From assembly GCF_900302465.1 (NCBI RefSeq), contig NZ_OMOR01000002.1:62001-126000 (forward strand): 64,000 nt of DNA, given 5' to 3'. Both the position numbers and the translations under genes were made by a program. Shown piece after piece: positions 1 to 64,000 of this stretch (positions within the stretch are counted from its first letter, which is position 1; each line of letters opens with the position of its first letter). This DNA is from Ascidiaceihabitans donghaensis. GTDB taxonomy: Bacteria > Pseudomonadota > Alphaproteobacteria > Rhodobacterales > Rhodobacteraceae. The notes below the pieces were generated by a model, which saw only the letters and a list, made by a program, of their open reading frames with translations, did not search any database and was not told where the DNA came from.

Positions 1-3064
<3,064 letters not shown>

Positions 3065-3125
3065 TTCGTGTCAGCACCTCGGATTGCAGGGTTCTTCCGT
3101 GATGGTACTGGCGTGAAGTAAAAAG

Positions 3126-3143
3126 TGTCAATTAAAAGTTACA
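3126..3143. promoter_or_regulatory. PpsR/CrtJ-type operator, bchF side
   Basis: The sequence TGTCAATTAAAAGTTACA is TGT-N12-ACA, the consensus for PpsR/CrtJ. It lies 62 bases upstream of the bchF start, in the AT-rich divergent region between bchF and ppaA. Half-sites are TGTCAA and GTTACA. Binding is inferred from the motif and from ppsR lying about 1 kb away. Confidence 0.75.
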
Positions 3144-3256
3144 CAAATGATGTAAATGAAAATACGCAGATTTCTTTGGAAAAGCGCATATATTCAGCGA
3201 AACATGGCTAAAACGAACCCTTTGGGTGGAGGATTGGCGGGGTATGATGCCAAAAG

Positions 3257-3274
3257 TGTCAAAACTAATTGACA
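3257..3274. promoter_or_regulatory. PpsR/CrtJ-type operator, ppaA side
   Basis: TGTCAAAACTAATTGACA is TGT-N12-ACA with perfect 6-base inverted arms (TGTCAA and TTGACA), the best PpsR site in the window. It is 96 bases upstream of the chosen ppaA start and 131 bases (start to start) from the bchF-side site. The pair could allow looping between two PpsR tetramers to repress both divergent transcripts. Confidence 0.8.
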
Positions 3275-3369
3275 TTAAGGTGTCTAAGCCTGACAGTTCC
3301 TGCCATTGGCTGCTGTATTGTGTGCGGCTTTGGCCGATGCTGCAAATTCCACGCGAACAAGCGAGTTGT

Positions 3370-4197
3370 ATGATGACCCAAGAGGATTCACATTTTCAAT
3401 TCGACACTGGTCTCAGTGATGTAGGCCTCAGTGATGCGGGCCTCGAGATGGGTATTGATGCCTGCCATTTGGCGGATGTGCCGTCGGTTGATCTTGTGGC
3501 GCAGGTTATTGCCGCGTTGCGGGACAGAAAGCCGATTGTCGCCGGTGGTCCGCGCCAACATGTTCTGGATCGTCTGGTTGAAGCTGTTGTGGCGTCTGCC
3601 GGTTTTGATCCGCGCCAAATGTTTGCAGATCTGGCGGCCCACCGTGTCGCAGAAGTAGAGGCGGTTGATGTCTACATCCCGCACGCCGCCGAGGTTCTGG
3701 GGGTGCGCTGGCTGGAGGATGATCTGTCATTTGCCGATGTGACGATTGCCGCATTGCGCTTGCAGGCCATGGTGCGATCCATGTCATGGGCGCCCTTTGC
3801 GGGTGTGGATGCCATGTCTGCACTGATCGTTTTGCCTGAAAGCGAGCAACATTTTTTGGGGGGCTCTGTTTTGATGTCCCAGTTGGAGCGCTTGGGTCTG
3901 TCCGTTGAAATGTCCATGTGCGAGTCGCAATCTAAAGTGGTAAGTCGCATTTTGCACGATCGGCCAGAGGTTGTTCTATTTACCTGCTCGGGTGCTGCAG
4001 CGCTTGCATCCATCACAGAAACTGTCCAAAACATCCTTAGAACTGTCGCGATGCCGCCAGTGCTTGCATTGGGCGGGCCGATTGTTTCGCAAAAAGACGG
4101 TCTGAAAGAAACAACAGGCGTAGATATTGTGACCTGCGAAATTACAGATGTGGTCAAGGTTTGCGCCAGCAAACGAAATGCGCAGTCCGGCAGATGA
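3370..4197 (+). CDS. ppaA: PpaA/AerR, cobalamin-binding antirepressor of PpsR
   Basis: PpaA/AerR proteins bind B12 in a light-dependent way and modulate PpsR/CrtJ repression of photosynthesis genes. The C-terminal half has a B12-binding fold with EQHFLGGSVLMSQLERLG (about residues 159-176), containing the expected cobalamin-ligand His, and a later SGAAALASI and LALGGP pattern. The N-terminal half is helical. The frame is open upstream to about 3226, but that stretch contains a PpsR operator, so the paired ATG at 3370/3373 is preferred (275 residues). No strong ribosome site decides this. The stop overlaps the ppsR start (ATGA), the standard Rhodobacteraceae ppaA-ppsR arrangement. Confidence 0.9.
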   Translation: MMTQEDSHFQFDTGLSDVGLSDAGLEMGIDACHLADVPSVDLVAQVIAALRDRKPIVAGGPRQHVLDRLVEAVVASAGFDPRQMFADLAAHRVAEVEAVDVYIPHAAEVLGVRWLEDDLSFADVTIAALRLQAMVRSMSWAPFAGVDAMSALIVLPESEQHFLGGSVLMSQLERLGLSVEMSMCESQSKVVSRILHDRPEVVLFTCSGAAALASITETVQNILRTVAMPPVLALGGPIVSQKDGLKETTGVDIVTCEITDVVKVCASKRNAQSGR

Positions 4198-5603
4198 CCA
4201 CAAACGGCAGCAGCTTTTGGACCAGTGGCGCCGTGCCGCTGATCGAGCCCGAATTTCTCGGCAGCATTATAGGTGCTGCTTCTGATATTGCCCTTGTTGT
4301 TTCGGCCGAAGGCATGGTTCTGTCTGTTGTCCTGAATTCCAGCGAAGCCAGTTTTGGCGATCTTAGTCATTGGGAAGGGCGTTCGGTTCTGGATTTCCTG
4401 ACCGAAGAAAGCGTCACCAAGTTCGGGGCCGCCCATACGTCTTATCTGGCCGGTGACGTGCCGCAGAAGTCTTTGGAATTGAACCATATCGATGCCGCCG
4501 CCTGGCAATATCCCGTCCGGTATACATTTCATCGCTTTGGCCAGGAAAATGCCGTTTTGCTTTTGGGTCGCGATTTACGCCCGATTGCCGAGACTCAGCA
4601 GCAGTTGGTGCAAGCACAGATCGCGCTTGAGCAAGGGTATGAGGCGCGCCGTGAATTTGATGCCCGCTACCGTGTTGTCATGGGGCAAACGTCTGATGCG
4701 ATTATATTTGTGGCGGCCCAGTCGGGGCGTGTAGAAGATGCAAACGCGGGCGCGGCCGCACTGTTCGGTGTAAAGCTTGACGCATTGGTTGGGTCTGGCT
4801 TGTCGTCTTTGGTGACAGAGCCGTCCTCAGGTGCAACTTTGGAAGCCTTGATGACGGCCACTTTGGGCGATGACCAAAGCGATGTGGCTGTGCGTTCCAA
4901 ACGGGTCCAGTCCCAGTTGCGTTTGCGTCCTACTATTTTTAGATCCGGTGGTCAGCGGATGTTGATGTGTCAGGTGTCGGATGTTGATGCGGCCGCACCA
5001 ACCCAGGATACTGCGGCCCTTCAGGCCGCTGCGTTGTTCCGCAAAAGCAGCGACGCCATTGTGTTTACAGATGCAAAGGGTGTGATTGCATCGGTCAATG
5101 AAGGATTTCTGGACCTGATTGGCGCGGCCCACTTGGCTGACGTTGTCGGAAAGTCTATGGCAGATTTCTTTGCCCGCGGTCAGATTGATCTGGGCGTTTT
5201 GAAAGATGCATCAGAACGCGCCAGCCCGATGCGCATGTATGCCACAAAGCTGCGCAACGAATTGGGCGGTACGACCCCCGTCGAGATTTCGGCCACGCGG
5301 TTGGAAGACGAAGACGTGGTTGGCTTTGGTATGATTTTGCGTGACGCCACGCGTGCGGATACCGTCCGCGGTGGCGCAGGCACGGGTGTGGGGGCGGCGG
5401 ACCGCAATGTTGTGGATCTTGTTGGCTCTGCGTCTTTGAAAGATATCGTCGCGGAAACCACAGATGTTGTCGAGAAGATGTGCATTGAAGCTGCAGTTGC
5501 ATTGACCAAGAACAACCGTGTTGCTGCCGCCGAAATGTTGGGCTTGTCCCGCCAAAGCCTGTACGTCAAGCTGCGTAAATACGACCTTCTGAGCAAAGAC
5601 TGA
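4194..5603 (+). CDS. ppsR: PpsR/CrtJ, redox- and light-responsive repressor of photosynthesis genes
   Basis: PpsR represses bch, crt and puc genes under oxygen. From the ATG that overlaps the ppaA stop, the protein has 469 residues: an N-terminal domain, two PAS domains (about 155-260 and 275-390) and a C-terminal Fis-type helix-turn-helix ending NRVAAAEMLGLSRQSLYVKLRKY. Two cysteines stand out: Cys259 (MLMCQVSD) and Cys430 (EKMCIEAA, just before the HTH). Their spacing is close to that of the redox-active pair of Rhodobacter PpsR. TGT-N12-ACA sites occur upstream of bchF, ppaA and bchG, its expected targets. Confidence 0.96.
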   Translation: MTTNGSSFWTSGAVPLIEPEFLGSIIGAASDIALVVSAEGMVLSVVLNSSEASFGDLSHWEGRSVLDFLTEESVTKFGAAHTSYLAGDVPQKSLELNHIDAAAWQYPVRYTFHRFGQENAVLLLGRDLRPIAETQQQLVQAQIALEQGYEARREFDARYRVVMGQTSDAIIFVAAQSGRVEDANAGAAALFGVKLDALVGSGLSSLVTEPSSGATLEALMTATLGDDQSDVAVRSKRVQSQLRLRPTIFRSGGQRMLMCQVSDVDAAAPTQDTAALQAAALFRKSSDAIVFTDAKGVIASVNEGFLDLIGAAHLADVVGKSMADFFARGQIDLGVLKDASERASPMRMYATKLRNELGGTTPVEISATRLEDEDVVGFGMILRDATRADTVRGGAGTGVGAADRNVVDLVGSASLKDIVAETTDVVEKMCIEAAVALTKNNRVAAAEMLGLSRQSLYVKLRKYDLLSKD

Positions 5604-5706
5604 TCGCAAATTGACCGGCGGCGGGGTGCACCAAGGTGCACCTTACCCAATAACAGCCCCTGTTGTGCATGTCGTCTGGTGCCCTGCCTCTTGCTTCGAC
5701 TCAAAG

Positions 5707-5724
5707 TGTCAGCCATAGTTTACA
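5707..5724. promoter_or_regulatory. PpsR-type operator 1 upstream of bchG
   Basis: TGTCAGCCATAGTTTACA matches TGT-N12-ACA. It ends immediately before the preferred bchG start at 5726 and is followed after 6 bases by a second site at 5731-5748. A tandem pair 24 bases apart start to start is a typical cooperative PpsR/CrtJ arrangement. Confidence 0.75.
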
Positions 5725-5725
5725 C

Positions 5726-6625
5726 ATGACTGTAACTGATGTGATACAGATGCGCCGCTTTCCAGAGCCTGCTGCATCCCTGCGCCTGATCAAACCTATC
5801 ACATGGTTTCCACCGATGTGGGCCTATGTCTGCGGTTTGATCTCATCCGGCGCCTCGCCTGTTGGGCAATGGCATCTGGTGATCCTTGGTGTTCTATTGG
5901 CGGGTCCCATAGTCTGCGGCATGTCGCAAGCCGCCAACGACTGGTGTGATCGCCATGTTGACGCCATCAATGAACCGGACCGCCCTATTCCATCGGGCCT
6001 TATCCCGGGTCGGTGGGGCTTGTATATCGCTTTGGCCATGTCTGTTTTGTCGCTGGTTGTTGGCTGGCAGTTGGGAATTTGGGGCTTTGGTGCCACCGTC
6101 GTTGGTGTTTTGGCGGCATGGGCCTATTCGGCTGAACCCGTCCGGTTAAAGCGGTCGGGATGGTGGGGGCCGGGTCTGGTGGGCCTAAGCTATGAAAGCC
6201 TGCCGTGGTTTACGGGCGCAGCCGTTTTAAGCGCGGGCGCGCCGTCTTTTGCCGTTGTTGTCATCGCATTGCTTTATGGCATTGGTGCGCATGGCATTAT
6301 GACTCTGAATGATTTCAAGGCCTTGGAAGGGGACCGCCAAACGGGTGTCAATTCCTTGCCTGTGACGCTTGGCCCTGAGAAGGCTGCCAAGGTTGCCTGT
6401 TTTGTGATGGCTGTGCCGCAAATTGTTGTGATTGCCTTGCTGGCGATGTGGGATCGTCCCTTGCACGCCTTGGGCGTGGCTGGCGTTTTGTTGGTCCAGT
6501 TTTGGGCCATGACCGTGATGTTCAAAGACCCCAAGGCCAAGGCCCCTTGGTACAATGGCACAGGCGTTTTGCTGTATGTCAGCGGCATGATGATCGCGGC
6601 CTTTGCGTTGCGGGGCATGGCATGA
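5726..6625 (+). CDS. bchG: Bacteriochlorophyll synthase (geranylgeranyl/phytyl transferase)
   Basis: BchG esterifies bacteriochlorophyllide a with a C20 prenyl diphosphate in the membrane. It is a UbiA-family protein of 299 residues with the hallmark LIKPITWFPPMWAY near the N-terminus, the Asp-rich motif NDWCDRHVD (about residues 71-79), a second motif NDFKALEGD, and about eight membrane segments. Start choice is uncertain: ATG 5726 (MTVTDVIQ) gives a family-like leader, while ATG 5750 (MRRFPEP) and further upstream starts are possible; none has a clear ribosome site. Its stop overlaps the bch2 start (ATGA). Confidence 0.94.
   Translation: MTVTDVIQMRRFPEPAASLRLIKPITWFPPMWAYVCGLISSGASPVGQWHLVILGVLLAGPIVCGMSQAANDWCDRHVDAINEPDRPIPSGLIPGRWGLYIALAMSVLSLVVGWQLGIWGFGATVVGVLAAWAYSAEPVRLKRSGWWGPGLVGLSYESLPWFTGAAVLSAGAPSFAVVVIALLYGIGAHGIMTLNDFKALEGDRQTGVNSLPVTLGPEKAAKVACFVMAVPQIVVIALLAMWDRPLHALGVAGVLLVQFWAMTVMFKDPKAKAPWYNGTGVLLYVSGMMIAAFALRGMA
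5731..5748. promoter_or_regulatory. PpsR-type operator 2 at the bchG start
   Basis: TGTAACTGATGTGATACA matches TGT-N12-ACA and is the second of a tandem pair. It falls inside the first codons if bchG starts at 5726, or ends 2 bases before the alternative ATG at 5750. Repression there would block a promoter lying between ppsR and bchG. Confidence 0.72.
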
Positions 6626-7878
6626 TCGGCTGGGGCACATTGACCCGCCTGTGTCTGGTCAACGCGGCGATTGGCGGTTTGGCGGCACTGCCTGTGAACC
6701 TGTTCAACCGTTTGATGACGGTCGAGTTGTCTTGGCCCGCGTTGCTGCCCGGTTTGCTGGTCGCCTTGCACTATGGTGTGCAACTGACACGGCCTGCTTG
6801 GGGGCATCGGTCTGATGTAAAGGGTGGCCGTACGGTGTTTATTTTGGGCGGTTTGGTGTTGGTCAGTCTTGGCGTGATCGGCACTGCCTATGGTATTCTG
6901 GTCGCCAGTGGCACGCCAATGATGGCTTTGGCGGTCTGGGTTGTGTCTTACACCGCAATCGGGATGGGGATCGGGGCGGCTGGCACCTCGTTTTTGGCCT
7001 TGTTGGCTGCAGCGTCAGGATCGCGCAAAGGGGCTGCCGCAACTTTGGCGTGGCTGTTTTTGATCGCGGGCGCGATTGCGGCATCCATTGGAACTGGCAT
7101 CGCGTTGGAGCCGTACAGCGCAGAACGCTTGTTGGTGATTGTCTCTGTCGTCTGCGCGATCGCTTGTGTCGTGGCCTTGCTGGCGACATTGGGTGTTGAA
7201 CAGCATGTTCCCCCCACAACGATGGACCCCGCCACGCCTTTGCGCGACGCTTTGCGCCAGACATGGGCAGATCCTGCTGCCCGCCAATTCACCGGATTTG
7301 TGTTTCTGTCGATCCTTGCGTTCTATTTGTCCGAACTGATCCTTGAACCGTTCGCGGGCCACATCCACGGACTATCACCCGAAGACAGCACCAAACTGTC
7401 GGGTGGCAAGGATGGTGCCGCATTGCTTGGCATGATCGGGGCTGGCGTGCTGTCGCATTTCCGGTTTGGATCCTTGCGCACCTGGGCCATTGCAGGGTGT
7501 TTGATTTCGGCGACAGGATTGCTGGCCTTGGCAGCAGGGCTGCCTTTGGTCCCTGCGACTGTGGTTTTGGGTCTTGGCAACGGGTTGTTTGTGGTCGGCG
7601 CTATCGGATCAATGATGCAGCTGGCGGCGGCGCATCAAGACGCCACCGGCACACGCATGGGTGTCTTTGGCGCGGCTCAAGCCGTTGCCGCAGGTTTGGC
7701 GGGTTTGATTGCCACAGGCATGTTGGATCTGGCGCGTTTTGTAGCCAGTGACGCCCAGGCCTATGCGTCTGTCTTTGCGCTTGAGGCTATCTTGTTTCTG
7801 GCTGCCGCCGTTATGGCGGCGCGGATCATGGCGCGGCCTGACGATTTGAAAGATGCAACAATGGTTCCGGGAGAATGA
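6622..7878 (+). CDS. bch2: PucC-family major facilitator protein Bch2 (LhaA-like)
   Basis: This 418-residue, very hydrophobic protein starts at the ATG overlapping the bchG stop. It has about 12 membrane segments and the PucC/LhaA start RLCLVNAAIGGLAALPVNLFNRLMTVEL, with the HYGVQLTRPAWGHRSD loop. PucC-family proteins are linked to light-harvesting complex assembly or pigment delivery. The copy between bchG and bchP is usually called bch2 (ORF428 in Rhodobacter capsulatus), and its exact role is unsettled. It is in the bchG-bch2-bchP-idi operon, four bases before bchP. Confidence 0.88.
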   Translation: MIGWGTLTRLCLVNAAIGGLAALPVNLFNRLMTVELSWPALLPGLLVALHYGVQLTRPAWGHRSDVKGGRTVFILGGLVLVSLGVIGTAYGILVASGTPMMALAVWVVSYTAIGMGIGAAGTSFLALLAAASGSRKGAAATLAWLFLIAGAIAASIGTGIALEPYSAERLLVIVSVVCAIACVVALLATLGVEQHVPPTTMDPATPLRDALRQTWADPAARQFTGFVFLSILAFYLSELILEPFAGHIHGLSPEDSTKLSGGKDGAALLGMIGAGVLSHFRFGSLRTWAIAGCLISATGLLALAAGLPLVPATVVLGLGNGLFVVGAIGSMMQLAAAHQDATGTRMGVFGAAQAVAAGLAGLIATGMLDLARFVASDAQAYASVFALEAILFLAAAVMAARIMARPDDLKDATMVPGE

Positions 7879-7881
7879 GAT

Positions 7882-9060
7882 ATGTTTGATGTCGTCGTTG
7901 TAGGTGGTGGGCCGTCCGGTGCCACTGCGGCTGAGGATCTGGTCCGTTCCGGCCATAAGGTCGCGCTGCTGGACCGCGAGGGCCGCATCAAACCCTGTGG
8001 CGGGGCGATTCCACCGCGCCTGATGCAGGATTTCTTTATCGAGGACGCCCAACTGGTGGCCAAGGTGAACACCGCGCGCATGATCTCGCCCACGGGTCGC
8101 CATGTGGATATCCCGATTGAGAACGGCTTTGTCGGCATGGTGGATCGCAAGGATTTTGACCCCTTCCTGCGCAAACGCGCGGTTGAGGCGGGGGCAGATT
8201 ATTACACAGGCACTTTTGTGCGCATTGAGCGTCCCGAAGGCACGCCTGTGGTCATTTTCCGCGACAAGGAAACGCAAGAGGAACGCGAACTTCCCTGCAA
8301 GCTGGTGATCGGGGCCGATGGGGCGAAGTCTCGCGTTGGTCTGGCCGAAGTCAAAGACGCAGACAAGGTGCCTTTGGTCTTTGCCTATCACGAGATTATC
8401 AAGGCCCCCGAAAAGACCGAAGTTTATGATCCGGTGCGCTGTGATGTGATCTATGACGGGGCGATTTCCCCTGACTTTTATGGCTGGGTCTTTCCCCATG
8501 GCGACAGTGCCAGCGTTGGGATGGGGTCGGAATTGTCGTCTGTGAATCTTAAGGATGCGACGGCGGCATTGCGCAAGGCGTCGGGCCTTGAGCACTGCGA
8601 GACCCTGCGCAAAGAAGGCGCGCCTATTCCATTGAAACCGATGGACCGTTGGGACAATGGCAAGGACGTTTTGCTGGCGGGCGATGCGGCTGGGGTCGTG
8701 GCGCCGTCCTCGGGTGAGGGGATTTACTATGCGATGGTCGGGGGCCGCGTGGCTGCAACAGCCTGTGCTGCGACCTTGGCGTCGGGCCGTGTGAAAGACC
8801 TGAAACTGGCGCGCAAGCTGTTCATGAAGGAACATAAGATGGTGTTCCGCGTGCTGGCTTCCATGCAGAACGCCTATTACCGCAACGATGACCGGCGCGA
8901 ACGCTTTGTGTCCTTGTGCCACGATGTGGACGTGCAGCGCCTGACATTTGAGGCCTATATGAACAAGAAGCTGGTGCGCGCGAACCCCTTGGCGCATCTG
9001 AAAATTGGCATTAAGAACATGGCGCATCTGACCGGATTGGTGAAAGCGAACCACGTATGA
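7882..9060 (+). CDS. bchP: Geranylgeranyl diphosphate/bacteriochlorophyll reductase
   Basis: BchP reduces three double bonds of the geranylgeranyl tail to phytyl. The 392-residue flavoprotein starts FDVVVVGGGPSGATAAEDL (dinucleotide-binding GxGxxG), has an early KPCGGAIPPRL motif, and a second FAD motif LAGDAAGVVAPSSGEGI at about 265-281, all typical of the geranylgeranyl reductase family. A GGGAGAA-type ribosome site precedes the ATG at 7882. The stop overlaps the idi start by 4 bases. This gene and idi tie pigment tail reduction to isoprenoid supply. Confidence 0.96.
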   Translation: MFDVVVVGGGPSGATAAEDLVRSGHKVALLDREGRIKPCGGAIPPRLMQDFFIEDAQLVAKVNTARMISPTGRHVDIPIENGFVGMVDRKDFDPFLRKRAVEAGADYYTGTFVRIERPEGTPVVIFRDKETQEERELPCKLVIGADGAKSRVGLAEVKDADKVPLVFAYHEIIKAPEKTEVYDPVRCDVIYDGAISPDFYGWVFPHGDSASVGMGSELSSVNLKDATAALRKASGLEHCETLRKEGAPIPLKPMDRWDNGKDVLLAGDAAGVVAPSSGEGIYYAMVGGRVAATACAATLASGRVKDLKLARKLFMKEHKMVFRVLASMQNAYYRNDDRRERFVSLCHDVDVQRLTFEAYMNKKLVRANPLAHLKIGIKNMAHLTGLVKANHV

Positions 9061-9584
9061 GCATTATGATCCCCGCATGGGTCGACGGCACGCTTGTGCC
9101 TGTCGAAAAGCTGGAAGCCCACAAGAAGGGGCTGCGCCACAAGGCGGTGTCGGTGTTTGTGTTGCGCGGTTCCGAGATGTTGTTGCAGCGCCGCGCCTTG
9201 GGCAAATACCACACGCCGGGGCTGTGGGCGAACACCTGTTGTACGCATCCCGATTGGGACGAAGCGCCAGAGGTCTGCGCACTGCGTCGTCTCGACGAAG
9301 AACTGGGGATCACCTGCGTGACGCCTGAATTCCGCCAGAACCTTGAATATCGCGCTGACGTGGGCGGGGACTTGATTGAACACGAAGTTGTGGATGTGTT
9401 TGTGGCCCATGCGGGCGATGATTTCACTATGGCGCTGAACCCCGAAGAGGTGATGGAGGCTGAATGGGTCGACCACCACGAGGTCCGCCGCCGCATCGAT
9501 GCCAATCCCGATTCGTTCACCCCATGGATGCGCATCTACATGGATCAACATGCAGATGCGATTTTTGGGAACGAACTGGCTTAG
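9057..9584 (+). CDS. idi: Isopentenyl-diphosphate delta-isomerase, type 1
   Basis: It interconverts isopentenyl and dimethylallyl diphosphate, supplying the C20 tail and carotenoids. The 175-residue Nudix protein has WANTCCTHP (catalytic Cys at 61/62 with metal-ligand His), the shortened Nudix segment RRLDEELG, and a second acid site at EHE (about 108-110). It is the last gene of the photosynthesis operon and is coupled to bchP. It ends tail-to-tail with the FAH-family gene, overlapping it by 4 bases. Confidence 0.95.
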   Translation: MSIMIPAWVDGTLVPVEKLEAHKKGLRHKAVSVFVLRGSEMLLQRRALGKYHTPGLWANTCCTHPDWDEAPEVCALRRLDEELGITCVTPEFRQNLEYRADVGGDLIEHEVVDVFVAHAGDDFTMALNPEEVMEAEWVDHHEVRRRIDANPDSFTPWMRIYMDQHADAIFGNELA

Positions 9585-10267
9585 GTAATCTGGACTTCCA
9601 GCGTGCCGACCCCATCCACACCGCCCGTTAAAACATCACCCTTTTGTACAGCACCTACACCCGCAGGGGTACCTGTCATGATCAGGTCTCCGGGGGCCAG
9701 CGTCACGTAGCGCGACAGGTAAGCCACGTGGTCATTCACGGACCAAATCATGTCGGCAATATCAGCATCCTGCCGTGGTTCATCATTTACATTCAACCAG
9801 ATACGCCCTTGCGTTAGGCTTGCAATGTCCGCCATGGGGCGGATCGCCGACATAGGTGCGGACTGGTCAAAGCCTTTGGACATGTCCCATGGGCGGCGCG
9901 TGTCCTTGGCCAATTGTTGCAAATCGCGGCGGGTAAAATCGATGCCGACAGCCGCGCCCCAAATGTGGGCGGGCACGTCCTGAGGGGCGATGTTAACACC
10001 ACCTGTTCCAAGCGCCACAACCAGTTCGATTTCGTGGTGCAGGTCTTGGGTTTGCACCGGATAGGGCAAAGCGCAGGGGCAATCGACCACGGCATCGGCC
10101 GGTTTGGTGAAGAAAAACGGCGGCTCACGATCGGGATCATTGCCCATCTCGCGGGCGTGCGCTTCATAGTTGCGCCCCACACAAAATATGCGGCGCACAG
10201 GGAACCTATTGGTGGTGTTGTCGACGGCGACACTGGCTTGGACAGGCGGGGTTAGGACAAAGGTCAT
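9581..10267 (-). CDS. Fumarylacetoacetate hydrolase family protein
   Basis: A 228-residue single-domain FAH-family enzyme: FCVGRNYEAHAREMG, PFFFTKPADAVV, the metal-binding HHEIELVVALG and GIDFTRRDLQ, and C-terminal GDLIMTGTPAGVGAVQKGD. Members cleave C-C bonds in acylpyruvates or decarboxylate oxaloacetate, and the sequence does not fix the substrate. The ATG at 10267 is chosen because AAAGAAG lies just upstream; a longer frame exists. It stands alone, divergent from cheR and convergent with idi. Confidence 0.88.
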   Translation of the reverse strand: MTFVLTPPVQASVAVDNTTNRFPVRRIFCVGRNYEAHAREMGNDPDREPPFFFTKPADAVVDCPCALPYPVQTQDLHHEIELVVALGTGGVNIAPQDVPAHIWGAAVGIDFTRRDLQQLAKDTRRPWDMSKGFDQSAPMSAIRPMADIASLTQGRIWLNVNDEPRQDADIADMIWSVNDHVAYLSRYVTLAPGDLIMTGTPAGVGAVQKGDVLTGGVDGVGTLEVQIT

Positions 10268-10477
10268 GGGCACTTCTTTATTTGTGTTTGTCTGTTGCCT
10301 CGTCATAACACGGCAAATCTGTGCAGAGGAAATCTAATGTTAAGTTTCGCTCTTTAGGTCTTGTGGCAACGGTATCGGAGTTTGCGGAAAAAAATATGGT
10401 TGTTTTGGAAGATATTTCTGCTGGCTCCGGCACGAATGCGCGGTTTTTGGGGGTGCGTTTTGGGCTCGGTTAAAGCG

Positions 10478-11317
10478 ATGGAATGGCAGGGACCTGAATG
10501 GGAGCTAAGCCAAAGCGACTTTGAATATGTTTCGGATTTGGCACGGGCAAAATTCGGGCTGGATTTGTCAGATGCCAAGCGGTCATTGATTTATTCCCGG
10601 TTGGCCAAACGTATGAAGGCGTTGGAATACACAGAGTTTTCACAGTATTTGACGCGATTGAACGGCCCTGACGCAAAGATCGAGATGGGCGAATTGCTGT
10701 CTGTTCTGACAACAAACATCACGCATTTCTTTCGTGAAGAACATCATTTTCACACTTTGGAAACCAAAGTGCTACCACAGCTGATCGAAGCGGCCCGTGC
10801 GGGGGGGCGCGTGCGTTTGTGGTCAGCGGGGTGTTCTTCGGGGCAAGAACCCTTTTCGATGGCAATGGTTGTTTTGAATATGTTTCCTGACGTCGCAAAA
10901 TATGACTTCAAAATTCTGGCAACAGATATTGACCCGGTCGTTGTTCAGTCGGGCATGCGTGCGACCTATTCTAAGTCCGAATTGGATGGATTGCCCAAAG
11001 AATTACGCGACAAGTTTATGAAGCAAGAACCGGGTCTGAAAAAAGGGTTGCGCGTTACACAAAACGTGCAGGATCTGGTGACCTTCCGTATCTTGAACCT
11101 GATCGAACCCTTACCCATGCATGGTCCGTTTGATGCGGTGTTTTGCCGGAATGTAACGATCTATTTCGACAAAGCGACACAAGCCAACGTCTGGGATCAG
11201 ATATGCAAGGTCATGCGCAGCGGTGCTTATCTTTTCATTGGTCATTCGGAACGCATTTCAGGACCGGCGACCAGGAGCATGAAGAAGGAAGGGTTCACAA
11301 CCCTGCGCAAAGAATGA
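10478..11317 (+). CDS. cheR: Chemotaxis protein methyltransferase CheR
   Basis: CheR methylates glutamates of chemoreceptors using S-adenosylmethionine. The 279 residues show the helical N-terminal domain, TTNITHFFRE, the SAM motif VRLWSAGCSSGQEPFSMAM, ATDIDPVVV and the DAVFCRNVTIYFD loop of CheR. The ATG at 10478 (MEWQGPEW) is chosen because the upstream in-frame stretch does not resemble CheR. It is followed by cheD, and no cheA, cheW, cheY or cheB is within the window, so this is a two-gene chemotaxis island. Confidence 0.94.
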   Translation: MEWQGPEWELSQSDFEYVSDLARAKFGLDLSDAKRSLIYSRLAKRMKALEYTEFSQYLTRLNGPDAKIEMGELLSVLTTNITHFFREEHHFHTLETKVLPQLIEAARAGGRVRLWSAGCSSGQEPFSMAMVVLNMFPDVAKYDFKILATDIDPVVVQSGMRATYSKSELDGLPKELRDKFMKQEPGLKKGLRVTQNVQDLVTFRILNLIEPLPMHGPFDAVFCRNVTIYFDKATQANVWDQICKVMRSGAYLFIGHSERISGPATRSMKKEGFTTLRKE

Positions 11318-11413
11318 AGGGGCGTTGGGGATTGCATCGGCATGTCGCTCATCTGGAACGGTGCGCTGATAAACTTTGCCTTAGCGACTTAAACAATAGA
11401 ATGAGTGAAGAAC

Positions 11414-11944
11414 ATGTCTTCGCATGAAATGAAGCGCCAAAGCGTAATCCAGGGCGAATGTTACGTCACAAACGATCCGTTTGTTCAATATGCAACGGTT
11501 CTTGGGTCGTGCATTGCCGTATGCTTGTACGAACCCGACGCTATGGTGGGTGGCATGAACCATTTCTTGCTGCCTGGCAGTTTGGAAGACGCGACAGGGG
11601 ACATGAAATACGGCGTGTATTCAATGGAGTTGTTGATCAACGGGTTGCTAAAACTTGGTGCTGATCGTTTCAAACTTGAAGCCAAGATTTTTGGAGGAAG
11701 CCATATCAGTGCTTCCTCACATCAGATTGGGCTAAAAAACCAGATATTCACTAAAGAATTCCTGTGCCGGGAAGGAATCCCTTGCATTGCCGAAAATCTT
11801 GGGGGGCCTTACGCGCGGAAATTGCAGTTTATTCCAACCACCGGAAAGGTGCGCCACTTGCTGATCCCGGCCAACGAATCCCCCAAAGACGAAGCGGTCA
11901 AACCCATCACGCAGGGCGGAATTTCCTCGGTTGAGCTATTTTAA
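11414..11944 (+). CDS. cheD: Chemoreceptor glutamine deamidase CheD
   Basis: CheD deamidates specific Gln residues of chemoreceptors and in some bacteria interacts with CheC or CheY-P. The 176-residue protein has the catalytic Cys33 in VLGSCIAV, His50 in GGMNHF, and the IFGGSHI segment, all in CheD order. ATG 11414 is preferred because GTGAAGAAC immediately precedes it; an in-frame GTG at 11405 is possible. It lies 96 bases after cheR and may share its transcript. Confidence 0.93.
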   Translation: MSSHEMKRQSVIQGECYVTNDPFVQYATVLGSCIAVCLYEPDAMVGGMNHFLLPGSLEDATGDMKYGVYSMELLINGLLKLGADRFKLEAKIFGGSHISASSHQIGLKNQIFTKEFLCREGIPCIAENLGGPYARKLQFIPTTGKVRHLLIPANESPKDEAVKPITQGGISSVELF

Positions 11945-12242
11945 GAAAAGGAAGGCTTGATAGGGGGGCGCTGAAAGCTGTTTTGCACTCAGCTGTTGTG
12001 TCGAACACCGCTATGTTCAGCCCCGTGTGGCATGGCGCATTCTTTTCTAGATTTGAAAACCAGTCGCGTTTGGAAAATCCTATCTGTCCCATAAATCGAC
12101 AATTAATTTGAGTTGTTGAGATCCTACATTTCAGAAAACGCAAAATGCGTTTTCGAGTTCCTGTGTTTGAGGAATATGGTTTGTGGCCTGTCCCCCCGAT
12201 GTGACAAGACCAGCCTAACCCAGACAACGCATGGAGCAGACT
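11945..12242. other. 298-base intergenic region between cheD and the HpsN-like gene
   Basis: No coding frame with recognisable content is seen on either strand. It holds the 21-base palindrome at 12134-12154 and the ribosome site GGAG at 12234-12237. It probably carries the cheD terminator and the promoter of the sulfonate operon, but no clear -35/-10 pair was assigned. Confidence 0.5.
12134..12154. promoter_or_regulatory. 21-base palindrome upstream of the sulfonate operon
   Basis: Arms GAAAACGCA and TGCGTTTTC are perfect inverse complements around a central AAA. The site is 88 bases upstream of the start at 12243. It may be an operator. Alternatively, because one arm is A-rich and the other T-rich, it may be a short bidirectional terminator after cheD. 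The sequence alone does not decide. Confidence 0.5.
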
Positions 12243-13550
12243 ATGGCCCGCGACTATTTGAAGAAAGCCACCATGACGGCCCAATCGGGGTCTGACGAAG
12301 TGCGCGAAACCGTCATGAATATTCTTGCGGATATTGAGGCAGGCGGCGATGAGGCCGCATTGAAATATGCAGCTAAGTTCGACAATTACGAAGGCCCGGT
12401 CCTGTTAAGTGCTGATGAAATTGCCGCGGCCTCTGCCAAAGTGCCACAAAAGCTAAAAGACGACATCGCGTTTGCGCATAGCAATGTGCAACGGTTTGCG
12501 GAATTGCAAAAATCCACCATGACAGATGTGGAAACCGAAATCGTCCCCGGTTTGATTGCCGGACAAAAGGCGATCCCGGTGCGCGCGGCGGGCTGCTATG
12601 TGCCGGGCGGGCGTTACAGCCACATCGCCTCCGCAATTATGACGGTGACCACGGCCAAAGTCGCGGGTTGCGAAAACATCGTTGCGTGTTCCCCACCCCG
12701 CCCCAATGAAGGCATCGCACCCGCGATTATCTACGCAGCCCATTTGGCGGGCGCCACGCAAATTTTGTCGATGGGGGGCGTGCAAGGCATCGCGGCCATG
12801 ACCTTTGGATTGTTTGGCCTGCCCAAAGCGGACATCCTTGTGGGCCCGGGCAACCAATTCGTGGCCGAAGCCAAGCGTTTTCTTTTTGGACGTGTGGGCA
12901 TTGATATGGTTGCGGGTCCAACCGATAGCCTGATTTTGGCAGATGCCACAGCTGACGCGCATATCGTGGCAACGGATTTGGTGTCTCAGGCGGAACACGG
13001 ATACAATTCGCCAGTTTGGTTGGTGACGGATGACCGCGCGTTGGCCGAAAAAGTGATGGGCATGGTCCCGGACATGATCGCCGATTTGCCAGAGTTGAAC
13101 CGCATGAACGCAGAAGCGGCTTGGCGCGACTATGCCGAAGTTATCCTGTGCGCAGACCGTGAAGAAATGGCCGCCTGTTCCGATGACTACGCGCCAGAGC
13201 ACCTGACCGTTCAGGCCGAAGATCTCGATTGGTGGTTGGATCGCCTACAATGCTACGGATCGCTGTTCTTGGGCGAAGAAACCACTGTGTCTTATGGCGA
13301 CAAGGCCTCTGGCACGAACCACGTTTTGCCGACCTCAAGCTCTGCCAAATACACCGGCGGGCTAAGCGTGCACAAATACATGAAGATCGTCACATGGCAG
13401 CGCGGCACCCAAGAAGGCACCAAGGATGTGGCCATCGCAACGGCCCGAATTTCGCGCCTTGAGGGGATGGAAGGCCACGCCCGCGCCGCGGATGTGCGTC
13501 TGGCCAAATACTTCCCCGGCGAAAACTTCGACCTGACGGCGGCAGAGTAA
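12243..13550 (+). CDS. HisD-family dehydrogenase, probable sulfopropanediol 3-dehydrogenase (HpsN-like)
   Basis: A 435-residue member of the zinc-dependent histidinol dehydrogenase family. The Zn ligands and catalytic pair are visible: Gln249 and His252 in SQAEHG, Glu319-His320 in APEHL, Asp353 in YGDKASGTNH, and His412 in EGMEGH. The next two genes encode sulfopyruvate decarboxylase rather than histidine enzymes, so oxidation of 2,3-dihydroxypropane-1-sulfonate to sulfolactate (HpsN role) is the likelier function; true HisD remains possible. The ATG at 12243 is chosen over 12231 because GGAG lies at the right distance. The palindrome at 12134-12154 lies upstream. Confidence 0.75.
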   Translation: MARDYLKKATMTAQSGSDEVRETVMNILADIEAGGDEAALKYAAKFDNYEGPVLLSADEIAAASAKVPQKLKDDIAFAHSNVQRFAELQKSTMTDVETEIVPGLIAGQKAIPVRAAGCYVPGGRYSHIASAIMTVTTAKVAGCENIVACSPPRPNEGIAPAIIYAAHLAGATQILSMGGVQGIAAMTFGLFGLPKADILVGPGNQFVAEAKRFLFGRVGIDMVAGPTDSLILADATADAHIVATDLVSQAEHGYNSPVWLVTDDRALAEKVMGMVPDMIADLPELNRMNAEAAWRDYAEVILCADREEMAACSDDYAPEHLTVQAEDLDWWLDRLQCYGSLFLGEETTVSYGDKASGTNHVLPTSSSAKYTGGLSVHKYMKIVTWQRGTQEGTKDVAIATARISRLEGMEGHARAADVRLAKYFPGENFDLTAAE

Positions 13551-13600
13551 ACTCTGTCTGCCAACTTCCATTTTCACCCCGCACACGAGGAGTAACTCAC

Positions 13601-14107
13601 GTGTCTATCAGTTCCAAAATCGTGGATGATTTCGTCGCCAATGGCGTCGAATTTGTCACGACCGTGCCTTGCAAACAGCTGGCTGGCGTTATCGACGAAG
13701 TCGACGCGCGCCCCGAGATTTTCCACATCCCCTCCAACAAAGAAGACGAGGGCATGGGGTTGTGCGCAGGTGCCTTCATGGGCGGCAAACGCCCTGCCAT
13801 CATCATGCAGAACACGGCGATTGGTGTCACGATCAACACGCTGGCGACGCTGACACAGTATTATCGCATGCCTTTGCCGATGCTGATTTCCTATCGCGGT
13901 GAATTGCGCGAACCTGTGGCCTGCCAAGTTGAAATGGCAGTCCATACCAAGGCGCTGCTAAACCAGATGAACATCCCCACGTACCACTTCCACAAGGAAA
14001 GTGACGCGGACGAATTGGATGCGATCCTGAAATACACCTTCATGTGCAACAAACCTGTGGCGATCCTGACGGATGCGTCCTTTTGGGGAGGCTACGGCGA
14101 CCAATGA
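13601..14107 (+). CDS. comD: Sulfopyruvate decarboxylase, alpha subunit
   Basis: ComD and ComE form a thiamine-diphosphate enzyme that converts 3-sulfopyruvate to sulfoacetaldehyde and CO2. This 168-residue chain has the N-terminal ThDP-enzyme features (FVTTVPCKQLAGVID, IPSNKEDEGMGLCAGA with the cofactor-activating Glu, and IIMQNTAIG). Length matches split ComD rather than the fused phosphonopyruvate decarboxylases of about 380 residues. It begins with GTG 8 bases after GGAG and overlaps comE by 4 bases. Phosphonopyruvate decarboxylase activity cannot be excluded. Confidence 0.85.
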   Translation: MSISSKIVDDFVANGVEFVTTVPCKQLAGVIDEVDARPEIFHIPSNKEDEGMGLCAGAFMGGKRPAIIMQNTAIGVTINTLATLTQYYRMPLPMLISYRGELREPVACQVEMAVHTKALLNQMNIPTYHFHKESDADELDAILKYTFMCNKPVAILTDASFWGGYGDQ

Positions 14108-14658
14108 TCCGTTCTGAAATCCTGCGCGAGATCGCGCCTATCCTTCGTGACCAACTGGTCGTTTGCAACATCGGTCTGCCCAGCCAAGAGCTGCATATGA
14201 TCGACGACAATGCGAAAAACTTCTACATGCTTGGGACCATGGGGTTGTCGTCCTCCATCGGCCTTGGACTGGCTTTGGCGCAAGACAAAACCGTTATCTC
14301 CATCGACGGCGACGGATCGGTCCTGACCAACCTTGGCACGTTGCCAACCATCGCCAACAACGTGGCCGACAACTACATTCTGATGATCATCGACAACGGA
14401 TCATATGGGTCTACGGGCGATCAGCCGACCTATGCTGGCAAGAAAACCAAGCTGGAAAATGTCGCCGCCGCCTGTGGCTGCGAAAACGTCGTGACCGTGC
14501 AAGACGTGGACGCTGGCAAAGCGTTGCAAGCAGCCATCCACAGCAAGAAAATGACGATCATCGTGGTGAAATGCGACAGCGGCAACATCAAGCTGCCCGT
14601 GATCACCATGGACCCGGTTGTGATCCGCGACCGTTTTATGAAAGCCGTCGCAAGCTAA
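14104..14658 (+). CDS. comE: Sulfopyruvate decarboxylase, beta subunit
   Basis: This 184-residue C-terminal ThDP-binding half carries GTMGLSSSIGLGLALAQ and the ThDP/Mg motif starting GDGSVLTNLG at residue 69 and running to IIDNGSYGSTGDQ. Its ATG overlaps the comD stop, so the subunits are made together. In marine bacteria ComDE links sulfolactate and DHPS breakdown to sulfoacetaldehyde, which Xsc or a reductase then uses. No xsc is in this window. Confidence 0.86.
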   Translation: MIRSEILREIAPILRDQLVVCNIGLPSQELHMIDDNAKNFYMLGTMGLSSSIGLGLALAQDKTVISIDGDGSVLTNLGTLPTIANNVADNYILMIIDNGSYGSTGDQPTYAGKKTKLENVAAACGCENVVTVQDVDAGKALQAAIHSKKMTIIVVKCDSGNIKLPVITMDPVVIRDRFMKAVAS

Positions 14659-14661
14659 GGT

Positions 14662-14985
14662 TTAGGGTGCGCGGGGAAACCTTCGCGCACCTGACCCCGC
14701 GAACTCGACCAGAGTATGGTCGCAGCCGATCAGGGCCGTTTCGATCAACTCGGCGATAAGCACCCAATCCCCGCCCGCAAGTCCGGCCCCGATCATCGGG
14801 TAACCTATGCGACTGTTTGGAAAACGGGTGGCAATGTCTTCAAAGCAGGATTTGATCGCATCGTTATCTGCTTTGCGCCCGCGAATGCTTCGGGGAACGT
14901 TGCTGCGATACCTTTTGCAATACCCGCTCCCATCGTGTGAAAGCAATTGCAGCCATGCACAATAACATCACCACATTTTTTTATA
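14662..14985 (-). pseudogene. Macro-domain (ADP-ribose binding) protein remnant, deleted and frameshifted
   Basis: Two frames together give a macro domain. The first part, about 14981-14890, reads IKKCGDVIVHGCNCFHTMGA and then GIAKGIAATFPEAF, the macro-domain N-terminal signature. A different frame, about 14905-14662, reads GRKADNDAIKSCFEDIATRF, then RIGYPMIGAGLAGGDW and GCDHTLVEFA, the C-terminal half. The 40 or so residues usually between them are missing and the frame shifts at that point, so an internal deletion destroyed the gene. The 5' end also appears lost, since homology begins inside the last codons of the opposing-frame alcohol dehydrogenase on the same strand. Confidence 0.8.
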
Positions 14986-16125
14986 GAGGGCCACAATTTC
15001 GTCTTCGCTGGGCACACGCGGGTTGTTCTGTGGTGAACCTGACGCCAACGCTTGGCGTGCCATCAAATGCAACATGTCATCGTCTGCCTCATGGCCCAAC
15101 TGGCTGGGTGAAGGCACTTTCAAATCCGCGTTCAGCGCTTTTAAGGAACGCACCAGTTTGTCGCATGCGGTGGCGTCTGAATCTGACGCTTCGGCGAACC
15201 CCATAACGCGTGCGGCTTCGGCGTAGCGGGCCGGGGCGGCCTGTACCGAAAACGCAGTCACCACAGGCAAAAGCATGGCGTTGCTGAGCCCATGGGCCAC
15301 ATGAAAATGCGCACCGATAGGACGGCTCATGCCATGAACCAGTGCAACAGAGGCATTTGAAAACGCCATGCCCGCCTGTGATGCTGCCAGCATCAACGCC
15401 TCGCGCGCAGTGGCGTTTGTCGGGTCATTGCACGCGGTGCGTAGTTGGGTTGCGATCAGCGGCATCGCGGACAGGGCGAAGGCGTCGGTGTAGGCATGGG
15501 CGCGTTTGCTGACATAGGCTTCAAGTGCATGGGTGAGGCTGTCGATGCCTGTGTCTGCGGTGATGCGTGCGGGTTTGGTGGTGGTAAATTGCCAGTCGAT
15601 TAATGCCGCTGTGCCCACGCACGCCAGTCCCGACAGGTTGTACTTTTCAGGGGCGCCAGTGTCCGTGATTACACACCACCGCGTCAGTTCTGATCCGGTG
15701 CCGCCAGTGGTTGGCACGCAGATCACGGGCAAACCGCAACGGTCAATTTGCCTTGGCGCTTTGTAGTCGCGCACATGGCCCGGGTTGACCGACATAAAGG
15801 AAATCGCCTTGGCTGTGTCCATTGGACTGCCGCCGCCAAACCCGATGATACAATCGTAATCGCCCGCGTTCAGGGCCGCGATCCCCGCGTCAACGCAGGT
15901 GTCGGTCGGATCCTCGATCACCCCGTCAAACAGCCCGTACGGCAGATTTGCGGCATCAAGTATGTCACAGAGCCTTTGCACATGGCCAAGTGAAACCAAC
16001 CCTTTGTCCGTGATGATCAAAGGGCGTGACACAGCCATTTGCATCATCACCTCTGGCAGTTCCTGCACGACCCCACCGCCGATGCGGATGATGCGGGGGG
16101 ATTGGATACGGACGAAGGTTTGCAT
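14968..16125 (-). CDS. Iron-containing alcohol dehydrogenase
   Basis: A 385-residue group III (Fe-type) alcohol dehydrogenase. It has the NAD-binding GFGGGSPMDTAKAI, the PTTGGTGSELTRWCVITD signature, and iron-ligand histidines in DSLTHALEAYV and HGMSRPIGAHFHVAHG. ATG 16125 (MQTFVRIQSPRII) is chosen because the longer frame has no family resemblance. It converges on the comDE operon. One plausible role is reduction of sulfoacetaldehyde to isethionate or oxidation of a sulfonated alcohol, but the sequence alone supports only a generic alcohol/aldehyde oxidoreductase. Confidence 0.88.
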   Translation of the reverse strand: MQTFVRIQSPRIIRIGGGVVQELPEVMMQMAVSRPLIITDKGLVSLGHVQRLCDILDAANLPYGLFDGVIEDPTDTCVDAGIAALNAGDYDCIIGFGGGSPMDTAKAISFMSVNPGHVRDYKAPRQIDRCGLPVICVPTTGGTGSELTRWCVITDTGAPEKYNLSGLACVGTAALIDWQFTTTKPARITADTGIDSLTHALEAYVSKRAHAYTDAFALSAMPLIATQLRTACNDPTNATAREALMLAASQAGMAFSNASVALVHGMSRPIGAHFHVAHGLSNAMLLPVVTAFSVQAAPARYAEAARVMGFAEASDSDATACDKLVRSLKALNADLKVPSPSQLGHEADDDMLHLMARQALASGSPQNNPRVPSEDEIVALYKKMW

Positions 16126-16201
16126 GGTAAGTGTCGCTTTGGCTTGGGTCTGGTTTGATGCCCAAAGGGACGATTGTGCCGCCCCTTTGATGCAGTTTGG
16201 A

Positions 16202-16591
16202 TCAGTCGATGAAGATGACGTCGCCGTCAGCAGGATCATTCAACACGGCGCGTCCTGTGACACCATCGTGAACAAGATAGCATCCGTTGACAGCAAAGGA
16301 TTCTTTGTAGTGCGGTTTGCCGTCCGTATATGTCACCTTTTCCAGCCGTAGCCATTTGGGGGCTGAATCCCCGGTCACATATTCGATTTTGGCGGTCTCG
16401 CCGTTGACGATCACCAATGCTTTGTCGCCCAGTTCTTCGTCTTTTGAGGCCGTGAAGCCGTAGGACCAGACATTCGCTGACTTATTGTAAATGTGGCGGG
16501 TGCAGTCGGCAAAGGCCGCACCTGAAAGCAGTGACAGGGCAAGAAATGCAGTGCCGGATAATGCCGGCACAGTGCGAATCATAAATTTCAT
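16202..16591 (-). CDS. Small secreted protein of unknown function
   Basis: A 129-residue protein with a clear Sec signal peptide (MKFMIRTVPALSGTAFLALS followed by LLSGAAFA, cleavage likely after AFA). The mature domain of about 100 residues is probably beta-rich and has only two cysteines (ADCTRHIYNK and VNGCYLVHDG), which could form one disulfide in the periplasm. No enzymatic motif is visible. It stands between glnD and the alcohol dehydrogenase with its own ribosome site (AGGAGAA just upstream), so it is likely expressed alone. Confidence 0.75.
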   Translation of the reverse strand: MKFMIRTVPALSGTAFLALSLLSGAAFADCTRHIYNKSANVWSYGFTASKDEELGDKALVIVNGETAKIEYVTGDSAPKWLRLEKVTYTDGKPHYKESFAVNGCYLVHDGVTGRAVLNDPADGDVIFID

Positions 16592-16668
16592 AAAATTGTT
16601 CTCCTATAAGGCAGAACAGTACCTGCGCCTTCCAAATTGAACAGGAAAAAAGCAGTTTGCGGCGTGGA

Positions 16669-19407
16669 TCACTCTGCCGCGCGTTCCACCCCTTCGGCAA
16701 TCGCTGTGCGCAAACGCTTTTCTAACGTGCGTTGTTTGTTTTCGGAATGGTATTTCAGCCCGAACATATCCTTCACGTAAAACGTATCGACCGCCTGTTC
16801 GCCATAAGTCGCGATCACAGCGTTGGCGATATAGACGTTTGACGCCGCCAGACTGCGGGTCAGGTCATGCAACAATCCGGGGCGGTCGCGGGTGTCGACT
16901 TCGATGATTGTATAAATCTCTGACCCTTCGTTGTCGAAGCTGATGTGCGTGGGCACGCGAAATGCCTTTTCGCGCTTTTTCACTTTGTCGCGGTCCACGA
17001 TGGCGTCGCGTGTCACCACTTCGCCAGCCAAAGTGCGTTCAATCATTTTACGCAAGCGGGGCAGGCGGGCCGCGTCATAGGGTTGACCCTCTGCATCCTG
17101 AATCCAGAACGCATCTGTCACAAATCCGTCTTTGGTTGTGTAGCTGCGTGCATCGACAACATTGGCCCCCACAAGCGCCAAAGCACCGGTCAGACGTGCA
17201 AAGATGCCGGGGTGGTCGTGCATGACAAAACAAGCCCGCGTTGCGTCGCGGTCTTCGTCGGGATGCAGATCCATCAAGATCTCGTCGTTTGTCATGTTGC
17301 GCAGTAGCCCTGCAAACACCACATGCGCTGTCAGGTGCAATCCTTGCCAGTATGGGTCGTAATGTCGTGCTGTTTCGGCTTGTAAATCTTTGCGGGGCCA
17401 GTCGTGTAGCGCCGATCGCAATGCTTTTTTGGCCTCGGCGCCGCGGTTCTCGCGGTTTAGGGCCTCCATCCCGTTTTCAAGCGCGTTTTCGGTCTGGCGG
17501 TAAAGCGCCCGGATCAGAACCGCCTTCCAGTTGTTCCAGGTGTCGGGCCCAACGCCGCGAATGTCACAGACTGTCAGCACGCAAAGCAGCCCAAGCCGTT
17601 CTACTGTTTTTACTGCTTTGGCAAAGTCGCGTACGGTGCGCGGGTCAGCGATGTCGCGCTTTTGGGCCATATCGGACATGAGCAAATGGTAGCGCACCAG
17701 CCATTCGACAGTGTCCACGTCTTCTTGTTTCAGGCCAAGGCGGGGGGCTACCTTGCGCACGATTTGGGCGCCCAGGATAGAATGATCTTCGGGGCGTCCT
17801 TTGCCGATATCATGCAGCAGCATTGCCACATAAAGCACTTTGCGGTTCACGCCCTGCTCAAGGATGGACGAGGCCACAGGCAGCTCTTCTTCCAGCTCTC
17901 CGCGTTCGATCATCGCAAGGTTGGCGATGCATTGGATTGTGTGTTCGTCCACTGTGTAGCTGTGGTACATGTTGAATTGCATCATCGCCACGATGTGTTC
18001 GAATTCCGGGATGAAAGCGGCAAGTACGCCCAATTCGTTCATGCGCCGCAATGCGCGTTCGGGGTTGCCGTGCTTAAGCATCAGATCAAGGAAAATACGC
18101 CGTGCTTCAGGCGTGTTGCGCATGTCGTCATCGATCAGGTCCAGATTGGATTTGACCAACCGCATCGCATCAGGATGGATCAGCATACCTGTGCGCAGGG
18201 CTTCTTCAAAAATGCGCAACAGGTTGATCTTGTTCGACAAGAATTCATCTTCGCGGGCGATGGCCAAGCGGTTGTGAATAACCTCGTACCCGGTTTTGAC
18301 CTTGGGTTTACGTTTGAAAATACGTTCAAGCAGAGGTTCGGCTTTGACGTGCATGGCTTCGAGTTTGGTCAGGAAAATGCGGGTCAGATCGCCTACTTCG
18401 GTGGCATGAATAAAGAAGGCTTGCATAAAGACTTCGACGCCACGCCGCCCGCCGGTGTCTTTGTACCCCATGGCTTCGGCGACCATCACCTGCATATCGA
18501 ATGTCAGTTGTTCGGTGGCGCGGTTGGTCAGCAAATGCAGATGGCTGCGGACCGCCCAAAGAAAATCTTCTGCGGCCACAAAGCCTTTGAATTCGTCTTG
18601 CGTAAATACGTTTTTGGACACCAGATCGGCCGCGTCCTGAACCCCGTGGATGTGTTTGGCGATCCAGAACAAAGACTGCAAATCGCGCAAACCGCCTTTG
18701 CCTTCTTTTACATTGGGCTCAACCACATAGCGCTGCCCTTGCTTTTCATGCCGTTTGTCGCGCTCGGCCAATTTGGCTTCGATGAACTTTGGGCCAGCGG
18801 CCGCCGTAAACAGATCGGCCCACAGCTTACTTTCCAGATCGTCTGCCAGACCCGCGTCCCCAATCACAAAACGATGTTCCAGCATGGCGGTGCAAATGGT
18901 TGCATCTTCTGATCCCAAGCGGATGCAATCGGTGATCGTGCGGCTTGAATGGCCAACTTTAAGCTTCAGGTCCCACAGCAGATACAACATGTTTTCGATG
19001 GTTGTCTCTGCCCAGGCGGTCATTTTGTAGGGCGTAAGAAACAACAAATCGACGTCGGAAAACGGGGCCATTTCACCGCGCCCATACCCGCCCACGGCAA
19101 TCACGGACAAGCGTTCCCCCGATGTCGGGTTCGGGTTGGGGTTCATGTGGCCTGCAATGTCAAAAGCCGCCGCCACAAGCTGATCCGTCAGGTATGTGTA
19201 GCTGCGGGTCAGGGGGCGGGCCGCAAAGGGTTTGTTTTGGAACGCGGCCTTGATGGCAGCGCGGGCCTGCTTTTGGGTGTCTTGCAGCCAAGCCAGCATT
19301 GTGGCCCGCAGGTCTTTGGTTTGCAGGGCCGCGCTTAGCGTTGCCTGAAACGCTGCCTGATTGAATATCGTGTCTGCAGGGCAGATCAAATCCGTAGATG
19401 GGTTCAT
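16669..19407 (-). CDS. glnD: [Protein-PII] uridylyltransferase / uridylyl-removing enzyme
   Basis: GlnD is the glutamine sensor that uridylylates and deuridylylates PII proteins, controlling nitrogen assimilation. The 912 residues show the nucleotidyltransferase motif GGYGRGEMAPFSDVDLLFL (about 105-125), the HD phosphohydrolase core LLHDIGKGRPEDHS in the middle, and two C-terminal ACT domains (HPGIFARLTGALALVGANVV and DRPGLLHDLTRSLAASNVYI) that bind glutamine. Length and domain order are complete. It is monocistronic as far as seen. Confidence 0.97.
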   Translation of the reverse strand: MNPSTDLICPADTIFNQAAFQATLSAALQTKDLRATMLAWLQDTQKQARAAIKAAFQNKPFAARPLTRSYTYLTDQLVAAAFDIAGHMNPNPNPTSGERLSVIAVGGYGRGEMAPFSDVDLLFLTPYKMTAWAETTIENMLYLLWDLKLKVGHSSRTITDCIRLGSEDATICTAMLEHRFVIGDAGLADDLESKLWADLFTAAAGPKFIEAKLAERDKRHEKQGQRYVVEPNVKEGKGGLRDLQSLFWIAKHIHGVQDAADLVSKNVFTQDEFKGFVAAEDFLWAVRSHLHLLTNRATEQLTFDMQVMVAEAMGYKDTGGRRGVEVFMQAFFIHATEVGDLTRIFLTKLEAMHVKAEPLLERIFKRKPKVKTGYEVIHNRLAIAREDEFLSNKINLLRIFEEALRTGMLIHPDAMRLVKSNLDLIDDDMRNTPEARRIFLDLMLKHGNPERALRRMNELGVLAAFIPEFEHIVAMMQFNMYHSYTVDEHTIQCIANLAMIERGELEEELPVASSILEQGVNRKVLYVAMLLHDIGKGRPEDHSILGAQIVRKVAPRLGLKQEDVDTVEWLVRYHLLMSDMAQKRDIADPRTVRDFAKAVKTVERLGLLCVLTVCDIRGVGPDTWNNWKAVLIRALYRQTENALENGMEALNRENRGAEAKKALRSALHDWPRKDLQAETARHYDPYWQGLHLTAHVVFAGLLRNMTNDEILMDLHPDEDRDATRACFVMHDHPGIFARLTGALALVGANVVDARSYTTKDGFVTDAFWIQDAEGQPYDAARLPRLRKMIERTLAGEVVTRDAIVDRDKVKKREKAFRVPTHISFDNEGSEIYTIIEVDTRDRPGLLHDLTRSLAASNVYIANAVIATYGEQAVDTFYVKDMFGLKYHSENKQRTLEKRLRTAIAEGVERAAE

Positions 19408-19437
19408 AAATGATCTGCCCTGAAGAAATGTACCGAC

Positions 19438-20634
19438 TTAGGAACCGCCGCCGGAAAAGCCGCGCGGCGCTTGGTCTAGGATGACCACTTTGTTTTCGCG
19501 AATGCTGGCCACAGCCAAACCGCGTTCATTTGTGCCATCGGACCGCAGACGGAAAATACCCGTGGCCCCCTGGAACCCTGCGCCTTGGGTCAACGCACCG
19601 GCACCCAACGGGTTGGACCGCGACCCGCTGACCAAAGCGCCCACTGCCGCGATTCCGTCAAAGGAAAGGCCCGCAATTGGGTGAGGGGCTTTGCCGTAAG
19701 CGCCTTCGTATTTTGCGCGGAAGGCGTTGGCACGGGCTGGATCAGGCAAAGCGAACCAGCCGCCTTGCACACCAGGCAACGCCAGCGTCTGGGCGGGAAT
19801 GTCCCATCGCGTCAGACCGATGTATTGTGTTGTGGCCGGGCGCACACCGGCTTCGGGCAAAAGCTGCGTGATCAAAGGCAATGCGGATGCTGTGTTAGAG
19901 GTCATGAAAACCGCGTTGGCCCCGCCATTGTCCACGGCTGCTTTGATGCGTGGAATGGCCGCGACAACGCCTTCCTGACTTAAAGGATAGTCAACGCTGG
20001 CAGCCAAAGTGGCTCCGGATCGGCTGATCGCATTCTGGATGGCGTTACGTCCCAACTGTCCGGCAACATCCTGCGCACTAACCACCACGATGCGGTCTTT
20101 TCCTTGGGATTTTGCGTAGCTGACAAGGCGGTTTGCCGTGTTGTCGAAGGTTGGCCCAAGCACAAAGACGTTGCCGCCTGCGATGGTCGGGTTGTTGGAA
20201 AAGGCCAATACGTTGACGTTGCTGCCTGCCACCGCGACGCCCACGGCGTTTGCGGCCTCGGCATAAAGGGGGCCAAGAATGATCTGGGCGCCATCGCTGA
20301 CGGCTTGTTTGGCTTGTGTCGCTGCTGTGCCTGCATTGCCTGCTGTGCCGTAAACACGCAGATTGATGTCCACACCTTCCAGATCACGGATCGCCAAACG
20401 GGCCGCATTTTCAAGGCTTTGTGCCAAAAGATCATCGCTTGCAGAGCCGCCCCCGCGTGGCACCAACAGCGCAACGGCGACAGGTTCGCCTTTTTTGACG
20501 CTGGGGCCCGAATTGCCGATAGAGCCAAGAGACAGGTCGTCACAAGCGGCCAGTCCCAAAGCGAAGATTGGCAAAGTGATGACGCGAGATACCCGTAGCA
20601 TTGACTTGCGGGCGGATTGGAAAAGCGCGAACAT
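19438..20634 (-). CDS. Penicillin-binding protein activator, LpoA-like periplasmic lipoprotein
   Basis: A lipoprotein signal with lipobox LGLAAC is followed by a periplasmic-binding-protein fold (VAVALLVPRGGGSASDDLL; GAQIILGPLYAEAANAVG; FDGIAAVGALVSG), as in LpoA/YraM activators of penicillin-binding proteins and the Leu/Ile/Val-binding family. The ATG at 20634 has AAGGGAG upstream; a second ATG 11 codons later is possible. It is divergent from rsmI-yraN-gshB, a conserved neighbourhood in alphaproteobacteria. Its role in cell-wall synthesis is inferred from family. Confidence 0.85.
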   Translation of the reverse strand: MFALFQSARKSMLRVSRVITLPIFALGLAACDDLSLGSIGNSGPSVKKGEPVAVALLVPRGGGSASDDLLAQSLENAARLAIRDLEGVDINLRVYGTAGNAGTAATQAKQAVSDGAQIILGPLYAEAANAVGVAVAGSNVNVLAFSNNPTIAGGNVFVLGPTFDNTANRLVSYAKSQGKDRIVVVSAQDVAGQLGRNAIQNAISRSGATLAASVDYPLSQEGVVAAIPRIKAAVDNGGANAVFMTSNTASALPLITQLLPEAGVRPATTQYIGLTRWDIPAQTLALPGVQGGWFALPDPARANAFRAKYEGAYGKAPHPIAGLSFDGIAAVGALVSGSRSNPLGAGALTQGAGFQGATGIFRLRSDGTNERGLAVASIRENKVVILDQAPRGFSGGGS

Positions 20635-20720
20635 TGGTGCAGTAACTCCCTTAAGGTGTGCGCCTTTTGTGGCGCAGCGATTTTGGTCGATAATAGACGT
20701 CATGAAAGGCGGGTCCAGCT

Positions 20721-21581
20721 TTGAATTTTCAAAAGGTTCCCCTTGCACCGGGGTTGTATTTCGTGGGTGTGCCGATTGGCTCAGCCCGCGATATCACGTT
20801 GCGGGCTTTGGATGTGTTGGCGTCGGCGGATGTGCTGGCGGCGGAAGACACGCGCAGCATGCGAAAACTGATGGATATTCACGGTGTGCCCTTGAACGGA
20901 CGCCGCATCATAGCATTGCATGATCACACGGGGGAAAAGGTGGTGAACGGGCTGCTTGATGCCGTGAAACAAGGGCAATCGGTGGCCTATGCGTCTGAAG
21001 CAGGCATGCCATTGATCGCGGATCCCGGGTTTGAATTAAGCCGGGCTGCGGCGGATGCAGGTGTGATGCAAACCTGTGCGCCGGGCCCGTCCGCAGTCTT
21101 GACGGCTTTGGCTCTGGCTGGTTTGCCAACGGATGCTTTTTTCTTTGCAGGGTTTTTGCCGAATGCAAAAGGTGCGCGGTGTTCCGCCTTGGAAGGTCTG
21201 AAAGCCATTCGCGGAACACTGGCATTTTACGAATCGCCCAAACGCTTAGGGGCCACACTAAAAGATGCGGCGCGCGTCCTGGGGGACGGGCGCAAAGCCG
21301 TCGTGTGCCGCGAGCTTACAAAAAAGTTCGAAGAGGTGACGCGTGGCACGCTGGGCGAACTGGCCCAAGATTTCTCGGGGCGGTCGGTTAAGGGCGAAAT
21401 CGTTTTGTTGGTCGATCGGGGTGATTTACAGATTGTTAGCGAAACAGACCTAGAAACAGCCTTGGGCGTTGCTTTGGGGCAGATGTCCATGCGCGATGCC
21501 GTCGATGCGGTGTCGGCCGCACATGATACGCCACGCCGCAAGGTGTACCAGTTGGCGTTGGATATGGGGAAAGACAGTTGA
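20721..21581 (+). CDS. rsmI: 16S rRNA (cytidine 1402-2'-O)-methyltransferase
   Basis: RsmI methylates C1402 of 16S rRNA. The 286 residues match the tetrapyrrole-methylase fold: LYFVGVPIGSARDITLRALD, ADVLAAEDTRSMRKLMD, ASEAGMPLIADPGFEL, PGPSAVLTALALAGLP and FYESPKRLG. The only start compatible with the conserved N-terminus is TTG at 20721; the nearby ATG at 20702 is in another frame. It overlaps yraN by 4 bases and is divergent from the LpoA-like gene. Confidence 0.94.
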   Translation: MNFQKVPLAPGLYFVGVPIGSARDITLRALDVLASADVLAAEDTRSMRKLMDIHGVPLNGRRIIALHDHTGEKVVNGLLDAVKQGQSVAYASEAGMPLIADPGFELSRAAADAGVMQTCAPGPSAVLTALALAGLPTDAFFFAGFLPNAKGARCSALEGLKAIRGTLAFYESPKRLGATLKDAARVLGDGRKAVVCRELTKKFEEVTRGTLGELAQDFSGRSVKGEIVLLVDRGDLQIVSETDLETALGVALGQMSMRDAVDAVSAAHDTPRRKVYQLALDMGKDS

Positions 21582-21946
21582 ACAGACATTTCAGGGGAAA
21601 AACGGCCTATCATGCGGGTTTGTCCGCGGAAGATCGTATTTCCACTGACTATGAACGCCGCGGGTGTCCCGTCGCGCGTCGTCGCTGGCGGGGTGCCGCC
21701 GGTGAAATCGATCTGATTGCCCGTGACGGGGATGGCCTGATCTTTATCGAAGTCAAACAAAGCCGGTCTTTTGATCGGGCGGTGCAACGTGTCAGCCCCC
21801 GCCAGATGCAGCGCATTTATGCGGCCGCCGAAGAATTTTTGGCGGGTGAGCCGCGTGGCGCTTTGACGAATGTCCGCTTTGATGTCGCACTTGTGAATGG
21901 CCAAGGCGAGGTGCGGATCATTGAAAATGCCTTTGGACATGGCTGA
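21578..21946 (+). CDS. yraN: YraN family protein (UPF0102), predicted nuclease fold
   Basis: A 122-residue UPF0102 protein with GLSAEDRISTDYERRG, the conserved GEIDLIARDGDGLIFIEVK and RISPRQ-like VSPRQMQRIY segment. The GEID...EVK pattern is that of PD-(D/E)XK nuclease-like folds, but the biological role is not established. The start is TTG at 21578 inside a TTGA overlap with the rsmI stop, so both members of this pair use TTG. It often neighbours rsmI and lpoA homologues. Confidence 0.9.
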   Translation: MNRHFRGKTAYHAGLSAEDRISTDYERRGCPVARRRWRGAAGEIDLIARDGDGLIFIEVKQSRSFDRAVQRVSPRQMQRIYAAAEEFLAGEPRGALTNVRFDVALVNGQGEVRIIENAFGHG

Positions 21947-22005
21947 CCCATTGCACCGCTGCCATTGCTGCGCCATTTAAGGTGTTAGCAATATAAAGGT
22001 GCCGC

Positions 22006-22941
22006 ATGAAAATCGCTTTCCAGATGGATCCAATTGCCGACGTCAATATTGACGCCGACAGCAGCTTTCGCTTGGCCGAAGAGGCGCAAGCCCGTGGTCA
22101 CACGTTGTTCTTTTATGCGCCTGATCAGCTGGCCTATCAAGAAGGGCGCATGACAGCGCACGGTCATGATTTTACAGTCCAACGTGTGCAGGGTGACCAT
22201 GCCCATCTTGGTCCGCTGCGCGAAGTGGATTTGACCGATTTTGACGTCGTCTGGCTGCGCCAAGACCCGCCATTCGATATGCATTACATCACGACAACGC
22301 ATCTTCTGGATCGTTTGGCCCCTGATGTTCTGGTTGTGAATGACCCTTTCTGGGTGCGCAACTATCCCGAAAAGCTTCTTGTTCTGGATTTCCCCGACCT
22401 GACACCGCCCACCACCATTGCGCGGGATCTGGACACCATCAAGGCGTTTAAAGCCAAGCACGGCGATGTCATCCTGAAACCGCTTTATGGCAATGGCGGC
22501 GCGGGTGTATTTCGCCTGACGCCAGACGATCGCAATCTGAGTTCCCTGCATGAGCTATTTACTGGGTTCAGCCGCGAGCCTTTGATTGTGCAGAAATTTT
22601 TGCCCGATGTGTCCAATGGCGACAAACGTGTAATCTTGGTAGACGGTGAACCGGTCGGTGCCATCAACCGCGTGCCAGCTGCCGGTGAAACAAGGTCGAA
22701 TATGCACGTCGGTGGCCGGCCTGAAAAAATTGGCCTGACAGACCGTGATCTGGAAATTTGTGCCCGCATTGGCTCGCTTTTGAAGGAAAAGGGTCAGGTG
22801 TTTGTCGGTATCGACGTCATCGGAGATTACCTGACAGAGATCAACGTGACCTCGCCCACCGGTATTCAGGAGCTGGAGCGTTTCGATGGTGTAAACATCG
22901 CCGCCAAGATTTGGGAGGCCATCGAGGCCAAGCGACCATGA
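22006..22941 (+). CDS. gshB: Glutathione synthetase
   Basis: GshB ligates gamma-glutamylcysteine and glycine with ATP. The 311-residue ATP-grasp protein begins [20 protein letters not shown], has [20 protein letters not shown], the ATP-loop [15 protein letters not shown], and ends [16 protein letters not shown], all canonical. It is 59 bases downstream of yraN and its stop overlaps the start of the esterase gene (ATGA). Confidence 0.96.
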
Positions 22942-23852
22942 GTTGGCAAAAGTCACTTTTGAACCCGTGGCTGCGCTGGACCGAACGTCCCCATATGGCG
23001 CGGGTTCAGGACCCAGAAAAACTGCGTCGATCCTTTGAAAACAAAGCGCGATTGTTTTTTCATGGACCGCGTGGAACCACTAAAGACTGGATGGATTGTG
23101 GGGGCGTAAAATCGCTGCACCTGTCTGGCCCATGGGTCAATGATGGCAGTGTGTTGTTGTATTTTCACGGCGGAGGCTATGTGTTTGGCAGCCCGCACAC
23201 ACATGCCGCGATGCTGGCACAACTGGCTGCGCGTGTGGGTGTTGAAGCCGTCTTGCCGCAGTATCCGTTGTCTCCGGAACATCCCTTTCCCGCTGCGTTG
23301 AATGCGGCGCATGCAGCCTATTCGGGTCTTTTGGAACAGGGCTATCGGACCGATCAGATTGTCATGGGCGGGGACAGTGCTGGCGGCAATCTGGTGTTGG
23401 CTTTGCTTGCGCAGCTTGTGCAAGAGGGTGCCGATCTGCCAGCCGGTGTGTTTGCTTTTTCGCCGCTGACCGATTTGGCGTATTCCGGGGCCAGTTTTTC
23501 TGTCAACGCAGCCCGCGACGTGGTTCTGCCGGCAGAGCGGGCGTTGGATATGATGCAGATGTTTTTGAACGCTCAAGATCCGTCTGATCCTTTGATCAGC
23601 CCTGTTCATGCCGATTTCACGGGTGCATGCCCTGTTTGGATGTGTGTTGGAGATACCGAAATTTTACTGGACGACACACGACGGATTGTGTCCGCCATGC
23701 AGCGCCAGGGTGTTGATGTTCAGATGCACATTGAACGTGATTTGCCCCATGTTTGGCCGCTGTTTCACAACATCTTGCCTGAAGGGCGGGCGACGCTGGA
23801 TCAGTTGGCGGGGTGGATCAAGCCTCTGCTGCGCTTGCAAGGCGGAAGCTAA
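22938..23852 (+). CDS. Alpha/beta hydrolase, hormone-sensitive lipase family esterase
   Basis: A 304-residue carboxylesterase-type hydrolase with the oxyanion motif [10 protein letters not shown], the nucleophile elbow GGDSAGGN, a probable acid residue near [10 protein letters not shown] and the catalytic His in DLPHVWPLF. These define the HSL (family IV) group; the substrate is unknown. It starts at the ATG overlapping the gshB stop. Its 3' end overlaps the opposing comM gene by 35 bases. Confidence 0.9.
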
Positions 23853-25332
23853 CGGCTTCGGCAAGGTGGTTGGCGCGTACGGTTTCCGACCCGTCAAGGT
23901 CGGCGATGGTGCGTGCGACGCGCAAAACCCTGTGATACCCGCGCGCCGACAGCTTGAACCTTTCGGCGGCTTTTGTCAGCAGGTCGCGGCCCTCTGTGTC
24001 GAGTGTTGCGATGTCTGACAAGGCCTCGCCTGCGGCATCGGCATTCGAGCGCATGTCGGGCGTATCTTTAAACCTGTCCTGTTGCACCGCACGTGCCGTG
24101 GCCACCCGATCGCGGACGTCTTTGGAGCTGTCACCGCTGCTGGGTAAATCCAGATCGGTGAAGGCCACGGGCGGCACGTCGACCCGCATGTCAAACCGGT
24201 CCATCAGCGGTCCCGAAATGCGCCCCAGATAATCCTGACCACACATAGGCACCTTGGCGCATGCCCTGTCGGGATCTGTCAGGTAGCCACATTTGCACGG
24301 ATTGGCCGCAGCCACCAACATGAACTTACAAGGATATTTCACATGGGCATTGGCCCGCGCGATCATCACTTCGCCTGTTTCAATCGGTTGTCGTAGTGTT
24401 TCCAGCACGGTTCGGGGGAATTCGGGAAACTCGTCCATGAACAACACACCATTGTGCGCCAAAGACACCTCGCCGGGTTTCGCCCCGCGCCCGCCGCCTA
24501 TGATGGCCGCCATAGAGGCCGTATGGTGAGGTTCGCGGAAGGGTCGTGCTTTTGAGATACCCCCTGCGTCCAGCAAGCCGGACAGCGAATGAATCATGGA
24601 TGTTTCCAACGCCTCCACCGGTGAAAGAGGTGGCAATATGCCGGGCAATCGCGCAGCGAGCATCGATTTGCCAGACCCGGGTGTGCCGACAAACATGATG
24701 TGGTGCCGTCCGGCGGCGGCAATTTCCAATGCCCGTTTGGCGCGTTCTTGCCCTTTCACGTCGCGCAGATCACGCAAAGAACCGGCTTGTGTTACTTCGC
24801 CCGGTTGCGCGGGGCTGATGGGGGCCTGTCCGGTGAAATGTCGTGTGACATCGCCCAGGGACGCGGCGGCGATGACTTGCGTGTTGCCCACCCATGCGGC
24901 TTCGGGACCGGAGGCTTTGGGGCAAAGCAGACCACGGTTTTGTTCGGCTGCGGCCATGGCAGCAGGCAATGCGCCGACCACAGGCACAAGAGTGCCATCC
25001 AACGACAACTCGCCCAAGGCAACAAAGCTTTCGGTGATGTCATGCGGAATGATCTCCAAGGCCGCCAGCAGCGCCATCGCAATTGGCAGATCAAAATGCG
25101 ATCCTTCTTTGGGCAGATCGGCAGGCGACAGATTTATGGTGATCCGTTTGGAAGGCAACGCGATGGACATTGCCCCAAGGGCGGTGCGGACCCTGTCACG
25201 GGCTTCGGATACAGCCTTGTCAGGCAAGCCCACGATCGAAAAAGCAGGCATGCCGGGTGTCACAGCGCATTGCACTTCGACTTGGCGGGCTTCGACCCCT
25301 TGGAATGCCACAGTGTAGGCGCGAGAGACCAT
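23818..25332 (-). CDS. comM: YifB/ComM family Mg-chelatase-like AAA ATPase
   Basis: ComM is a hexameric helicase that promotes branch migration during natural transformation. The 504-residue protein has the Lon-protease-like N-terminal domain (INLSPADLPKEGSHFDLPIA), Walker A GTPGSGKSMLAARLPGILPP, Walker B with MDEFPEFPR, a four-Cys segment CKCGYLTDPDRACAKVPMCG and the C-terminal chelatase domain. MVSRAYTVAFQG at 25332 matches the usual start. Despite the chelatase resemblance it is not part of bacteriochlorophyll synthesis. Confidence 0.93.
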   Translation of the reverse strand: MVSRAYTVAFQGVEARQVEVQCAVTPGMPAFSIVGLPDKAVSEARDRVRTALGAMSIALPSKRITINLSPADLPKEGSHFDLPIAMALLAALEIIPHDITESFVALGELSLDGTLVPVVGALPAAMAAAEQNRGLLCPKASGPEAAWVGNTQVIAAASLGDVTRHFTGQAPISPAQPGEVTQAGSLRDLRDVKGQERAKRALEIAAAGRHHIMFVGTPGSGKSMLAARLPGILPPLSPVEALETSMIHSLSGLLDAGGISKARPFREPHHTASMAAIIGGGRGAKPGEVSLAHNGVLFMDEFPEFPRTVLETLRQPIETGEVMIARANAHVKYPCKFMLVAAANPCKCGYLTDPDRACAKVPMCGQDYLGRISGPLMDRFDMRVDVPPVAFTDLDLPSSGDSSKDVRDRVATARAVQQDRFKDTPDMRSNADAAGEALSDIATLDTEGRDLLTKAAERFKLSARGYHRVLRVARTIADLDGSETVRANHLAEAVSFRLASAAEA

Positions 25333-25424
25333 GGCCCCCTCCGGTTGCAACGTATGGTTAACGGCTAGCGAAGGGGGGTTTAAGATTGGTTAACGCGTGC
25401 CGCATGCGGCGAACATTCTGTGTG

Positions 25425-26102
25425 CTATACCGGCCAGTCTTTTGTGGGCACGCCCATGTCGTAGGGGAACGGGTCATATGTGACCTCTTGCCCCAATGCC
25501 CGCCATGCCTTAAAGGCGCTGTCATTCAAAACGGTCATGCAATAGTTGCGCGCCGCGTCCGACACGGGCAAATCGTAGCCTACAATACGCGCGGCCACAG
25601 GCGCGAACATGGCATCCGCAATGGAATAAGCCCCAAACAGCCAAGGCCCGTCGCTTTTGAAACGGCTTGCATGGGCCCATAGAACCTCGATCCGGTCCAG
25701 ATCCGATTGCAACGCGGCGTCCACCGCAAAGCCCACATTCACATGTTGCAACTGCATCGGGCATTGGCCGCGAATTGCCCCGAAACTGGACGCCATTTCG
25801 GCGCTGATCCAACGGGCTGTGGCCCGTGCTGCTGCATCCTTTGGCCACATATGTGCATCAGGGTTTTGTTCAGCCAAGGTTTCCGCCATAGCAAGGCTTT
25901 CACCAACCACTGTTCCATCTGCCAGTCGCAAAGTTGGCACCAGTTTTGCAGGGGCAAGGTGGGCCATTTCATCGGCCATCGTGCCAGCATACAGCCCCAC
26001 CAAATGTGTGTTAAAATCCAGCCCGAATTTTTCGAGCATCAGCCAGCCGCGCAGCGACCAGGACGAAAAGGTGCGATCACCGATATACAAATCATAAGTC
26101 AT
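25425..26102 (-). CDS. Glutathione S-transferase family protein
   Basis: A 225-residue GST. The N-terminal thioredoxin-like domain has YIGDRTFSSWSLRGWLML (with a Ser-rich active-site region), KLVPTLRLADGTVVGESLAM (cis-Pro and the glutathione-binding ES). The C-terminal helical domain has WLFGAYSIADAMFAPVA. MTYDLYIG at 26102 is chosen as the family-like start. It lies between comM and the cobU pair on the same strand. Substrate unknown. Confidence 0.9.
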   Translation of the reverse strand: MTYDLYIGDRTFSSWSLRGWLMLEKFGLDFNTHLVGLYAGTMADEMAHLAPAKLVPTLRLADGTVVGESLAMAETLAEQNPDAHMWPKDAAARATARWISAEMASSFGAIRGQCPMQLQHVNVGFAVDAALQSDLDRIEVLWAHASRFKSDGPWLFGAYSIADAMFAPVAARIVGYDLPVSDAARNYCMTVLNDSAFKAWRALGQEVTYDPFPYDMGVPTKDWPV

Positions 26103-26162
26103 GGGCCAAAGCGTAATCCGGTCTCGACACATCGCGCAAACAGCGTTTTGTGCGCAGCTTCA

Positions 26163-26756
26163 TCACAAGAGGTGATTGATCCGCGTCACCCGGTCTTGGG
26201 GGCGTGTCCAATCAATGGTGGTCACAGACAGGTTGTCGATTTTATGCCCCAGCACCTGTTGGGCCGAAATGCCCATCGCCTGTTGCACTTGTGTCAGGAT
26301 CGCTCCGAAATGCGCCACGGCGATGATGTGCCTGCCCGGATTTTGCTGTGCGATGTGCTGCACAGCGGTATGCACCCTATGGGCTGCGTCGTTCCAGCTT
26401 TCGCCGCCCGGTGGGGTCGCATCACCCGGTGTTTCCCAATACGTGCGGCTGAGTGTCGGATGCCGATCTGAAATATCTGAAAAATGTACCCCGTCCCATG
26501 ACCCGAAATGCAATTCACGCAATCCGGCCGCATGTGGCAGCCGCTGACGATTTGCGGCCACTGCGTCTGCGGTATCGATGCAACGCATCAAATCGGAACT
26601 GATGACCAATGCGTCTTCTGGCAGCGCATCGCACACCCGCTTTAATTGATCTGCGTCAGACAAATCCGCTGGAACGTCCCGCCATCCGACAAACGTCTTT
26701 TGATGCGTTGGCCCATGCCGGACCCAGTGCCACGTTGTTGTGTGAAGTAAGCTCAT
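26163..26756 (-). CDS. Histidine phosphatase family protein, possibly alpha-ribazole phosphatase (CobC-like)
   Basis: A 197-residue phosphoglycerate-mutase-fold phosphatase. It shows the catalytic RHG in HWVRHGPTHQK, SSDLMRCIDTADAV, the ELHFGSWDG acid motif and the second His in AVAHFGAILT. The start overlaps the stop of the cobU/cobP gene (4 bases), which suggests a job in nucleotide-loop assembly of cobalamin, that is, dephosphorylation of alpha-ribazole phosphate. The family is broad, so function is inferred from position. Confidence 0.82.
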   Translation of the reverse strand: MSLLHTTTWHWVRHGPTHQKTFVGWRDVPADLSDADQLKRVCDALPEDALVISSDLMRCIDTADAVAANRQRLPHAAGLRELHFGSWDGVHFSDISDRHPTLSRTYWETPGDATPPGGESWNDAAHRVHTAVQHIAQQNPGRHIIAVAHFGAILTQVQQAMGISAQQVLGHKIDNLSVTTIDWTRPQDRVTRINHLL

Positions 26757-27274
26757 GGCAGGGTTCCTTTCAGGACATTGGGCAGTCCAGCGACCACTTG
26801 CACCACCAATGAAGCTTGAGAGGCCAAAGCGATGTTCAAACGCCCCTGTGCTTCTCGAAAGCGGCGCGACAACGCGTTGTCGGGCACAATGCCCTGACCC
26901 ACTTCGTTAGACACAATCACACATGGGGCGGTACATGCGGCCAGTGCTGTTCGCAGGCTGTGCTCCGCGTCGGCCAGATCATGTTCTTCCAGCAAGTGGT
27001 TGGTCAGCCACATGGTGGCACAATCGATCAAAACACAATCGTTCGCGGTGACGTCCTGCAATGCAGGCGCAATATCGAAGGGGGCATCAATGCTACGCCA
27101 CCTCTCATCCCGCCGCGCTTGATGAACATCAACACGTTTTTTCGTCTCATCGTCCCAGATGCGTGAAGTGGCCACATAAACAGGGGATAACCGACTGTTT
27201 AGGATAAGGTTTTCCGCGAAGACCGACTTGCCCGAGGCAGCGCCGCCTAGGATGAAAGACAATGGAGGCAACAT
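26753..27274 (-). CDS. cobU: Adenosylcobinamide kinase / adenosylcobinamide-phosphate guanylyltransferase
   Basis: CobU (CobP) phosphorylates adenosylcobinamide and then attaches GMP, activating the corrin for lower-ligand assembly. The 173 residues show the P-loop FILGGAASGKSVFAE, the VYVATSRIWDDETKKRVDVH stretch, RRDERW and IVSNEVGQGIVP, all diagnostic. MLPPLSFILGG at 27274 is chosen from the P-loop position. It is divergent from rpoH2 and coupled to the phosphatase. No cobalamin riboswitch was seen in the 91-base region upstream. Confidence 0.93.
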   Translation of the reverse strand: MLPPLSFILGGAASGKSVFAENLILNSRLSPVYVATSRIWDDETKKRVDVHQARRDERWRSIDAPFDIAPALQDVTANDCVLIDCATMWLTNHLLEEHDLADAEHSLRTALAACTAPCVIVSNEVGQGIVPDNALSRRFREAQGRLNIALASQASLVVQVVAGLPNVLKGTLP

Positions 27275-27292
27275 TTTTTCCAACTTTGTGGT

Positions 27293-27319
27293 GAACCAAA
27301 CCGTGGATGACTGCGTATC
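27293..27319 (+). promoter_or_regulatory. Possible ECF-sigma promoter of rpoH2
   Basis: GAACC at 27293-27297 and CGTATC at 27314-27319 are 16 bases apart, resembling an ECF-type promoter (GGAAC-N16/17-CGTT class). The -10-like element ends 46 bases before the rpoH2 start. The -35 is TGAACC rather than GGAACC, so this is tentative. Confidence 0.4.
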
Positions 27320-27365
27320 TCTATCAACTGCGCAGAACAAGCGCACTGATTAGGGGGATGCCACG

Positions 27366-28244
27366 ATGGCTTTAGATACAGCAAGAGACATGACCTTGTC
27401 GCGGGTGGCCATGAAGGCCGAACTGTTGGATGCAGACACGGAACTACGGCTGGCATATGCGTGGCGCGACGAGCGATGCGAAAAGTCACTGCACCGCCTG
27501 ATCACGGCCTACATGCGGCTGGCGATTTCGATGGCCTCCAAGTTCAAACGCTACGGCGCCCCCATGAACGATCTGATTCAGGAAGCGGGCCTTGGTCTTA
27601 TGAAAGCGGCCGAAAAATTCGACCCCGACCGGGGCGTGCGGTTTTCAACCTATGCAGTGTGGTGGATCAAAGCGTCCATTCAAGACTATGTGATGCGGAA
27701 CTGGTCTATGGTGCGCACAGGATCGACATCGTCGCAAAAGTCCCTGTTCTTTAACATGCGCCGTGTTCAAGCGCGGCTGGAAAGGGAAAGTGCTTCAGCC
27801 GGTGCACCTTTGGACAAACATCAGCTGCGCCAGATGATCTCTACGGAAATTGGTGTGCCGTTGCACGATGTTGAAATGATGGAAGGGCGTTTGTCCGGCT
27901 CTGACTATTCGTTGAATGCCACCCAGTCCGTTGAAGACGAGGGGCGCGAATGGATTGATGCGTTGGAAGACGACAGCGCCCAAGCCGCCGAGGTCGTTGA
28001 ACACGAACACGACACGGAACAATTGCGGGCTTGGTTGTTGGACGCCATGAACGGATTGAACGAACGCGAACGTTTTATCGTGCGCGAACGCAAGCTGCGG
28101 GACACGCCGCGTACGTTGGAAAGTCTGGGAACAGAGCTGTCCCTGTCCAAAGAACGGGTCCGCCAGTTGGAAGCCGCCGCTTTTGGAAAAATGCGTAAAG
28201 CGCTGGAAAGTCAAAGCAAGGAAGTGCATCACTTCCTACTATGA
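27366..28244 (+). CDS. rpoH2: RNA polymerase sigma-32 family factor RpoH2
   Basis: A 292-residue group-3 sigma factor: region 2 (DLIQEAGLGLMKAAEKFDPD, FSTYAVWWIKASIQDYVMRN), the RpoH box QKSLFFNMRR at 124-133, and region 4 HTH (ESLGTELSLSKERVRQLEAA). Phototrophic and marine Rhodobacteraceae carry two rpoH genes; the paralog of this type serves singlet-oxygen and oxidative stress. Assignment as RpoH2 rather than RpoH1 is from overall pattern and is less certain than the family. AGGGGG precedes the ATG. The stop overlaps the chaN start. Confidence 0.88.
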   Translation: MALDTARDMTLSRVAMKAELLDADTELRLAYAWRDERCEKSLHRLITAYMRLAISMASKFKRYGAPMNDLIQEAGLGLMKAAEKFDPDRGVRFSTYAVWWIKASIQDYVMRNWSMVRTGSTSSQKSLFFNMRRVQARLERESASAGAPLDKHQLRQMISTEIGVPLHDVEMMEGRLSGSDYSLNATQSVEDEGREWIDALEDDSAQAAEVVEHEHDTEQLRAWLLDAMNGLNERERFIVRERKLRDTPRTLESLGTELSLSKERVRQLEAAAFGKMRKALESQSKEVHHFLL

Positions 28245-29029
28245 GCCTAGTATTGAAAATCGCATTTGCACTGGCCGTCCTGACAGGGGCGGCTTTTGCG
28301 TCTGAAGAACGCCTTGCATGGGGCATTCAGCAGGATGTGCTGATTATTGGCGAATTGCATGACAATCACGATCACCACCAGCGGCAAGAGGCTGCGATCA
28401 GGGATTTGGCCCCCAAAGCAGTTGTGTTCGAGATGCTGACGCCAAGCGAAGGTGAGGCTTTGCGCGATGTGGCCCGAGACGAAACTGCGATGAAGGCCGC
28501 GACACTGGATTTTCATTGGTCCAACATTGCGGACTATGCCAGTGTTCTGGCAAACAGCGATGTCATCATAGGGGCGGCCGTCGAACGCGACGCTATTATG
28601 CAATCGTTTTCAGAGGGGGCTGCGGCAGTTTTTGGACCCGATGCTGATAAATACGGCCTGACAAGCCAATTGAATGAAACAGAATTGCAAACCCGCATGA
28701 CACTCCAGTTCAAAGCACATTGCGACGCGATGCCGATGGACATGATGGGTGGCATGGTCGAGGCACAGCGACTGAAAGACGCTGTGTTTGCGCGGGTGGT
28801 GGTCAAAGCGTTGGAAACACACGGAAGCCCGGTGGTTTTGATCACAGGGAACGGACACGCGCGAATGGATTGGGGGGTGCCGGTCTACCTTGAAAAGGCT
28901 GACCCGAAGTTGAGGGTTCACAGCATTGGCCAAGGCGAAGACGACAGCGCGCCGCAAGGGGTGTTCAGTCAAGTGGTCTTCAGCCCTCAGGCTGTCCGTG
29001 ACGCAGACCCTTGCGCGGCCTTTCAATAA
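28241..29029 (+). CDS. ChaN family lipoprotein-like heme-binding protein
   Basis: A 262-residue exported protein with an N-terminal signal segment (LKIAFALAVLTGAAFA) and the ChaN hallmarks LIIGELHDNHDHHQRQEAAI near the N-terminus, VFEMLTP, and VLITGNGHARMDWGVP near the C-terminus. The family includes Campylobacter ChaN, which binds heme; no lipobox Cys is evident here. Its ATG overlaps the rpoH2 stop, so it is co-translated with a stress sigma factor, hinting at a heme, iron or oxidative-stress role. Confidence 0.82.
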   Translation: MSLVLKIAFALAVLTGAAFASEERLAWGIQQDVLIIGELHDNHDHHQRQEAAIRDLAPKAVVFEMLTPSEGEALRDVARDETAMKAATLDFHWSNIADYASVLANSDVIIGAAVERDAIMQSFSEGAAAVFGPDADKYGLTSQLNETELQTRMTLQFKAHCDAMPMDMMGGMVEAQRLKDAVFARVVVKALETHGSPVVLITGNGHARMDWGVPVYLEKADPKLRVHSIGQGEDDSAPQGVFSQVVFSPQAVRDADPCAAFQ

Positions 29030-29059
29030 CCCTGTCATTGTCCTAAAAAATCCCGGGGT

Positions 29060-29076
29060 CTGGGGCAGCGCCCCAG
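29060..29076. repeat. G/C-block hairpin between chaN and coaBC
   Basis: CTGGGGC and GCCCCAG form a 7-base perfect stem around AGC. It sits 30 bases after the chaN stop and 75 bases before coaBC. It has no T-run after it on the plus strand, though an A-run lies on its 5' side. It resembles the palindromes at 1212-1229 and 34626-34640. Confidence 0.55.
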
Positions 29077-29150
29077 CTGGCACTGGCACAAACCAAACAC
29101 ACAGCATATGTTTGATCGGAACGGTTCAATACCCTCAGGAAAGCCAGCCT

Positions 29151-30347
29151 ATGCTACGTGACAAAAAAATCCTGCTTATCATCAGCGGCGGCATCGCGGC
29201 GTATAAAAGCCTTGATCTGATACGTCGCTTGTCCGAACGCGGGGCGGTTGTGACACCTGTCATGACCAAATCTGCCGAAGAATTTGTGACGCCGTTGTCG
29301 GTTTCTGCTTTAAGCGGATCAAAGCTGTACCGCGATCTTTTTGATCTGACGGAAGAAGCTGAAATGGGTCATATCCAACTGTCACGCAGCGCAGACATTG
29401 TGCTTGTGGCTCCCGCGACTGCGGATTTGATGGCGAAGATGGCGCATGGCATTGCGAACGATCTGGCATCGACCCTTTTGCTGGCCACAGACACGCCTGT
29501 GACGATTGCCCCCGCCATGAATGTGCGGATGTGGCAGCACCCTGCAACACAACGCAATATTGAAACGCTTAAAGGCGATGGCGTCAGTTTTGTTGGTCCA
29601 AACGATGGCGATATGGCCTGCGGTGAATTTGGACCGGGCCGTATGGCAGAGCCATTGGAAATTGTCGCGGCCCTAGAGGCACAGCTTGGCGATGGGCCTT
29701 TGACGGGCAAACATATTCTGGTGACATCTGGGCCGACCCACGAACCCATTGATCCTGTGCGCTATATTGCCAACCGATCGTCGGGCGCACAGGGCACGGC
29801 ATTGGCGCAGGCGTTAACGGCGCTTGGGGCCGAGGTCACGTTTGTGACGGGCCCCGCAGATGTTGCGCCACCCGAAAATGTCAAAGTGGTGCCTGTTCAA
29901 ACGGCACAACAGATGCTTGAGGCTGTGCAAACTGCATTGCCGGCTGATGCTGCAATATTCGCAGCTGCTGTCGCAGACTGGCATGTGCAGGGGGCCAGCG
30001 ATCGCAAGCTGAAGAAATCCAAAGATGGTCTGCCAACACTCAGCTTTGCCGAAAACCCCGATATTCTGGCCACGGTTGCTCAGATGAAGACAGGACGTCC
30101 GCAGCTGGTTGTGGGCTTTGCCGCCGAAACCAATGACGTGCAAGCCAATGCCACCGCAAAGCGCAAACGCAAAGCATGCGACTGGATTGTGGCCAATGAT
30201 GTGTCACCTGAAACGGGCATTATGGGGGGGGCTGAAAATGCGGTGCATGTGATTGACGACGCAGGCATCGAAGACTGGCCTCGAATGTCCAAGGCAGATG
30301 TCGCGACCAAATTGGCCGCCCGCATCGCGCAGGCACTTGCATCGTGA
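29151..30347 (+). CDS. coaBC: Bifunctional phosphopantothenoylcysteine decarboxylase / synthetase
   Basis: CoaBC makes 4'-phosphopantetheine for coenzyme A. The 398 residues start [20 protein letters not shown] (flavin-binding decarboxylase), with HIQLSR, the PAMNVRMW substrate motif, and the catalytic Cys in [15 protein letters not shown]. The synthetase half follows with [26 protein letters not shown] and KKSKDG. AGGAAAG precedes the ATG at 29151; a longer frame upstream overlaps chaN and is discarded. It overlaps dut by 4 bases (GTGA). Confidence 0.96.
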
Positions 30348-30802
30348 CGGTTGCCATAGAAATTATGCGCGTGGCGGGCGCGGATACGGATGTTGCCCTG
30401 CCAAGCTATGAAACCGCAGGGGCCGCAGGCGCAGACATCCGCGCCAATTTTCCGGATGGTGTTGGCATCACACTGGCTGCTGGCACCCGTGCTTTGGTGC
30501 CTACAGGCCTAAGTATGGCGATCCCGCAAGGGTTCGAAGTGCAGGTGCGTCCGCGGTCCGGTCTTGCGCTGAAACATGGCATTGCTTTGGTCAACAGCCC
30601 CGGCACAATCGACGCGGATTACCGGGGCCCTGTTGGTATCATTTTACTGAACACCGGATCGGAACCCTTCCATGTGGCCCACGGCGACCGCATTGCGCAA
30701 ATTGTTGTGGCCCCCGTCGTTCAGGCTATCTTCGATGTGGTCGATGCTTTGGACGATACGGATCGCGGGGCGGGCGGTTTTGGATCGACGGGGCGCGGCT
30801 GA
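30344..30802 (+). CDS. dut: Deoxyuridine 5'-triphosphate nucleotidohydrolase
   Basis: dUTPase converts dUTP to dUMP. All five trimeric dUTPase motifs are present in 152 residues: [17 protein letters not shown], the catalytic [30 protein letters not shown] and the C-terminal P-loop-like [10 protein letters not shown]. The start is GTG at 30344, overlapping the coaBC stop. coaBC-dut adjacency is common in proteobacteria. The stop shares one base with the next start. Confidence 0.97.
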
Positions 30803-31857
30803 TGGTTCTGGTATTTGGATTGGCGGCTTTGCTGTGGGGCATGGGCCGCATTATGGGTGCGCCGAACACCGCGCGGTGGGCCATGATTGGTCTGCTCTAT
30901 ATTGCCGTGCTGTCATTGCATGTGGTTTTGGATGATGGCCATCCGCTGCGCATGGCAACAGGCGAAAGTGGGGCCTTCTGGCTGATTTTGGGGGGTGCGG
31001 GCCTGCTGGTCTATGCGTATCGGTGGGTTTTGAAAAACCTGCGCGGACGGGCGCAACAGAAAGAGGCGCAAAATACGCCAGCGCCGAAACCCGGCACCTT
31101 TACCGAGACAGAATTGAACCGGTACGCCCGCCATATTGTTTTGCGCGAATTGGGTGGTCCGGGCCAAAAGGCACTGAAGCAAGCCAAGGTTCTGGTGGTC
31201 GGTGCCGGCGGGTTGGGCGCGCCTGTTCTGCAATATTTGGCGGCGGCTGGTGTGGGCACAATCGGTGTGATTGACGACGATGTTGTCGACAACGCCAACC
31301 TGCAACGTCAGGTCATTCACCGCGATGAGGATATTGGCAAACCAAAGGTCTTTTCGGCCGAAGCTGCGATGATTGCCCAAAATCCCTATGTTGTGGTCAA
31401 ACCCTATAATCGCCGCCTTACGCAGGATCTCGCGCCGGAATTGATTGCGGAATATGATCTGGTGATTGATGGGTGCGACAATTTCGAGACACGGTATCTG
31501 GTGAACGCTGTTTGTGTTGCGGCCAAAGTACCACTGGTGTCTGGGGCTTTGACGCAATGGGAAGGCCAGATCAGCGTCTTCGATCCGGCCAATGATGCGC
31601 CCTGTTACCAATGTGTCTTCCCGCAAGCCCCCTCTGCGGATCTTGCCCCCAATTGTTCTGTTGCGGGGGTTGTAGGCCCACTGCCCGGTGTGGTGGGATC
31701 AATGATGGCAATAGAAGCTGTGAAACTGATCGCAGGGGCTGGGGCCGTTTTGCGGGGTGAGCTGTTGATCTACGACGCGCTTTACGGCGAAAGCCGCAAG
31801 ATCGGGATCAAACCACGGTCTGATTGTCCGGTTTGCGGGTCCTCAGAGTCGATGTGA
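30802..31857 (+). CDS. MoeB/ThiF-type sulfur-carrier adenylyltransferase with N-terminal membrane segments
   Basis: The C-terminal 250 residues are an E1-like enzyme: HIVLRELGGPGQKALKQAKV, VVGAGGLGAPVLQYL, DDDVVDNANLQRQ, the DGCDNFETRYL loop, and zinc pairs CYQC and CPVC. Such proteins adenylate the C-terminus of MoaD, ThiS or similar sulfur carriers. The first 100 residues are unlike MoeB: about three hydrophobic segments (1-20, 24-45, 57-75) and a charged linker tether it to the membrane. It is coupled to dut. Its 3' end overlaps the opposing SGNH gene by 50 bases. The cognate carrier is not in the window. Confidence 0.87.
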   Translation: MVLVFGLAALLWGMGRIMGAPNTARWAMIGLLYIAVLSLHVVLDDGHPLRMATGESGAFWLILGGAGLLVYAYRWVLKNLRGRAQQKEAQNTPAPKPGTFTETELNRYARHIVLRELGGPGQKALKQAKVLVVGAGGLGAPVLQYLAAAGVGTIGVIDDDVVDNANLQRQVIHRDEDIGKPKVFSAEAAMIAQNPYVVVKPYNRRLTQDLAPELIAEYDLVIDGCDNFETRYLVNAVCVAAKVPLVSGALTQWEGQISVFDPANDAPCYQCVFPQAPSADLAPNCSVAGVVGPLPGVVGSMMAIEAVKLIAGAGAVLRGELLIYDALYGESRKIGIKPRSDCPVCGSSESM

Positions 31858-32551
31858 TCAAGTCGGCGGTGCCTTGCCCCCAATCGGCATAAATTGCGGG
31901 ACCTGGGTGAAATCCGTCTGACGCCATGGTTGTCGCATCCAGTACCGACTGGACGGGCACATAATGCAGGGTCGCGTCGGTGTCACATCGTGCACGTTGG
32001 GCCAGATCGAACCGCATGGCCTGACGTCCCAGCACCCACCGCAATGGATTTGGCAGCAGCGGAAAATCGGACATGGGTGGTACGCCCGTTATCCAGAAAT
32101 GTTCGATGTCGTGCCGGTCCCGCAGCGCTTGCGCCAGCTTGTGCTGATCCCGCAGCCAGCGCCGCAGGGACGTTCCCGACGTAATGTCGTTGACGCCCAA
32201 GGCCTGCACGGCCACATCGAACTGAATGTCCGGAAGATCGTCCAGACTTTGCAAAACCCCTGACGTGGTCACACCGGTTTTGGCGTGCAAGTGCCACGTC
32301 ACGCTGTGTGTTTGGGCCAGTGTCTGGGTCAGATGGCCCGCCAATGCCGCGTCCTGATGGTCCACGCCGACGCCTGCGGCTGAACTGTCGCCGATGATCA
32401 GAACGGACAGGGCTGGACCTTGCCCCATAGTGCCGCTGCGCGGTCCCTCAGGTTCGGGCAACCGCAACGTACGCGCTTGCAAAAACAGCCCCTGCGCCAC
32501 CAGAACAGGCAACAAAACGGCGCGGGCGATTATCTCGAATACGAAGGGCAT
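31808..32551 (-). CDS. SGNH/GDSL-type hydrolase
   Basis: A 247-residue protein with an N-terminal hydrophobic helix (FVFEIIARAVLLPVLVAQGL), block I LIIGDSSAAGVGV (catalytic Ser), a Gly-Asn block ALGVNDITSG, and a C-terminal ASDGFHPGP with the catalytic Asp-His. This is the GDSL/SGNH esterase fold, probably membrane-anchored or exported. ATG 32551 has GAAAGAAC upstream; ATG 32572 is an alternative. It is divergent from the M3 peptidase and overlaps the MoeB-like gene tail-to-tail. Confidence 0.85.
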   Translation of the reverse strand: MPFVFEIIARAVLLPVLVAQGLFLQARTLRLPEPEGPRSGTMGQGPALSVLIIGDSSAAGVGVDHQDAALAGHLTQTLAQTHSVTWHLHAKTGVTTSGVLQSLDDLPDIQFDVAVQALGVNDITSGTSLRRWLRDQHKLAQALRDRHDIEHFWITGVPPMSDFPLLPNPLRWVLGRQAMRFDLAQRARCDTDATLHYVPVQSVLDATTMASDGFHPGPAIYADWGQGTADLITSTLRTRKPDNQTVV

Positions 32552-32605
32552 TGGCGTTGTTCTTTCATACACACAGACCTAGGTTGCATATCAAAGGAGA
32601 CCTGC

Positions 32606-34618
32606 ATGACCAATCCATTGCTTTCCACATGGGACACGCCCTTTGGCATTGCCCCATTCAACCTGATTTCCGATGACGATTTCGCGCCCGCACTGGACAC
32701 GGCCTTGGCGTCTCATATGGGTGAGATCGACGCGATTACCAGTACCGTTGACGCGCCGTCATTCTCTAACACGGTCGAGGCATTGGAGGCGGCGGGGGCC
32801 CAGCTTGAGTGTGTGTTGGGTCCATTTTTCGCGATGGCTGGTGCTGACAGCAACCCCCAACGCGAGGCCTTGCAGCGTGACTTTTCGCCCAAACTTGCGG
32901 CGCATTTTTCCGAGATTTCCGCAAATTCTGCTTTGTTTTCGCGTGTTGCAGCCGTTTGGGACGCCCGTGACAGCCTTGACCTGACAGATGAACAACAGCG
33001 CGTTCTTATGTTGACGCATCGCGGTTTTGTGCGGTCGGGTGCGGCACTGACTGGGGCGGACGAGCAGCGCATGAAAGAGATCAAGGCGCGGCTGGCAGTG
33101 CTTGGCACACAGTTCACGCAGAACCTTTTGGCGGATGAACGCGACTGGTATCTGGAACTGGGTGAGGGTGACATGGCGGGTCTGCCGGACTTTGCCGTGG
33201 CCGCTGCACACGCCGCGGGGCAGGAAAAGGGAGTGGATGGCCCGATTGTGACATTGTCGCGATCCGTCATCGTGCCGTTCCTGCAGTTTTCGACACGTCG
33301 TGATTTGCGCGAACAAGCCTACAAAGCGTGGGTTGCGCGTGGGGCAAATGGGGGTGACACGGACAACCGTGCCATCGCCGCAGAAACGCTGTCGTTGCGT
33401 GAAGAACGTGCACAACTTTTGGGCTATTCCAACTTCGCGCAGTACAAGTTGGAAACCGAAATGGCCAAGACACCAGATGCGGTGCGCAAATTGCTGAGTG
33501 ACGTTTGGGAACCTGCCAAAGCCCAAGCCAATGCAGACGCGTGGGTTTTGGGACAAATGATGCGGGACGATGGCGTGAATGGCGATCTGGAGCCATGGGA
33601 CTGGCGCTTTTATGCAGAACGCCGCCGCAAAGATTTGCATGATCTGGATGAGGCGGAAGTGAAGCCATATTTCCAATTGGATCGCATGATCGAGGCGTCA
33701 TTTGATTGTGCGTCGAAGTTGTTTGGACTGTCGTTCAAGCCATTGGATGTGCCTTTGTACCACGACGATTGCCGCGCTTGGGACGTGACGCGTGACGGCG
33801 AACATGTGGCTGTGTTTATTGGCGACTATTTCGCACGTGGATCGAAACGGTCGGGCGCGTGGTGTTCTGCGATGCGTGCACAGGCGAAGTACCCGCAGGC
33901 GCAAACGCCCGTTGTTATCAACGTGTGCAACTTCGCCAAAGGTGATCCGGCCCTGTTGTCTTATGACGATGCACGCACGTTGTTTCACGAATTTGGCCAT
34001 GCGCTGCATCAGATGTTGTCGGATGTGACGTATGAAAGTGTGTCAGGCACATCTGTGGCGCGTGACTTTGTTGAATTGCCCAGCCAGCTTTATGAACACT
34101 GGTTGGAGGTTCCCGAAGTTTTGGCTGAATTTGCAACCCACGCCAAAACTGGCCAACCCATGCCCCGCACCCTGTTGGAGAAGGTATTGGGGGCCGCGAC
34201 ATATGACATGGGCTTTTCGACTGTTGAATATGTGGCGTCGGCGATGGTTGATCTGGAATTCCACGATGGGTCGGCGCCCGCCGATCCAATGGCCCGCCAA
34301 GCCGAGATACTGACGCAAATGGGTATGCCCCATGCCATTGCCATGCGACACGCGACACCACAGTTTGCGCATGTGTTTTCGGGTGATGGATATTCATCGG
34401 GCTATTACAGCTACATGTGGTCAGAAGTTATGGACGCGGATGCGTTTGCATCTTTCGAGGAAGCCGGCGGCGCGTTTGATACAGAGCGCGCAAAAGCCCT
34501 GGAAGAGCACATTTTATCCAAGGGCGGCAGCCTCGATGCCGCCGAACTTTACGTCGCATTTCGTGGGCGTCTGCCGGGGGTTGAGGCGCTTTTGAAAGGC
34601 CGTGGCTTAGCGGCGTAA
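32606..34618 (+). CDS. M3 family oligopeptidase (oligopeptidase A / Dcp type)
   Basis: A 670-residue cytoplasmic zinc metallopeptidase that degrades short peptides. The zinc site HEFGHALHQ is in the C-terminal half (FHEFGHALHQMLSDVTYESV), with the FVELPSQLYEHW and YSSGYYSYMWSEVMDAD segments typical of the family. AAAGGAGACC precedes ATG 32606. A GC-rich hairpin with a T-run follows the stop. Confidence 0.95.
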   Translation: MTNPLLSTWDTPFGIAPFNLISDDDFAPALDTALASHMGEIDAITSTVDAPSFSNTVEALEAAGAQLECVLGPFFAMAGADSNPQREALQRDFSPKLAAHFSEISANSALFSRVAAVWDARDSLDLTDEQQRVLMLTHRGFVRSGAALTGADEQRMKEIKARLAVLGTQFTQNLLADERDWYLELGEGDMAGLPDFAVAAAHAAGQEKGVDGPIVTLSRSVIVPFLQFSTRRDLREQAYKAWVARGANGGDTDNRAIAAETLSLREERAQLLGYSNFAQYKLETEMAKTPDAVRKLLSDVWEPAKAQANADAWVLGQMMRDDGVNGDLEPWDWRFYAERRRKDLHDLDEAEVKPYFQLDRMIEASFDCASKLFGLSFKPLDVPLYHDDCRAWDVTRDGEHVAVFIGDYFARGSKRSGAWCSAMRAQAKYPQAQTPVVINVCNFAKGDPALLSYDDARTLFHEFGHALHQMLSDVTYESVSGTSVARDFVELPSQLYEHWLEVPEVLAEFATHAKTGQPMPRTLLEKVLGAATYDMGFSTVEYVASAMVDLEFHDGSAPADPMARQAEILTQMGMPHAIAMRHATPQFAHVFSGDGYSSGYYSYMWSEVMDADAFASFEEAGGAFDTERAKALEEHILSKGGSLDAAELYVAFRGRLPGVEALLKGRGLAA

Positions 34619-34624
34619 AGGGGT

Positions 34625-34650
34625 GGGGGGCTTTGCCCCCGCGCTTTTTC
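34625..34650 (+). terminator. Probable intrinsic terminator of the M3 peptidase gene
   Basis: GGGGGC at 34626-34631 and GCCCCC at 34635-34640 pair around TTT, followed by GCGCTTTTTC. The hairpin begins 7 bases after the peptidase stop. It may also limit read-through from the opposing ghrA. Confidence 0.7.
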
Positions 34651-34669
34651 AGGAAAAGGACATTGGGGT

Positions 34670-35599
34670 TCAATACCCCAGTGAACGGTCCACAACATGC
34701 AGCAGTGGATCACCGCGTTCGCAGCGGCTGATGTTTTCTGCAATTGTCAGCGCCGAGTATTTGGGGCGCGTTTCAGATGCGATATGCGGCGTGACCAACA
34801 CGTTGCGTTGTGTCCAGTACGGATGATCTTTGGGCAGCGGTTCTTGTCGGAAGACATCCAAAACGGCATGCCCAATGTGGCCGGAATCCAGCGCCTGTAA
34901 CAGCGCGTCGTCGTCGATCAAAGGTCCACGGCCAGGATTTATGATACACGCGTTTTTTGGCATTATGGCCAAGGTTTGCGCATTTAGCGTGTTGGTCGTC
35001 GCGGCGGTATCGGGCAGCAAAAGCACACAGATATCGGCACGTTCAAGTGCTTGTGTCAGACCGTTGGCCCCAGACAGGCACGTGATGCCGTCGATGTCTT
35101 TCTGGCTACGTGACCAGCCGGTAACGTTGAAACCGACCTGCGCAAGTTGCGTGGCGCAGGCAGCCCCCAATTCACCAAGCCCCAATACGGTAACGCGTCG
35201 GTCCCAGGTGAGGGGCGGCGGCACAGGATCCCACGTGCCGGGGCTTGCGTGAATATGGGCGTCCATTCCAAGGTGAAACCGCATCGCATGCCCCAACACC
35301 CATTCGACCATACCTTGCGTCAATCCGGGATCAACCATGCGCGTGAGCGGAATCTTGAGTGTTTCGTTGCCCACGATGCCTTCGACGCCTGCCCAAAGGT
35401 TCATCACTGCTTTGGCGCGGGTGAAGGGCGTGAAGTCTTTGAGATCCGAGTTCGGCGCATAGACAATATAATCTACGTCTTGGGGCGCTATGTCGGGGCT
35501 GATATGTGCTGACACGCCTGCATCCGCTAAGGCCGTTTTTAAGGGTGCTTCGTAAGCGGGCCAGCGTTCAGGGCGTGCGGCGAACAGGATGTTTATCAT
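34670..35599 (-). CDS. ghrA: D-isomer-specific 2-hydroxyacid dehydrogenase, GhrA-like glyoxylate/hydroxypyruvate reductase
   Basis: A 309-residue NAD(P)H-dependent reductase: NLWAGVEGI, TQGMVEWVLGHAM, the Rossmann VLGLGELGAACATQLA, INPGRGPLIDD, VFRQEPLPKDHPYW and TPHIAS with the catalytic His. These match the GhrA subgroup that reduces glyoxylate and hydroxypyruvate. The start overlaps the rodA stop (ATGA), placing it at the end of the mre/mrd operon, an odd metabolic passenger on a cell-shape transcript. Confidence 0.88.
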   Translation of the reverse strand: MINILFAARPERWPAYEAPLKTALADAGVSAHISPDIAPQDVDYIVYAPNSDLKDFTPFTRAKAVMNLWAGVEGIVGNETLKIPLTRMVDPGLTQGMVEWVLGHAMRFHLGMDAHIHASPGTWDPVPPPLTWDRRVTVLGLGELGAACATQLAQVGFNVTGWSRSQKDIDGITCLSGANGLTQALERADICVLLLPDTAATTNTLNAQTLAIMPKNACIINPGRGPLIDDDALLQALDSGHIGHAVLDVFRQEPLPKDHPYWTQRNVLVTPHIASETRPKYSALTIAENISRCERGDPLLHVVDRSLGY

Positions 35600-36747
35600 A
35601 GATTTGAAGACCTTGGACGGTGGATATGTGCGCTTTGGACCAACCCGAATGCCACCATAAGAACCAACATGGCGGAACCGCCATAGCTGACCAAGGGCAG
35701 CGGCACGCCAACGACGGGTGCCATGCCCATCACCATCGACATGTTGACGGCAAAGAACAAAAAGAAGTTCAAAGCGATGCCCAGGATCAGCAACGAAGAA
35801 AAGCGGTCGCGGTTGGCGATGGCGGACGAGATGCAGAAAACGATGATGAGGAAATAGAGGCTCAGAAGCGAAATTGCCCCGATAAACCCGAATTCTTCGG
35901 CCAACGTCGTAAAGATGAAATCGGTGTGTTTTTCAGGCAGGAAGTTCAGCCGCGATTGTGTGCCTTGCATAAAACCCCGCCCTGAAATGCCCCCCGACCC
36001 AAGCGCGATCTTGGACTGGGTGATATGGTAGCCCGCGCCAAGGGGGTCTTGGCTGGGATCCAGAAACGTGTCGATGCGGCGGTACTGGTAGTTGTTCAGC
36101 AGTTGCCAAGACTGTCCACGCGACTGAAAAACTGCAGCAATCAACCCGATGCCTGCGGCAATAACGGCCGCGAAATAAGCCCAATGCACACCGGCCAGAA
36201 ACATCAACCCGCCACCGGCTGCCAGCAGCAGAATGGATGTGCCAAGATCAGGTTGCTGGATAACAAGGGCTGTCGGCAACAAGATGATCACAATCGGCAC
36301 CAAAACCCACAGCGGTTTCGACTTTTTCTTGGCTGGAAGCCAGTCGTAGTAGGCCGCCAAAAACATCACCAAAGTGATCTTCATCAATTCCGAAGGTTGC
36401 AAGCGCATGAACCCCAAGTCGATCCAACGCTGCGCCCCCATGCCGACAGAGCCGAAAAATTCGACCCCAAGCAGCAGCATTACCGACACGCCGTAAGCAA
36501 ATCCTGCGACGCTGCGCCAAAACCAGATTGGCACCATGCCGATCAGCACCATCAGGACAAGACCCATGGCAAAACGCTTCATCTGTGGCTCTGCCCATGG
36601 GCTGTAGCTGCCGCCCGCGACAGAGTAGAGCATCAGGAACCCGACGCCTGCGACGGCCACCAGCAAGATTGTCAAAGGCCAGTTCAGGAACAGTATTTTG
36701 CGCGGTCCCGTGGGGACTGATTTAACGGAATACTCAAGATAACTCAT
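35596..36747 (-). CDS. mrdB: Rod shape-determining peptidoglycan polymerase RodA
   Basis: RodA is the SEDS glycosyltransferase that elongates the side wall with PBP2. The 383 residues have about ten membrane segments and SEDS motifs: LQPSELMKITLVMFLAAYY, IQQPDLGTSILLL, LNFLPEKHTDFIFTTLAEE and PLPLVSYGGSAMLVLM. It overlaps mrdA upstream and ghrA downstream by 4 bases each. Confidence 0.96.
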   Translation of the reverse strand: MSYLEYSVKSVPTGPRKILFLNWPLTILLVAVAGVGFLMLYSVAGGSYSPWAEPQMKRFAMGLVLMVLIGMVPIWFWRSVAGFAYGVSVMLLLGVEFFGSVGMGAQRWIDLGFMRLQPSELMKITLVMFLAAYYDWLPAKKKSKPLWVLVPIVIILLPTALVIQQPDLGTSILLLAAGGGLMFLAGVHWAYFAAVIAAGIGLIAAVFQSRGQSWQLLNNYQYRRIDTFLDPSQDPLGAGYHITQSKIALGSGGISGRGFMQGTQSRLNFLPEKHTDFIFTTLAEEFGFIGAISLLSLYFLIIVFCISSAIANRDRFSSLLILGIALNFFLFFAVNMSMVMGMAPVVGVPLPLVSYGGSAMLVLMVAFGLVQSAHIHRPRSSNL

Positions 36748-38687
36748 GCTTGGTCGCTTCCATCAAAGGCAGCCGTCGGGCGCATTTTACGCAGTTTCTT
36801 TTGCTGTGCGCCGATGCGTCCACGGTCTTTGGACGGGTAGGCCGACAAAGGCGGGGGACCGCCATATAATGCTTGTAACGTGATGTCGCGCGCAATCGGT
36901 GCCGCGGCTTTTGATCCGCCGCCGCCGTGCTCCACTACAACGGCTACAGCGTATTTGGGGTTGTCGGCTGGTGCGAAATCCACAAACAACGCGTGGTCAC
37001 GCCGTTCCCATGGCAAGTCCGAGTTGCGGATGACACCGCGTGCACGTTCGGCGGCCGAGATGTTGCGCACTTGGCTGGTGCCGGTTTTGCCAGCCATCCG
37101 CATACCATCGGCGATAATGCGACTGCCGTAGGCCGTGCCGCGCCGGTCATTGACCACTGCAAACATGGCGCGGCGCATCTTGCGCAAGTTGTCATCGTCC
37201 AAAGGCAAAGGGCGGCCTGCGCCTGAGGGTTGTTCCACCCCGTCGATGGATTTCACAAGCCGCGGTTCGACACTGCGCCCGGTGGCCAGTCGGGCGGTCA
37301 TGACGGCCAACTGCAAGGGCGACGACAGCATGTATCCCTGCCCGATGGATGCGTTGACTGTGTCCCCGATCACCCAGTCTTTGCCGTGCGTTGTGGCTTT
37401 CCATGCTTTGGTGGGCGTCAACCCGCGCGCGACCGCAGACATAGGCACATCATGGCGCACGCCAAGCCCGAAGATGTTGGCCATGGCTGAAATCTTTTCA
37501 ATCCCGACTTTCAGCGCCAGATCGTAGTAGTAGACGTCGCAGGATTGCTTAAGCGAATTTTCCAAATTCACACTTCCGTGGCCTGCGCGTTTCCAGCAGT
37601 GAAACTTGCGATCCGCAACCTCAAGGTGGCCGGGGCAGCGCACTGTGTCTTCGGGCTCGATCAACCCTTCTTCCAGTGCGGCCATTGCCGTCATCATTTT
37701 AAAGGTCGATCCCGGGGGATAGGTGCCTTGCACTGTTTTGGATGCCAGCGGGCGGTATTTGTTTTCGGTCAATGCACTGTAGTCGGCCACCGAGATGCCG
37801 CGCACAAACAGGTTCGGATCATAGGTGGGCGCAGATGCAATGGCGACCAGATCACCGGTTTCACAGTCAATCACCACGGCGCTAGCGCTTTCTTCCGAAA
37901 GTCTGGCTTGCACGTAATTTTGCAATTCTGCATCGACGCTAAGCTGAATGTCTGATCCGGGGCGGCCTTCGCGGCGGCCCAGTTCGCGCATTTCACGACC
38001 GGCGGCGTTCACTTCGACCTGCCGTGTGCCTGCGGCACCGCGAAGTGCCGTTTCAACCTTGGCCTCGACGCCTACTTTTCCGATTTGAAAGCGCGGAATG
38101 CGCAACAATTCATCCGGATCATCAAGGCGGCTTAGATCGTAGTCGCTGACGGGGCCAACATACCCCAGAACATGTGCAAAATCAGAGCCCAAAGGATAAA
38201 CACGGCTAAGTCCGATTTCAGGGGCGACACCGGGCAGGGCAGGTGCGTTCACCGACACGCGGCTTAGGTCGTCCCAATCCACATCGTCAGCGACCGTGAC
38301 CGGGTGGAATGGTGCGCTGCGTTTTATTTCGGTCAGTGCGCGTTCCAGCACCTCTGCGTCCAGCTCCATCACTGTGGCCAGCTTGGTCAGGACTTTTTCC
38401 ACATCCCCCGCATCCTCGCGCACGATCTTGATTTGGTAGGTCGGGATGTTTTGTGCCAACTGCACGCCGTTGCGGTCAAAGACTTCGCCACGCGCGGGGG
38501 GGATCAGTTTGAATTTGATGCGGTTTTCTTCAGCCAACAGGCGGAACTGGTCGGCTTGATTGACTTGCAAGTGACGCATACGCGCGGCCAAACCGCCCAT
38601 AAACACCAGCTGAACGCCCCCCAAAATGGCAGCGCGGCGGGAAATCAGGCGGTGGTTTGCCTCTATGTCGGCGCGCGTGCGCTTCAT
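36744..38687 (-). CDS. mrdA: Penicillin-binding protein 2 (transpeptidase)
   Basis: The elongasome transpeptidase, 647 residues. It has an N-terminal membrane anchor (RRAAILGGVQLVFMGGLAARM), a dimerisation domain, and the catalytic motifs PPGSTFKMM (SxxK), SCDVYYYDLALK and KTGTSQVRN (KTG). The start overlaps the mreD stop. With mreB, mreC, mreD and rodA it makes the full lateral-wall machinery of a rod-shaped cell. Confidence 0.96.
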   Translation of the reverse strand: MKRTRADIEANHRLISRRAAILGGVQLVFMGGLAARMRHLQVNQADQFRLLAEENRIKFKLIPPARGEVFDRNGVQLAQNIPTYQIKIVREDAGDVEKVLTKLATVMELDAEVLERALTEIKRSAPFHPVTVADDVDWDDLSRVSVNAPALPGVAPEIGLSRVYPLGSDFAHVLGYVGPVSDYDLSRLDDPDELLRIPRFQIGKVGVEAKVETALRGAAGTRQVEVNAAGREMRELGRREGRPGSDIQLSVDAELQNYVQARLSEESASAVVIDCETGDLVAIASAPTYDPNLFVRGISVADYSALTENKYRPLASKTVQGTYPPGSTFKMMTAMAALEEGLIEPEDTVRCPGHLEVADRKFHCWKRAGHGSVNLENSLKQSCDVYYYDLALKVGIEKISAMANIFGLGVRHDVPMSAVARGLTPTKAWKATTHGKDWVIGDTVNASIGQGYMLSSPLQLAVMTARLATGRSVEPRLVKSIDGVEQPSGAGRPLPLDDDNLRKMRRAMFAVVNDRRGTAYGSRIIADGMRMAGKTGTSQVRNISAAERARGVIRNSDLPWERRDHALFVDFAPADNPKYAVAVVVEHGGGGSKAAAPIARDITLQALYGGPPPLSAYPSKDRGRIGAQQKKLRKMRPTAAFDGSDQA

Positions 38688-39223
38688 GCCCTGTCCCCCA
38701 ATGTGTCCAGATCACCGGGATTGGATTTGCGCACTCCCATAAACGCATGCGTCACCCCAGCAATCACCGGATAGATCAGAATGGTAAAGCCCATCTGCAT
38801 CAATGCCAGCCCAAAGCCCGGCATTTCAACCAACAATATCGAGAGGATCAGCCGATAGGCCAATGTCACGCCCAGAATCATGCCCGCCACAGTCAGCCAT
38901 TCAACGGGAAAGCCGGTGACGCGCAGACTGCCAATTTGGGCTTTGAGGCTTTCACACGCCAAAAGCATCAAAAAAGCCCAAAGACCGGGGGGACGTTGTA
39001 GAAGCAGATCGGCCATCAAAAAGACAACAGCCAACAGCAGCACGGGCACATATTCAGGGCGTCGCACGGTCCACGCAAAGGCAAACCCCATCAGCAAGTC
39101 CGGCATGACCCATCGTGCAGGCAGCGTGTCCAAAGGCAGAAGATGAAGAAAAATTATGCCAAAGGACAGGACTGTAAAATACAATCCCATAACCCACCGA
39201 CGCGATACGGACAGTTCATTCAC
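38684..39223 (-). CDS. mreD: Rod shape-determining protein MreD
   Basis: A 179-residue membrane protein with about five hydrophobic segments, little soluble sequence and the MreD-like RWVMPDLLMGFAFAWTVRRP and EWLTVAGMILGVTLAYRL. Recognition rests partly on its place between mreC and mrdA. It overlaps mreC by 8 bases and mrdA by 4. Confidence 0.9.
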   Translation of the reverse strand: MNELSVSRRWVMGLYFTVLSFGIIFLHLLPLDTLPARWVMPDLLMGFAFAWTVRRPEYVPVLLLAVVFLMADLLLQRPPGLWAFLMLLACESLKAQIGSLRVTGFPVEWLTVAGMILGVTLAYRLILSILLVEMPGFGLALMQMGFTILIYPVIAGVTHAFMGVRKSNPGDLDTLGDRA

Positions 39224-40112
39224 TGGCTGTGCCCTCTACCTGTTCGGTTAAGGTCAGGGGTGCCACGACCCCCGCACTGTCGCGCACCGGTTCGCTGCCG
39301 TAGCTGCGCAGCACGCGCAAAAATTCAAGCCGCTCATAATCAGCAGCCAGTCTGACACGCAAGCGCCCGCCCGGATCGGCAGCGACTTGACCTATCAGCA
39401 ATCCGGCGGGGAAAACCCCACCATCTCCAGAACTGACAACGCGGTCGCCGGGGCGGATCAAGTCGGGGTTCTCAAGGAAGTCGATCGGGGGGGCGGCGGT
39501 GTTGTCGCCGGCCACAATGACGCGCTGGCCAGAGGGCTGCACGATGGCGGGAATACGGCTTGAGGCATCCGTTAGCAAAATGACGCGGCTGGTGTTCTGG
39601 GCGACACCTGAAATGCGCCCCACCAAACCGATCCCGTCCATGGTGGCCCACCCATCAACCAAACCGTCACGCACGCCCACATTCAGCAACACAGACTGTC
39701 GGAACGGCGATCCTGAATCCGCCAATACGACACCCGTCACAAACGTCAGTCTTGGATCAAGACGGACGTTGTTCAGATCCAGCAGGCGCGCGTTTTCCTG
39801 TTCCAGCTGCAAAGCCGCTTCTTTCCACGACTGCATTTTACGCAATTCGCGGCGCAATTCCTGATTCTGTTCTGCAATGCGTTGGTAGCTTTGGAAATCG
39901 CGCAGCAAGTTGACGGTGCCTGTGACGGGGGCCATCGCCCAGTCAAAGTTCGGCACGATACGGTCCGTGACATGCAAACGAAACCGTTCCACACGCGGGC
40001 TGTCGATACGCCAAACCAAAAATATAGCAATCAGAACAAGCGATAAGACGACAAAAAGCAACCGCCGCAACGGACCTGCATAGTCGTAGTTGTTTGATCT
40101 ATCCTTGGCCAA
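39216..40112 (-). CDS. mreC: Rod shape-determining protein MreC
   Basis: MreC is the bitopic scaffold that activates PBP2. The 298 residues have one N-terminal membrane helix (LLFVVLSLVLIAIFLVW), a coiled coil of about residues 75-105 (RIAEQNQELRREL, QSWKEAALQLEQEN), and the beta-domain segments LNVGVRDGLVDGWATMDGIG and DRVVSSGDGGVFPAGLLIG. It lies 61 bases downstream of mreB. Confidence 0.95.
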   Translation of the reverse strand: MAKDRSNNYDYAGPLRRLLFVVLSLVLIAIFLVWRIDSPRVERFRLHVTDRIVPNFDWAMAPVTGTVNLLRDFQSYQRIAEQNQELRRELRKMQSWKEAALQLEQENARLLDLNNVRLDPRLTFVTGVVLADSGSPFRQSVLLNVGVRDGLVDGWATMDGIGLVGRISGVAQNTSRVILLTDASSRIPAIVQPSGQRVIVAGDNTAAPPIDFLENPDLIRPGDRVVSSGDGGVFPAGLLIGQVAADPGGRLRVRLAADYERLEFLRVLRSYGSEPVRDSAGVVAPLTLTEQVEGTASE

Positions 40113-40173
40113 TGCGGGGGTGTCCTGCTTGGGGTAGGGGCTTGGGAAGGCTTAGAAAACTAGGCCTGTTCCC

Positions 40174-41385
<1,212 letters not shown>

Positions 41386-41412
41386 TCAATACGGCAAATG
41401 ATAGGGGGCGTT

Positions 41413-41994
41413 ATGCGCAAAATTCAGGTGTTGGGTGTTCACCACATAACGATCATGGGGGCGGACAGGCAGACTTCGATTGATTTTTGGGAAGGTCTGT
41501 TGGGAATGCCTTTTATTTTCGACCAACCCAATCTGGACGATCCCGATGAAGGCCACTTGTATTTTGATCCCGGTGACGGTCGGTTGATCACCATTTTCAC
41601 CAATGAAGATCGCACTGCAGATCGGGGGCGCACCCCGACGGATGCCGGATGTGTGCATCATCTGGCGTTTGAAGTGGACAGGGCGATGTTCAGCCAGGTG
41701 CCTGGACGCCTAGACGCGCGGGGTATTGGCCATTCCGGTGTGAAAGATCGTGGGTTTATGGATTCCATCTATTTCAAGGACCCGCTTGGGCTTTTGATTG
41801 AACTTGCCTGTTACAAATTCATTCCGCCGCGTGGATCAAGCCATGCTGAAGTGATGCTGGAGGCGCATAAACTGCGCGTAGCGGCAGGGGATGCCGCCAT
41901 TGGCGAAGTCCATTTGGCAGATGCGGTTGAGTTGATCGTAGAACGCTCGCAAACCTCGTTAAGTGCTGACAGAACTGCCAAGCATCCATACTGA
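41413..41994 (+). CDS. VOC (glyoxalase/bleomycin-resistance fold) metalloprotein
   Basis: A 193-residue protein with two beta-alpha-beta-beta-beta modules. The metal-ligand pattern is His in VLGVHHITIMGAD, Glu in DEGHLYFDPGDG region, His in GCVHHLAFEVD and Glu in PLGLLIELACY. It resembles ring-cleaving dioxygenase or glyoxalase relatives, but the substrate is not clear. GGGGG precedes the ATG. It is followed by the GntR-led operon on the same strand, 93 bases away, and may be functionally linked to it. Confidence 0.82.
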   Translation: MRKIQVLGVHHITIMGADRQTSIDFWEGLLGMPFIFDQPNLDDPDEGHLYFDPGDGRLITIFTNEDRTADRGRTPTDAGCVHHLAFEVDRAMFSQVPGRLDARGIGHSGVKDRGFMDSIYFKDPLGLLIELACYKFIPPRGSSHAEVMLEAHKLRVAAGDAAIGEVHLADAVELIVERSQTSLSADRTAKHPY

Positions 41995-42061
41995 TCCGGT
42001 CTAAGTGCGCGGCTTTTTACGGGGTGCTTTTTTCGTTTGACGGATTTTGTATTTTTTGATT

Positions 42062-42074
42062 ATACAAATTGTAT
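42062..42074. promoter_or_regulatory. Probable GntR/FadR-type operator before the GntR-led operon
   Basis: ATACAAATTGTAT is a perfect odd palindrome (ATACAA, centre A, TTGTAT) in an AT-rich stretch, 13 bases upstream of the GntR start. TTGTAT/ATACAA half-sites are typical of FCD-type GntR regulators. Autorepression of the whole operon is inferred. Confidence 0.65.
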
Positions 42075-42087
42075 TGGAGAATCCCGA

Positions 42088-42792
42088 ATGACCAAAAATA
42101 AGAAAATACACTGCGGCGAAGACCTCAAAGCGCGTATTCTGACCCAGGATATTGCGCCGGGCACGGACCTTGATGAAGCGCGCCTTGCGGAAGAATATGG
42201 CATTTCACGCACCCCGTTGCGCGAAATTCTACACCGTTTGGCGGGGGGCGGTTTTGTGCGTCTGGAAGAAAATCGCGGCGCCAAAGTTGAATCCATGGAC
42301 CTTGCAACGCTGCGGGTGTTTTTCCAAACGGCCCCGTTGATCTATTGCGCGATTGCGCGTCAGGCGGCGGAAAATCGAACAAGCCGCCAGATTGCGGCAC
42401 TAAAGGACATTCAGGTCGCGTTTGCAGCAGCCACCAGAGCCCGCGACGTGTCGCAGTCAGCGCTTTTGAATCATCAGTTTCATGAGCAGATTGGCGAAAT
42501 GGCGCAAAATCCGTATCTTTTTGCCGGTCTCAAGCGGATGTTGATCGACCACACGCGCCTGAGCCAGACATTTTTCAACCCGCAGTCGTCCTCGGATGCG
42601 GCCCGCGTGGACAAGGCTATCGCCCAACACGATGCAATGATTGCAGCCATTGAAGCCGGACAAGCCGACGTCGCCATCGACCTGACACTGCAGCATTGGG
42701 ATCTGTCACGCGACCAGCTTGAAAAATATGTCCGGCCCGACCCGCTTCCCCTTGATGTGATTTCAATGAAAGACCGCCGCAATGCAATTTGA
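42088..42792 (+). CDS. GntR family transcriptional regulator, FCD type
   Basis: A 234-residue repressor-type regulator. The N-terminal winged HTH (ILTQDIAPGTDLDEARLAEE, SRTPLREILHRLAGGGFVRL) is followed by an all-helical FCD effector domain with the metal-ligand pattern NHQFHEQIGEMAQN and AQHDAMIAAIEAGQ. It is the first gene of a five-gene operon and overlaps the DapA-family gene by 11 bases. The palindrome at 42062-42074 is its likely operator. Confidence 0.9.
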   Translation: MTKNKKIHCGEDLKARILTQDIAPGTDLDEARLAEEYGISRTPLREILHRLAGGGFVRLEENRGAKVESMDLATLRVFFQTAPLIYCAIARQAAENRTSRQIAALKDIQVAFAAATRARDVSQSALLNHQFHEQIGEMAQNPYLFAGLKRMLIDHTRLSQTFFNPQSSSDAARVDKAIAQHDAMIAAIEAGQADVAIDLTLQHWDLSRDQLEKYVRPDPLPLDVISMKDRRNAI

Positions 42793-43690
42793 AGGTATTT
42801 ATACGCCACTGGTGACCCCCTATCACGACGACTTTTCGCTTAACGAAAAGGCGCTCGCCCAGACCGTAGAACATCTGATTGCCGCGGGTGTCCACGGGAT
42901 CATTGTCGCGGGGTCTACTGGCGAATACTACGCCCAGACCGAAGAAGAACGCGTCTGGATGATGAACCACTGCGCAAAGTTGATCGGTGGACGTGTTCCA
43001 ATGATTGTGGGCACCGGTGCCATTCGCACAGAGGACAGTATCCTCTATGCCCAAGAGGCCAAGAAAGCCGGTGCAGATGCGCTTTTGATTGCGACACCAC
43101 CCTATGCCTATCCCACGGGCCGCGAGATTGCATTGCACGCGTTGGCGATTGATCGTGCCGCTAATCTGCCCGCGATGCTTTATAATTATCCAGGCCGTAT
43201 GTCTGTGAACATGGACGAAGAAACGCTGGACCGCCTTGGCCGTTCGCCAAACTTTTGCGCCATCAAGGAAAGCAGCGGCGACATCAACCGTGTTCACATG
43301 CTGGCGCGCGATTACCCCCATATCGCACTGTCTTGCGGGATGGACGATCAGGCGCTCGAGTTTTTTGCATGGGGCGCGCGGTCGTGGGTCTGTGCGGGAT
43401 CAAACTTTGCCCCCGAGGCACATATCGCACTTTATCAAGCCTGCGCCGTTGAGGGGGATTTTACCAAAGGACGCGCCATTATGTCGGCCATGCTGCCGCT
43501 GATGGGGGTTCTCGAACAAGGCGGTAAGTTTGTGCAGTGTATCAAGTACGGCCTCACATTGCGCGGCATAGATGCCGGTCCACCCCGTCGGCCATTGCAA
43601 CCCCTGAACAAGGACGACAAACGCCAGTTGGCAGATGTCATCCGCACCATGAACACGGCAGTGTCTGCCATCACGGGAGAAGTTATATGA
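42782..43690 (+). CDS. DapA-family class I aldolase/lyase
   Basis: A 302-residue TIM-barrel lyase of the dihydrodipicolinate synthase / N-acetylneuraminate lyase superfamily: AGSTGEYYAQTEEER, Tyr134 in LYNYPGRM and the Schiff-base Lys162 in CAIKESSGD. Such enzymes form imines with pyruvate-like or 2-oxo acids; examples are DapA, 2-keto-3-deoxy-sugar dehydratases and 1-pyrroline-4-hydroxy-2-carboxylate deaminase. Context (catabolic operon with ALDH and FAD amine oxidoreductase) argues against lysine synthesis. It overlaps GntR and the ALDH gene. Confidence 0.88.
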   Translation: MQFEGIYTPLVTPYHDDFSLNEKALAQTVEHLIAAGVHGIIVAGSTGEYYAQTEEERVWMMNHCAKLIGGRVPMIVGTGAIRTEDSILYAQEAKKAGADALLIATPPYAYPTGREIALHALAIDRAANLPAMLYNYPGRMSVNMDEETLDRLGRSPNFCAIKESSGDINRVHMLARDYPHIALSCGMDDQALEFFAWGARSWVCAGSNFAPEAHIALYQACAVEGDFTKGRAIMSAMLPLMGVLEQGGKFVQCIKYGLTLRGIDAGPPRRPLQPLNKDDKRQLADVIRTMNTAVSAITGEVI

Positions 43691-45165
43691 GCGACCTTTT
43701 AACACAGGCCGAATACCAAGCCATCGCAGCTGATCTGGATTTTCCCCGTACCGCATTCATCGACGGCAAATACCGCGCCGGATCGGGCAGTGTATTCGCC
43801 ACCGTGAACCCCGTGACAGGCGATCCACTGGCCGAGATTTCGGGGTGCAATGCAGACGACGTTGACTTTGCCGTCAGCAAAGCCCGCGACGCGTTCGAAC
43901 AGGGCCACTGGTCCAAGATGCACCCATCGGACCGCAAGGATGTGTTGATCAAACTGTGCAAATTGATCACCCGCAACCGCCGCGAACTGGCGGTGATGGA
44001 AAGCCTCGATAGCGGCAAGCCGATCCTTGACTGCGAAACCATTGATGTGCCTGAAACCATCCATTGTATCAAATGGCACGCGGAGGCCGTGGATAAGATT
44101 TACGACCAGACCAGCCCGACGGGCGACGATGCAATTTCTATGATTGTACGTGAACCGATTGGTGTGGTGGGGGCCGTTTTGCCGTGGAATTTCCCTTTGA
44201 TGATGCTGGCTTGGAAGATTGGCCCCGCACTGGCGGCGGGTTGTTCCGTGATCGTCAAACCTGCGGAACAGACATCGCTGACCGCGCTGCGCGTCGCCGA
44301 ACTTGCCCATGAGGCAGGCATTCCGCGCGGTGTGTTGCAGGTCTTGCCCGGTGACGGCCCGTCTGTGGGCGAACCGCTGGGTTTGCACATGGATGTTGAT
44401 ATGGTCAGCTTTACCGGTTCGACCGAAACCGGAAAGCGGTTCTTGCGTTATGCGGCGGACAGCAATCTCAAAAAGATCGTGCTGGAATGTGGCGGCAAGA
44501 ACCCTGCCGTGGTGTTTGATGATGCCGAAAACCTCGATCATGTGGCGGGCCATGTGGTCAATGCGGCGTTCTGGAATGCGGGCCAGAACTGTTCTGCGAC
44601 CTCGCGGCTGATCGTGCATACGGCAGTCAAAGCGCCCCTGATGGAAAAGATCAAAGCGCGTCTGCGTGATTGGAAAGTAGGCGATCCGCTTGATCCGAAC
44701 ACGCATATCGGCGCGTTGATTGATGCAGAACACTGCAAAAAGGTGCGCAGTTTCCTTGACAAGAACGATCAGGGCGAGGGCCCGTTCGTGGCCCCCGTGA
44801 TTTACCATGTGAAGACAGGCGACGCCAAAGCCAGCGACGAAATTTTTGGCCCGGTCCTGTCCGTTATCGAAGTGGCCAGCAACGACGAAGCCATCGCCGT
44901 GGCCAATGACACAGACTACGGTCTTGCCGCGTCTGTCTTCACGGCAAACACACGCCGTGCCATTCGTGCGGCCCGCGATATTCGCGCAGGCACAGTGACC
45001 GTCAACTGCTACGGCGAAGGCGATATTGCGACCCCGTTCGGCGGTTACAAGCAATCGGGGTTTGGTGGGCGCGACAACGGTGTGCACGCCCATGACCAGT
45101 TTACGGAACTTAAAACGATCTGGATCGACCTCACCGATCCGCAAAGCGGAGATAACGTCGGATGA
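43687..45165 (+). CDS. Aldehyde dehydrogenase (PuuC/BetB-like)
   Basis: A 492-residue NAD(P)-dependent aldehyde dehydrogenase starting at the ATG overlapping the DapA-family stop. It has the LPWNFPLMMLAWKIGPALAA NAD motif, catalytic Glu in VLECGGKNP, catalytic Cys in NAGQNCSATSR and EIFGPVLSV. The sequence style is closest to amino-aldehyde dehydrogenases (gamma-glutamyl-aminobutyraldehyde, betaine aldehyde). In this operon it should oxidise an aldehyde formed by the FAD oxidoreductase or by the DapA-family lyase. Confidence 0.92.
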   Translation: MSDLLTQAEYQAIAADLDFPRTAFIDGKYRAGSGSVFATVNPVTGDPLAEISGCNADDVDFAVSKARDAFEQGHWSKMHPSDRKDVLIKLCKLITRNRRELAVMESLDSGKPILDCETIDVPETIHCIKWHAEAVDKIYDQTSPTGDDAISMIVREPIGVVGAVLPWNFPLMMLAWKIGPALAAGCSVIVKPAEQTSLTALRVAELAHEAGIPRGVLQVLPGDGPSVGEPLGLHMDVDMVSFTGSTETGKRFLRYAADSNLKKIVLECGGKNPAVVFDDAENLDHVAGHVVNAAFWNAGQNCSATSRLIVHTAVKAPLMEKIKARLRDWKVGDPLDPNTHIGALIDAEHCKKVRSFLDKNDQGEGPFVAPVIYHVKTGDAKASDEIFGPVLSVIEVASNDEAIAVANDTDYGLAASVFTANTRRAIRAARDIRAGTVTVNCYGEGDIATPFGGYKQSGFGGRDNGVHAHDQFTELKTIWIDLTDPQSGDNVG

Positions 45166-46712
45166 GCGTCGAAGCTGTCGGAACCACACGTCGCGGACGC
45201 GGTGCACGCAAAGCAGTGCGCCAAAAGCGTGACATCAATATGCTACCGGCCCTCAAACGCGGTATCCCCCTGACAGAACCGATGTCGCCTGAACAGGTGG
45301 TGCGGATCGACAATGCCTCAATGGATATTCTGGAAAACGTGGGCGTGGTGTTTCGCGATGATATTGCGCTGGCGGATTGGAAAAGGGCGGGTGCGGATGT
45401 GCGCGGTGAACGCGTGCACCTTGATCGGGGCCTCGTGCGTGAATTGATCAGCTCGATCCCGTCATCGTTCACCTATCACGCCCGCAATCCCGAAAAGAAC
45501 CTGCCGTTTGGCAACGACCATTCGATTTTTGTGCCAATGACAGGCGCGCCGTTCCTGCGCGATCTCGAAGACAAGCGACGCAATCCGACGCTGGATGATT
45601 TGGCGAATTTCCATAAGCTTAGCCATATGCTGCCCGCGATCCATTCGTCTGCGCACCATATTGTCGAACCTTACGATCATCCGATCAGCCAGCGGCATTT
45701 GCGTATCACTTACAGTTCGATGAAACACAGCGACAAGACGTTCATGGGCATGACAACAAGTCCCAAAAACGCCGAGGATGTGATGGACATGTGTGCCATT
45801 TTGTTTGGTCGCGATTTCATGATGACCCATCCGGTCGTGACAGGCAATTGTAACGGCAATTCACCTCTGGTTTGGGACGAAACCATGCTTGGGGCCTTGC
45901 GGGCGTTTGCGAAATATAACCAACCTATCCTGTGTTCGCCCTTTGTATTGGGCGGGGCCAACACGCCAGCGTCCACCGCAGCCACGGTCGCGCAACTTAA
46001 TGCCGAAGCATTATCCGCGCTGGCCTATACGCAGGTCGTTCGAAAAGGGACGCCTGCAATTTATGGCCACTACCTTGCCACTGTGTCGATGAAGTCGGGT
46101 GCGCCTATGGCTGGCACGCCGGAAATCAGCCTGATGAATATGATGATCGGTCAGATGGCACGCCACTATGATGTGCCATGGCGGACCTCTAACACGCTTG
46201 GGGGTGCCAAGACCTTTGATGCACAAGCCGGCTATGAAAGTGCAACCACGTTGATGGCTGTTCTTATGTCCGGGGCCAACTACATTTGGCATTCCGCAGG
46301 CTGGAACGAGGCAGGGATGCACTGTTCGATGGCCAAGTTTGTCGTGGATGCAGAGCAATGCGCCATGGGCCATCGCATGGCATCCGGCATCAAATGGGAT
46401 GATTTTGATCAGGCGCTTGCAGCCGTGGCTGATGTTGGGCCGGGCGGGCATTATCTGGGCCACCCCCACACGCTTGAGAAATTCCAAGACGCGTTTTTCA
46501 TGCCAGAAATGTTTGACAACAATTCCATTGAGCAATGGCAAGCGGATGGGGCAGTCGAGATCAATGAACGTGCGTTGAAACGTGTTCACGACTTGTTGGG
46601 CGAATACGAAGAACCCAAGCTTGATGAAGGCGTCAACGAAGAACTGCTGGACTACATCGCACGCCGTGAACGCGAGATCCCAGCCGCCGACTCCCTGAAC
46701 CAAGATCTGTGA
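45162..46712 (+). CDS. MttB-family (non-pyrrolysine) trimethylamine methyltransferase-like protein
   Basis: A 516-residue member of the trimethylamine methyltransferase superfamily: EPMSPEQVVRIDNASMDILE, GVVFRDDIALADWKRAGADV, DDLANFHKLSHMLPAIHSSA and a C-terminal WHSAGWNEAGMHCSMAKFV. It is read without any internal UAG, so it lacks the pyrrolysine of true MttB and falls with the glycine/proline betaine and carnitine demethylases. Those transfer a methyl group to a corrinoid protein, but no corrinoid-binding partner lies in the window. A basic leader (TTRRGRGARKAVRQKR) precedes the barrel. It overlaps the ALDH stop by 4 bases. Confidence 0.88.
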   Translation: MSVEAVGTTRRGRGARKAVRQKRDINMLPALKRGIPLTEPMSPEQVVRIDNASMDILENVGVVFRDDIALADWKRAGADVRGERVHLDRGLVRELISSIPSSFTYHARNPEKNLPFGNDHSIFVPMTGAPFLRDLEDKRRNPTLDDLANFHKLSHMLPAIHSSAHHIVEPYDHPISQRHLRITYSSMKHSDKTFMGMTTSPKNAEDVMDMCAILFGRDFMMTHPVVTGNCNGNSPLVWDETMLGALRAFAKYNQPILCSPFVLGGANTPASTAATVAQLNAEALSALAYTQVVRKGTPAIYGHYLATVSMKSGAPMAGTPEISLMNMMIGQMARHYDVPWRTSNTLGGAKTFDAQAGYESATTLMAVLMSGANYIWHSAGWNEAGMHCSMAKFVVDAEQCAMGHRMASGIKWDDFDQALAAVADVGPGGHYLGHPHTLEKFQDAFFMPEMFDNNSIEQWQADGAVEINERALKRVHDLLGEYEEPKLDEGVNEELLDYIARREREIPAADSLNQDL

Positions 46713-46713
46713 C

Positions 46714-48054
46714 ATGAGCCGCATCAACGTCAGCAGATTGCCCATCGATCCGGGCCCCGCCGCATGGAACGCGTTGCTGCCCGATGCGGCACCCGCGCAA
46801 AGCGTCGATGGCAACGAAACGGCAGATTGGATCATAATCGGTGCCGGATTTGCAGGGCTGGCTGCCGCGCGACGGCTATCACAGCTGTGTCCTACAGACC
46901 GCATTGTGGTGCTTGAGGCAAAGCGTGTGGCCGAGGGACCGGCGGGCCGGAATTCAGGCTTCATGATAGACCTGCCACATGATTTGTCGTCAGCAGATTA
47001 TGGCGGGGCCTTGGATCATGATATCTCGCTGACCGCTGACAACCGGCACGCTATCGATTTTGCGTCCGAAATGGCGCGCGACTTTGGTTTGGGTCCGGAT
47101 GCTTTTGTCCGCAGCGGCAAAATCAATGCCGCGGCAACGGAGAAAGGCTGCAGACACAATCGTGAATACGCAGGGCATCTTTCCGCGATGGGTGAAGCCC
47201 ACGAGATGCTGGATGCCGATGCGATGGCCGATATGACAGGCACGCGTTACTATCAAAGTGGGCTTTACACAGCGGGCACCGCGATCATCCAGCCTGCGGC
47301 GTTTGTGCGTGGCGTGGCGCGGGGGCTTGTGTCCAACAGAGTGCAGATTTTCGAAAACAGTCCGGTGACAACGCTTGAACGGAACGGCAATTGGACGGCC
47401 ACAACGCCATCAGGGTCCGTGACCGCGCCCAAAGTTATTCTGGCCGTGAACGGGCATCTCAACAGCTTCGGGTTTATGGAAAACCAACTGATGCATGTGT
47501 TTACCTATGCGTCGATGACGCGGGTGCTCACCGCACAAGAAGCGGCGACTTTGGGCGGTCACGCTATTTGGGGTGTCACACCTGCGGACCCGATGGGAAG
47601 CACGGTGCGGCGCATCCAAACGGCCCAAGGTCCGCGCATCGTTGTGCGCAACCGCTTTACCTATGACCCGACTATGGAGGTGGGCGAGCAGCGTATCCGG
47701 TCTGTTGGCCGTGATCACGATGCAGCGTTCAAGGCGCGCTTCGGGATGCTGGATGGTGTGGAGATGGAATATCGCTGGGGCGGGCGGCTGTGCCTCAGCC
47801 GCAACAATGTCAGCGTTGTGCGCGAAGTGGACACTGGCCTATACGCTGCGTGCTGCCAGAACGGGCTGGGCACAACACGCGGGACTTTGTCGGGGATACT
47901 TGCGGCAGAGCTTGCCACAAACACGCCTTCGGACCGGTTAAGCCGCGCTTTGGATGCAGATCCGCCATCAGTTCTGCCACCACCGTTTTTGACCAAAATC
48001 GGCGCCAAAGCCGTTTTGAAATGGCAAGAACGAAAAGCTGGGCTTGAGCTTTAG
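46714..48054 (+). CDS. FAD-dependent amine/amino-acid oxidoreductase (DAO family, PuuB/OrdL-like)
   Basis: A 446-residue flavoprotein with IIIGAGFAGLAAARRL (about 41-56), the EGPAGRNSGFMIDLPHD motif (75-91) typical of the PuuB/OrdL group, and a C-terminal CCQNGLGTTRGTLSG FAD-binding segment. Relatives oxidise secondary amines or N-methylated amino acids. It starts one base after the MttB-like stop and ends the operon, 23 bases from the opposing AraC-type regulator. Confidence 0.88.
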   Translation: MSRINVSRLPIDPGPAAWNALLPDAAPAQSVDGNETADWIIIGAGFAGLAAARRLSQLCPTDRIVVLEAKRVAEGPAGRNSGFMIDLPHDLSSADYGGALDHDISLTADNRHAIDFASEMARDFGLGPDAFVRSGKINAAATEKGCRHNREYAGHLSAMGEAHEMLDADAMADMTGTRYYQSGLYTAGTAIIQPAAFVRGVARGLVSNRVQIFENSPVTTLERNGNWTATTPSGSVTAPKVILAVNGHLNSFGFMENQLMHVFTYASMTRVLTAQEAATLGGHAIWGVTPADPMGSTVRRIQTAQGPRIVVRNRFTYDPTMEVGEQRIRSVGRDHDAAFKARFGMLDGVEMEYRWGGRLCLSRNNVSVVREVDTGLYAACCQNGLGTTRGTLSGILAAELATNTPSDRLSRALDADPPSVLPPPFLTKIGAKAVLKWQERKAGLEL

Positions 48055-48077
48055 AACGGAAGCGTAAAAGCGCACGG

Positions 48078-49121
48078 TTAAGGGCGGGTCTTGTCCTTGG
48101 TGCGCCCGCGATGCCCGTAAGGGGTTTCACCGTAGCGCGACTTGAAATGGCGCGAAAAGACGCTGTCGGAATTGAACCCTGCGGCCATGGCGACTTCCAT
48201 GACACTGAGATCCGTTTCCATCAACAGTGTTCGCGCCCTTTCCAAGCGAATGTTGCGGTAGGTCTGGGCAGGGGCTTCGTCCAGCAGTTGTTTGAACTGG
48301 CGTTCCATTTGACGGCGCGAAATGCCGGCGCTGCGGGCCAGATCCTCAAGATGCAAAGGGTTTTCGATGTTTTCATACATCGCCCGCAATGCCGCCAGCA
48401 CGCGGGGGTTTCTGGAACTGATGGCTTTGGCAATGGAAGACCGCTGTTCACTGCGTTTGGAAATGTCCGGCCCGTTCAGGCACATGTCCGACACGGCGAT
48501 GGCAAAGTCTTCGCCGTAGTCCTCTGCGATGACCGAAATCATCATTTCGGTGGCAGCTGCCCCCCCGCCACAGGTCAAAAGGGTCCCGTCACGCTCGAAC
48601 CTGTGACTGGAGGGGACAAGCTGTGGAAAGGTTTCAATGAAACCGGGCTGGTTTTCCCAGTGCAAAGTAAACTGTTTGCCATCCAACAAGCCTGCACGCG
48701 CCAATGTGGCAGCCCCCGTGCAAATGCCGCCTGCGTGACCACCAAACCGCACATGGTGGCGCAGGTGCGACAGCACAGAAGCCGACGCAACTTTGGTGCC
48801 ATTGTTGCCAGAACACGCGAAAAGATATGCCTCTGGGGGAAGATCACGCAGCGCCGCGTGTACGCTGATGTCGATACCGGAGGACGACGACACAGGTGCG
48901 CCGTCTTCAGACAAAACAAGCCAGCCGTATAGCGGCTTTTGTGCCAGTTGATTGGCAATGCGCAACGGATCCAAAGCGGCACTAAACGCCAATAAAGTAA
49001 ATTGCGGAAGCAACAAGAACCCGAACCACCGCGTGTCGCGGGGGGCTTTGACGGGATAGCTGAACGCGCCCGCTGGCACGAGATCGGGGCGATTTGAGGG
49101 GCTGAATACGCCGGTGTTCAC
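48078..49121 (-). CDS. GlxA family AraC-type transcriptional regulator (GbdR/CdhR-like)
   Basis: A 347-residue regulator with an N-terminal class-I glutamine-amidotransferase-like domain (FGFLLLPQFTLLAFSAALDP, GGICTGAATLARAGLL) and a C-terminal AraC HTH (LEDLARSAGISRRQMERQFK, VAMAAGFNSDSVFSRHFKSR). This architecture is that of GbdR and CdhR, activators of glycine betaine and carnitine catabolism. Its place beside the MttB/FAD-oxidoreductase operon supports a quaternary-amine substrate. Confidence 0.9.
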   Translation of the reverse strand: MNTGVFSPSNRPDLVPAGAFSYPVKAPRDTRWFGFLLLPQFTLLAFSAALDPLRIANQLAQKPLYGWLVLSEDGAPVSSSSGIDISVHAALRDLPPEAYLFACSGNNGTKVASASVLSHLRHHVRFGGHAGGICTGAATLARAGLLDGKQFTLHWENQPGFIETFPQLVPSSHRFERDGTLLTCGGGAAATEMMISVIAEDYGEDFAIAVSDMCLNGPDISKRSEQRSSIAKAISSRNPRVLAALRAMYENIENPLHLEDLARSAGISRRQMERQFKQLLDEAPAQTYRNIRLERARTLLMETDLSVMEVAMAAGFNSDSVFSRHFKSRYGETPYGHRGRTKDKTRP

Positions 49122-49285
49122 CAGTTTGCGTCCTTAAAACCTTGGGGTCTTCATACCCGAATTTGATCGCATATGCGCCCTTTGTCTACAGCCGTCAGCG
49201 CATTGTCTTTGGCTTGATCCGTTGCGGCGAAAGGTCGAACAATGCAAAACGCGACGTACAGCACCTCAGCCGCACGGCGCGACGC

Positions 49286-49320
49286 AAAAAGCGCCCGCTT
49301 GTAGAGGAAGCAGGCGCTTT
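49286..49320 (-). terminator. Intrinsic terminator downstream of glcB
   Basis: Read on the minus strand, AAAGCGCC pairs with GGCGCTTT, with an inner GCTT/AAGC extension, followed by TTTTTGCG. It begins 28 bases after the glcB stop. This is the strongest hairpin-plus-T-run in the window. Confidence 0.85.
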
Positions 49321-49348
49321 GTTTCTGTCTTGATGTTGTTTGCGTGTT

Positions 49349-51514
49349 TTACGCTTGGTGTGCTTTCAGTTCCAACCGGCGCTTGTGCAATGTTGGTTCT
49401 GTATAGCCTGACGGATCTTTTGTTCCGCCAAACACCAGATCACAGGCCGCCTGATAGGCAATACCATCAAACGAAGGCGCCATGTTGGTGTAGCTGGCGT
49501 CGCCACTGTTTTGGCGGTCCACAATGGCGGCCATTTTTTGCATGATGGCATTCACATCGGCCTTCGAGATCACGTCATGGTGCAACCAGTTGGCGATGTG
49601 TTGGGCGGAAATCCGGCACGTTGCGCGGTCTTCCATAAGACCAACGTCATTGGCGTCCGGCACTTTGGAACAGCCGACGCCCTGATCAATCCAGCGCACC
49701 ACGTAGCCAAGAATGCCTTGCGCGTTGTTTTCCACCTCGCGGGCGATCTGGTCTTTGGACCATTTGCGATACGTCGCTGTTGGAATGTCCAGAAGCGCGT
49801 CCACATAGGCGCGGCGTCCGCCTTTGGCCAAACCGGCCTGAACCGCAAAAACAGCCACACGGTGATAATGCAGGGCGTGCAACGTCGCGGCCGTGGGGCT
49901 TGGCACCCAAGCACAGTTTGCGCCGGATTTTGGATGATCAATCTTGGCTTCCAACATGGCGGCCATATGGTCGGGAACCGCCCACATGCCTTTGCCAATC
50001 TGCGCTTTGCCAGACAGACCACATTCCAGACCGATGTCGACGTTCTGGTTTTCATATGCACCGATCCATCCTTTGCGCTTGATGAAATCCTTGCGGCTGA
50101 AAGGGCCGGCTTCCATAGAGGTGTGGATTTCGTCGCCGGTCCGGTCAAGGAAACCGGTGTTGATGAAACACACGCGATGTTTGGCGGCGCGGATACATTC
50201 CTTGAGGTTCACAGACGTGCGGCGTTCTTCGTCCATGATGCCCAGCTTGACGGTGTTTTGTGGCAGGCCAAGGATGCTTTCGACGCGGGTGAAGATCTCG
50301 TCTGCGAAAGCCACTTCTTCGGGGCCGTGCATCTTGGGTTTAACCACGTAGACCGATCCGGTTTGCGTGTTGCGCATCCCGTCTGTCTTCTTCAGGTCGT
50401 GCATCGCCAGCGTGGTGGTGATCAGCGCATCCATCAGACCTTCGAAGATTTCGTTGCCGTCTTTGTCCAGAACGGCCGGGTTTGTCATCAAGTGACCCAC
50501 GTTGCGTACCAGCAGCAAAGCGCGGCCTTTCAACGTCAGGTCGGACCCGTCCGGCGCATTGTAAACGCGGTCTGCGTTTAGGCTGCGGGTGACGGATTTG
50601 CCGCCTTTCTCGAAGGTGTCGGAGAGGTCGCCACGCATCAGGCCCATCCAGTTGCTGTAGGCCAGAACCTTGTCTTCGGCATCAACGCAAGCGACTGAAT
50701 CTTCACAGTCGATGATGGCAGACACAGCGGATTCCATCACCACGTCGGCCAGACCGGAGGCAGAGGTTTTTCCAATCGGGTGGTCACGATCAAACACCAG
50801 CACCACATGCAAATTGTTGTTGCGCAAAACCACAGCCGTGGGGGCGTCTGCAGGGCCTTCAAAGCCCACAAATTTTTCAGGAGCCACCAAAGGACCACCA
50901 TCCACCATCAAAGCGCCATCCACAACCGTGTAGCTGGAGGCTTGGCCGTGGCTTGTGTCTTTTACTGTGAATGCATCATCCAAAAAGACGGCTGCACGGG
51001 CCACAACACGCGCCCCGCGCCCGTCATCGAAGGGACCAGGCGCAGGTGATGTGCCCATCGCATCCGTTCCGTAAAACCCGTCATACAAGCTGCCCCAGCG
51101 CGCGTTCGCCGCGTTCAGAACAAACCGCGCATTCGTCACTGGCACAACAAGTTGTGCGCCTGCGACGGATGCAATTTCAGGGTCGACGTTGGATGTTTCG
51201 ATGGAGAAATCACCACCCTCGGGCAGCAAATACCCGATTTCTTGTAAAAACGCTTTGTAAGACGCCGCATCATGCGGGCTGTCTTTATGGCAACGGTGCC
51301 ACATATCGATCTGGGCTTGCAGCGCCTCGCGTTTGGCCAGAAGGGCACGGTTCTTTGGCCCGAATGTATTCGCCAAATCCGACAACCCGTTCCAGAATGT
51401 CTCTGAACTGATGCCAGTACCTTCCAAAGCTTGGCTTTCGATGAAATTTGCCAAAATCTCGTCAACCTGGATTTCGCTTTTCGTCAGGTAGTTAGGTGCA
51501 ACTTGGTCTGCCAT
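49349..51514 (-). CDS. glcB: Malate synthase G
   Basis: It condenses glyoxylate and acetyl-CoA to malate. The 721-residue length is that of the G isoform. The catalytic loop is clear ([40 protein letters not shown]), as are [13 protein letters not shown] and the C-terminal [11 protein letters not shown] and [13 protein letters not shown]. It is monocistronic with its own terminator and would assimilate glyoxylate- and acetyl-CoA-yielding substrates from the adjacent catabolic loci. Confidence 0.97.
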
Positions 51515-51625
51515 GATTCCTCACAAAGTGTTTTGCCTGCGCCTTGGTAGGTGTTTGACGGGTGATCTTCAATCCGTAGTCACGGCAGGCCAATCCACGG
51601 TTGTGATCCAAAATGGGCGTATGTC

Positions 51626-52540
51626 TTACTCAGGTGCGTTACACAGGTTTGCAATCAGCTTTGAAAAGGTGCGCATGGACACAGCGGGTATGTCTTCTGC
51701 GCGGCTCATAATGCCGACAGCACCGTGGGTTGCGGCCATTTCTACTGGCACTGTGACCAGCGTGTTTTGGTCAAGGTCGTTTGCCACAACCCCGCGACTG
51801 ATAACCCAAACCGTGTCCGGATCGCTTAACACAACGGCCCGCCCGAATGTCGGCGACGCAGTTTCAATGCGGTTTTGAAACAAAGGGACCCCTTGGGAAA
51901 TAAGGTGCCTCGCGACCAAAGGGCGGATTGCTGAATCCTTTGGGGGATAAAGAACGCGAAAGCCATCAAGGTCGGCTGCGGATTGCACATCCAAAGCGGC
52001 GCTATCTGGTCGCGCAACAACAACCACATTTTCTGAATAGAGTTGCTGGAAGCCAAGCCCGACCATTGTGTCGGGATTGCCCAACCGCCCAACCACCAGA
52101 TCAAGCCCACCGCTGCGCAAACGCGTCGTCAGATCGCGGTGAGACCCTTCGTACATTTCAAGCGTGGTGTTTGGGTTCAGCTTTTGAAACGCCAGAACAG
52201 CACGGGGCAAAAGCCGCGATGCAACACTTGGCAAAGCGCCCACTTTAAGCTGCCCCGCCGCGGTGCTGTGCGCATGCATGCTGCGCAATCCGTGGCGCAG
52301 GGCGGCCGTACTTTGTTCGGCAAATTGCAAAAACACTTCGCCTTGAGGCGTCAAAGCCACGCCAGAGCGGCTGCGTTCGAGCAACACAACGCCAAGGATC
52401 GTTTCAAGGTCTTTTAAGGTTTTTGAGATAGCAGGTTGCGTCAGGTTTAAGTCTTGGGCGGCTATCTTGAAACTGCTGGCACGCGCGATGGCGCTGAAGG
52501 CGTCGAGATGGCGAAATTTGATGCGTCTGTCCACATTCAT
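51626..52540 (-). CDS. pcaQ: LysR-type regulator, probable PcaQ
   Basis: A 304-residue LysR regulator: IKFRHLDAFSAIARASSFKI and LNLTQPAISKTLKDLE form the HTH, followed by a long effector domain. NVDRRIKFRHLDAF is the PcaQ-style start, so ATG 52540 is preferred over 52558. It is divergent from pobA, 92 bases apart. PcaQ proteins activate pca genes in response to carboxymuconolactone-type inducers. An alternative is a dedicated pobA regulator of the same subfamily. Confidence 0.82.
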   Translation of the reverse strand: MNVDRRIKFRHLDAFSAIARASSFKIAAQDLNLTQPAISKTLKDLETILGVVLLERSRSGVALTPQGEVFLQFAEQSTAALRHGLRSMHAHSTAAGQLKVGALPSVASRLLPRAVLAFQKLNPNTTLEMYEGSHRDLTTRLRSGGLDLVVGRLGNPDTMVGLGFQQLYSENVVVVARPDSAALDVQSAADLDGFRVLYPPKDSAIRPLVARHLISQGVPLFQNRIETASPTFGRAVVLSDPDTVWVISRGVVANDLDQNTLVTVPVEMAATHGAVGIMSRAEDIPAVSMRTFSKLIANLCNAPE

Positions 52541-52574
52541 TCCTTTTTGGGCAATCAAATGGCAAGAAGTGTCA

Positions 52575-52603
52575 TTTTCAATATCCGTTCAAATATATGA
52601 AAA
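52575..52603. promoter_or_regulatory. Possible LysR-type operator between pcaQ and pobA
   Basis: TTTTCA at 52575-52580 and TGAAAA at 52598-52603 are inverted, with inner AT-rich half-sites (ATAT...AATAT). This is the only notable dyad in the divergent region and may be the LysR binding site. It does not match the described PcaQ consensus well. Confidence 0.35.
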
Positions 52604-52632
52604 GTACAGCGCGGGGCAGGCAGGAGAACGGC

Positions 52633-53802
52633 GTGAAAACTCAGGTGGCGATTATTGGGGGGGGGCCGTCCGGGCTTTTGTTGGCGCAGCTTTTGCATAC
52701 ACGCGGGATCGACAGCGTGGTGCTGGAACGCAAAACCAAAGACTATGTGCTGGGCCGCATTCGTGCGGGTGTGTTGGAACAAGGCCTTGTCAAGCTGATG
52801 GAAGAAGCCGGATGCGCGGATAGGCTACACGCGGAAGGGATCACGCACGATGGCACTTTGGTGTCTTATGGCGATGAAATGTTCCGTGTCGATTTCACCG
52901 AACATACCGGAACACCCGTCGTGGTTTATGGCCAAACCGAAGTCACACGGGACCTTTATGACGCACGGGAACGCAGCGGGGGCACGATCGAATTCAATGT
53001 CGATGATGTGGTGATCCATGGCGCCGACACTGACACACCCCACATCACCTATACCGTTGCTGGCGAAGCCCGCAGCCTTACGTGCGATTTCATCGCGGGA
53101 TGTGACGGTTTCCATGGTGTAAGCCGGCAAACGATCCCACTGGACGTGCGCCGCGAATATGAAAAAGTCTATCCCTTTGGCTGGTTGGGCATCTTGTCAG
53201 AAACGCCACCGGTCAATCACGAACTGATCTACGCCAATTCCCCACGCGGATTTGCGTTGTGTTCAATGCGCAACGAAAATCTAAGCCGCTATTATATCCA
53301 GTGCTCTCTCAGCGACCGACCCGAAGACTGGACAGACGACGCCTTTTGGCAAGAACTCAAGCGCCGTATTCCGTCAGATCAAGCTGACAAGCTGGTGACG
53401 GGGCCAAGCATCGAAAAGTCCATCGCCCCGCTGCGATCTTTTGTGACAGAACCCATGCGTTGGGGGCGCTTGTTTCTGTGTGGGGATGCCGCCCATATTG
53501 TCCCTCCAACCGGGGCAAAAGGTCTGAACACTGCCGCCTCAGACGTCCACTATCTGTATAACGGATTGCGTGACTTTTACGAAAACGACAGCACCCAAGG
53601 CATCGACACCTATTCCGAAAAAGCCCTGTCCCGTGTCTGGAAGGCAGAGCGTTTCAGTTGGTGGTTCTCATCATTGATGCACCGGTATCCTGACCAGTCC
53701 GAATTCGATCTAAAAATGCAGTTTGCTGAAATAGAGTTTTTGCGGTCCAACACAGCGGCCCAACAGTCTATGGCCGAAAACTATGTCGGACTGCCGTATT
53801 GA
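52633..53802 (+). CDS. pobA: 4-hydroxybenzoate 3-monooxygenase
   Basis: PobA hydroxylates 4-hydroxybenzoate to protocatechuate using FAD and NADPH. The 389 residues begin with GTG after AGGAGAAC, giving KTQVAIIGGGPSGLLLAQLL, then LGRIRAGVLEQG, CDGFHGVSR and LFLCGDAAHIVPPTGAKGLN, all characteristic. Its length is exactly that of the family. pcaC follows 25 bases later. Confidence 0.96.
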   Translation: MKTQVAIIGGGPSGLLLAQLLHTRGIDSVVLERKTKDYVLGRIRAGVLEQGLVKLMEEAGCADRLHAEGITHDGTLVSYGDEMFRVDFTEHTGTPVVVYGQTEVTRDLYDARERSGGTIEFNVDDVVIHGADTDTPHITYTVAGEARSLTCDFIAGCDGFHGVSRQTIPLDVRREYEKVYPFGWLGILSETPPVNHELIYANSPRGFALCSMRNENLSRYYIQCSLSDRPEDWTDDAFWQELKRRIPSDQADKLVTGPSIEKSIAPLRSFVTEPMRWGRLFLCGDAAHIVPPTGAKGLNTAASDVHYLYNGLRDFYENDSTQGIDTYSEKALSRVWKAERFSWWFSSLMHRYPDQSEFDLKMQFAEIEFLRSNTAAQQSMAENYVGLPY

Positions 53803-53826
53803 TGGTGCTTCAAAAGGAGACGACAG

Positions 53827-54207
53827 GTGACTGATCGCTACACAAAAGGTATGCAAACCCGCCGCGCTGTTTTGGGCGATGCGCATGTAGACCGCGCTGA
53901 AACACAAACGTCCGACTTTGATGCCCCCTTTCAGACCATGATCACCGAAGGGGCATGGGGCACGCTTTGGGCTGACGACACGATATCCACGCGGGAACGG
54001 TCCATGCTGACCCTGTCGCTGCTTGCCGCCATGGGCAACTTTGAAGAAATCCCGATGCACATCCGCGCCACTGCACACACCGGCGCCAGCCCGCAAGACG
54101 TGTTGCAAGCCTTCATGCATGTGGCGGTTTATGCGGGCGTGCCAAAGGCCAATCATGCGATCAAACTGGCCAAACAAACCTATGCAGAAATGGGCATCAC
54201 AGTTTAG
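53827..54207 (+). CDS. pcaC: 4-carboxymuconolactone decarboxylase
   Basis: PcaC decarboxylates gamma-carboxymuconolactone to the beta-ketoadipate enol-lactone. The 126 residues show the AhpD-like helical fold with RYTKGMQTRRAVLGDAHVDR, GAWGTLWADD, LTLSLLAAMGNFEEIPMHIR and GVPKANHAIKLAK. It is 24 bases downstream of pobA and co-transcribed. The other protocatechuate genes (pcaGHBD) are not in the window. Confidence 0.94.
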   Translation: MTDRYTKGMQTRRAVLGDAHVDRAETQTSDFDAPFQTMITEGAWGTLWADDTISTRERSMLTLSLLAAMGNFEEIPMHIRATAHTGASPQDVLQAFMHVAVYAGVPKANHAIKLAKQTYAEMGITV

Positions 54208-54237
54208 CGGCTGTGTCTTTTGCCTAAGGTCAGGACC

Positions 54238-55050
54238 CTAAGATGCGTTTTCAACGGCGTCTTGCAAATCCGACAGGTGTAGCTTTGGGAATTGATCAAA
54301 CAGATCGGCCATAAGTGCGCGGCATTGGGGCCCGTACCAATCTTGGGGAAACACGCAATCGGGCAATTCAGGGGCTTTCAAAATGATGCGCCGCCACGCA
54401 TGCACCAACAAGACGCGCAACACGGCATGCTCTATCGTGCTGAGGGCGTCAGCGCCGGCCAATTCTTCCCGTACCTGTTTCAAGGTTTCGAAAAACGATT
54501 TTGACGCCGCGCGGGTCTGCAAAGCACAGACCTTGTTTTTCATCCAGGCCGGAATCTGCGCTGCGTCGTCCAGAACGGCAACAAAGCTGGCGGTGTCCTT
54601 GGGTGGCGTTGTCGCAATGCGCAGGTTCGACGACACCCAGACACCGCAAGCACGCCCCTGCGGTTGTGATTGCGACGGATCACTTACAATCAACCATGCC
54701 CGTGTGGCAGTGGCATCGCGCGAATAAATGCGCGGCGACGCAGCAGCACTTTGTGTGCGGCCCCAGTCTGTCAGATGATGCGCACTGGTGCGACCCGTGC
54801 GTTCATTTTCAATCCAGCCGTCTTTGCGCAACCGGTGCAACGCCACCCGCATCGCTTCCGGTTTTATTCCGATATGTTCGCGCATGTGACGCAACATCAG
54901 CCCACTGATCTGCGCCCCTTTGTCTTGGGCCAGTTCGCCAAAAACCGTAACCAACAGTGACCAGACGCGCGGGGTCTGGTCTTCTGTCAATCGGCTGACA
55001 ATCCTATGAAATGATGCGCTGTCCACAGATATGTCATACTGCGCCCCCAC
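54238..55050 (-). CDS. paaX: PaaX family transcriptional repressor
   Basis: A 270-residue PaaX-type regulator: an N-terminal winged HTH (RVWSLLVTVFGELAQDKG, HIGIKPEAMRVALHRLRKDG, ERTGRTSAHHLTDWGRTQ) and a C-terminal domain with LLVHAWRRIILKAPELPDCV and FPQDWYGPQCRALMADLF. PaaX proteins repress phenylacetate genes and respond to phenylacetyl-CoA. It follows paaZ on the same strand, 14 bases apart, so it is likely in the paaZ transcript. Confidence 0.9.
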   Translation of the reverse strand: MGAQYDISVDSASFHRIVSRLTEDQTPRVWSLLVTVFGELAQDKGAQISGLMLRHMREHIGIKPEAMRVALHRLRKDGWIENERTGRTSAHHLTDWGRTQSAAASPRIYSRDATATRAWLIVSDPSQSQPQGRACGVWVSSNLRIATTPPKDTASFVAVLDDAAQIPAWMKNKVCALQTRAASKSFFETLKQVREELAGADALSTIEHAVLRVLLVHAWRRIILKAPELPDCVFPQDWYGPQCRALMADLFDQFPKLHLSDLQDAVENAS

Positions 55051-55064
55051 ATCTTTTCCAAGTC

Positions 55065-57101
55065 TCAGGGTTTGAAGGCATTCATGGTCAGCAATTCATA
55101 TTCCGCCACCTTGTCCTCATCCTGATTGGTCAGGGTCGCGTGCCATCGCACTTCGCCGTATTCATCGTTGCGCGGCGTTTTGTGTTTGACCGTCAATCGC
55201 ACCTTGATGCTGTCGCCTGCCTGAACAGGTTTCATAAAGCGCAAAGCATCCAGACCGGTATTGGCCAGAACAGGGCCTTCATTGGGTTCCACAAAAAGTC
55301 CCGCCGCAAAGCTTAGCAACAAATAGCCATGTGCGACACGACCCGGAAAGAACGGGTTTCGCTTGGCGGCCGCATCGTCCATGTGGGCGTAGAATGTGTC
55401 ACCTGTGAAGGTGGCGAAATGTTCGATGTCTTCCAGTGAAATGGTGCGCGGATCAGTGTGAATGGTCTCGCCGATGTCCAGATCATCGAAGTGGCGCGTG
55501 AAAGGGTGCGCCGGTGCCGGAATTTCCCGCGCCCCGGGGACCCATGTTTTCGAAATAGCCGTCAGAATATCAGGGCTGCCTTGAACCGCCGTTCGCTGCA
55601 TATAGTGCATGACGCCGCGGATACCGCCAAGTTCTTCGCCGCCACCCGCACGTCCCGGCCCACCATGCACCATATGGGGCAGGGGGGACCCGTGCCCGGT
55701 AGATTCCTTCATGCTGTCGCGGTTGTTGAAATAGAGCCGCCCGTGAAAGGCGCCAGCCCCCACCGCAACGGCGCGGGCAACATCCGTATCATGGGTGATC
55801 ACGGACGCCACAAGCGACCCTTGGCCTTTATTGGCCAGTGCTATGGCGTGATCCAGATCGGTGTATCCCATGATCGTGGACACCGGACCGAAGGCTTCTG
55901 TGTCATGCACGCGGATCGCGGTGTCAGGGTCGGCGCAGTGGAAAACCATAGGGGGCAGGAACGCGCCTTTGGTGCTGTCCGCCCCTTGGACGTCAAAATT
56001 GTCAGGGTCCCCGATCACCCGTTCCGCGTGCGCGCCGATGATTGCGGCCTTTTCCAGAACATCGCGTTTCTGACTGTTGGACACCAGCGCCCCCATGCGG
56101 GTTGTGTCGGCTTTTGGATCACCGATGATCGTCTTGGACAGTCGTGCGCCAAGCGCCTCAATCACTGCATCCACATGGGATTGTGGCGCTATGATACGGC
56201 GGATTGCAGTGCATTTTTGCCCTGCCTTGGTGGTCATTTCACGGTGTACTTCTTTGACAAAAAGGCCGAATTCCGGCGTGCCCGGCACAGCATCCGGCCC
56301 AAGGATGGACGCATTCAAGCTGTCTTGCTCCGCAACAAAACGGATGGAATTGCGCATGATATGGTCCGACGACCGCAGCTTGAACGCTGTGTCGGCGGAC
56401 CCTGTGAAACTGACCACGTCCTGACAGGTCAGGCGGTCCAGCATATCGCCCAAGCCCCCCGCCACCAGCTGCAAAGCGCCGGTCGGCAGAATGCCACTGT
56501 CCAGCATAATGCGCACGGCCAGTTCCGTCACATAACAAGTGGCCGTTGCAGGTTTCACAATCGCAGGGACGCCCGCCAAAAGCGTAGGGGCCAGTTTTTC
56601 CAACATGCCCCAGACCGGAAAGTTGAAGGCGTTGATGTGCACCGCCACACCGTGCAGCGATGTTGCAATGTGCTGGCCCAGAAACGTACCGTGGCGCGAC
56701 AGCTGTTCGATGTCGCCATCCAGATAGACGTTTGAATCCGGCATTTCGCGGCGGCCCTTGGATGCAAAGACAAATAATGTGCCCACACCGCCATCGATGT
56801 CGATCATATGGTCCGCTTGCGTGGCACCAGTTGCAAAAGACAGATCATACAGCGCCTGTTTGTGGGCGTTCAGTTCCGTGGCCAAGGCTTTGAGCATACG
56901 GGCGCGGTCATGAAACGTCAGGTTTCGTAATGCCGGTCCGCCCACATCGCGGGCATGATCCAGCATCGCTTGCACATCCAAAGACCCGTTGCCTGCACGT
57001 CCCAGAACTGCACCCGTGACGGCGTTTTCAATGCTGCGTGCATCTTCGTCGGGGGCGACCCACTGTCCGGCAACAAAGCTTTTGACGTCAAGAATGCTCA
57101 T
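55065..57101 (-). CDS. paaZ: Bifunctional oxepin-CoA hydrolase / 3-oxo-5,6-dehydrosuberyl-CoA semialdehyde dehydrogenase
   Basis: PaaZ opens the oxepin-CoA ring and oxidises the resulting aldehyde. The 678 residues are an N-terminal aldehyde dehydrogenase ([34 protein letters not shown] with catalytic Cys) fused to a C-terminal MaoC-like hydratase (about 530-678: [35 protein letters not shown]). [15 protein letters not shown] at 57101 is the family start. It is divergent from paaI, and a TetR-like palindrome lies at 57181-57194. Confidence 0.96.
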
Positions 57102-57180
57102 GTTCTCTACCTTTTTCAACCCGCGCCACACCCGTACTGTCCGGCGTCTTTCAATGAAAATCCTGTTTGGATATTAATTG

Positions 57181-57194
57181 ACCAACCGGTCGGT
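57181..57194. promoter_or_regulatory. TetR/PaaR-type operator between paaZ and paaI
   Basis: ACCAACCGGTCGGT is a near-perfect 14-base palindrome (one mismatch) 80 bases upstream of paaZ and 40 bases upstream of paaI. ACCGACCGGTCGGT-like boxes are typical for the TetR regulators of paa genes. Binding by the TetR protein encoded at 59009-59605 is inferred. Confidence 0.65.
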
Positions 57195-57233
57195 TTATGC
57201 AAGAGTTAACTGAGATTTAGAAAGGACACGATC

Positions 57234-57659
57234 ATGACGCCCGAAGACCGCGCTCAGAAATCATCCCAAGTCCTTTGGGAAGGCGACACTGCGTCAAAGT
57301 GGTTGGGGATCACGATTGAGGAGGTCCGCGAAGGTCGTTCGGTTCTATCGCTGACAGTGCAATCACACCATTGCAACGGCCACGGCATTTGCCACGGCGG
57401 CATCACCTTTTCACTGGCCGACAGTGCCTTTGCTTTTGCCTGCAACAGTCGCAATCAGGCAACCGTTGCCCAACACAACGCCATCACCTTTGTTGCCCCC
57501 GGCCACGTCGGCGACACGCTGACCGCCACGGCGCGCGAAGTGTCGTTGACAGGACGCAGCGGCATCTATGACATCCGCGTCACAAATCAGGACGGCAAGA
57601 CAATTGCTGAAATGCGGGGCATGTCACGGGCCATCAAAGGCCAGTTGTTTACAGAGTAA
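57234..57659 (+). CDS. paaI: Hydroxyphenylacetyl-CoA thioesterase
   Basis: A 141-residue hotdog-fold thioesterase that recovers CoA from dead-end phenylacetyl-CoA derivatives. Motifs: HHCNGHGICHGGITFSLADS (with the catalytic Asp region), FVAPGHVGDTLTATAREVS and GRSGIYDIRVTNQDG. A GAAAGGA-type ribosome site precedes the ATG. It starts the rightward paaI-paaK-paaR group. Confidence 0.94.
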   Translation: MTPEDRAQKSSQVLWEGDTASKWLGITIEEVREGRSVLSLTVQSHHCNGHGICHGGITFSLADSAFAFACNSRNQATVAQHNAITFVAPGHVGDTLTATAREVSLTGRSGIYDIRVTNQDGKTIAEMRGMSRAIKGQLFTE

Positions 57660-57694
57660 TTCTACGGGAAATCTACGGGGACACAGACCAGATC

Positions 57695-59005
57695 ATGAAA
57701 GACCTAAGCCCAAAAAAATCAGATCTCGATCCTATCGAAATCGCCAGCCGCGACGAAATATCTGCCTTGCAGCTGCAGCGCATGCAATGGTCTGTGCGCC
57801 ATGCCTATGACAACGTGGCGATGTACAAAAAGCGCTTTGACGATGCGGGTGTGCATCCTGACGATCTGAAAGAGCTTAAAGATCTGGCAAAGTTCCCTTT
57901 CACCCACAAAAACGACCTACGGGACAATTACCCCTTTGGAATGTCCGCGGTGCCGCGTGCCCAAATGGCGCGGGTTCATGCGTCCTCTGGCACAACAGGT
58001 AAAGCGACAGTGGTGGTTTACACAAAGCACGACATCGACGTGTGGGCGGATACTTTGGCCCGCAGCCTGCGCGCCTCCGGGCTTCGGGCTGGTGACATGG
58101 TGCACAACGCCTATGGTTATGGGCTGTTCACTGGCGGTTTGGGCGCCCATTACGGCATTGAAAAGCTGGGCGCCACCGTGGTGCCTATGGGCGGCGGCCA
58201 GACCGAAAAGCAAATTGGCCTGATCACGGACTTCCAACCCAATGGAATTATGGTGACGCCGTCGTACATGCTGAATATTCTTGAAGGCTTTCATAAAGCG
58301 GGCATTGATCCGCGATCGTCTTCTTTGGATGTGGGGATTTTCGGCGCCGAGCCGTGGACAAACGCCATGCGCAAAGAAGTCGAAGACGCGTTCGACATGC
58401 ATGCCGTCGACATCTACGGGCTTAGCGAAATAATGGGGCCGGGTGTGGCCAACGAATGTGTTGAAACGAAAGACGGTTTGCACGTCTGGGAAGACCACTA
58501 TTATCCCGAAATCATCAATCCTGTCACAGGCGACGTCGTTGAAGATGGCGACGAAGGCGAACTGGTGTTCACCACACTGACCAAAGAAGGCATGCCTATG
58601 ATCCGCTACCGCACGCGCGATCTGACACGGTTGTTGCCGGGCACCGCGCGTAGCATGCGACGGATGGAGAAAATAACCGGACGTTCCGATGACATGATCA
58701 TTTTGCGCGGCGTCAACGTCTTTCCGACGCAAATAGAAGAGCAGCTTTTGGGCACCGAAGGGCTTGCCCCCTATTTCCAGATCGAGCTGTTCAAATCCGG
58801 CCATATGGATGCGATGCGCGTGATCACAGAAGCCACGCCCGTTGCCGCAGACGGGGCGTCAAAATCTGCAGCAGCAACGGCTTTGACAAAGCGTATCAAG
58901 GATATGGTGGGCGTTACGACAGAAGTTATCGTAGGCGATCCCGGAACAGCCCCCAGATCCCAAGGCAAGGCCGTGCGCGTCGTCGACAACCGGGACAAGG
59001 GATAG
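57695..59005 (+). CDS. paaK: Phenylacetate-CoA ligase
   Basis: PaaK activates phenylacetate to phenylacetyl-CoA, the first step. The 436 residues show the adenylate-forming motifs HASSGTTGKATVVVYT, YGYGLFTGGLGAHYG, DIYGLSEIMGPGVA and YRTRDLTRLLPG, with C-terminal GRSDDMIILRGVNVFPTQIE. It lies 35 bases after paaI and 3 bases before the TetR gene. A short direct repeat TCTACGGG (57661 and 57672) lies before it. Confidence 0.96.
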   Translation: MKDLSPKKSDLDPIEIASRDEISALQLQRMQWSVRHAYDNVAMYKKRFDDAGVHPDDLKELKDLAKFPFTHKNDLRDNYPFGMSAVPRAQMARVHASSGTTGKATVVVYTKHDIDVWADTLARSLRASGLRAGDMVHNAYGYGLFTGGLGAHYGIEKLGATVVPMGGGQTEKQIGLITDFQPNGIMVTPSYMLNILEGFHKAGIDPRSSSLDVGIFGAEPWTNAMRKEVEDAFDMHAVDIYGLSEIMGPGVANECVETKDGLHVWEDHYYPEIINPVTGDVVEDGDEGELVFTTLTKEGMPMIRYRTRDLTRLLPGTARSMRRMEKITGRSDDMIILRGVNVFPTQIEEQLLGTEGLAPYFQIELFKSGHMDAMRVITEATPVAADGASKSAAATALTKRIKDMVGVTTEVIVGDPGTAPRSQGKAVRVVDNRDKG

Positions 59006-59008
59006 CCC

Positions 59009-59605
59009 TTGGCACGTCCCATCGCCAAAGACCACGACGCGAAACGCGCCCATATTTTGAAAACCGCGGCCCGCGTGTTTGCCGATACCGGTTTTGCGCG
59101 GGCATCAATGTCGCAGGTGGCGAAAGACTGTGGAATTTCCAAGGCGAACATCTACCACTATTACGACAGCAAAGATGCGCTGTTGTTTGATATTCTCGAC
59201 ACATATCTTCTGGCGTTGCGCGACCGCGTTCTGACGCTTTCTCTGACGGGCTTAAGTCCCGAGGCGCAGCTTCAGGCCATCATCTGTGAAACCTTGCATG
59301 CCTATAATGGAATGGACGAGGAACATAAAATCCAGACCGAAGGCATCCCTTTGCTGACGTCAAACCAGCAAGCGATCCTGAAAGGCTATCAGCGCGATAT
59401 GGTTCGCCAACTCAGCGACGTTGTCAAAGCGATTGCGCCACAAGTCTTTGGAGACGACAAAACAAAACTTCGCGCCACCGTGATGTCGATCTTTGGCATG
59501 TTGAACTGGTTCTACATGTGGAACAGCGGGGCGGGGGATGCCGAGCGCACAGAATATGCACAGCTTGTCACCCGATTGACCCTTTCAGGCGTTCAGGGCC
59601 TTTGA
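59009..59605 (+). CDS. paaR: TetR family regulator of phenylacetate genes (PaaR-like)
   Basis: A 198-residue TetR protein: HILKTAARVFADTGFARASM and AKDCGISKANIYHYYDSKDA form the HTH, followed by a helical ligand domain. It starts at TTG 3 bases after paaK, so it is coupled to the ligase. TetR proteins in this place (PaaR) repress paa operons and sense phenylacetyl-CoA. The likely site is the palindrome at 57181-57194. It converges with paaE, 22 bases apart. Confidence 0.85.
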   Translation: MARPIAKDHDAKRAHILKTAARVFADTGFARASMSQVAKDCGISKANIYHYYDSKDALLFDILDTYLLALRDRVLTLSLTGLSPEAQLQAIICETLHAYNGMDEEHKIQTEGIPLLTSNQQAILKGYQRDMVRQLSDVVKAIAPQVFGDDKTKLRATVMSIFGMLNWFYMWNSGAGDAERTEYAQLVTRLTLSGVQGL

Positions 59606-59627
59606 AGCACTGCCAGAGCGTGACGCC

Positions 59628-60698
59628 TTAGTGGTGATCGTAGTCCACAACAATGCGGTCACTGACGGGGAACGATTGGCACGATAGGATAAACCCCTGT
59701 TCAACCTCATAGTCTTCAAGCGCATGGTTGGCGATCATCTCAACTTCGCCTTCCAGAACCTTGCATTTACATGTCGAACATACACCTGCCTTACACGCAT
59801 ATGGCGCGTCCAGCGCGTTGTCCAAGGCGGCGTCCAGAATGGTCTGGTCCTTGTCCATGGTAAAGCTGCGCGATGCGCCGTCCATGGTTATGGTGGCATC
59901 TGTTGCCTTGGCTGTGGCGTCGGCATCCGCACTGGATGTTTTGCGTTTTAACCGGCCCGGCTGGGCACTGGCGAACAGCTCAAATTTGATCTGGTCGTCG
60001 GTTAGCCCATGATCGCGCAGGGCTGCCGCAATGCCCAGCATCATCGGCTCCGGGCCACAAATGAACGACGTATCGACGCTTTTGATGTCGATCCAGTTGG
60101 CAAACAGGGCTTTGCACTTGTCCGCGTCAACGCGGCCCGTGAACAGGTCGATGTCTTGCGCGTCACTTTCCAGTATATGGATCACCGTCAACCGTTGCAT
60201 GTAACGGTTTTTCAGATCTTCCAGCTCTTCGCGGAACATGATCGTGTTCACACCGCGGTTGGCATAGACCAGCGTGAAGGTGCTGTGGGGTTCGCGGTGC
60301 AACACAGTCTTCATAATCGACAACACAGGCGTCACCCCGGACCCGCCTGCAAACCCAAGATAGTTTTTGCCCACGTCGGCGTCGAGGGGTGTATGAAAGT
60401 TACCGGCAGGTTCCATGGCGTCCAGCGTCATACCCGGTTTCAAGTTGTCATTGGCCCATGTGGAAAATGCACCGCCGTCGACTTTCTTGATGCCCACTTG
60501 CAAGATGCCATCATCTTTGCCCGCGCAAATGGAATAAGATCGGCGCACTTCGGTGCCGTCGAAATCCTGGCGAAAGGTCAGATACTGGCCTTGGATAAAG
60601 TCGAAATCGCCGCCGCCTGCGGGTTGCAAGCTAACAACCACCGCATCGCGGATCGTTTTATGAACATCAGTGACAGTCAATTGATGAAAGCGCGCCAT
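59628..60698 (-). CDS. paaE: 1,2-phenylacetyl-CoA epoxidase, reductase subunit
   Basis: PaaE passes electrons from NADPH to the PaaAC di-iron epoxidase. The 356 residues have an FNR-type reductase part (RRSYSICAGKDDG flavin site, GFAGGSGVTPVLSIMKTVL, CGPEPMML) and a C-terminal plant-type 2Fe-2S domain (YACKAGVCSTCKCKVLEGE, ILSCQS). It is the last gene of the leftward paaABCDE operon. Confidence 0.96.
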   Translation of the reverse strand: MARFHQLTVTDVHKTIRDAVVVSLQPAGGGDFDFIQGQYLTFRQDFDGTEVRRSYSICAGKDDGILQVGIKKVDGGAFSTWANDNLKPGMTLDAMEPAGNFHTPLDADVGKNYLGFAGGSGVTPVLSIMKTVLHREPHSTFTLVYANRGVNTIMFREELEDLKNRYMQRLTVIHILESDAQDIDLFTGRVDADKCKALFANWIDIKSVDTSFICGPEPMMLGIAAALRDHGLTDDQIKFELFASAQPGRLKRKTSSADADATAKATDATITMDGASRSFTMDKDQTILDAALDNALDAPYACKAGVCSTCKCKVLEGEVEMIANHALEDYEVEQGFILSCQSFPVSDRIVVDYDHH

Positions 60699-60710
60699 CT
60701 GCTGGTCCTT

Positions 60711-61169
60711 TTAGATACATTTGAAATAGTCGAAGGGTTCAAGGCAGTCTTTACACTGCCACTGGGCCTTACACGGGGTTGACCCGAATTGACTGATCCG
60801 CACGACATGGGTGGATTTGCAACGCGGGCAGTTTTCAGGCCCACCGGCGGCACGCGGCGGGGCGATGCCGTAATCCGTCAGCTTTGCGCGTGCACCATCG
60901 GTTAACCAGTCAGTGGTCCATGGCGGGCTAAGCTGTGTCTTGATACGAATGTTGTCCACACCGCGATCGCGCAAGGCCGTTTCAATATCAAGCGAGATCA
61001 CAGTGGTCGCAGGGCAGCCCGAATAAGTCGGCGTTACGGCCACTTCCACAGTGTCGCCGTCCCATGCGACACCGCGCACGATGCCCAGTTCAACCACTGA
61101 AATTACCGGAATTTCAGGATCAGGCACATCCGCCAACCACCCCCAGATCGTGTCGACGCTGGGTTGCAT
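60711..61169 (-). CDS. paaD: 1,2-phenylacetyl-CoA epoxidase complex, subunit PaaD
   Basis: A 152-residue DUF59/MIP18-type protein needed for assembly of the epoxidase. The N-terminal domain has DVPDPEIPVISVVELGIVRG and SGCPATTVI; the C-terminus has two Cys pairs (CPRCKS and CKDC) plus CK, likely a metal site. It follows paaC by one base and precedes paaE by 12. Confidence 0.95.
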   Translation of the reverse strand: MQPSVDTIWGWLADVPDPEIPVISVVELGIVRGVAWDGDTVEVAVTPTYSGCPATTVISLDIETALRDRGVDNIRIKTQLSPPWTTDWLTDGARAKLTDYGIAPPRAAGGPENCPRCKSTHVVRISQFGSTPCKAQWQCKDCLEPFDYFKCI

Positions 61170-61170
61170 G

Positions 61171-61932
61171 TTACCAGTTGGCTCCGGGATAGGCGCGTTG
61201 CAGCCATTGCATCTGCGTCAGAATATGCCCCAGATGCTCACTGTGCTGACGCCCTGATTTGCCACCTTTGTGCGCAAAATCGCTGTCGGGAATGGTCAGC
61301 GTCGCCTGCGCCATCACATCCCCCATATGCGCGTCAAACGCAGCCCTCAAACTGGTCAGCTCAGGGGCGATACCAGCCTCAGCCATAGCCGCATCAACAG
61401 CATCGGGCACAAACATCTCGCCCACATAGGGCCAAAGCAGATTTAGAGCATCCTGCATGCGTCGGTGGCTTTCCAAAGTGCCATCGCCCAAGCTGATCAC
61501 CGTATCACCAGAGCGTTCCACATGGTATTGCACTTCTTTGACAGCTTTGGCCGCAATTTCGGCCACACGCGGCTCTGAGGACTGTTCCAGCCCACGCAGT
61601 ATTGCCAAGTGCCATACATCAAACAGGAACTGGCGCATCATCGTCTGGCCGAAATCACCGTTGGGTTGTTCCGTCAGCAAACAATTGCGAAAATCCCACG
61701 CATCGCGCAGCATTGCCAGATCGTCGGCACTGCGGTTTTCGCCTTCCACTTCGCCGGCCAGGCCAAGCCACATTTGTGTTTGACCGATCAGATCAAGGGC
61801 CGTGTTCGCCAGCGCAATGTCTTCTTCCAGAATGGGCGCGTGCCCGCACCATTCGCTGACGCGGTGACCCAACACCAATGTGTTGTCCCCCATCCGGCAC
61901 AAAAATTCAAAATAGGCGGCACGGTCCGTCAT
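61171..61932 (-). CDS. paaC: 1,2-phenylacetyl-CoA epoxidase, structural subunit PaaC
   Basis: A 253-residue ferritin-fold subunit that supports PaaA. Family segments are GDNTLVLGHRVSEWCGHAPI, EEDIALANTALDLIGQTQMW and KAVKEVQYHVERSGDTVISL. ATG 61932 is chosen ([10 protein letters not shown]); the longer frame adds unrelated sequence overlapping paaB. It shares one base with the paaB stop. Confidence 0.95.
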   Translation of the reverse strand: MTDRAAYFEFLCRMGDNTLVLGHRVSEWCGHAPILEEDIALANTALDLIGQTQMWLGLAGEVEGENRSADDLAMLRDAWDFRNCLLTEQPNGDFGQTMMRQFLFDVWHLAILRGLEQSSEPRVAEIAAKAVKEVQYHVERSGDTVISLGDGTLESHRRMQDALNLLWPYVGEMFVPDAVDAAMAEAGIAPELTSLRAAFDAHMGDVMAQATLTIPDSDFAHKGGKSGRQHSEHLGHILTQMQWLQRAYPGANW

Positions 61933-62261
61933 TACATCGCCCCCACTTCGTCGGGAATGTCGAAAAACGTCGGATGACGGTACACTTTCGCTTCCGAGGG
62001 TTCGTACATCGGGCCTTTGTCCGACGGCGAAGACGCGGCAATATGGCGGGCCTCGACAACCCAAATGCTGACGCCTTCATTGCGGCGGGTGTAAACGTCG
62101 CGGGCGTTTTTCATCGCCATTTCTTCGTCGGGCGCGTGCAAGCTGCCCACATGCCTGTGGCTCATGCCGTGTTGGCCGCGAATGAACACTTCCCACAAAG
62201 GCCATTCGGCCCGCTTGGGTGTATCTTGTGATACAGAAGTTTCGGAATTTGAGGTTGTCAT
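61932..62261 (-). CDS. paaB: 1,2-phenylacetyl-CoA epoxidase subunit PaaB
   Basis: A 109-residue small subunit with [40 protein letters not shown] and [16 protein letters not shown], the full PaaB pattern. It probably bridges PaaAC heterotetramers. ATG 62261 overlaps the paaA stop (ATGA). The longer frame upstream overlaps paaA and is discarded. Confidence 0.95.
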
Positions 62262-63235
62262 TCCGCAGCCACCTTTCCGATACGGCGTTTTTCGGCATGG
62301 GCCAGCATACCGTCCCGCACCCATTTGCCGTCGTCCCACGCCTTGTTGCGTGCAGCCAAGCGTTCTGTGTTGCACGGGCCGTTGCCACGCAGCACATCAA
62401 AAAATTCGTTCCAGTCGGGTTCGGCGAAATCATAACCGCCTTTGTCTTCGTTCCACGCAAGCGTTTCATCCGGCACCGTCAGCCCAAGATATTCCGCCTG
62501 TGGCACAGTCTGGTCGACGAATTTTTGGCGCAGCTCGTCGTTGGTGTTCATCTTGATTTTCCACGCCATCGACTGTTCGGAATGGGTGCTTTCAGCATCT
62601 GACGGGCCAAACATCATCAGCGATGGAAACCACAAGCGGTTCAACGCATCCTGCGCCATTTTCTTTTGTGCAGGCGTGCCTTTGGCCATCTTCATCATGA
62701 TGTCGTAGCCTTGGCGCTGGTGAAACGATTCCTCTTTGCAGATGCGCACCATCGCACGGGCATAGGGGCCGTAAGACGTGCGTTGCAGCGGCACCTGGTT
62801 CATGATGGCGGCCCCGTCCACAAGCCAACCCACAGCGCCCATGTCGGCCCATGTCAGCGTGGGGTAGTTAAAAATGGACGAATATTTCATGCGCCCGTCC
62901 AGCAGCATTTCCGTCATCTCGTCGCGTGTCACGCCAAGTGTTTCTGCGCCACAGTACAAATACAAACCGTGGCCCGCTTCGTCCTGCACCTTGGCCAACA
63001 GGATGGCTTTGCGTTCCAGTGTCGGCGCACGGGTGATCCAGTTGCCTTCGGGCAGCTGGCCCACGATCTCGGAATGCGCGTGCTGCCCCATCTGACGGAT
63101 CAGCGTTTTGCGGTAGCCTGCGGGCATCCAGTCTTTGGGTTCGATCTTTTCCCCCGCATCAATGCGCGCCTGAAAGGCCGCCAGCTTTTCGGGATCTTCA
63201 AGCGTCGCTTCGGATTTTACCATCTGTGCATACAT
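62258..63235 (-). CDS. paaA: 1,2-phenylacetyl-CoA epoxidase, catalytic subunit PaaA
   Basis: PaaA carries the di-iron centre that epoxidises phenylacetyl-CoA. The 325 residues show ferritin-like iron-ligand segments [20 protein letters not shown] (ExxH) and [20 protein letters not shown] (ExxH), and [20 protein letters not shown]. It is 22 bases downstream of the thiolase and leads paaABCDE. Confidence 0.97.
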
Positions 63236-63257
63236 TTGAGCGTCTCCTGTCAGGACC

Positions 63258-64000
63258 TTAAATTCGTTCGATAATCATGGCGGCGCCTTGGCCTACACCC
63301 ACGCACATCGTGCATAGGGCATAGCGGCCACCGCTGCGTTTCAACTGGTGCGCCGCCGTCAGAACCAGACGTGCGCCCGACATGCCAAGCGGATGACCGA
63401 TTGCAATGGCGCCCCCTTGCGGGTTCACCCGCGGGTCGTCGTCAGCCACACCAAGTTCACGCAACGTGGCGAGACCCTGGGCCGCAAAAGCTTCGTTCAG
63501 TTCGATGATGTCCATCTGGTCGATAGACAGACCGGCACGGTCCAGCACCTTTTGGCTGGCAGGGACCGGACCGATCCCCATCACCCGCGGTGCCACCCCG
63601 GCAGAGGACATGCCGACGATGCGCGCCATCGGGGTCAACCCGTGCTGCGTTGCTGCCGCTTCTGACGCAATCAACAAGGCCGCGGCCCCGTCGTTCACAC
63701 CGCTTGCATTGCCAGCTGTAACGCTAAGATCAGGGCCATTCACACCCTTCAGTTTTGCCAGTTTTGCAGCATCTGTTCCTGGGCGGGGGTGCTCATCCGT
63801 GTCGAAGACAACCGCATCACCTTTGCGCTGCGGGATGTTCACCGTGCAGATTTCATCCGCGAAACAGCCCGCTTTGTGGGCTGCAGCCCAGTTGGCTTGG
63901 GACCGTGCGGCCATCGCGTCCTGATCCGCGCGGTTCACGCCGTAATCGGCGGCAACATTATCCGCTGTTTGGGGCATGGAATCGACACCGTACTGCGCTT
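63258..64000 (-). CDS. 3-oxoadipyl-CoA thiolase (PcaF/PaaJ type), 5' end beyond window
   Basis: The last 247 or so residues of a thiolase. The frame runs to the window edge with [20 protein letters not shown], so the ATG at 63977 is internal. Other motifs are [30 protein letters not shown], the catalytic His in [17 protein letters not shown] and catalytic Cys in [16 protein letters not shown]. It cleaves 3-oxoadipyl-CoA to succinyl- and acetyl-CoA, the shared end step of the phenylacetate and beta-ketoadipate routes. It is the gene before paaA on the same strand. Confidence 0.92.

Follow-up and report, generated by a model that had tools for sequence, protein, structure and literature searches.

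Gene organization of the locus

The analyzed window, a 64,000-nucleotide stretch of Ascidiaceihabitans donghaensis DNA, contains five closely coupled genes on the forward strand. The first encodes a GntR/FCD-family transcriptional regulator (42088-42792; Pfam PF00392 and PF07729). It is followed by genes for a DapA-family class I aldolase/lyase (42782-43690, overlapping the GntR gene by 11 bases; PF00701, DHDPS), an aldehyde dehydrogenase (ALDH) of the PuuC/KauB/BADH type (43687-45165, 4-base overlap; Aldedh), a non-pyrrolysine MttB-superfamily methyltransferase (45162-46712, again a 4-base overlap; PF06253, MTTB) and, after a 1-base gap, a DAO-family flavoprotein (46714-48054; PF01266). A GlxA/GbdR-like AraC regulator, whose membership in the operon is uncertain, is encoded on the reverse strand and faces the five genes (48078-49121; HTH_18 and DJ-1_PfpI). 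All six genes scored above the curated Pfam cut-offs. All structural features named in the original prediction, from the five coupled genes and their overlaps to the palindrome and the regulator opposite, are confirmed.

The operon of five genes is conserved in marine bacteria. MttB orthologues (at least 75% identity) were found in 75 of 295 genomes of the family. Neighboring genes were counted in "named" and "unnamed" loci, two overlapping sets, a locus having full flanks if 5 kb or more of sequence lay to each side of MttB. Within the 51 named full-flank loci, DapA, ALDH and DAO were each found close to MttB in 48, and GntR in 46. The three enzymes also accompanied MttB in 39 of 50 unnamed full-flank loci, the trio being absent nearby in the other 11. 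Gene order, whose loss among relatives would have spoken against the original prediction, is kept in two arrangements, one of them inverted. The facing AraC gene is not kept at that position, a match of at least 40% identity being found in the window only, and it scored 263 bits against the NCBIfam GbdR model, under the cut-off of 480. GlxA/GbdR-like regulators do occur near the operon in several relatives. A VOC gene upstream of the operon (41413-41994) is likewise not conserved.

The palindrome ATACAAATTGTAT (42062-42074) precedes the GntR gene and is probably the operator of this regulator, judging from its sequence and its recurrence upstream of GntR in relatives. A search with the union of four patterns (e.g. 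TTGTATACAA and ATACAnnnTGTAT), composed after inspection of the window, found a matching palindrome within 160 bp 5' of GntR in 42 of the 83 relatives with usable GntR and upstream sequence, compared with 5 hits in 1660 single-base shuffles. L035, the nearest named relative, does not belong to this group of 42. In the inverted arrangement, a shared operator was also sought upstream of MttB, with 0 of 27 cases showing one. GntR would act on the operon through the palindrome, probably as a repressor.

The DapA-family enzyme retains DHDPS catalytic residues

The AlphaFold model of DapA (pLDDT 89) was closest to the solved structure 3na8, with DHDPS, YagE and NAL also among the top 50 matches, and its TM-score to the listed DHDPS structures was 0.82-0.90. 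We take 3na8, and the structure 7uyy discussed below, to be PA4188 and PA4189. Equivalents of the DHDPS catalytic set T45, Y107, Y133, R138 and K161 (E. coli DapA numbering) were present in all 118 operon-type DapA rows, which were picked by likeness to the window DapA and represent certain genomes twice. DapA differs from DHDPS in other respects, despite the full catalytic set and similar fold. It scored 189 bits against the dapA equivalog model, under the curated cut-off of 206, another DHDPS-family gene elsewhere in the same genome scores better, and the operon looks catabolic.

Nine of the 19 proline-racemase-family (Cys-Cys) loci of the family also contain a DapA, which is only 26-28% identical to the operon enzyme. 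Eight of these nine were aligned, the truncated one of L222 (its stretch ends within the gene) being omitted, and none of the eight carried the DHDPS set. At the catalytic positions, all 118 operon rows read T/Y/R, and all 8 rows from the proline-racemase-family loci read M or C/R/Y. We propose that the operon DapA is a retro-aldolase of the reverse-DHDPS type acting on 4-hydroxy-1-pyrroline-2-carboxylate. With its five-membered ring, this compound, N-methylated or not, is analogous to the product of DHDPS.

Proposed amino-aldehyde and amino-acid oxidation by ALDH and DAO

The best NCBIfam match of the ALDH was PuuC (517 bits, under the cut-off of 850), and its best PDB match was 7uyy (E 8e-200), followed by KauB, so that its earlier description as PuuC/BetB-like was right. 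Its score against the GudD-type 2-oxoglutarate-semialdehyde dehydrogenase model was 313 bits (cut-off 770). In the 19 proline-racemase-family loci, three ALDHs were 34-36% and a fourth 27% identical to the operon enzyme. The Trp of the AWK motif was rejected as a marker of amino-aldehyde enzymes because the ALDHs of these loci carry it as well. The Trp of the FWNAGQ motif was present in all 114 operon ALDH rows with a letter at that position, and three proline-racemase-family-locus ALDHs have F (two) or S (one) there, which weakly suggests an amino-aldehyde-type enzyme. ALDH positions follow spinach BADH numbering.

The fold neighbors of the AlphaFold model of DAO (pLDDT 86) were D-arginine dehydrogenase, glycine oxidase, sarcosine oxidase and DMGDH. 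A single-sequence search of the PDB gave no match at 1e-6, a profile search gave weak, partial matches only, and a DAO match was found in 0 of the 19 proline-racemase-family loci. We propose that DAO oxidizes (N-methyl-)D-(hydroxy)proline.

MttB and its candidate methyl-transfer partner

The window MttB scored 718 bits against the Pfam MTTB model (cut-off 25). Its gene is free of in-frame stops, and thus has no internal amber (pyrrolysine) codon. PDB matches include 4yyc and the glycine betaine methyltransferase 9yce (E 4e-104), and the closest PDB relative with a named substrate acts on glycine betaine. PMC8604678 describes the demethylation of proline betaine by MtpB. The MtgB/MtpB-type enzymes of Desulfitobacterium and Eubacterium limosum belong to the same superfamily as the window MttB and are likewise non-pyrrolysine; the window operon differs in having no corrinoid gene and in linking MttB to DapA, ALDH and DAO.

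The genome encodes a single B12-binding_2 (MtgC-like corrinoid) protein, outside the operon and one gene away from a homocysteine S-methyltransferase gene. We propose it as the candidate corrinoid partner of MttB. In PMC12478193, roseobacter MtgC/MtgD connect glycine betaine demethylation with methionine synthesis, a setting that the corrinoid protein near the homocysteine S-methyltransferase resembles; the genome has three further MttB-family genes, however, from which the window MttB is separate (25-42% identity).

Some relatives combine the operon with hydroxyproline-betaine-type genes

An enolase resembling the hydroxyproline betaine epimerase HpbD (at least 55% identity) was found in 16 of the 295 genomes, and 15 of the 16 also carry the MttB orthologue (Fisher p 5e-9, uncorrected for kinship). 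In 11 genomes the distance between enolase and MttB is about 5 kb or less. Of the full-flank loci, only 4 of the 51 named and 9 of the 50 unnamed ones have HpbD close to MttB. Its PDB matches were 4e8g (E 3e-145) and 2pmq and 4h2h (E about 1e-130), ahead of the next family at 1e-63; we take 4e8g/4izg/4j1o and 2pmq to be HpbD proteins. PMC11961199 names 4h2h as a 4-hydroxyproline betaine 2-epimerase. The HpbD copies of G193 and G270, each with one stop counted, had at one stage been read as broken. This reading was dropped because the frames at the same places, L171 and L194, are open over all 367 residues; the stop is most likely just the one that terminates the gene.

Plasmid pB of Cereibacter sphaeroides 2.4.1 carries MttB, an enolase 78% identical to annotated HpbD, two SDRs, DAO, ALDH, DapA, GntR and betaine ABC genes. 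A complete betaine transporter lies beside the operon in C. sphaeroides strain CH10, and one also adjoins it in Yoonia. On Rhizobium johnstonii pRL12, GntR-DapA-ALDH-DAO are found with a betaine transporter, a gene annotated as 4-hydroxyproline epimerase and formaldehyde genes, as well as an oxygenase of the aromatic ring-hydroxylating (Rieske) type; the epimerase-annotated gene is part of the same gene run in Agrobacterium vitis, too. Among 20 distant loci, betaine ABC genes were present in nine (against 0 of the 19 proline-racemase-family loci), a proline-racemase-family gene in seven and a Rieske gene in five. In L233, a proline-racemase-family gene with a Ser-Cys dyad follows directly downstream of DAO. 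The best NCBIfam match of its product, below cut-off, is trans-3-hydroxyproline dehydratase, and the dyad occurs in 4HypE cluster 9 according to PMC4113996.

Such company is found in some relatives only, and betaine transporters and homologues of the N-methylproline demethylase HpbA are scarce around MttB in the closer ones. Near MttB, betaine ABC genes were seen in only 2/80 named, 1/17 and 3/40 unnamed regions, and a BCCT gene in 1/80 named and 1/17 regions. HpbA homologues were found in 7/40 unnamed, but only 1/80 named and 1/17 regions, and also in one of the 19 proline-racemase-family control loci. In Gemmobacter fulvus and Ruegeria sp. B32, no betaine transporter accompanies the DapA-ALDH-DAO trio, and in Paracoccus sp. 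MA, Shinella and P. pantotrophus, the trio is missing around HpbD. In the window genome itself, searches found no HpbD (best match 27%) and no proline-racemase-family gene (PF05544), and no betaine transporter is among the genes adjoining the operon. A 70% homologue of annotated HpbA is present on the chromosome, unlinked to the operon; its neighbors there are an AMP-ligase gene and an ALDH-like one.

The annotated hpb cluster of Paracoccus pantotrophus pPAN2 (hpbA, Rieske-type oxygenase, hpbD, fdhA) shares HpbD (57-78%) and HpbA (47%) homologues with relatives of the window operon, and ProC-like and betaine ABC genes may occur in these relatives as well. The first demethylase of the hpb cluster is the aromatic ring-hydroxylating oxygenase, whereas the window operon has MttB as its candidate, and the pPAN2 stretch examined has no annotated DHDPS-family or general aldehyde dehydrogenase gene.

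A proposed pathway for a proline-type betaine

The HpbD and HpbA homologues, betaine ABC, proline-racemase-family and Rieske genes in relatives indicate that a (4-hydroxy)proline-type betaine is the likely substrate. They support the original prediction that the coupled genes form a catabolic operon and that its substrate is a proline-type betaine methylated on nitrogen. From the sequences compared, we are fairly confident of this substrate class, within which 4-hydroxyproline betaine is the most likely compound. The individual reactions, like the substrate and the regulation, we infer from gene content, conservation, the HpbD- and HpbA-type company in some relatives and the catalytic residues.

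MttB, the proposed first N-demethylase, would remove one methyl group from the quaternary nitrogen and pass it via the MtgC-like corrinoid protein to tetrahydrofolate. The second methyl would be taken off by an HpbA-type demethylase, or retained. DAO would then oxidize (N-methyl-)4-hydroxy-D-proline to the cyclic imine 4-hydroxy-1-pyrroline-2-carboxylate. Acting as DHDPS in reverse, DapA would form a Schiff base at C2 and break the C3-C4 bond, yielding pyruvate and (methyl)aminoacetaldehyde, and the PuuC-like ALDH could oxidize the latter to glycine or sarcosine. Should the N-methyl imine be the form processed, MttB would have to carry out only one corrinoid demethylation and no formaldehyde would arise, an argument weakened by the HpbA homologue in the window genome. 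We slightly favor this scheme as a whole, from proline-type betaine through MttB demethylation to the retro-aldol ending. For the ending in pyruvate and glycine or sarcosine, the chances seem a little short of even, and it is somewhat more tentative still that this is an undescribed hydroxyproline(-betaine) pathway with ring cleavage by DHDPS chemistry run backwards. The exact five-gene operon was not found in print in the literature searched, which did not include the likeliest place, Kumar 2014 (mBio).

The strongest competing explanation starts from the same betaine and has DapA deaminate the DAO imine to 2-oxoglutarate semialdehyde (with release of ammonia or methylamine), which ALDH would convert to 2-oxoglutarate. 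In PMC4113996, DHDPS-, ALDH- and DAAO-family neighbors of hydroxyproline epimerases are taken to make 2-oxoglutarate, and the known trans-4-hydroxy-L-proline route draws on the same three superfamilies. The epimerase-annotated gene that joins the quartet in Rhizobium and is found in A. vitis, and the L233 gene immediately after DAO, also speak for this ending. However, the operon DapA, ALDH and DAO are not orthologous to the enzymes of the proline-racemase-family loci, where DAO has no match at all. We consider the 2-oxoglutarate ending, which the original prediction had put forward, doubtful, because the DHDPS aldol residues are kept in all operon-type DapA rows and in none of the eight compared with them, and because the ALDH is nearest PuuC/KauB.

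That plain proline betaine is the real substrate seems improbable. MttB and a second demethylase would lead to N-methyl-proline and proline, with DAO and a ProC-like reductase converting D- into L-forms and back and only a side role left for DapA and ALDH. A ProC-like gene does lie near MttB in 10 of 51 named full-flank loci, its place being between ALDH and MttB, and ProC-like genes are present in the P. pantotrophus hpb cluster and the Aminobacter MttB-HpbD cluster. The window operon has none, though, DapA and ALDH are no less frequent beside MttB than DAO (48 of 51 each), and to our knowledge proline catabolism requires neither of them.

More improbable still is a betaine derived from carnitine, choline or polyamines, with ALDH acting on a trimethylaminoaldehyde, MttB demethylating and DAO oxidizing a secondary amine. 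The kind of ALDH and the GbdR-like facing regulator would fit, and betaine/choline ABC transporters are not specific to one betaine, but DapA would have no obvious task and the HpbD and HpbA homologues, ProC-like gene and hydroxyproline epimerase of relatives would go unexplained. Carnitine or polyamines, earlier seen as the main alternative, found no support among recurring neighbors, in a search that did not cover genes of these routes. Homarine, trigonelline or another aromatic N-methyl alkaloid is hardly credible as the substrate: homarine was kept as a weak rival because the only paper found to cite its pathway links it to Mgd, not to an MttB, and Rieske oxygenases, the only ring-attacking enzymes searched, were near MttB in none of the 80 named regions and in one of the 40 unnamed ones.

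Significance

From the sequence comparisons, the operon probably serves the breakdown of (hydroxy)proline betaine, with a demethylase of the vitamin-B12 type acting first. Corrinoid demethylation by MttB would need no oxygen, unlike that by a Rieske oxygenase. The presence of the MttB orthologue in about a quarter of the sampled genomes (75/295) suggests that in this family such betaines feed one-carbon metabolism through a B12-linked route. The later enzymes of the operon may be able to cut the ring in a new way. With the full gene set on C. sphaeroides 2.4.1 plasmid pB, the pathway is directly testable. If the retro-aldol ending is true, it would be a new mode of hydroxyproline ring opening, and genes that many genomes list under vague names (dihydrodipicolinate synthase family, aldehyde dehydrogenase) could be given functions open to testing.

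Structure of the operon and its conservation in the family

The operon called in the original prediction is real: its five genes and their overlaps were borne out, and the coordinates read from the sequence agree. On the plus strand, it encodes a GntR regulator (42088-42792), a DapA-family protein (42782-43690), an aldehyde dehydrogenase (ALDH, 43687-45165), an MttB-family protein (45162-46712) and a DAO-family flavoprotein (46714-48054), and it is faced by an AraC-type gene on the minus strand (48078-49121). All six exceeded the Pfam cut-offs, and none had an NCBIfam match above cut-off. The NCBIfam scores were 96 bits for GntR (phnR_burk, cut-off 272), 189 for DapA (dapA, 206), 517 for ALDH (PuuC, 850), 292 for MttB (trimeth_pyl, 525), 122 for DAO (pipecolate AmaA, 600) and 263 for the AraC-type gene (GbdR, 480). 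The DAO model (pLDDT 86) had D-arginine dehydrogenase, glycine, sarcosine and N-methyltryptophan oxidases and DMGDH as fold neighbours, with TM values of 0.59-0.68 of its length. An oxidase of amino acids or N-methyl amines would be expected to show such a likeness, which does not, however, fix the substrate.

In a family sample of 295 genomes, about one per genus, MttB matches of at least 75% identity were found in 75, the strain's own genome included; the next matches fall to 49%. We fetched 80 MttB loci (set 1) and 57 further MttB regions (set 2), with overlapping genomes and hence counts that are not additive. The nearest MttB in set 1 was that of Thalassobacter stenotrophicus (95% identical). 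The trio of DapA, ALDH and DAO lay near MttB in 48 of the 51 set 1 loci flanked by 5 kb or more in both directions, on the MttB strand in 47 of these 48. For set 2 the corresponding number was 39 of 50, leaving 11 loci without the trio; here it was on the MttB strand in 19 cases, and on the opposite strand and convergent to MttB in 20. Because the core is kept together despite inversion, this linkage is good evidence that it has a single function.

Two loci had individual features. On plasmid pB of Cereibacter sphaeroides 2.4.1 (L299, 2202-6290), xsc and pta (sulfoacetaldehyde acetyltransferase, taurine catabolism) adjoin a complete inverted operon. In Yoonia sp. SS1-5 (L293, 8308-9011), GntR is annotated as two overlapping pieces and may be split in this strain.

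Genes accompanying MttB

In some relatives, the interval between MttB and DAO holds a pair of SDRs, an enolase, a P450, an OYE-family flavoprotein or a VOC protein, and a ProC-like gene sometimes sits between ALDH and MttB. The enolase of one such locus (L054) matched PDB entries 4e8g (E 3e-145) and 2pmq and 4h2h (about 1e-130), with the next family at 1e-63, and the MttB-adjacent enolase of C. sphaeroides was 78% identical to the annotated hydroxyproline-betaine epimerase HpbD of Paracoccus pantotrophus. Enolases of at least 55% identity were present in 16 of the 295 genomes, 15 of which also had the MttB orthologue (Fisher p 5e-9, not corrected for kinship between genomes), and in 11 of the 16 the enolase was within about 5 kb of MttB. 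Among loci with full flanks, it was near MttB in 4 of 51 (set 1) and 9 of 50 (set 2).

The OYE protein of Roseovarius albus shared 47% identity with HpbA, annotated as N-methyl-L-proline N-demethylase. HpbA homologues occurred in 1 of 80 regions of set 1 and in 7 of 40 and 1 of 17 of set 2; among 19 control loci containing a proline-racemase-family gene, one had such a homologue.

On plasmid pAA02 of Aminobacter aminovorans (L301, 5803-13993), an MttB is accompanied by a B12-binding protein of its own, by HpbD, by an FAD protein of 661 aa and by a ProC-like gene. This MttB is 51% identical to that of the window and groups with the operon MttBs in a 22-row tree (support 99/98), with the other three MttB-family members that the strain itself encodes falling outside on long branches. 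The locus is a second, independent pairing of MttB with HpbD.

The substrate class of the original prediction, an N-methylated and possibly proline-type betaine, is very probably right. The carnitine- or polyamine-derived betaine offered as its main alternative, from the PuuC/BetB likeness of the ALDH, found no support among the recurring neighbour genes, the genes of those routes themselves lying outside the search.

A cytochrome P450 stands between MttB and the SDR pair at L054 (12664-13848) and at three other loci (L074, L103, L109). Elsewhere (L233, G068:C131, 3136-6306), DAO is flanked by a ProC-like gene and a Ser-Cys-dyad proline-racemase-family gene, for which family models disagree on the reaction.

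DapA and the ending of the pathway

As a classical comparison we used 19 proline-racemase-family (PF05544) loci of the family. Thirteen had the Cys-Cys motif, including all eight used for the DapA residue comparison. Nine held a DapA (26-28% identity to the operon DapA), three an ALDH at 34-36% to the operon ALDH and a fourth one at 27%; none of the 19 had a match to the operon DAO. Since at least two sampled genomes (G053, G043) carry both this DapA kind and the operon trio, simple replacement of one set by the other is unlikely.

Operon-type DapAs from the window, both sets and plasmid loci were aligned with the strain's own canonical DapA. The equivalents of DHDPS Thr45, Tyr107, Tyr133, Arg138 and Lys161 (E. 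coli numbering) were kept in all 118 rows, picked by likeness and with some genomes counted twice. The same positions were Met or Cys, Arg, Tyr, Tyr and Lys in all eight aligned PF05544-locus DapAs. The nearest fold to the DapA model (pLDDT 89) was 3na8, a Pseudomonas aeruginosa entry whose title reads putative dihydrodipicolinate synthetase; DHDPS, YagE and N-acetylneuraminate lyase came next.

DHDPS forms a cyclic imine bearing a 2-carboxylate and a 4-hydroxyl; the five-ring analogue of this imine is 4-hydroxy-1-pyrroline-2-carboxylate. DapA, running the DHDPS reaction in reverse, would convert the latter into pyruvate and aminoacetaldehyde, which would be taken by the PuuC/KauB-type ALDH, for which it appears a fitting substrate. 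In the original prediction, DapA and ALDH instead led to 2-oxoglutarate. PMC4113996 speaks for that ending: the DHDPS- and ALDH-family genes near hydroxyproline epimerases are taken there to make 2-oxoglutarate. On residues and family likeness, the basis of the choice here, it is now less probable than the retro-aldol ending.

A third DapA kind (SGTGMH, YNVPH, KDSSGD) occurs within about 10 kb of operon-type DapA on pSymA of Sinorhizobium meliloti AK57 (L290, 4543-5430) and in Rhizobium sp. ACO-34A (L295, 1-2092), where an FAD-dependent oxidoreductase and ABC genes come next in the latter; one of these ABC genes carries the annotation proline/glycine betaine.

The gene set beyond the family

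The DAO profile matched 30 of 398 phylum genomes at E 1e-60. We examined 20 of these DAO regions, 4 of them from the same family as the window. Eighteen had no MttB match over half its length; betaine ABC transporter genes were present in 9, a proline-racemase-family gene in 7 and a Rieske-type oxygenase in 5. No betaine transporter was found in the 19 proline-racemase-family loci of the family, and betaine ABC genes were rare in the family's MttB regions (2 of 80 in set 1; 1 of 17 and 3 of 40 in set 2), as were BCCT genes (1 of 80 in set 1, 1 of 17 in set 2). In Yoonia sp. SS1-5, a BCCT transporter comes directly after an operon of the window type.

Plasmid pRL12 of Rhizobium johnstonii 3841 combines GntR-DapA-ALDH-DAO with formaldehyde oxidation genes, a glycine betaine ABC transporter, an annotated 4-hydroxyproline epimerase, a GlxA regulator and an aromatic ring-hydroxylating oxygenase. 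Related sets were found in Agrobacterium vitis, Rhizobium ruizarguesonis and two Paracoccus plasmids. Counter to this picture, Gemmobacter fulvus and Ruegeria sp. B32 have the trio with no betaine transporter nearby, and HpbD occurs without the trio in P. pantotrophus, Paracoccus sp. MA and Shinella. We read the GntR-DapA-ALDH-DAO quartet as a betaine module, in which the first demethylase is either a Rieske-type oxygenase or MttB.

The operon in the window strain

No transporter adjoins the window operon, and it contains no corrinoid gene. The own genome encodes one B12-binding_2 protein; its gene adjoins a DUF1638 gene, with a homocysteine S-methyltransferase beyond one intervening radical-SAM gene. 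The window MttB would use this shared corrinoid protein.

A cell-shape gene run on the minus strand (35596-41271) includes MreB (40174-41271, by NCBIfam) and genes resembling MreC, MreD, PBP2 and RodA by eye. Adjoining the operon is an aromatic-catabolism stretch (49349-57131) with malate synthase G, PcaQ, 4-hydroxybenzoate 3-monooxygenase and PaaZ (NCBIfam).

No proline-racemase-family gene was found in the own genome. Its HpbA homologue (70% identity) is unlinked to the operon (G000:C1:3118172-3120214; L306, 8173-10284) and, unlike the annotated hpb cluster, has genes for an AMP-binding ligase and an ALDH-like protein in its run. Perhaps the strain uses a betaine that is already in the right configuration, or else relies on unlinked genes. 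Because HpbD was looked for in the own genome and not found (best match 27%), whereas the hpb cluster of P. pantotrophus has it, we regard the operon as a novel form of hydroxyproline-betaine catabolism rather than a member of the hpb cluster.
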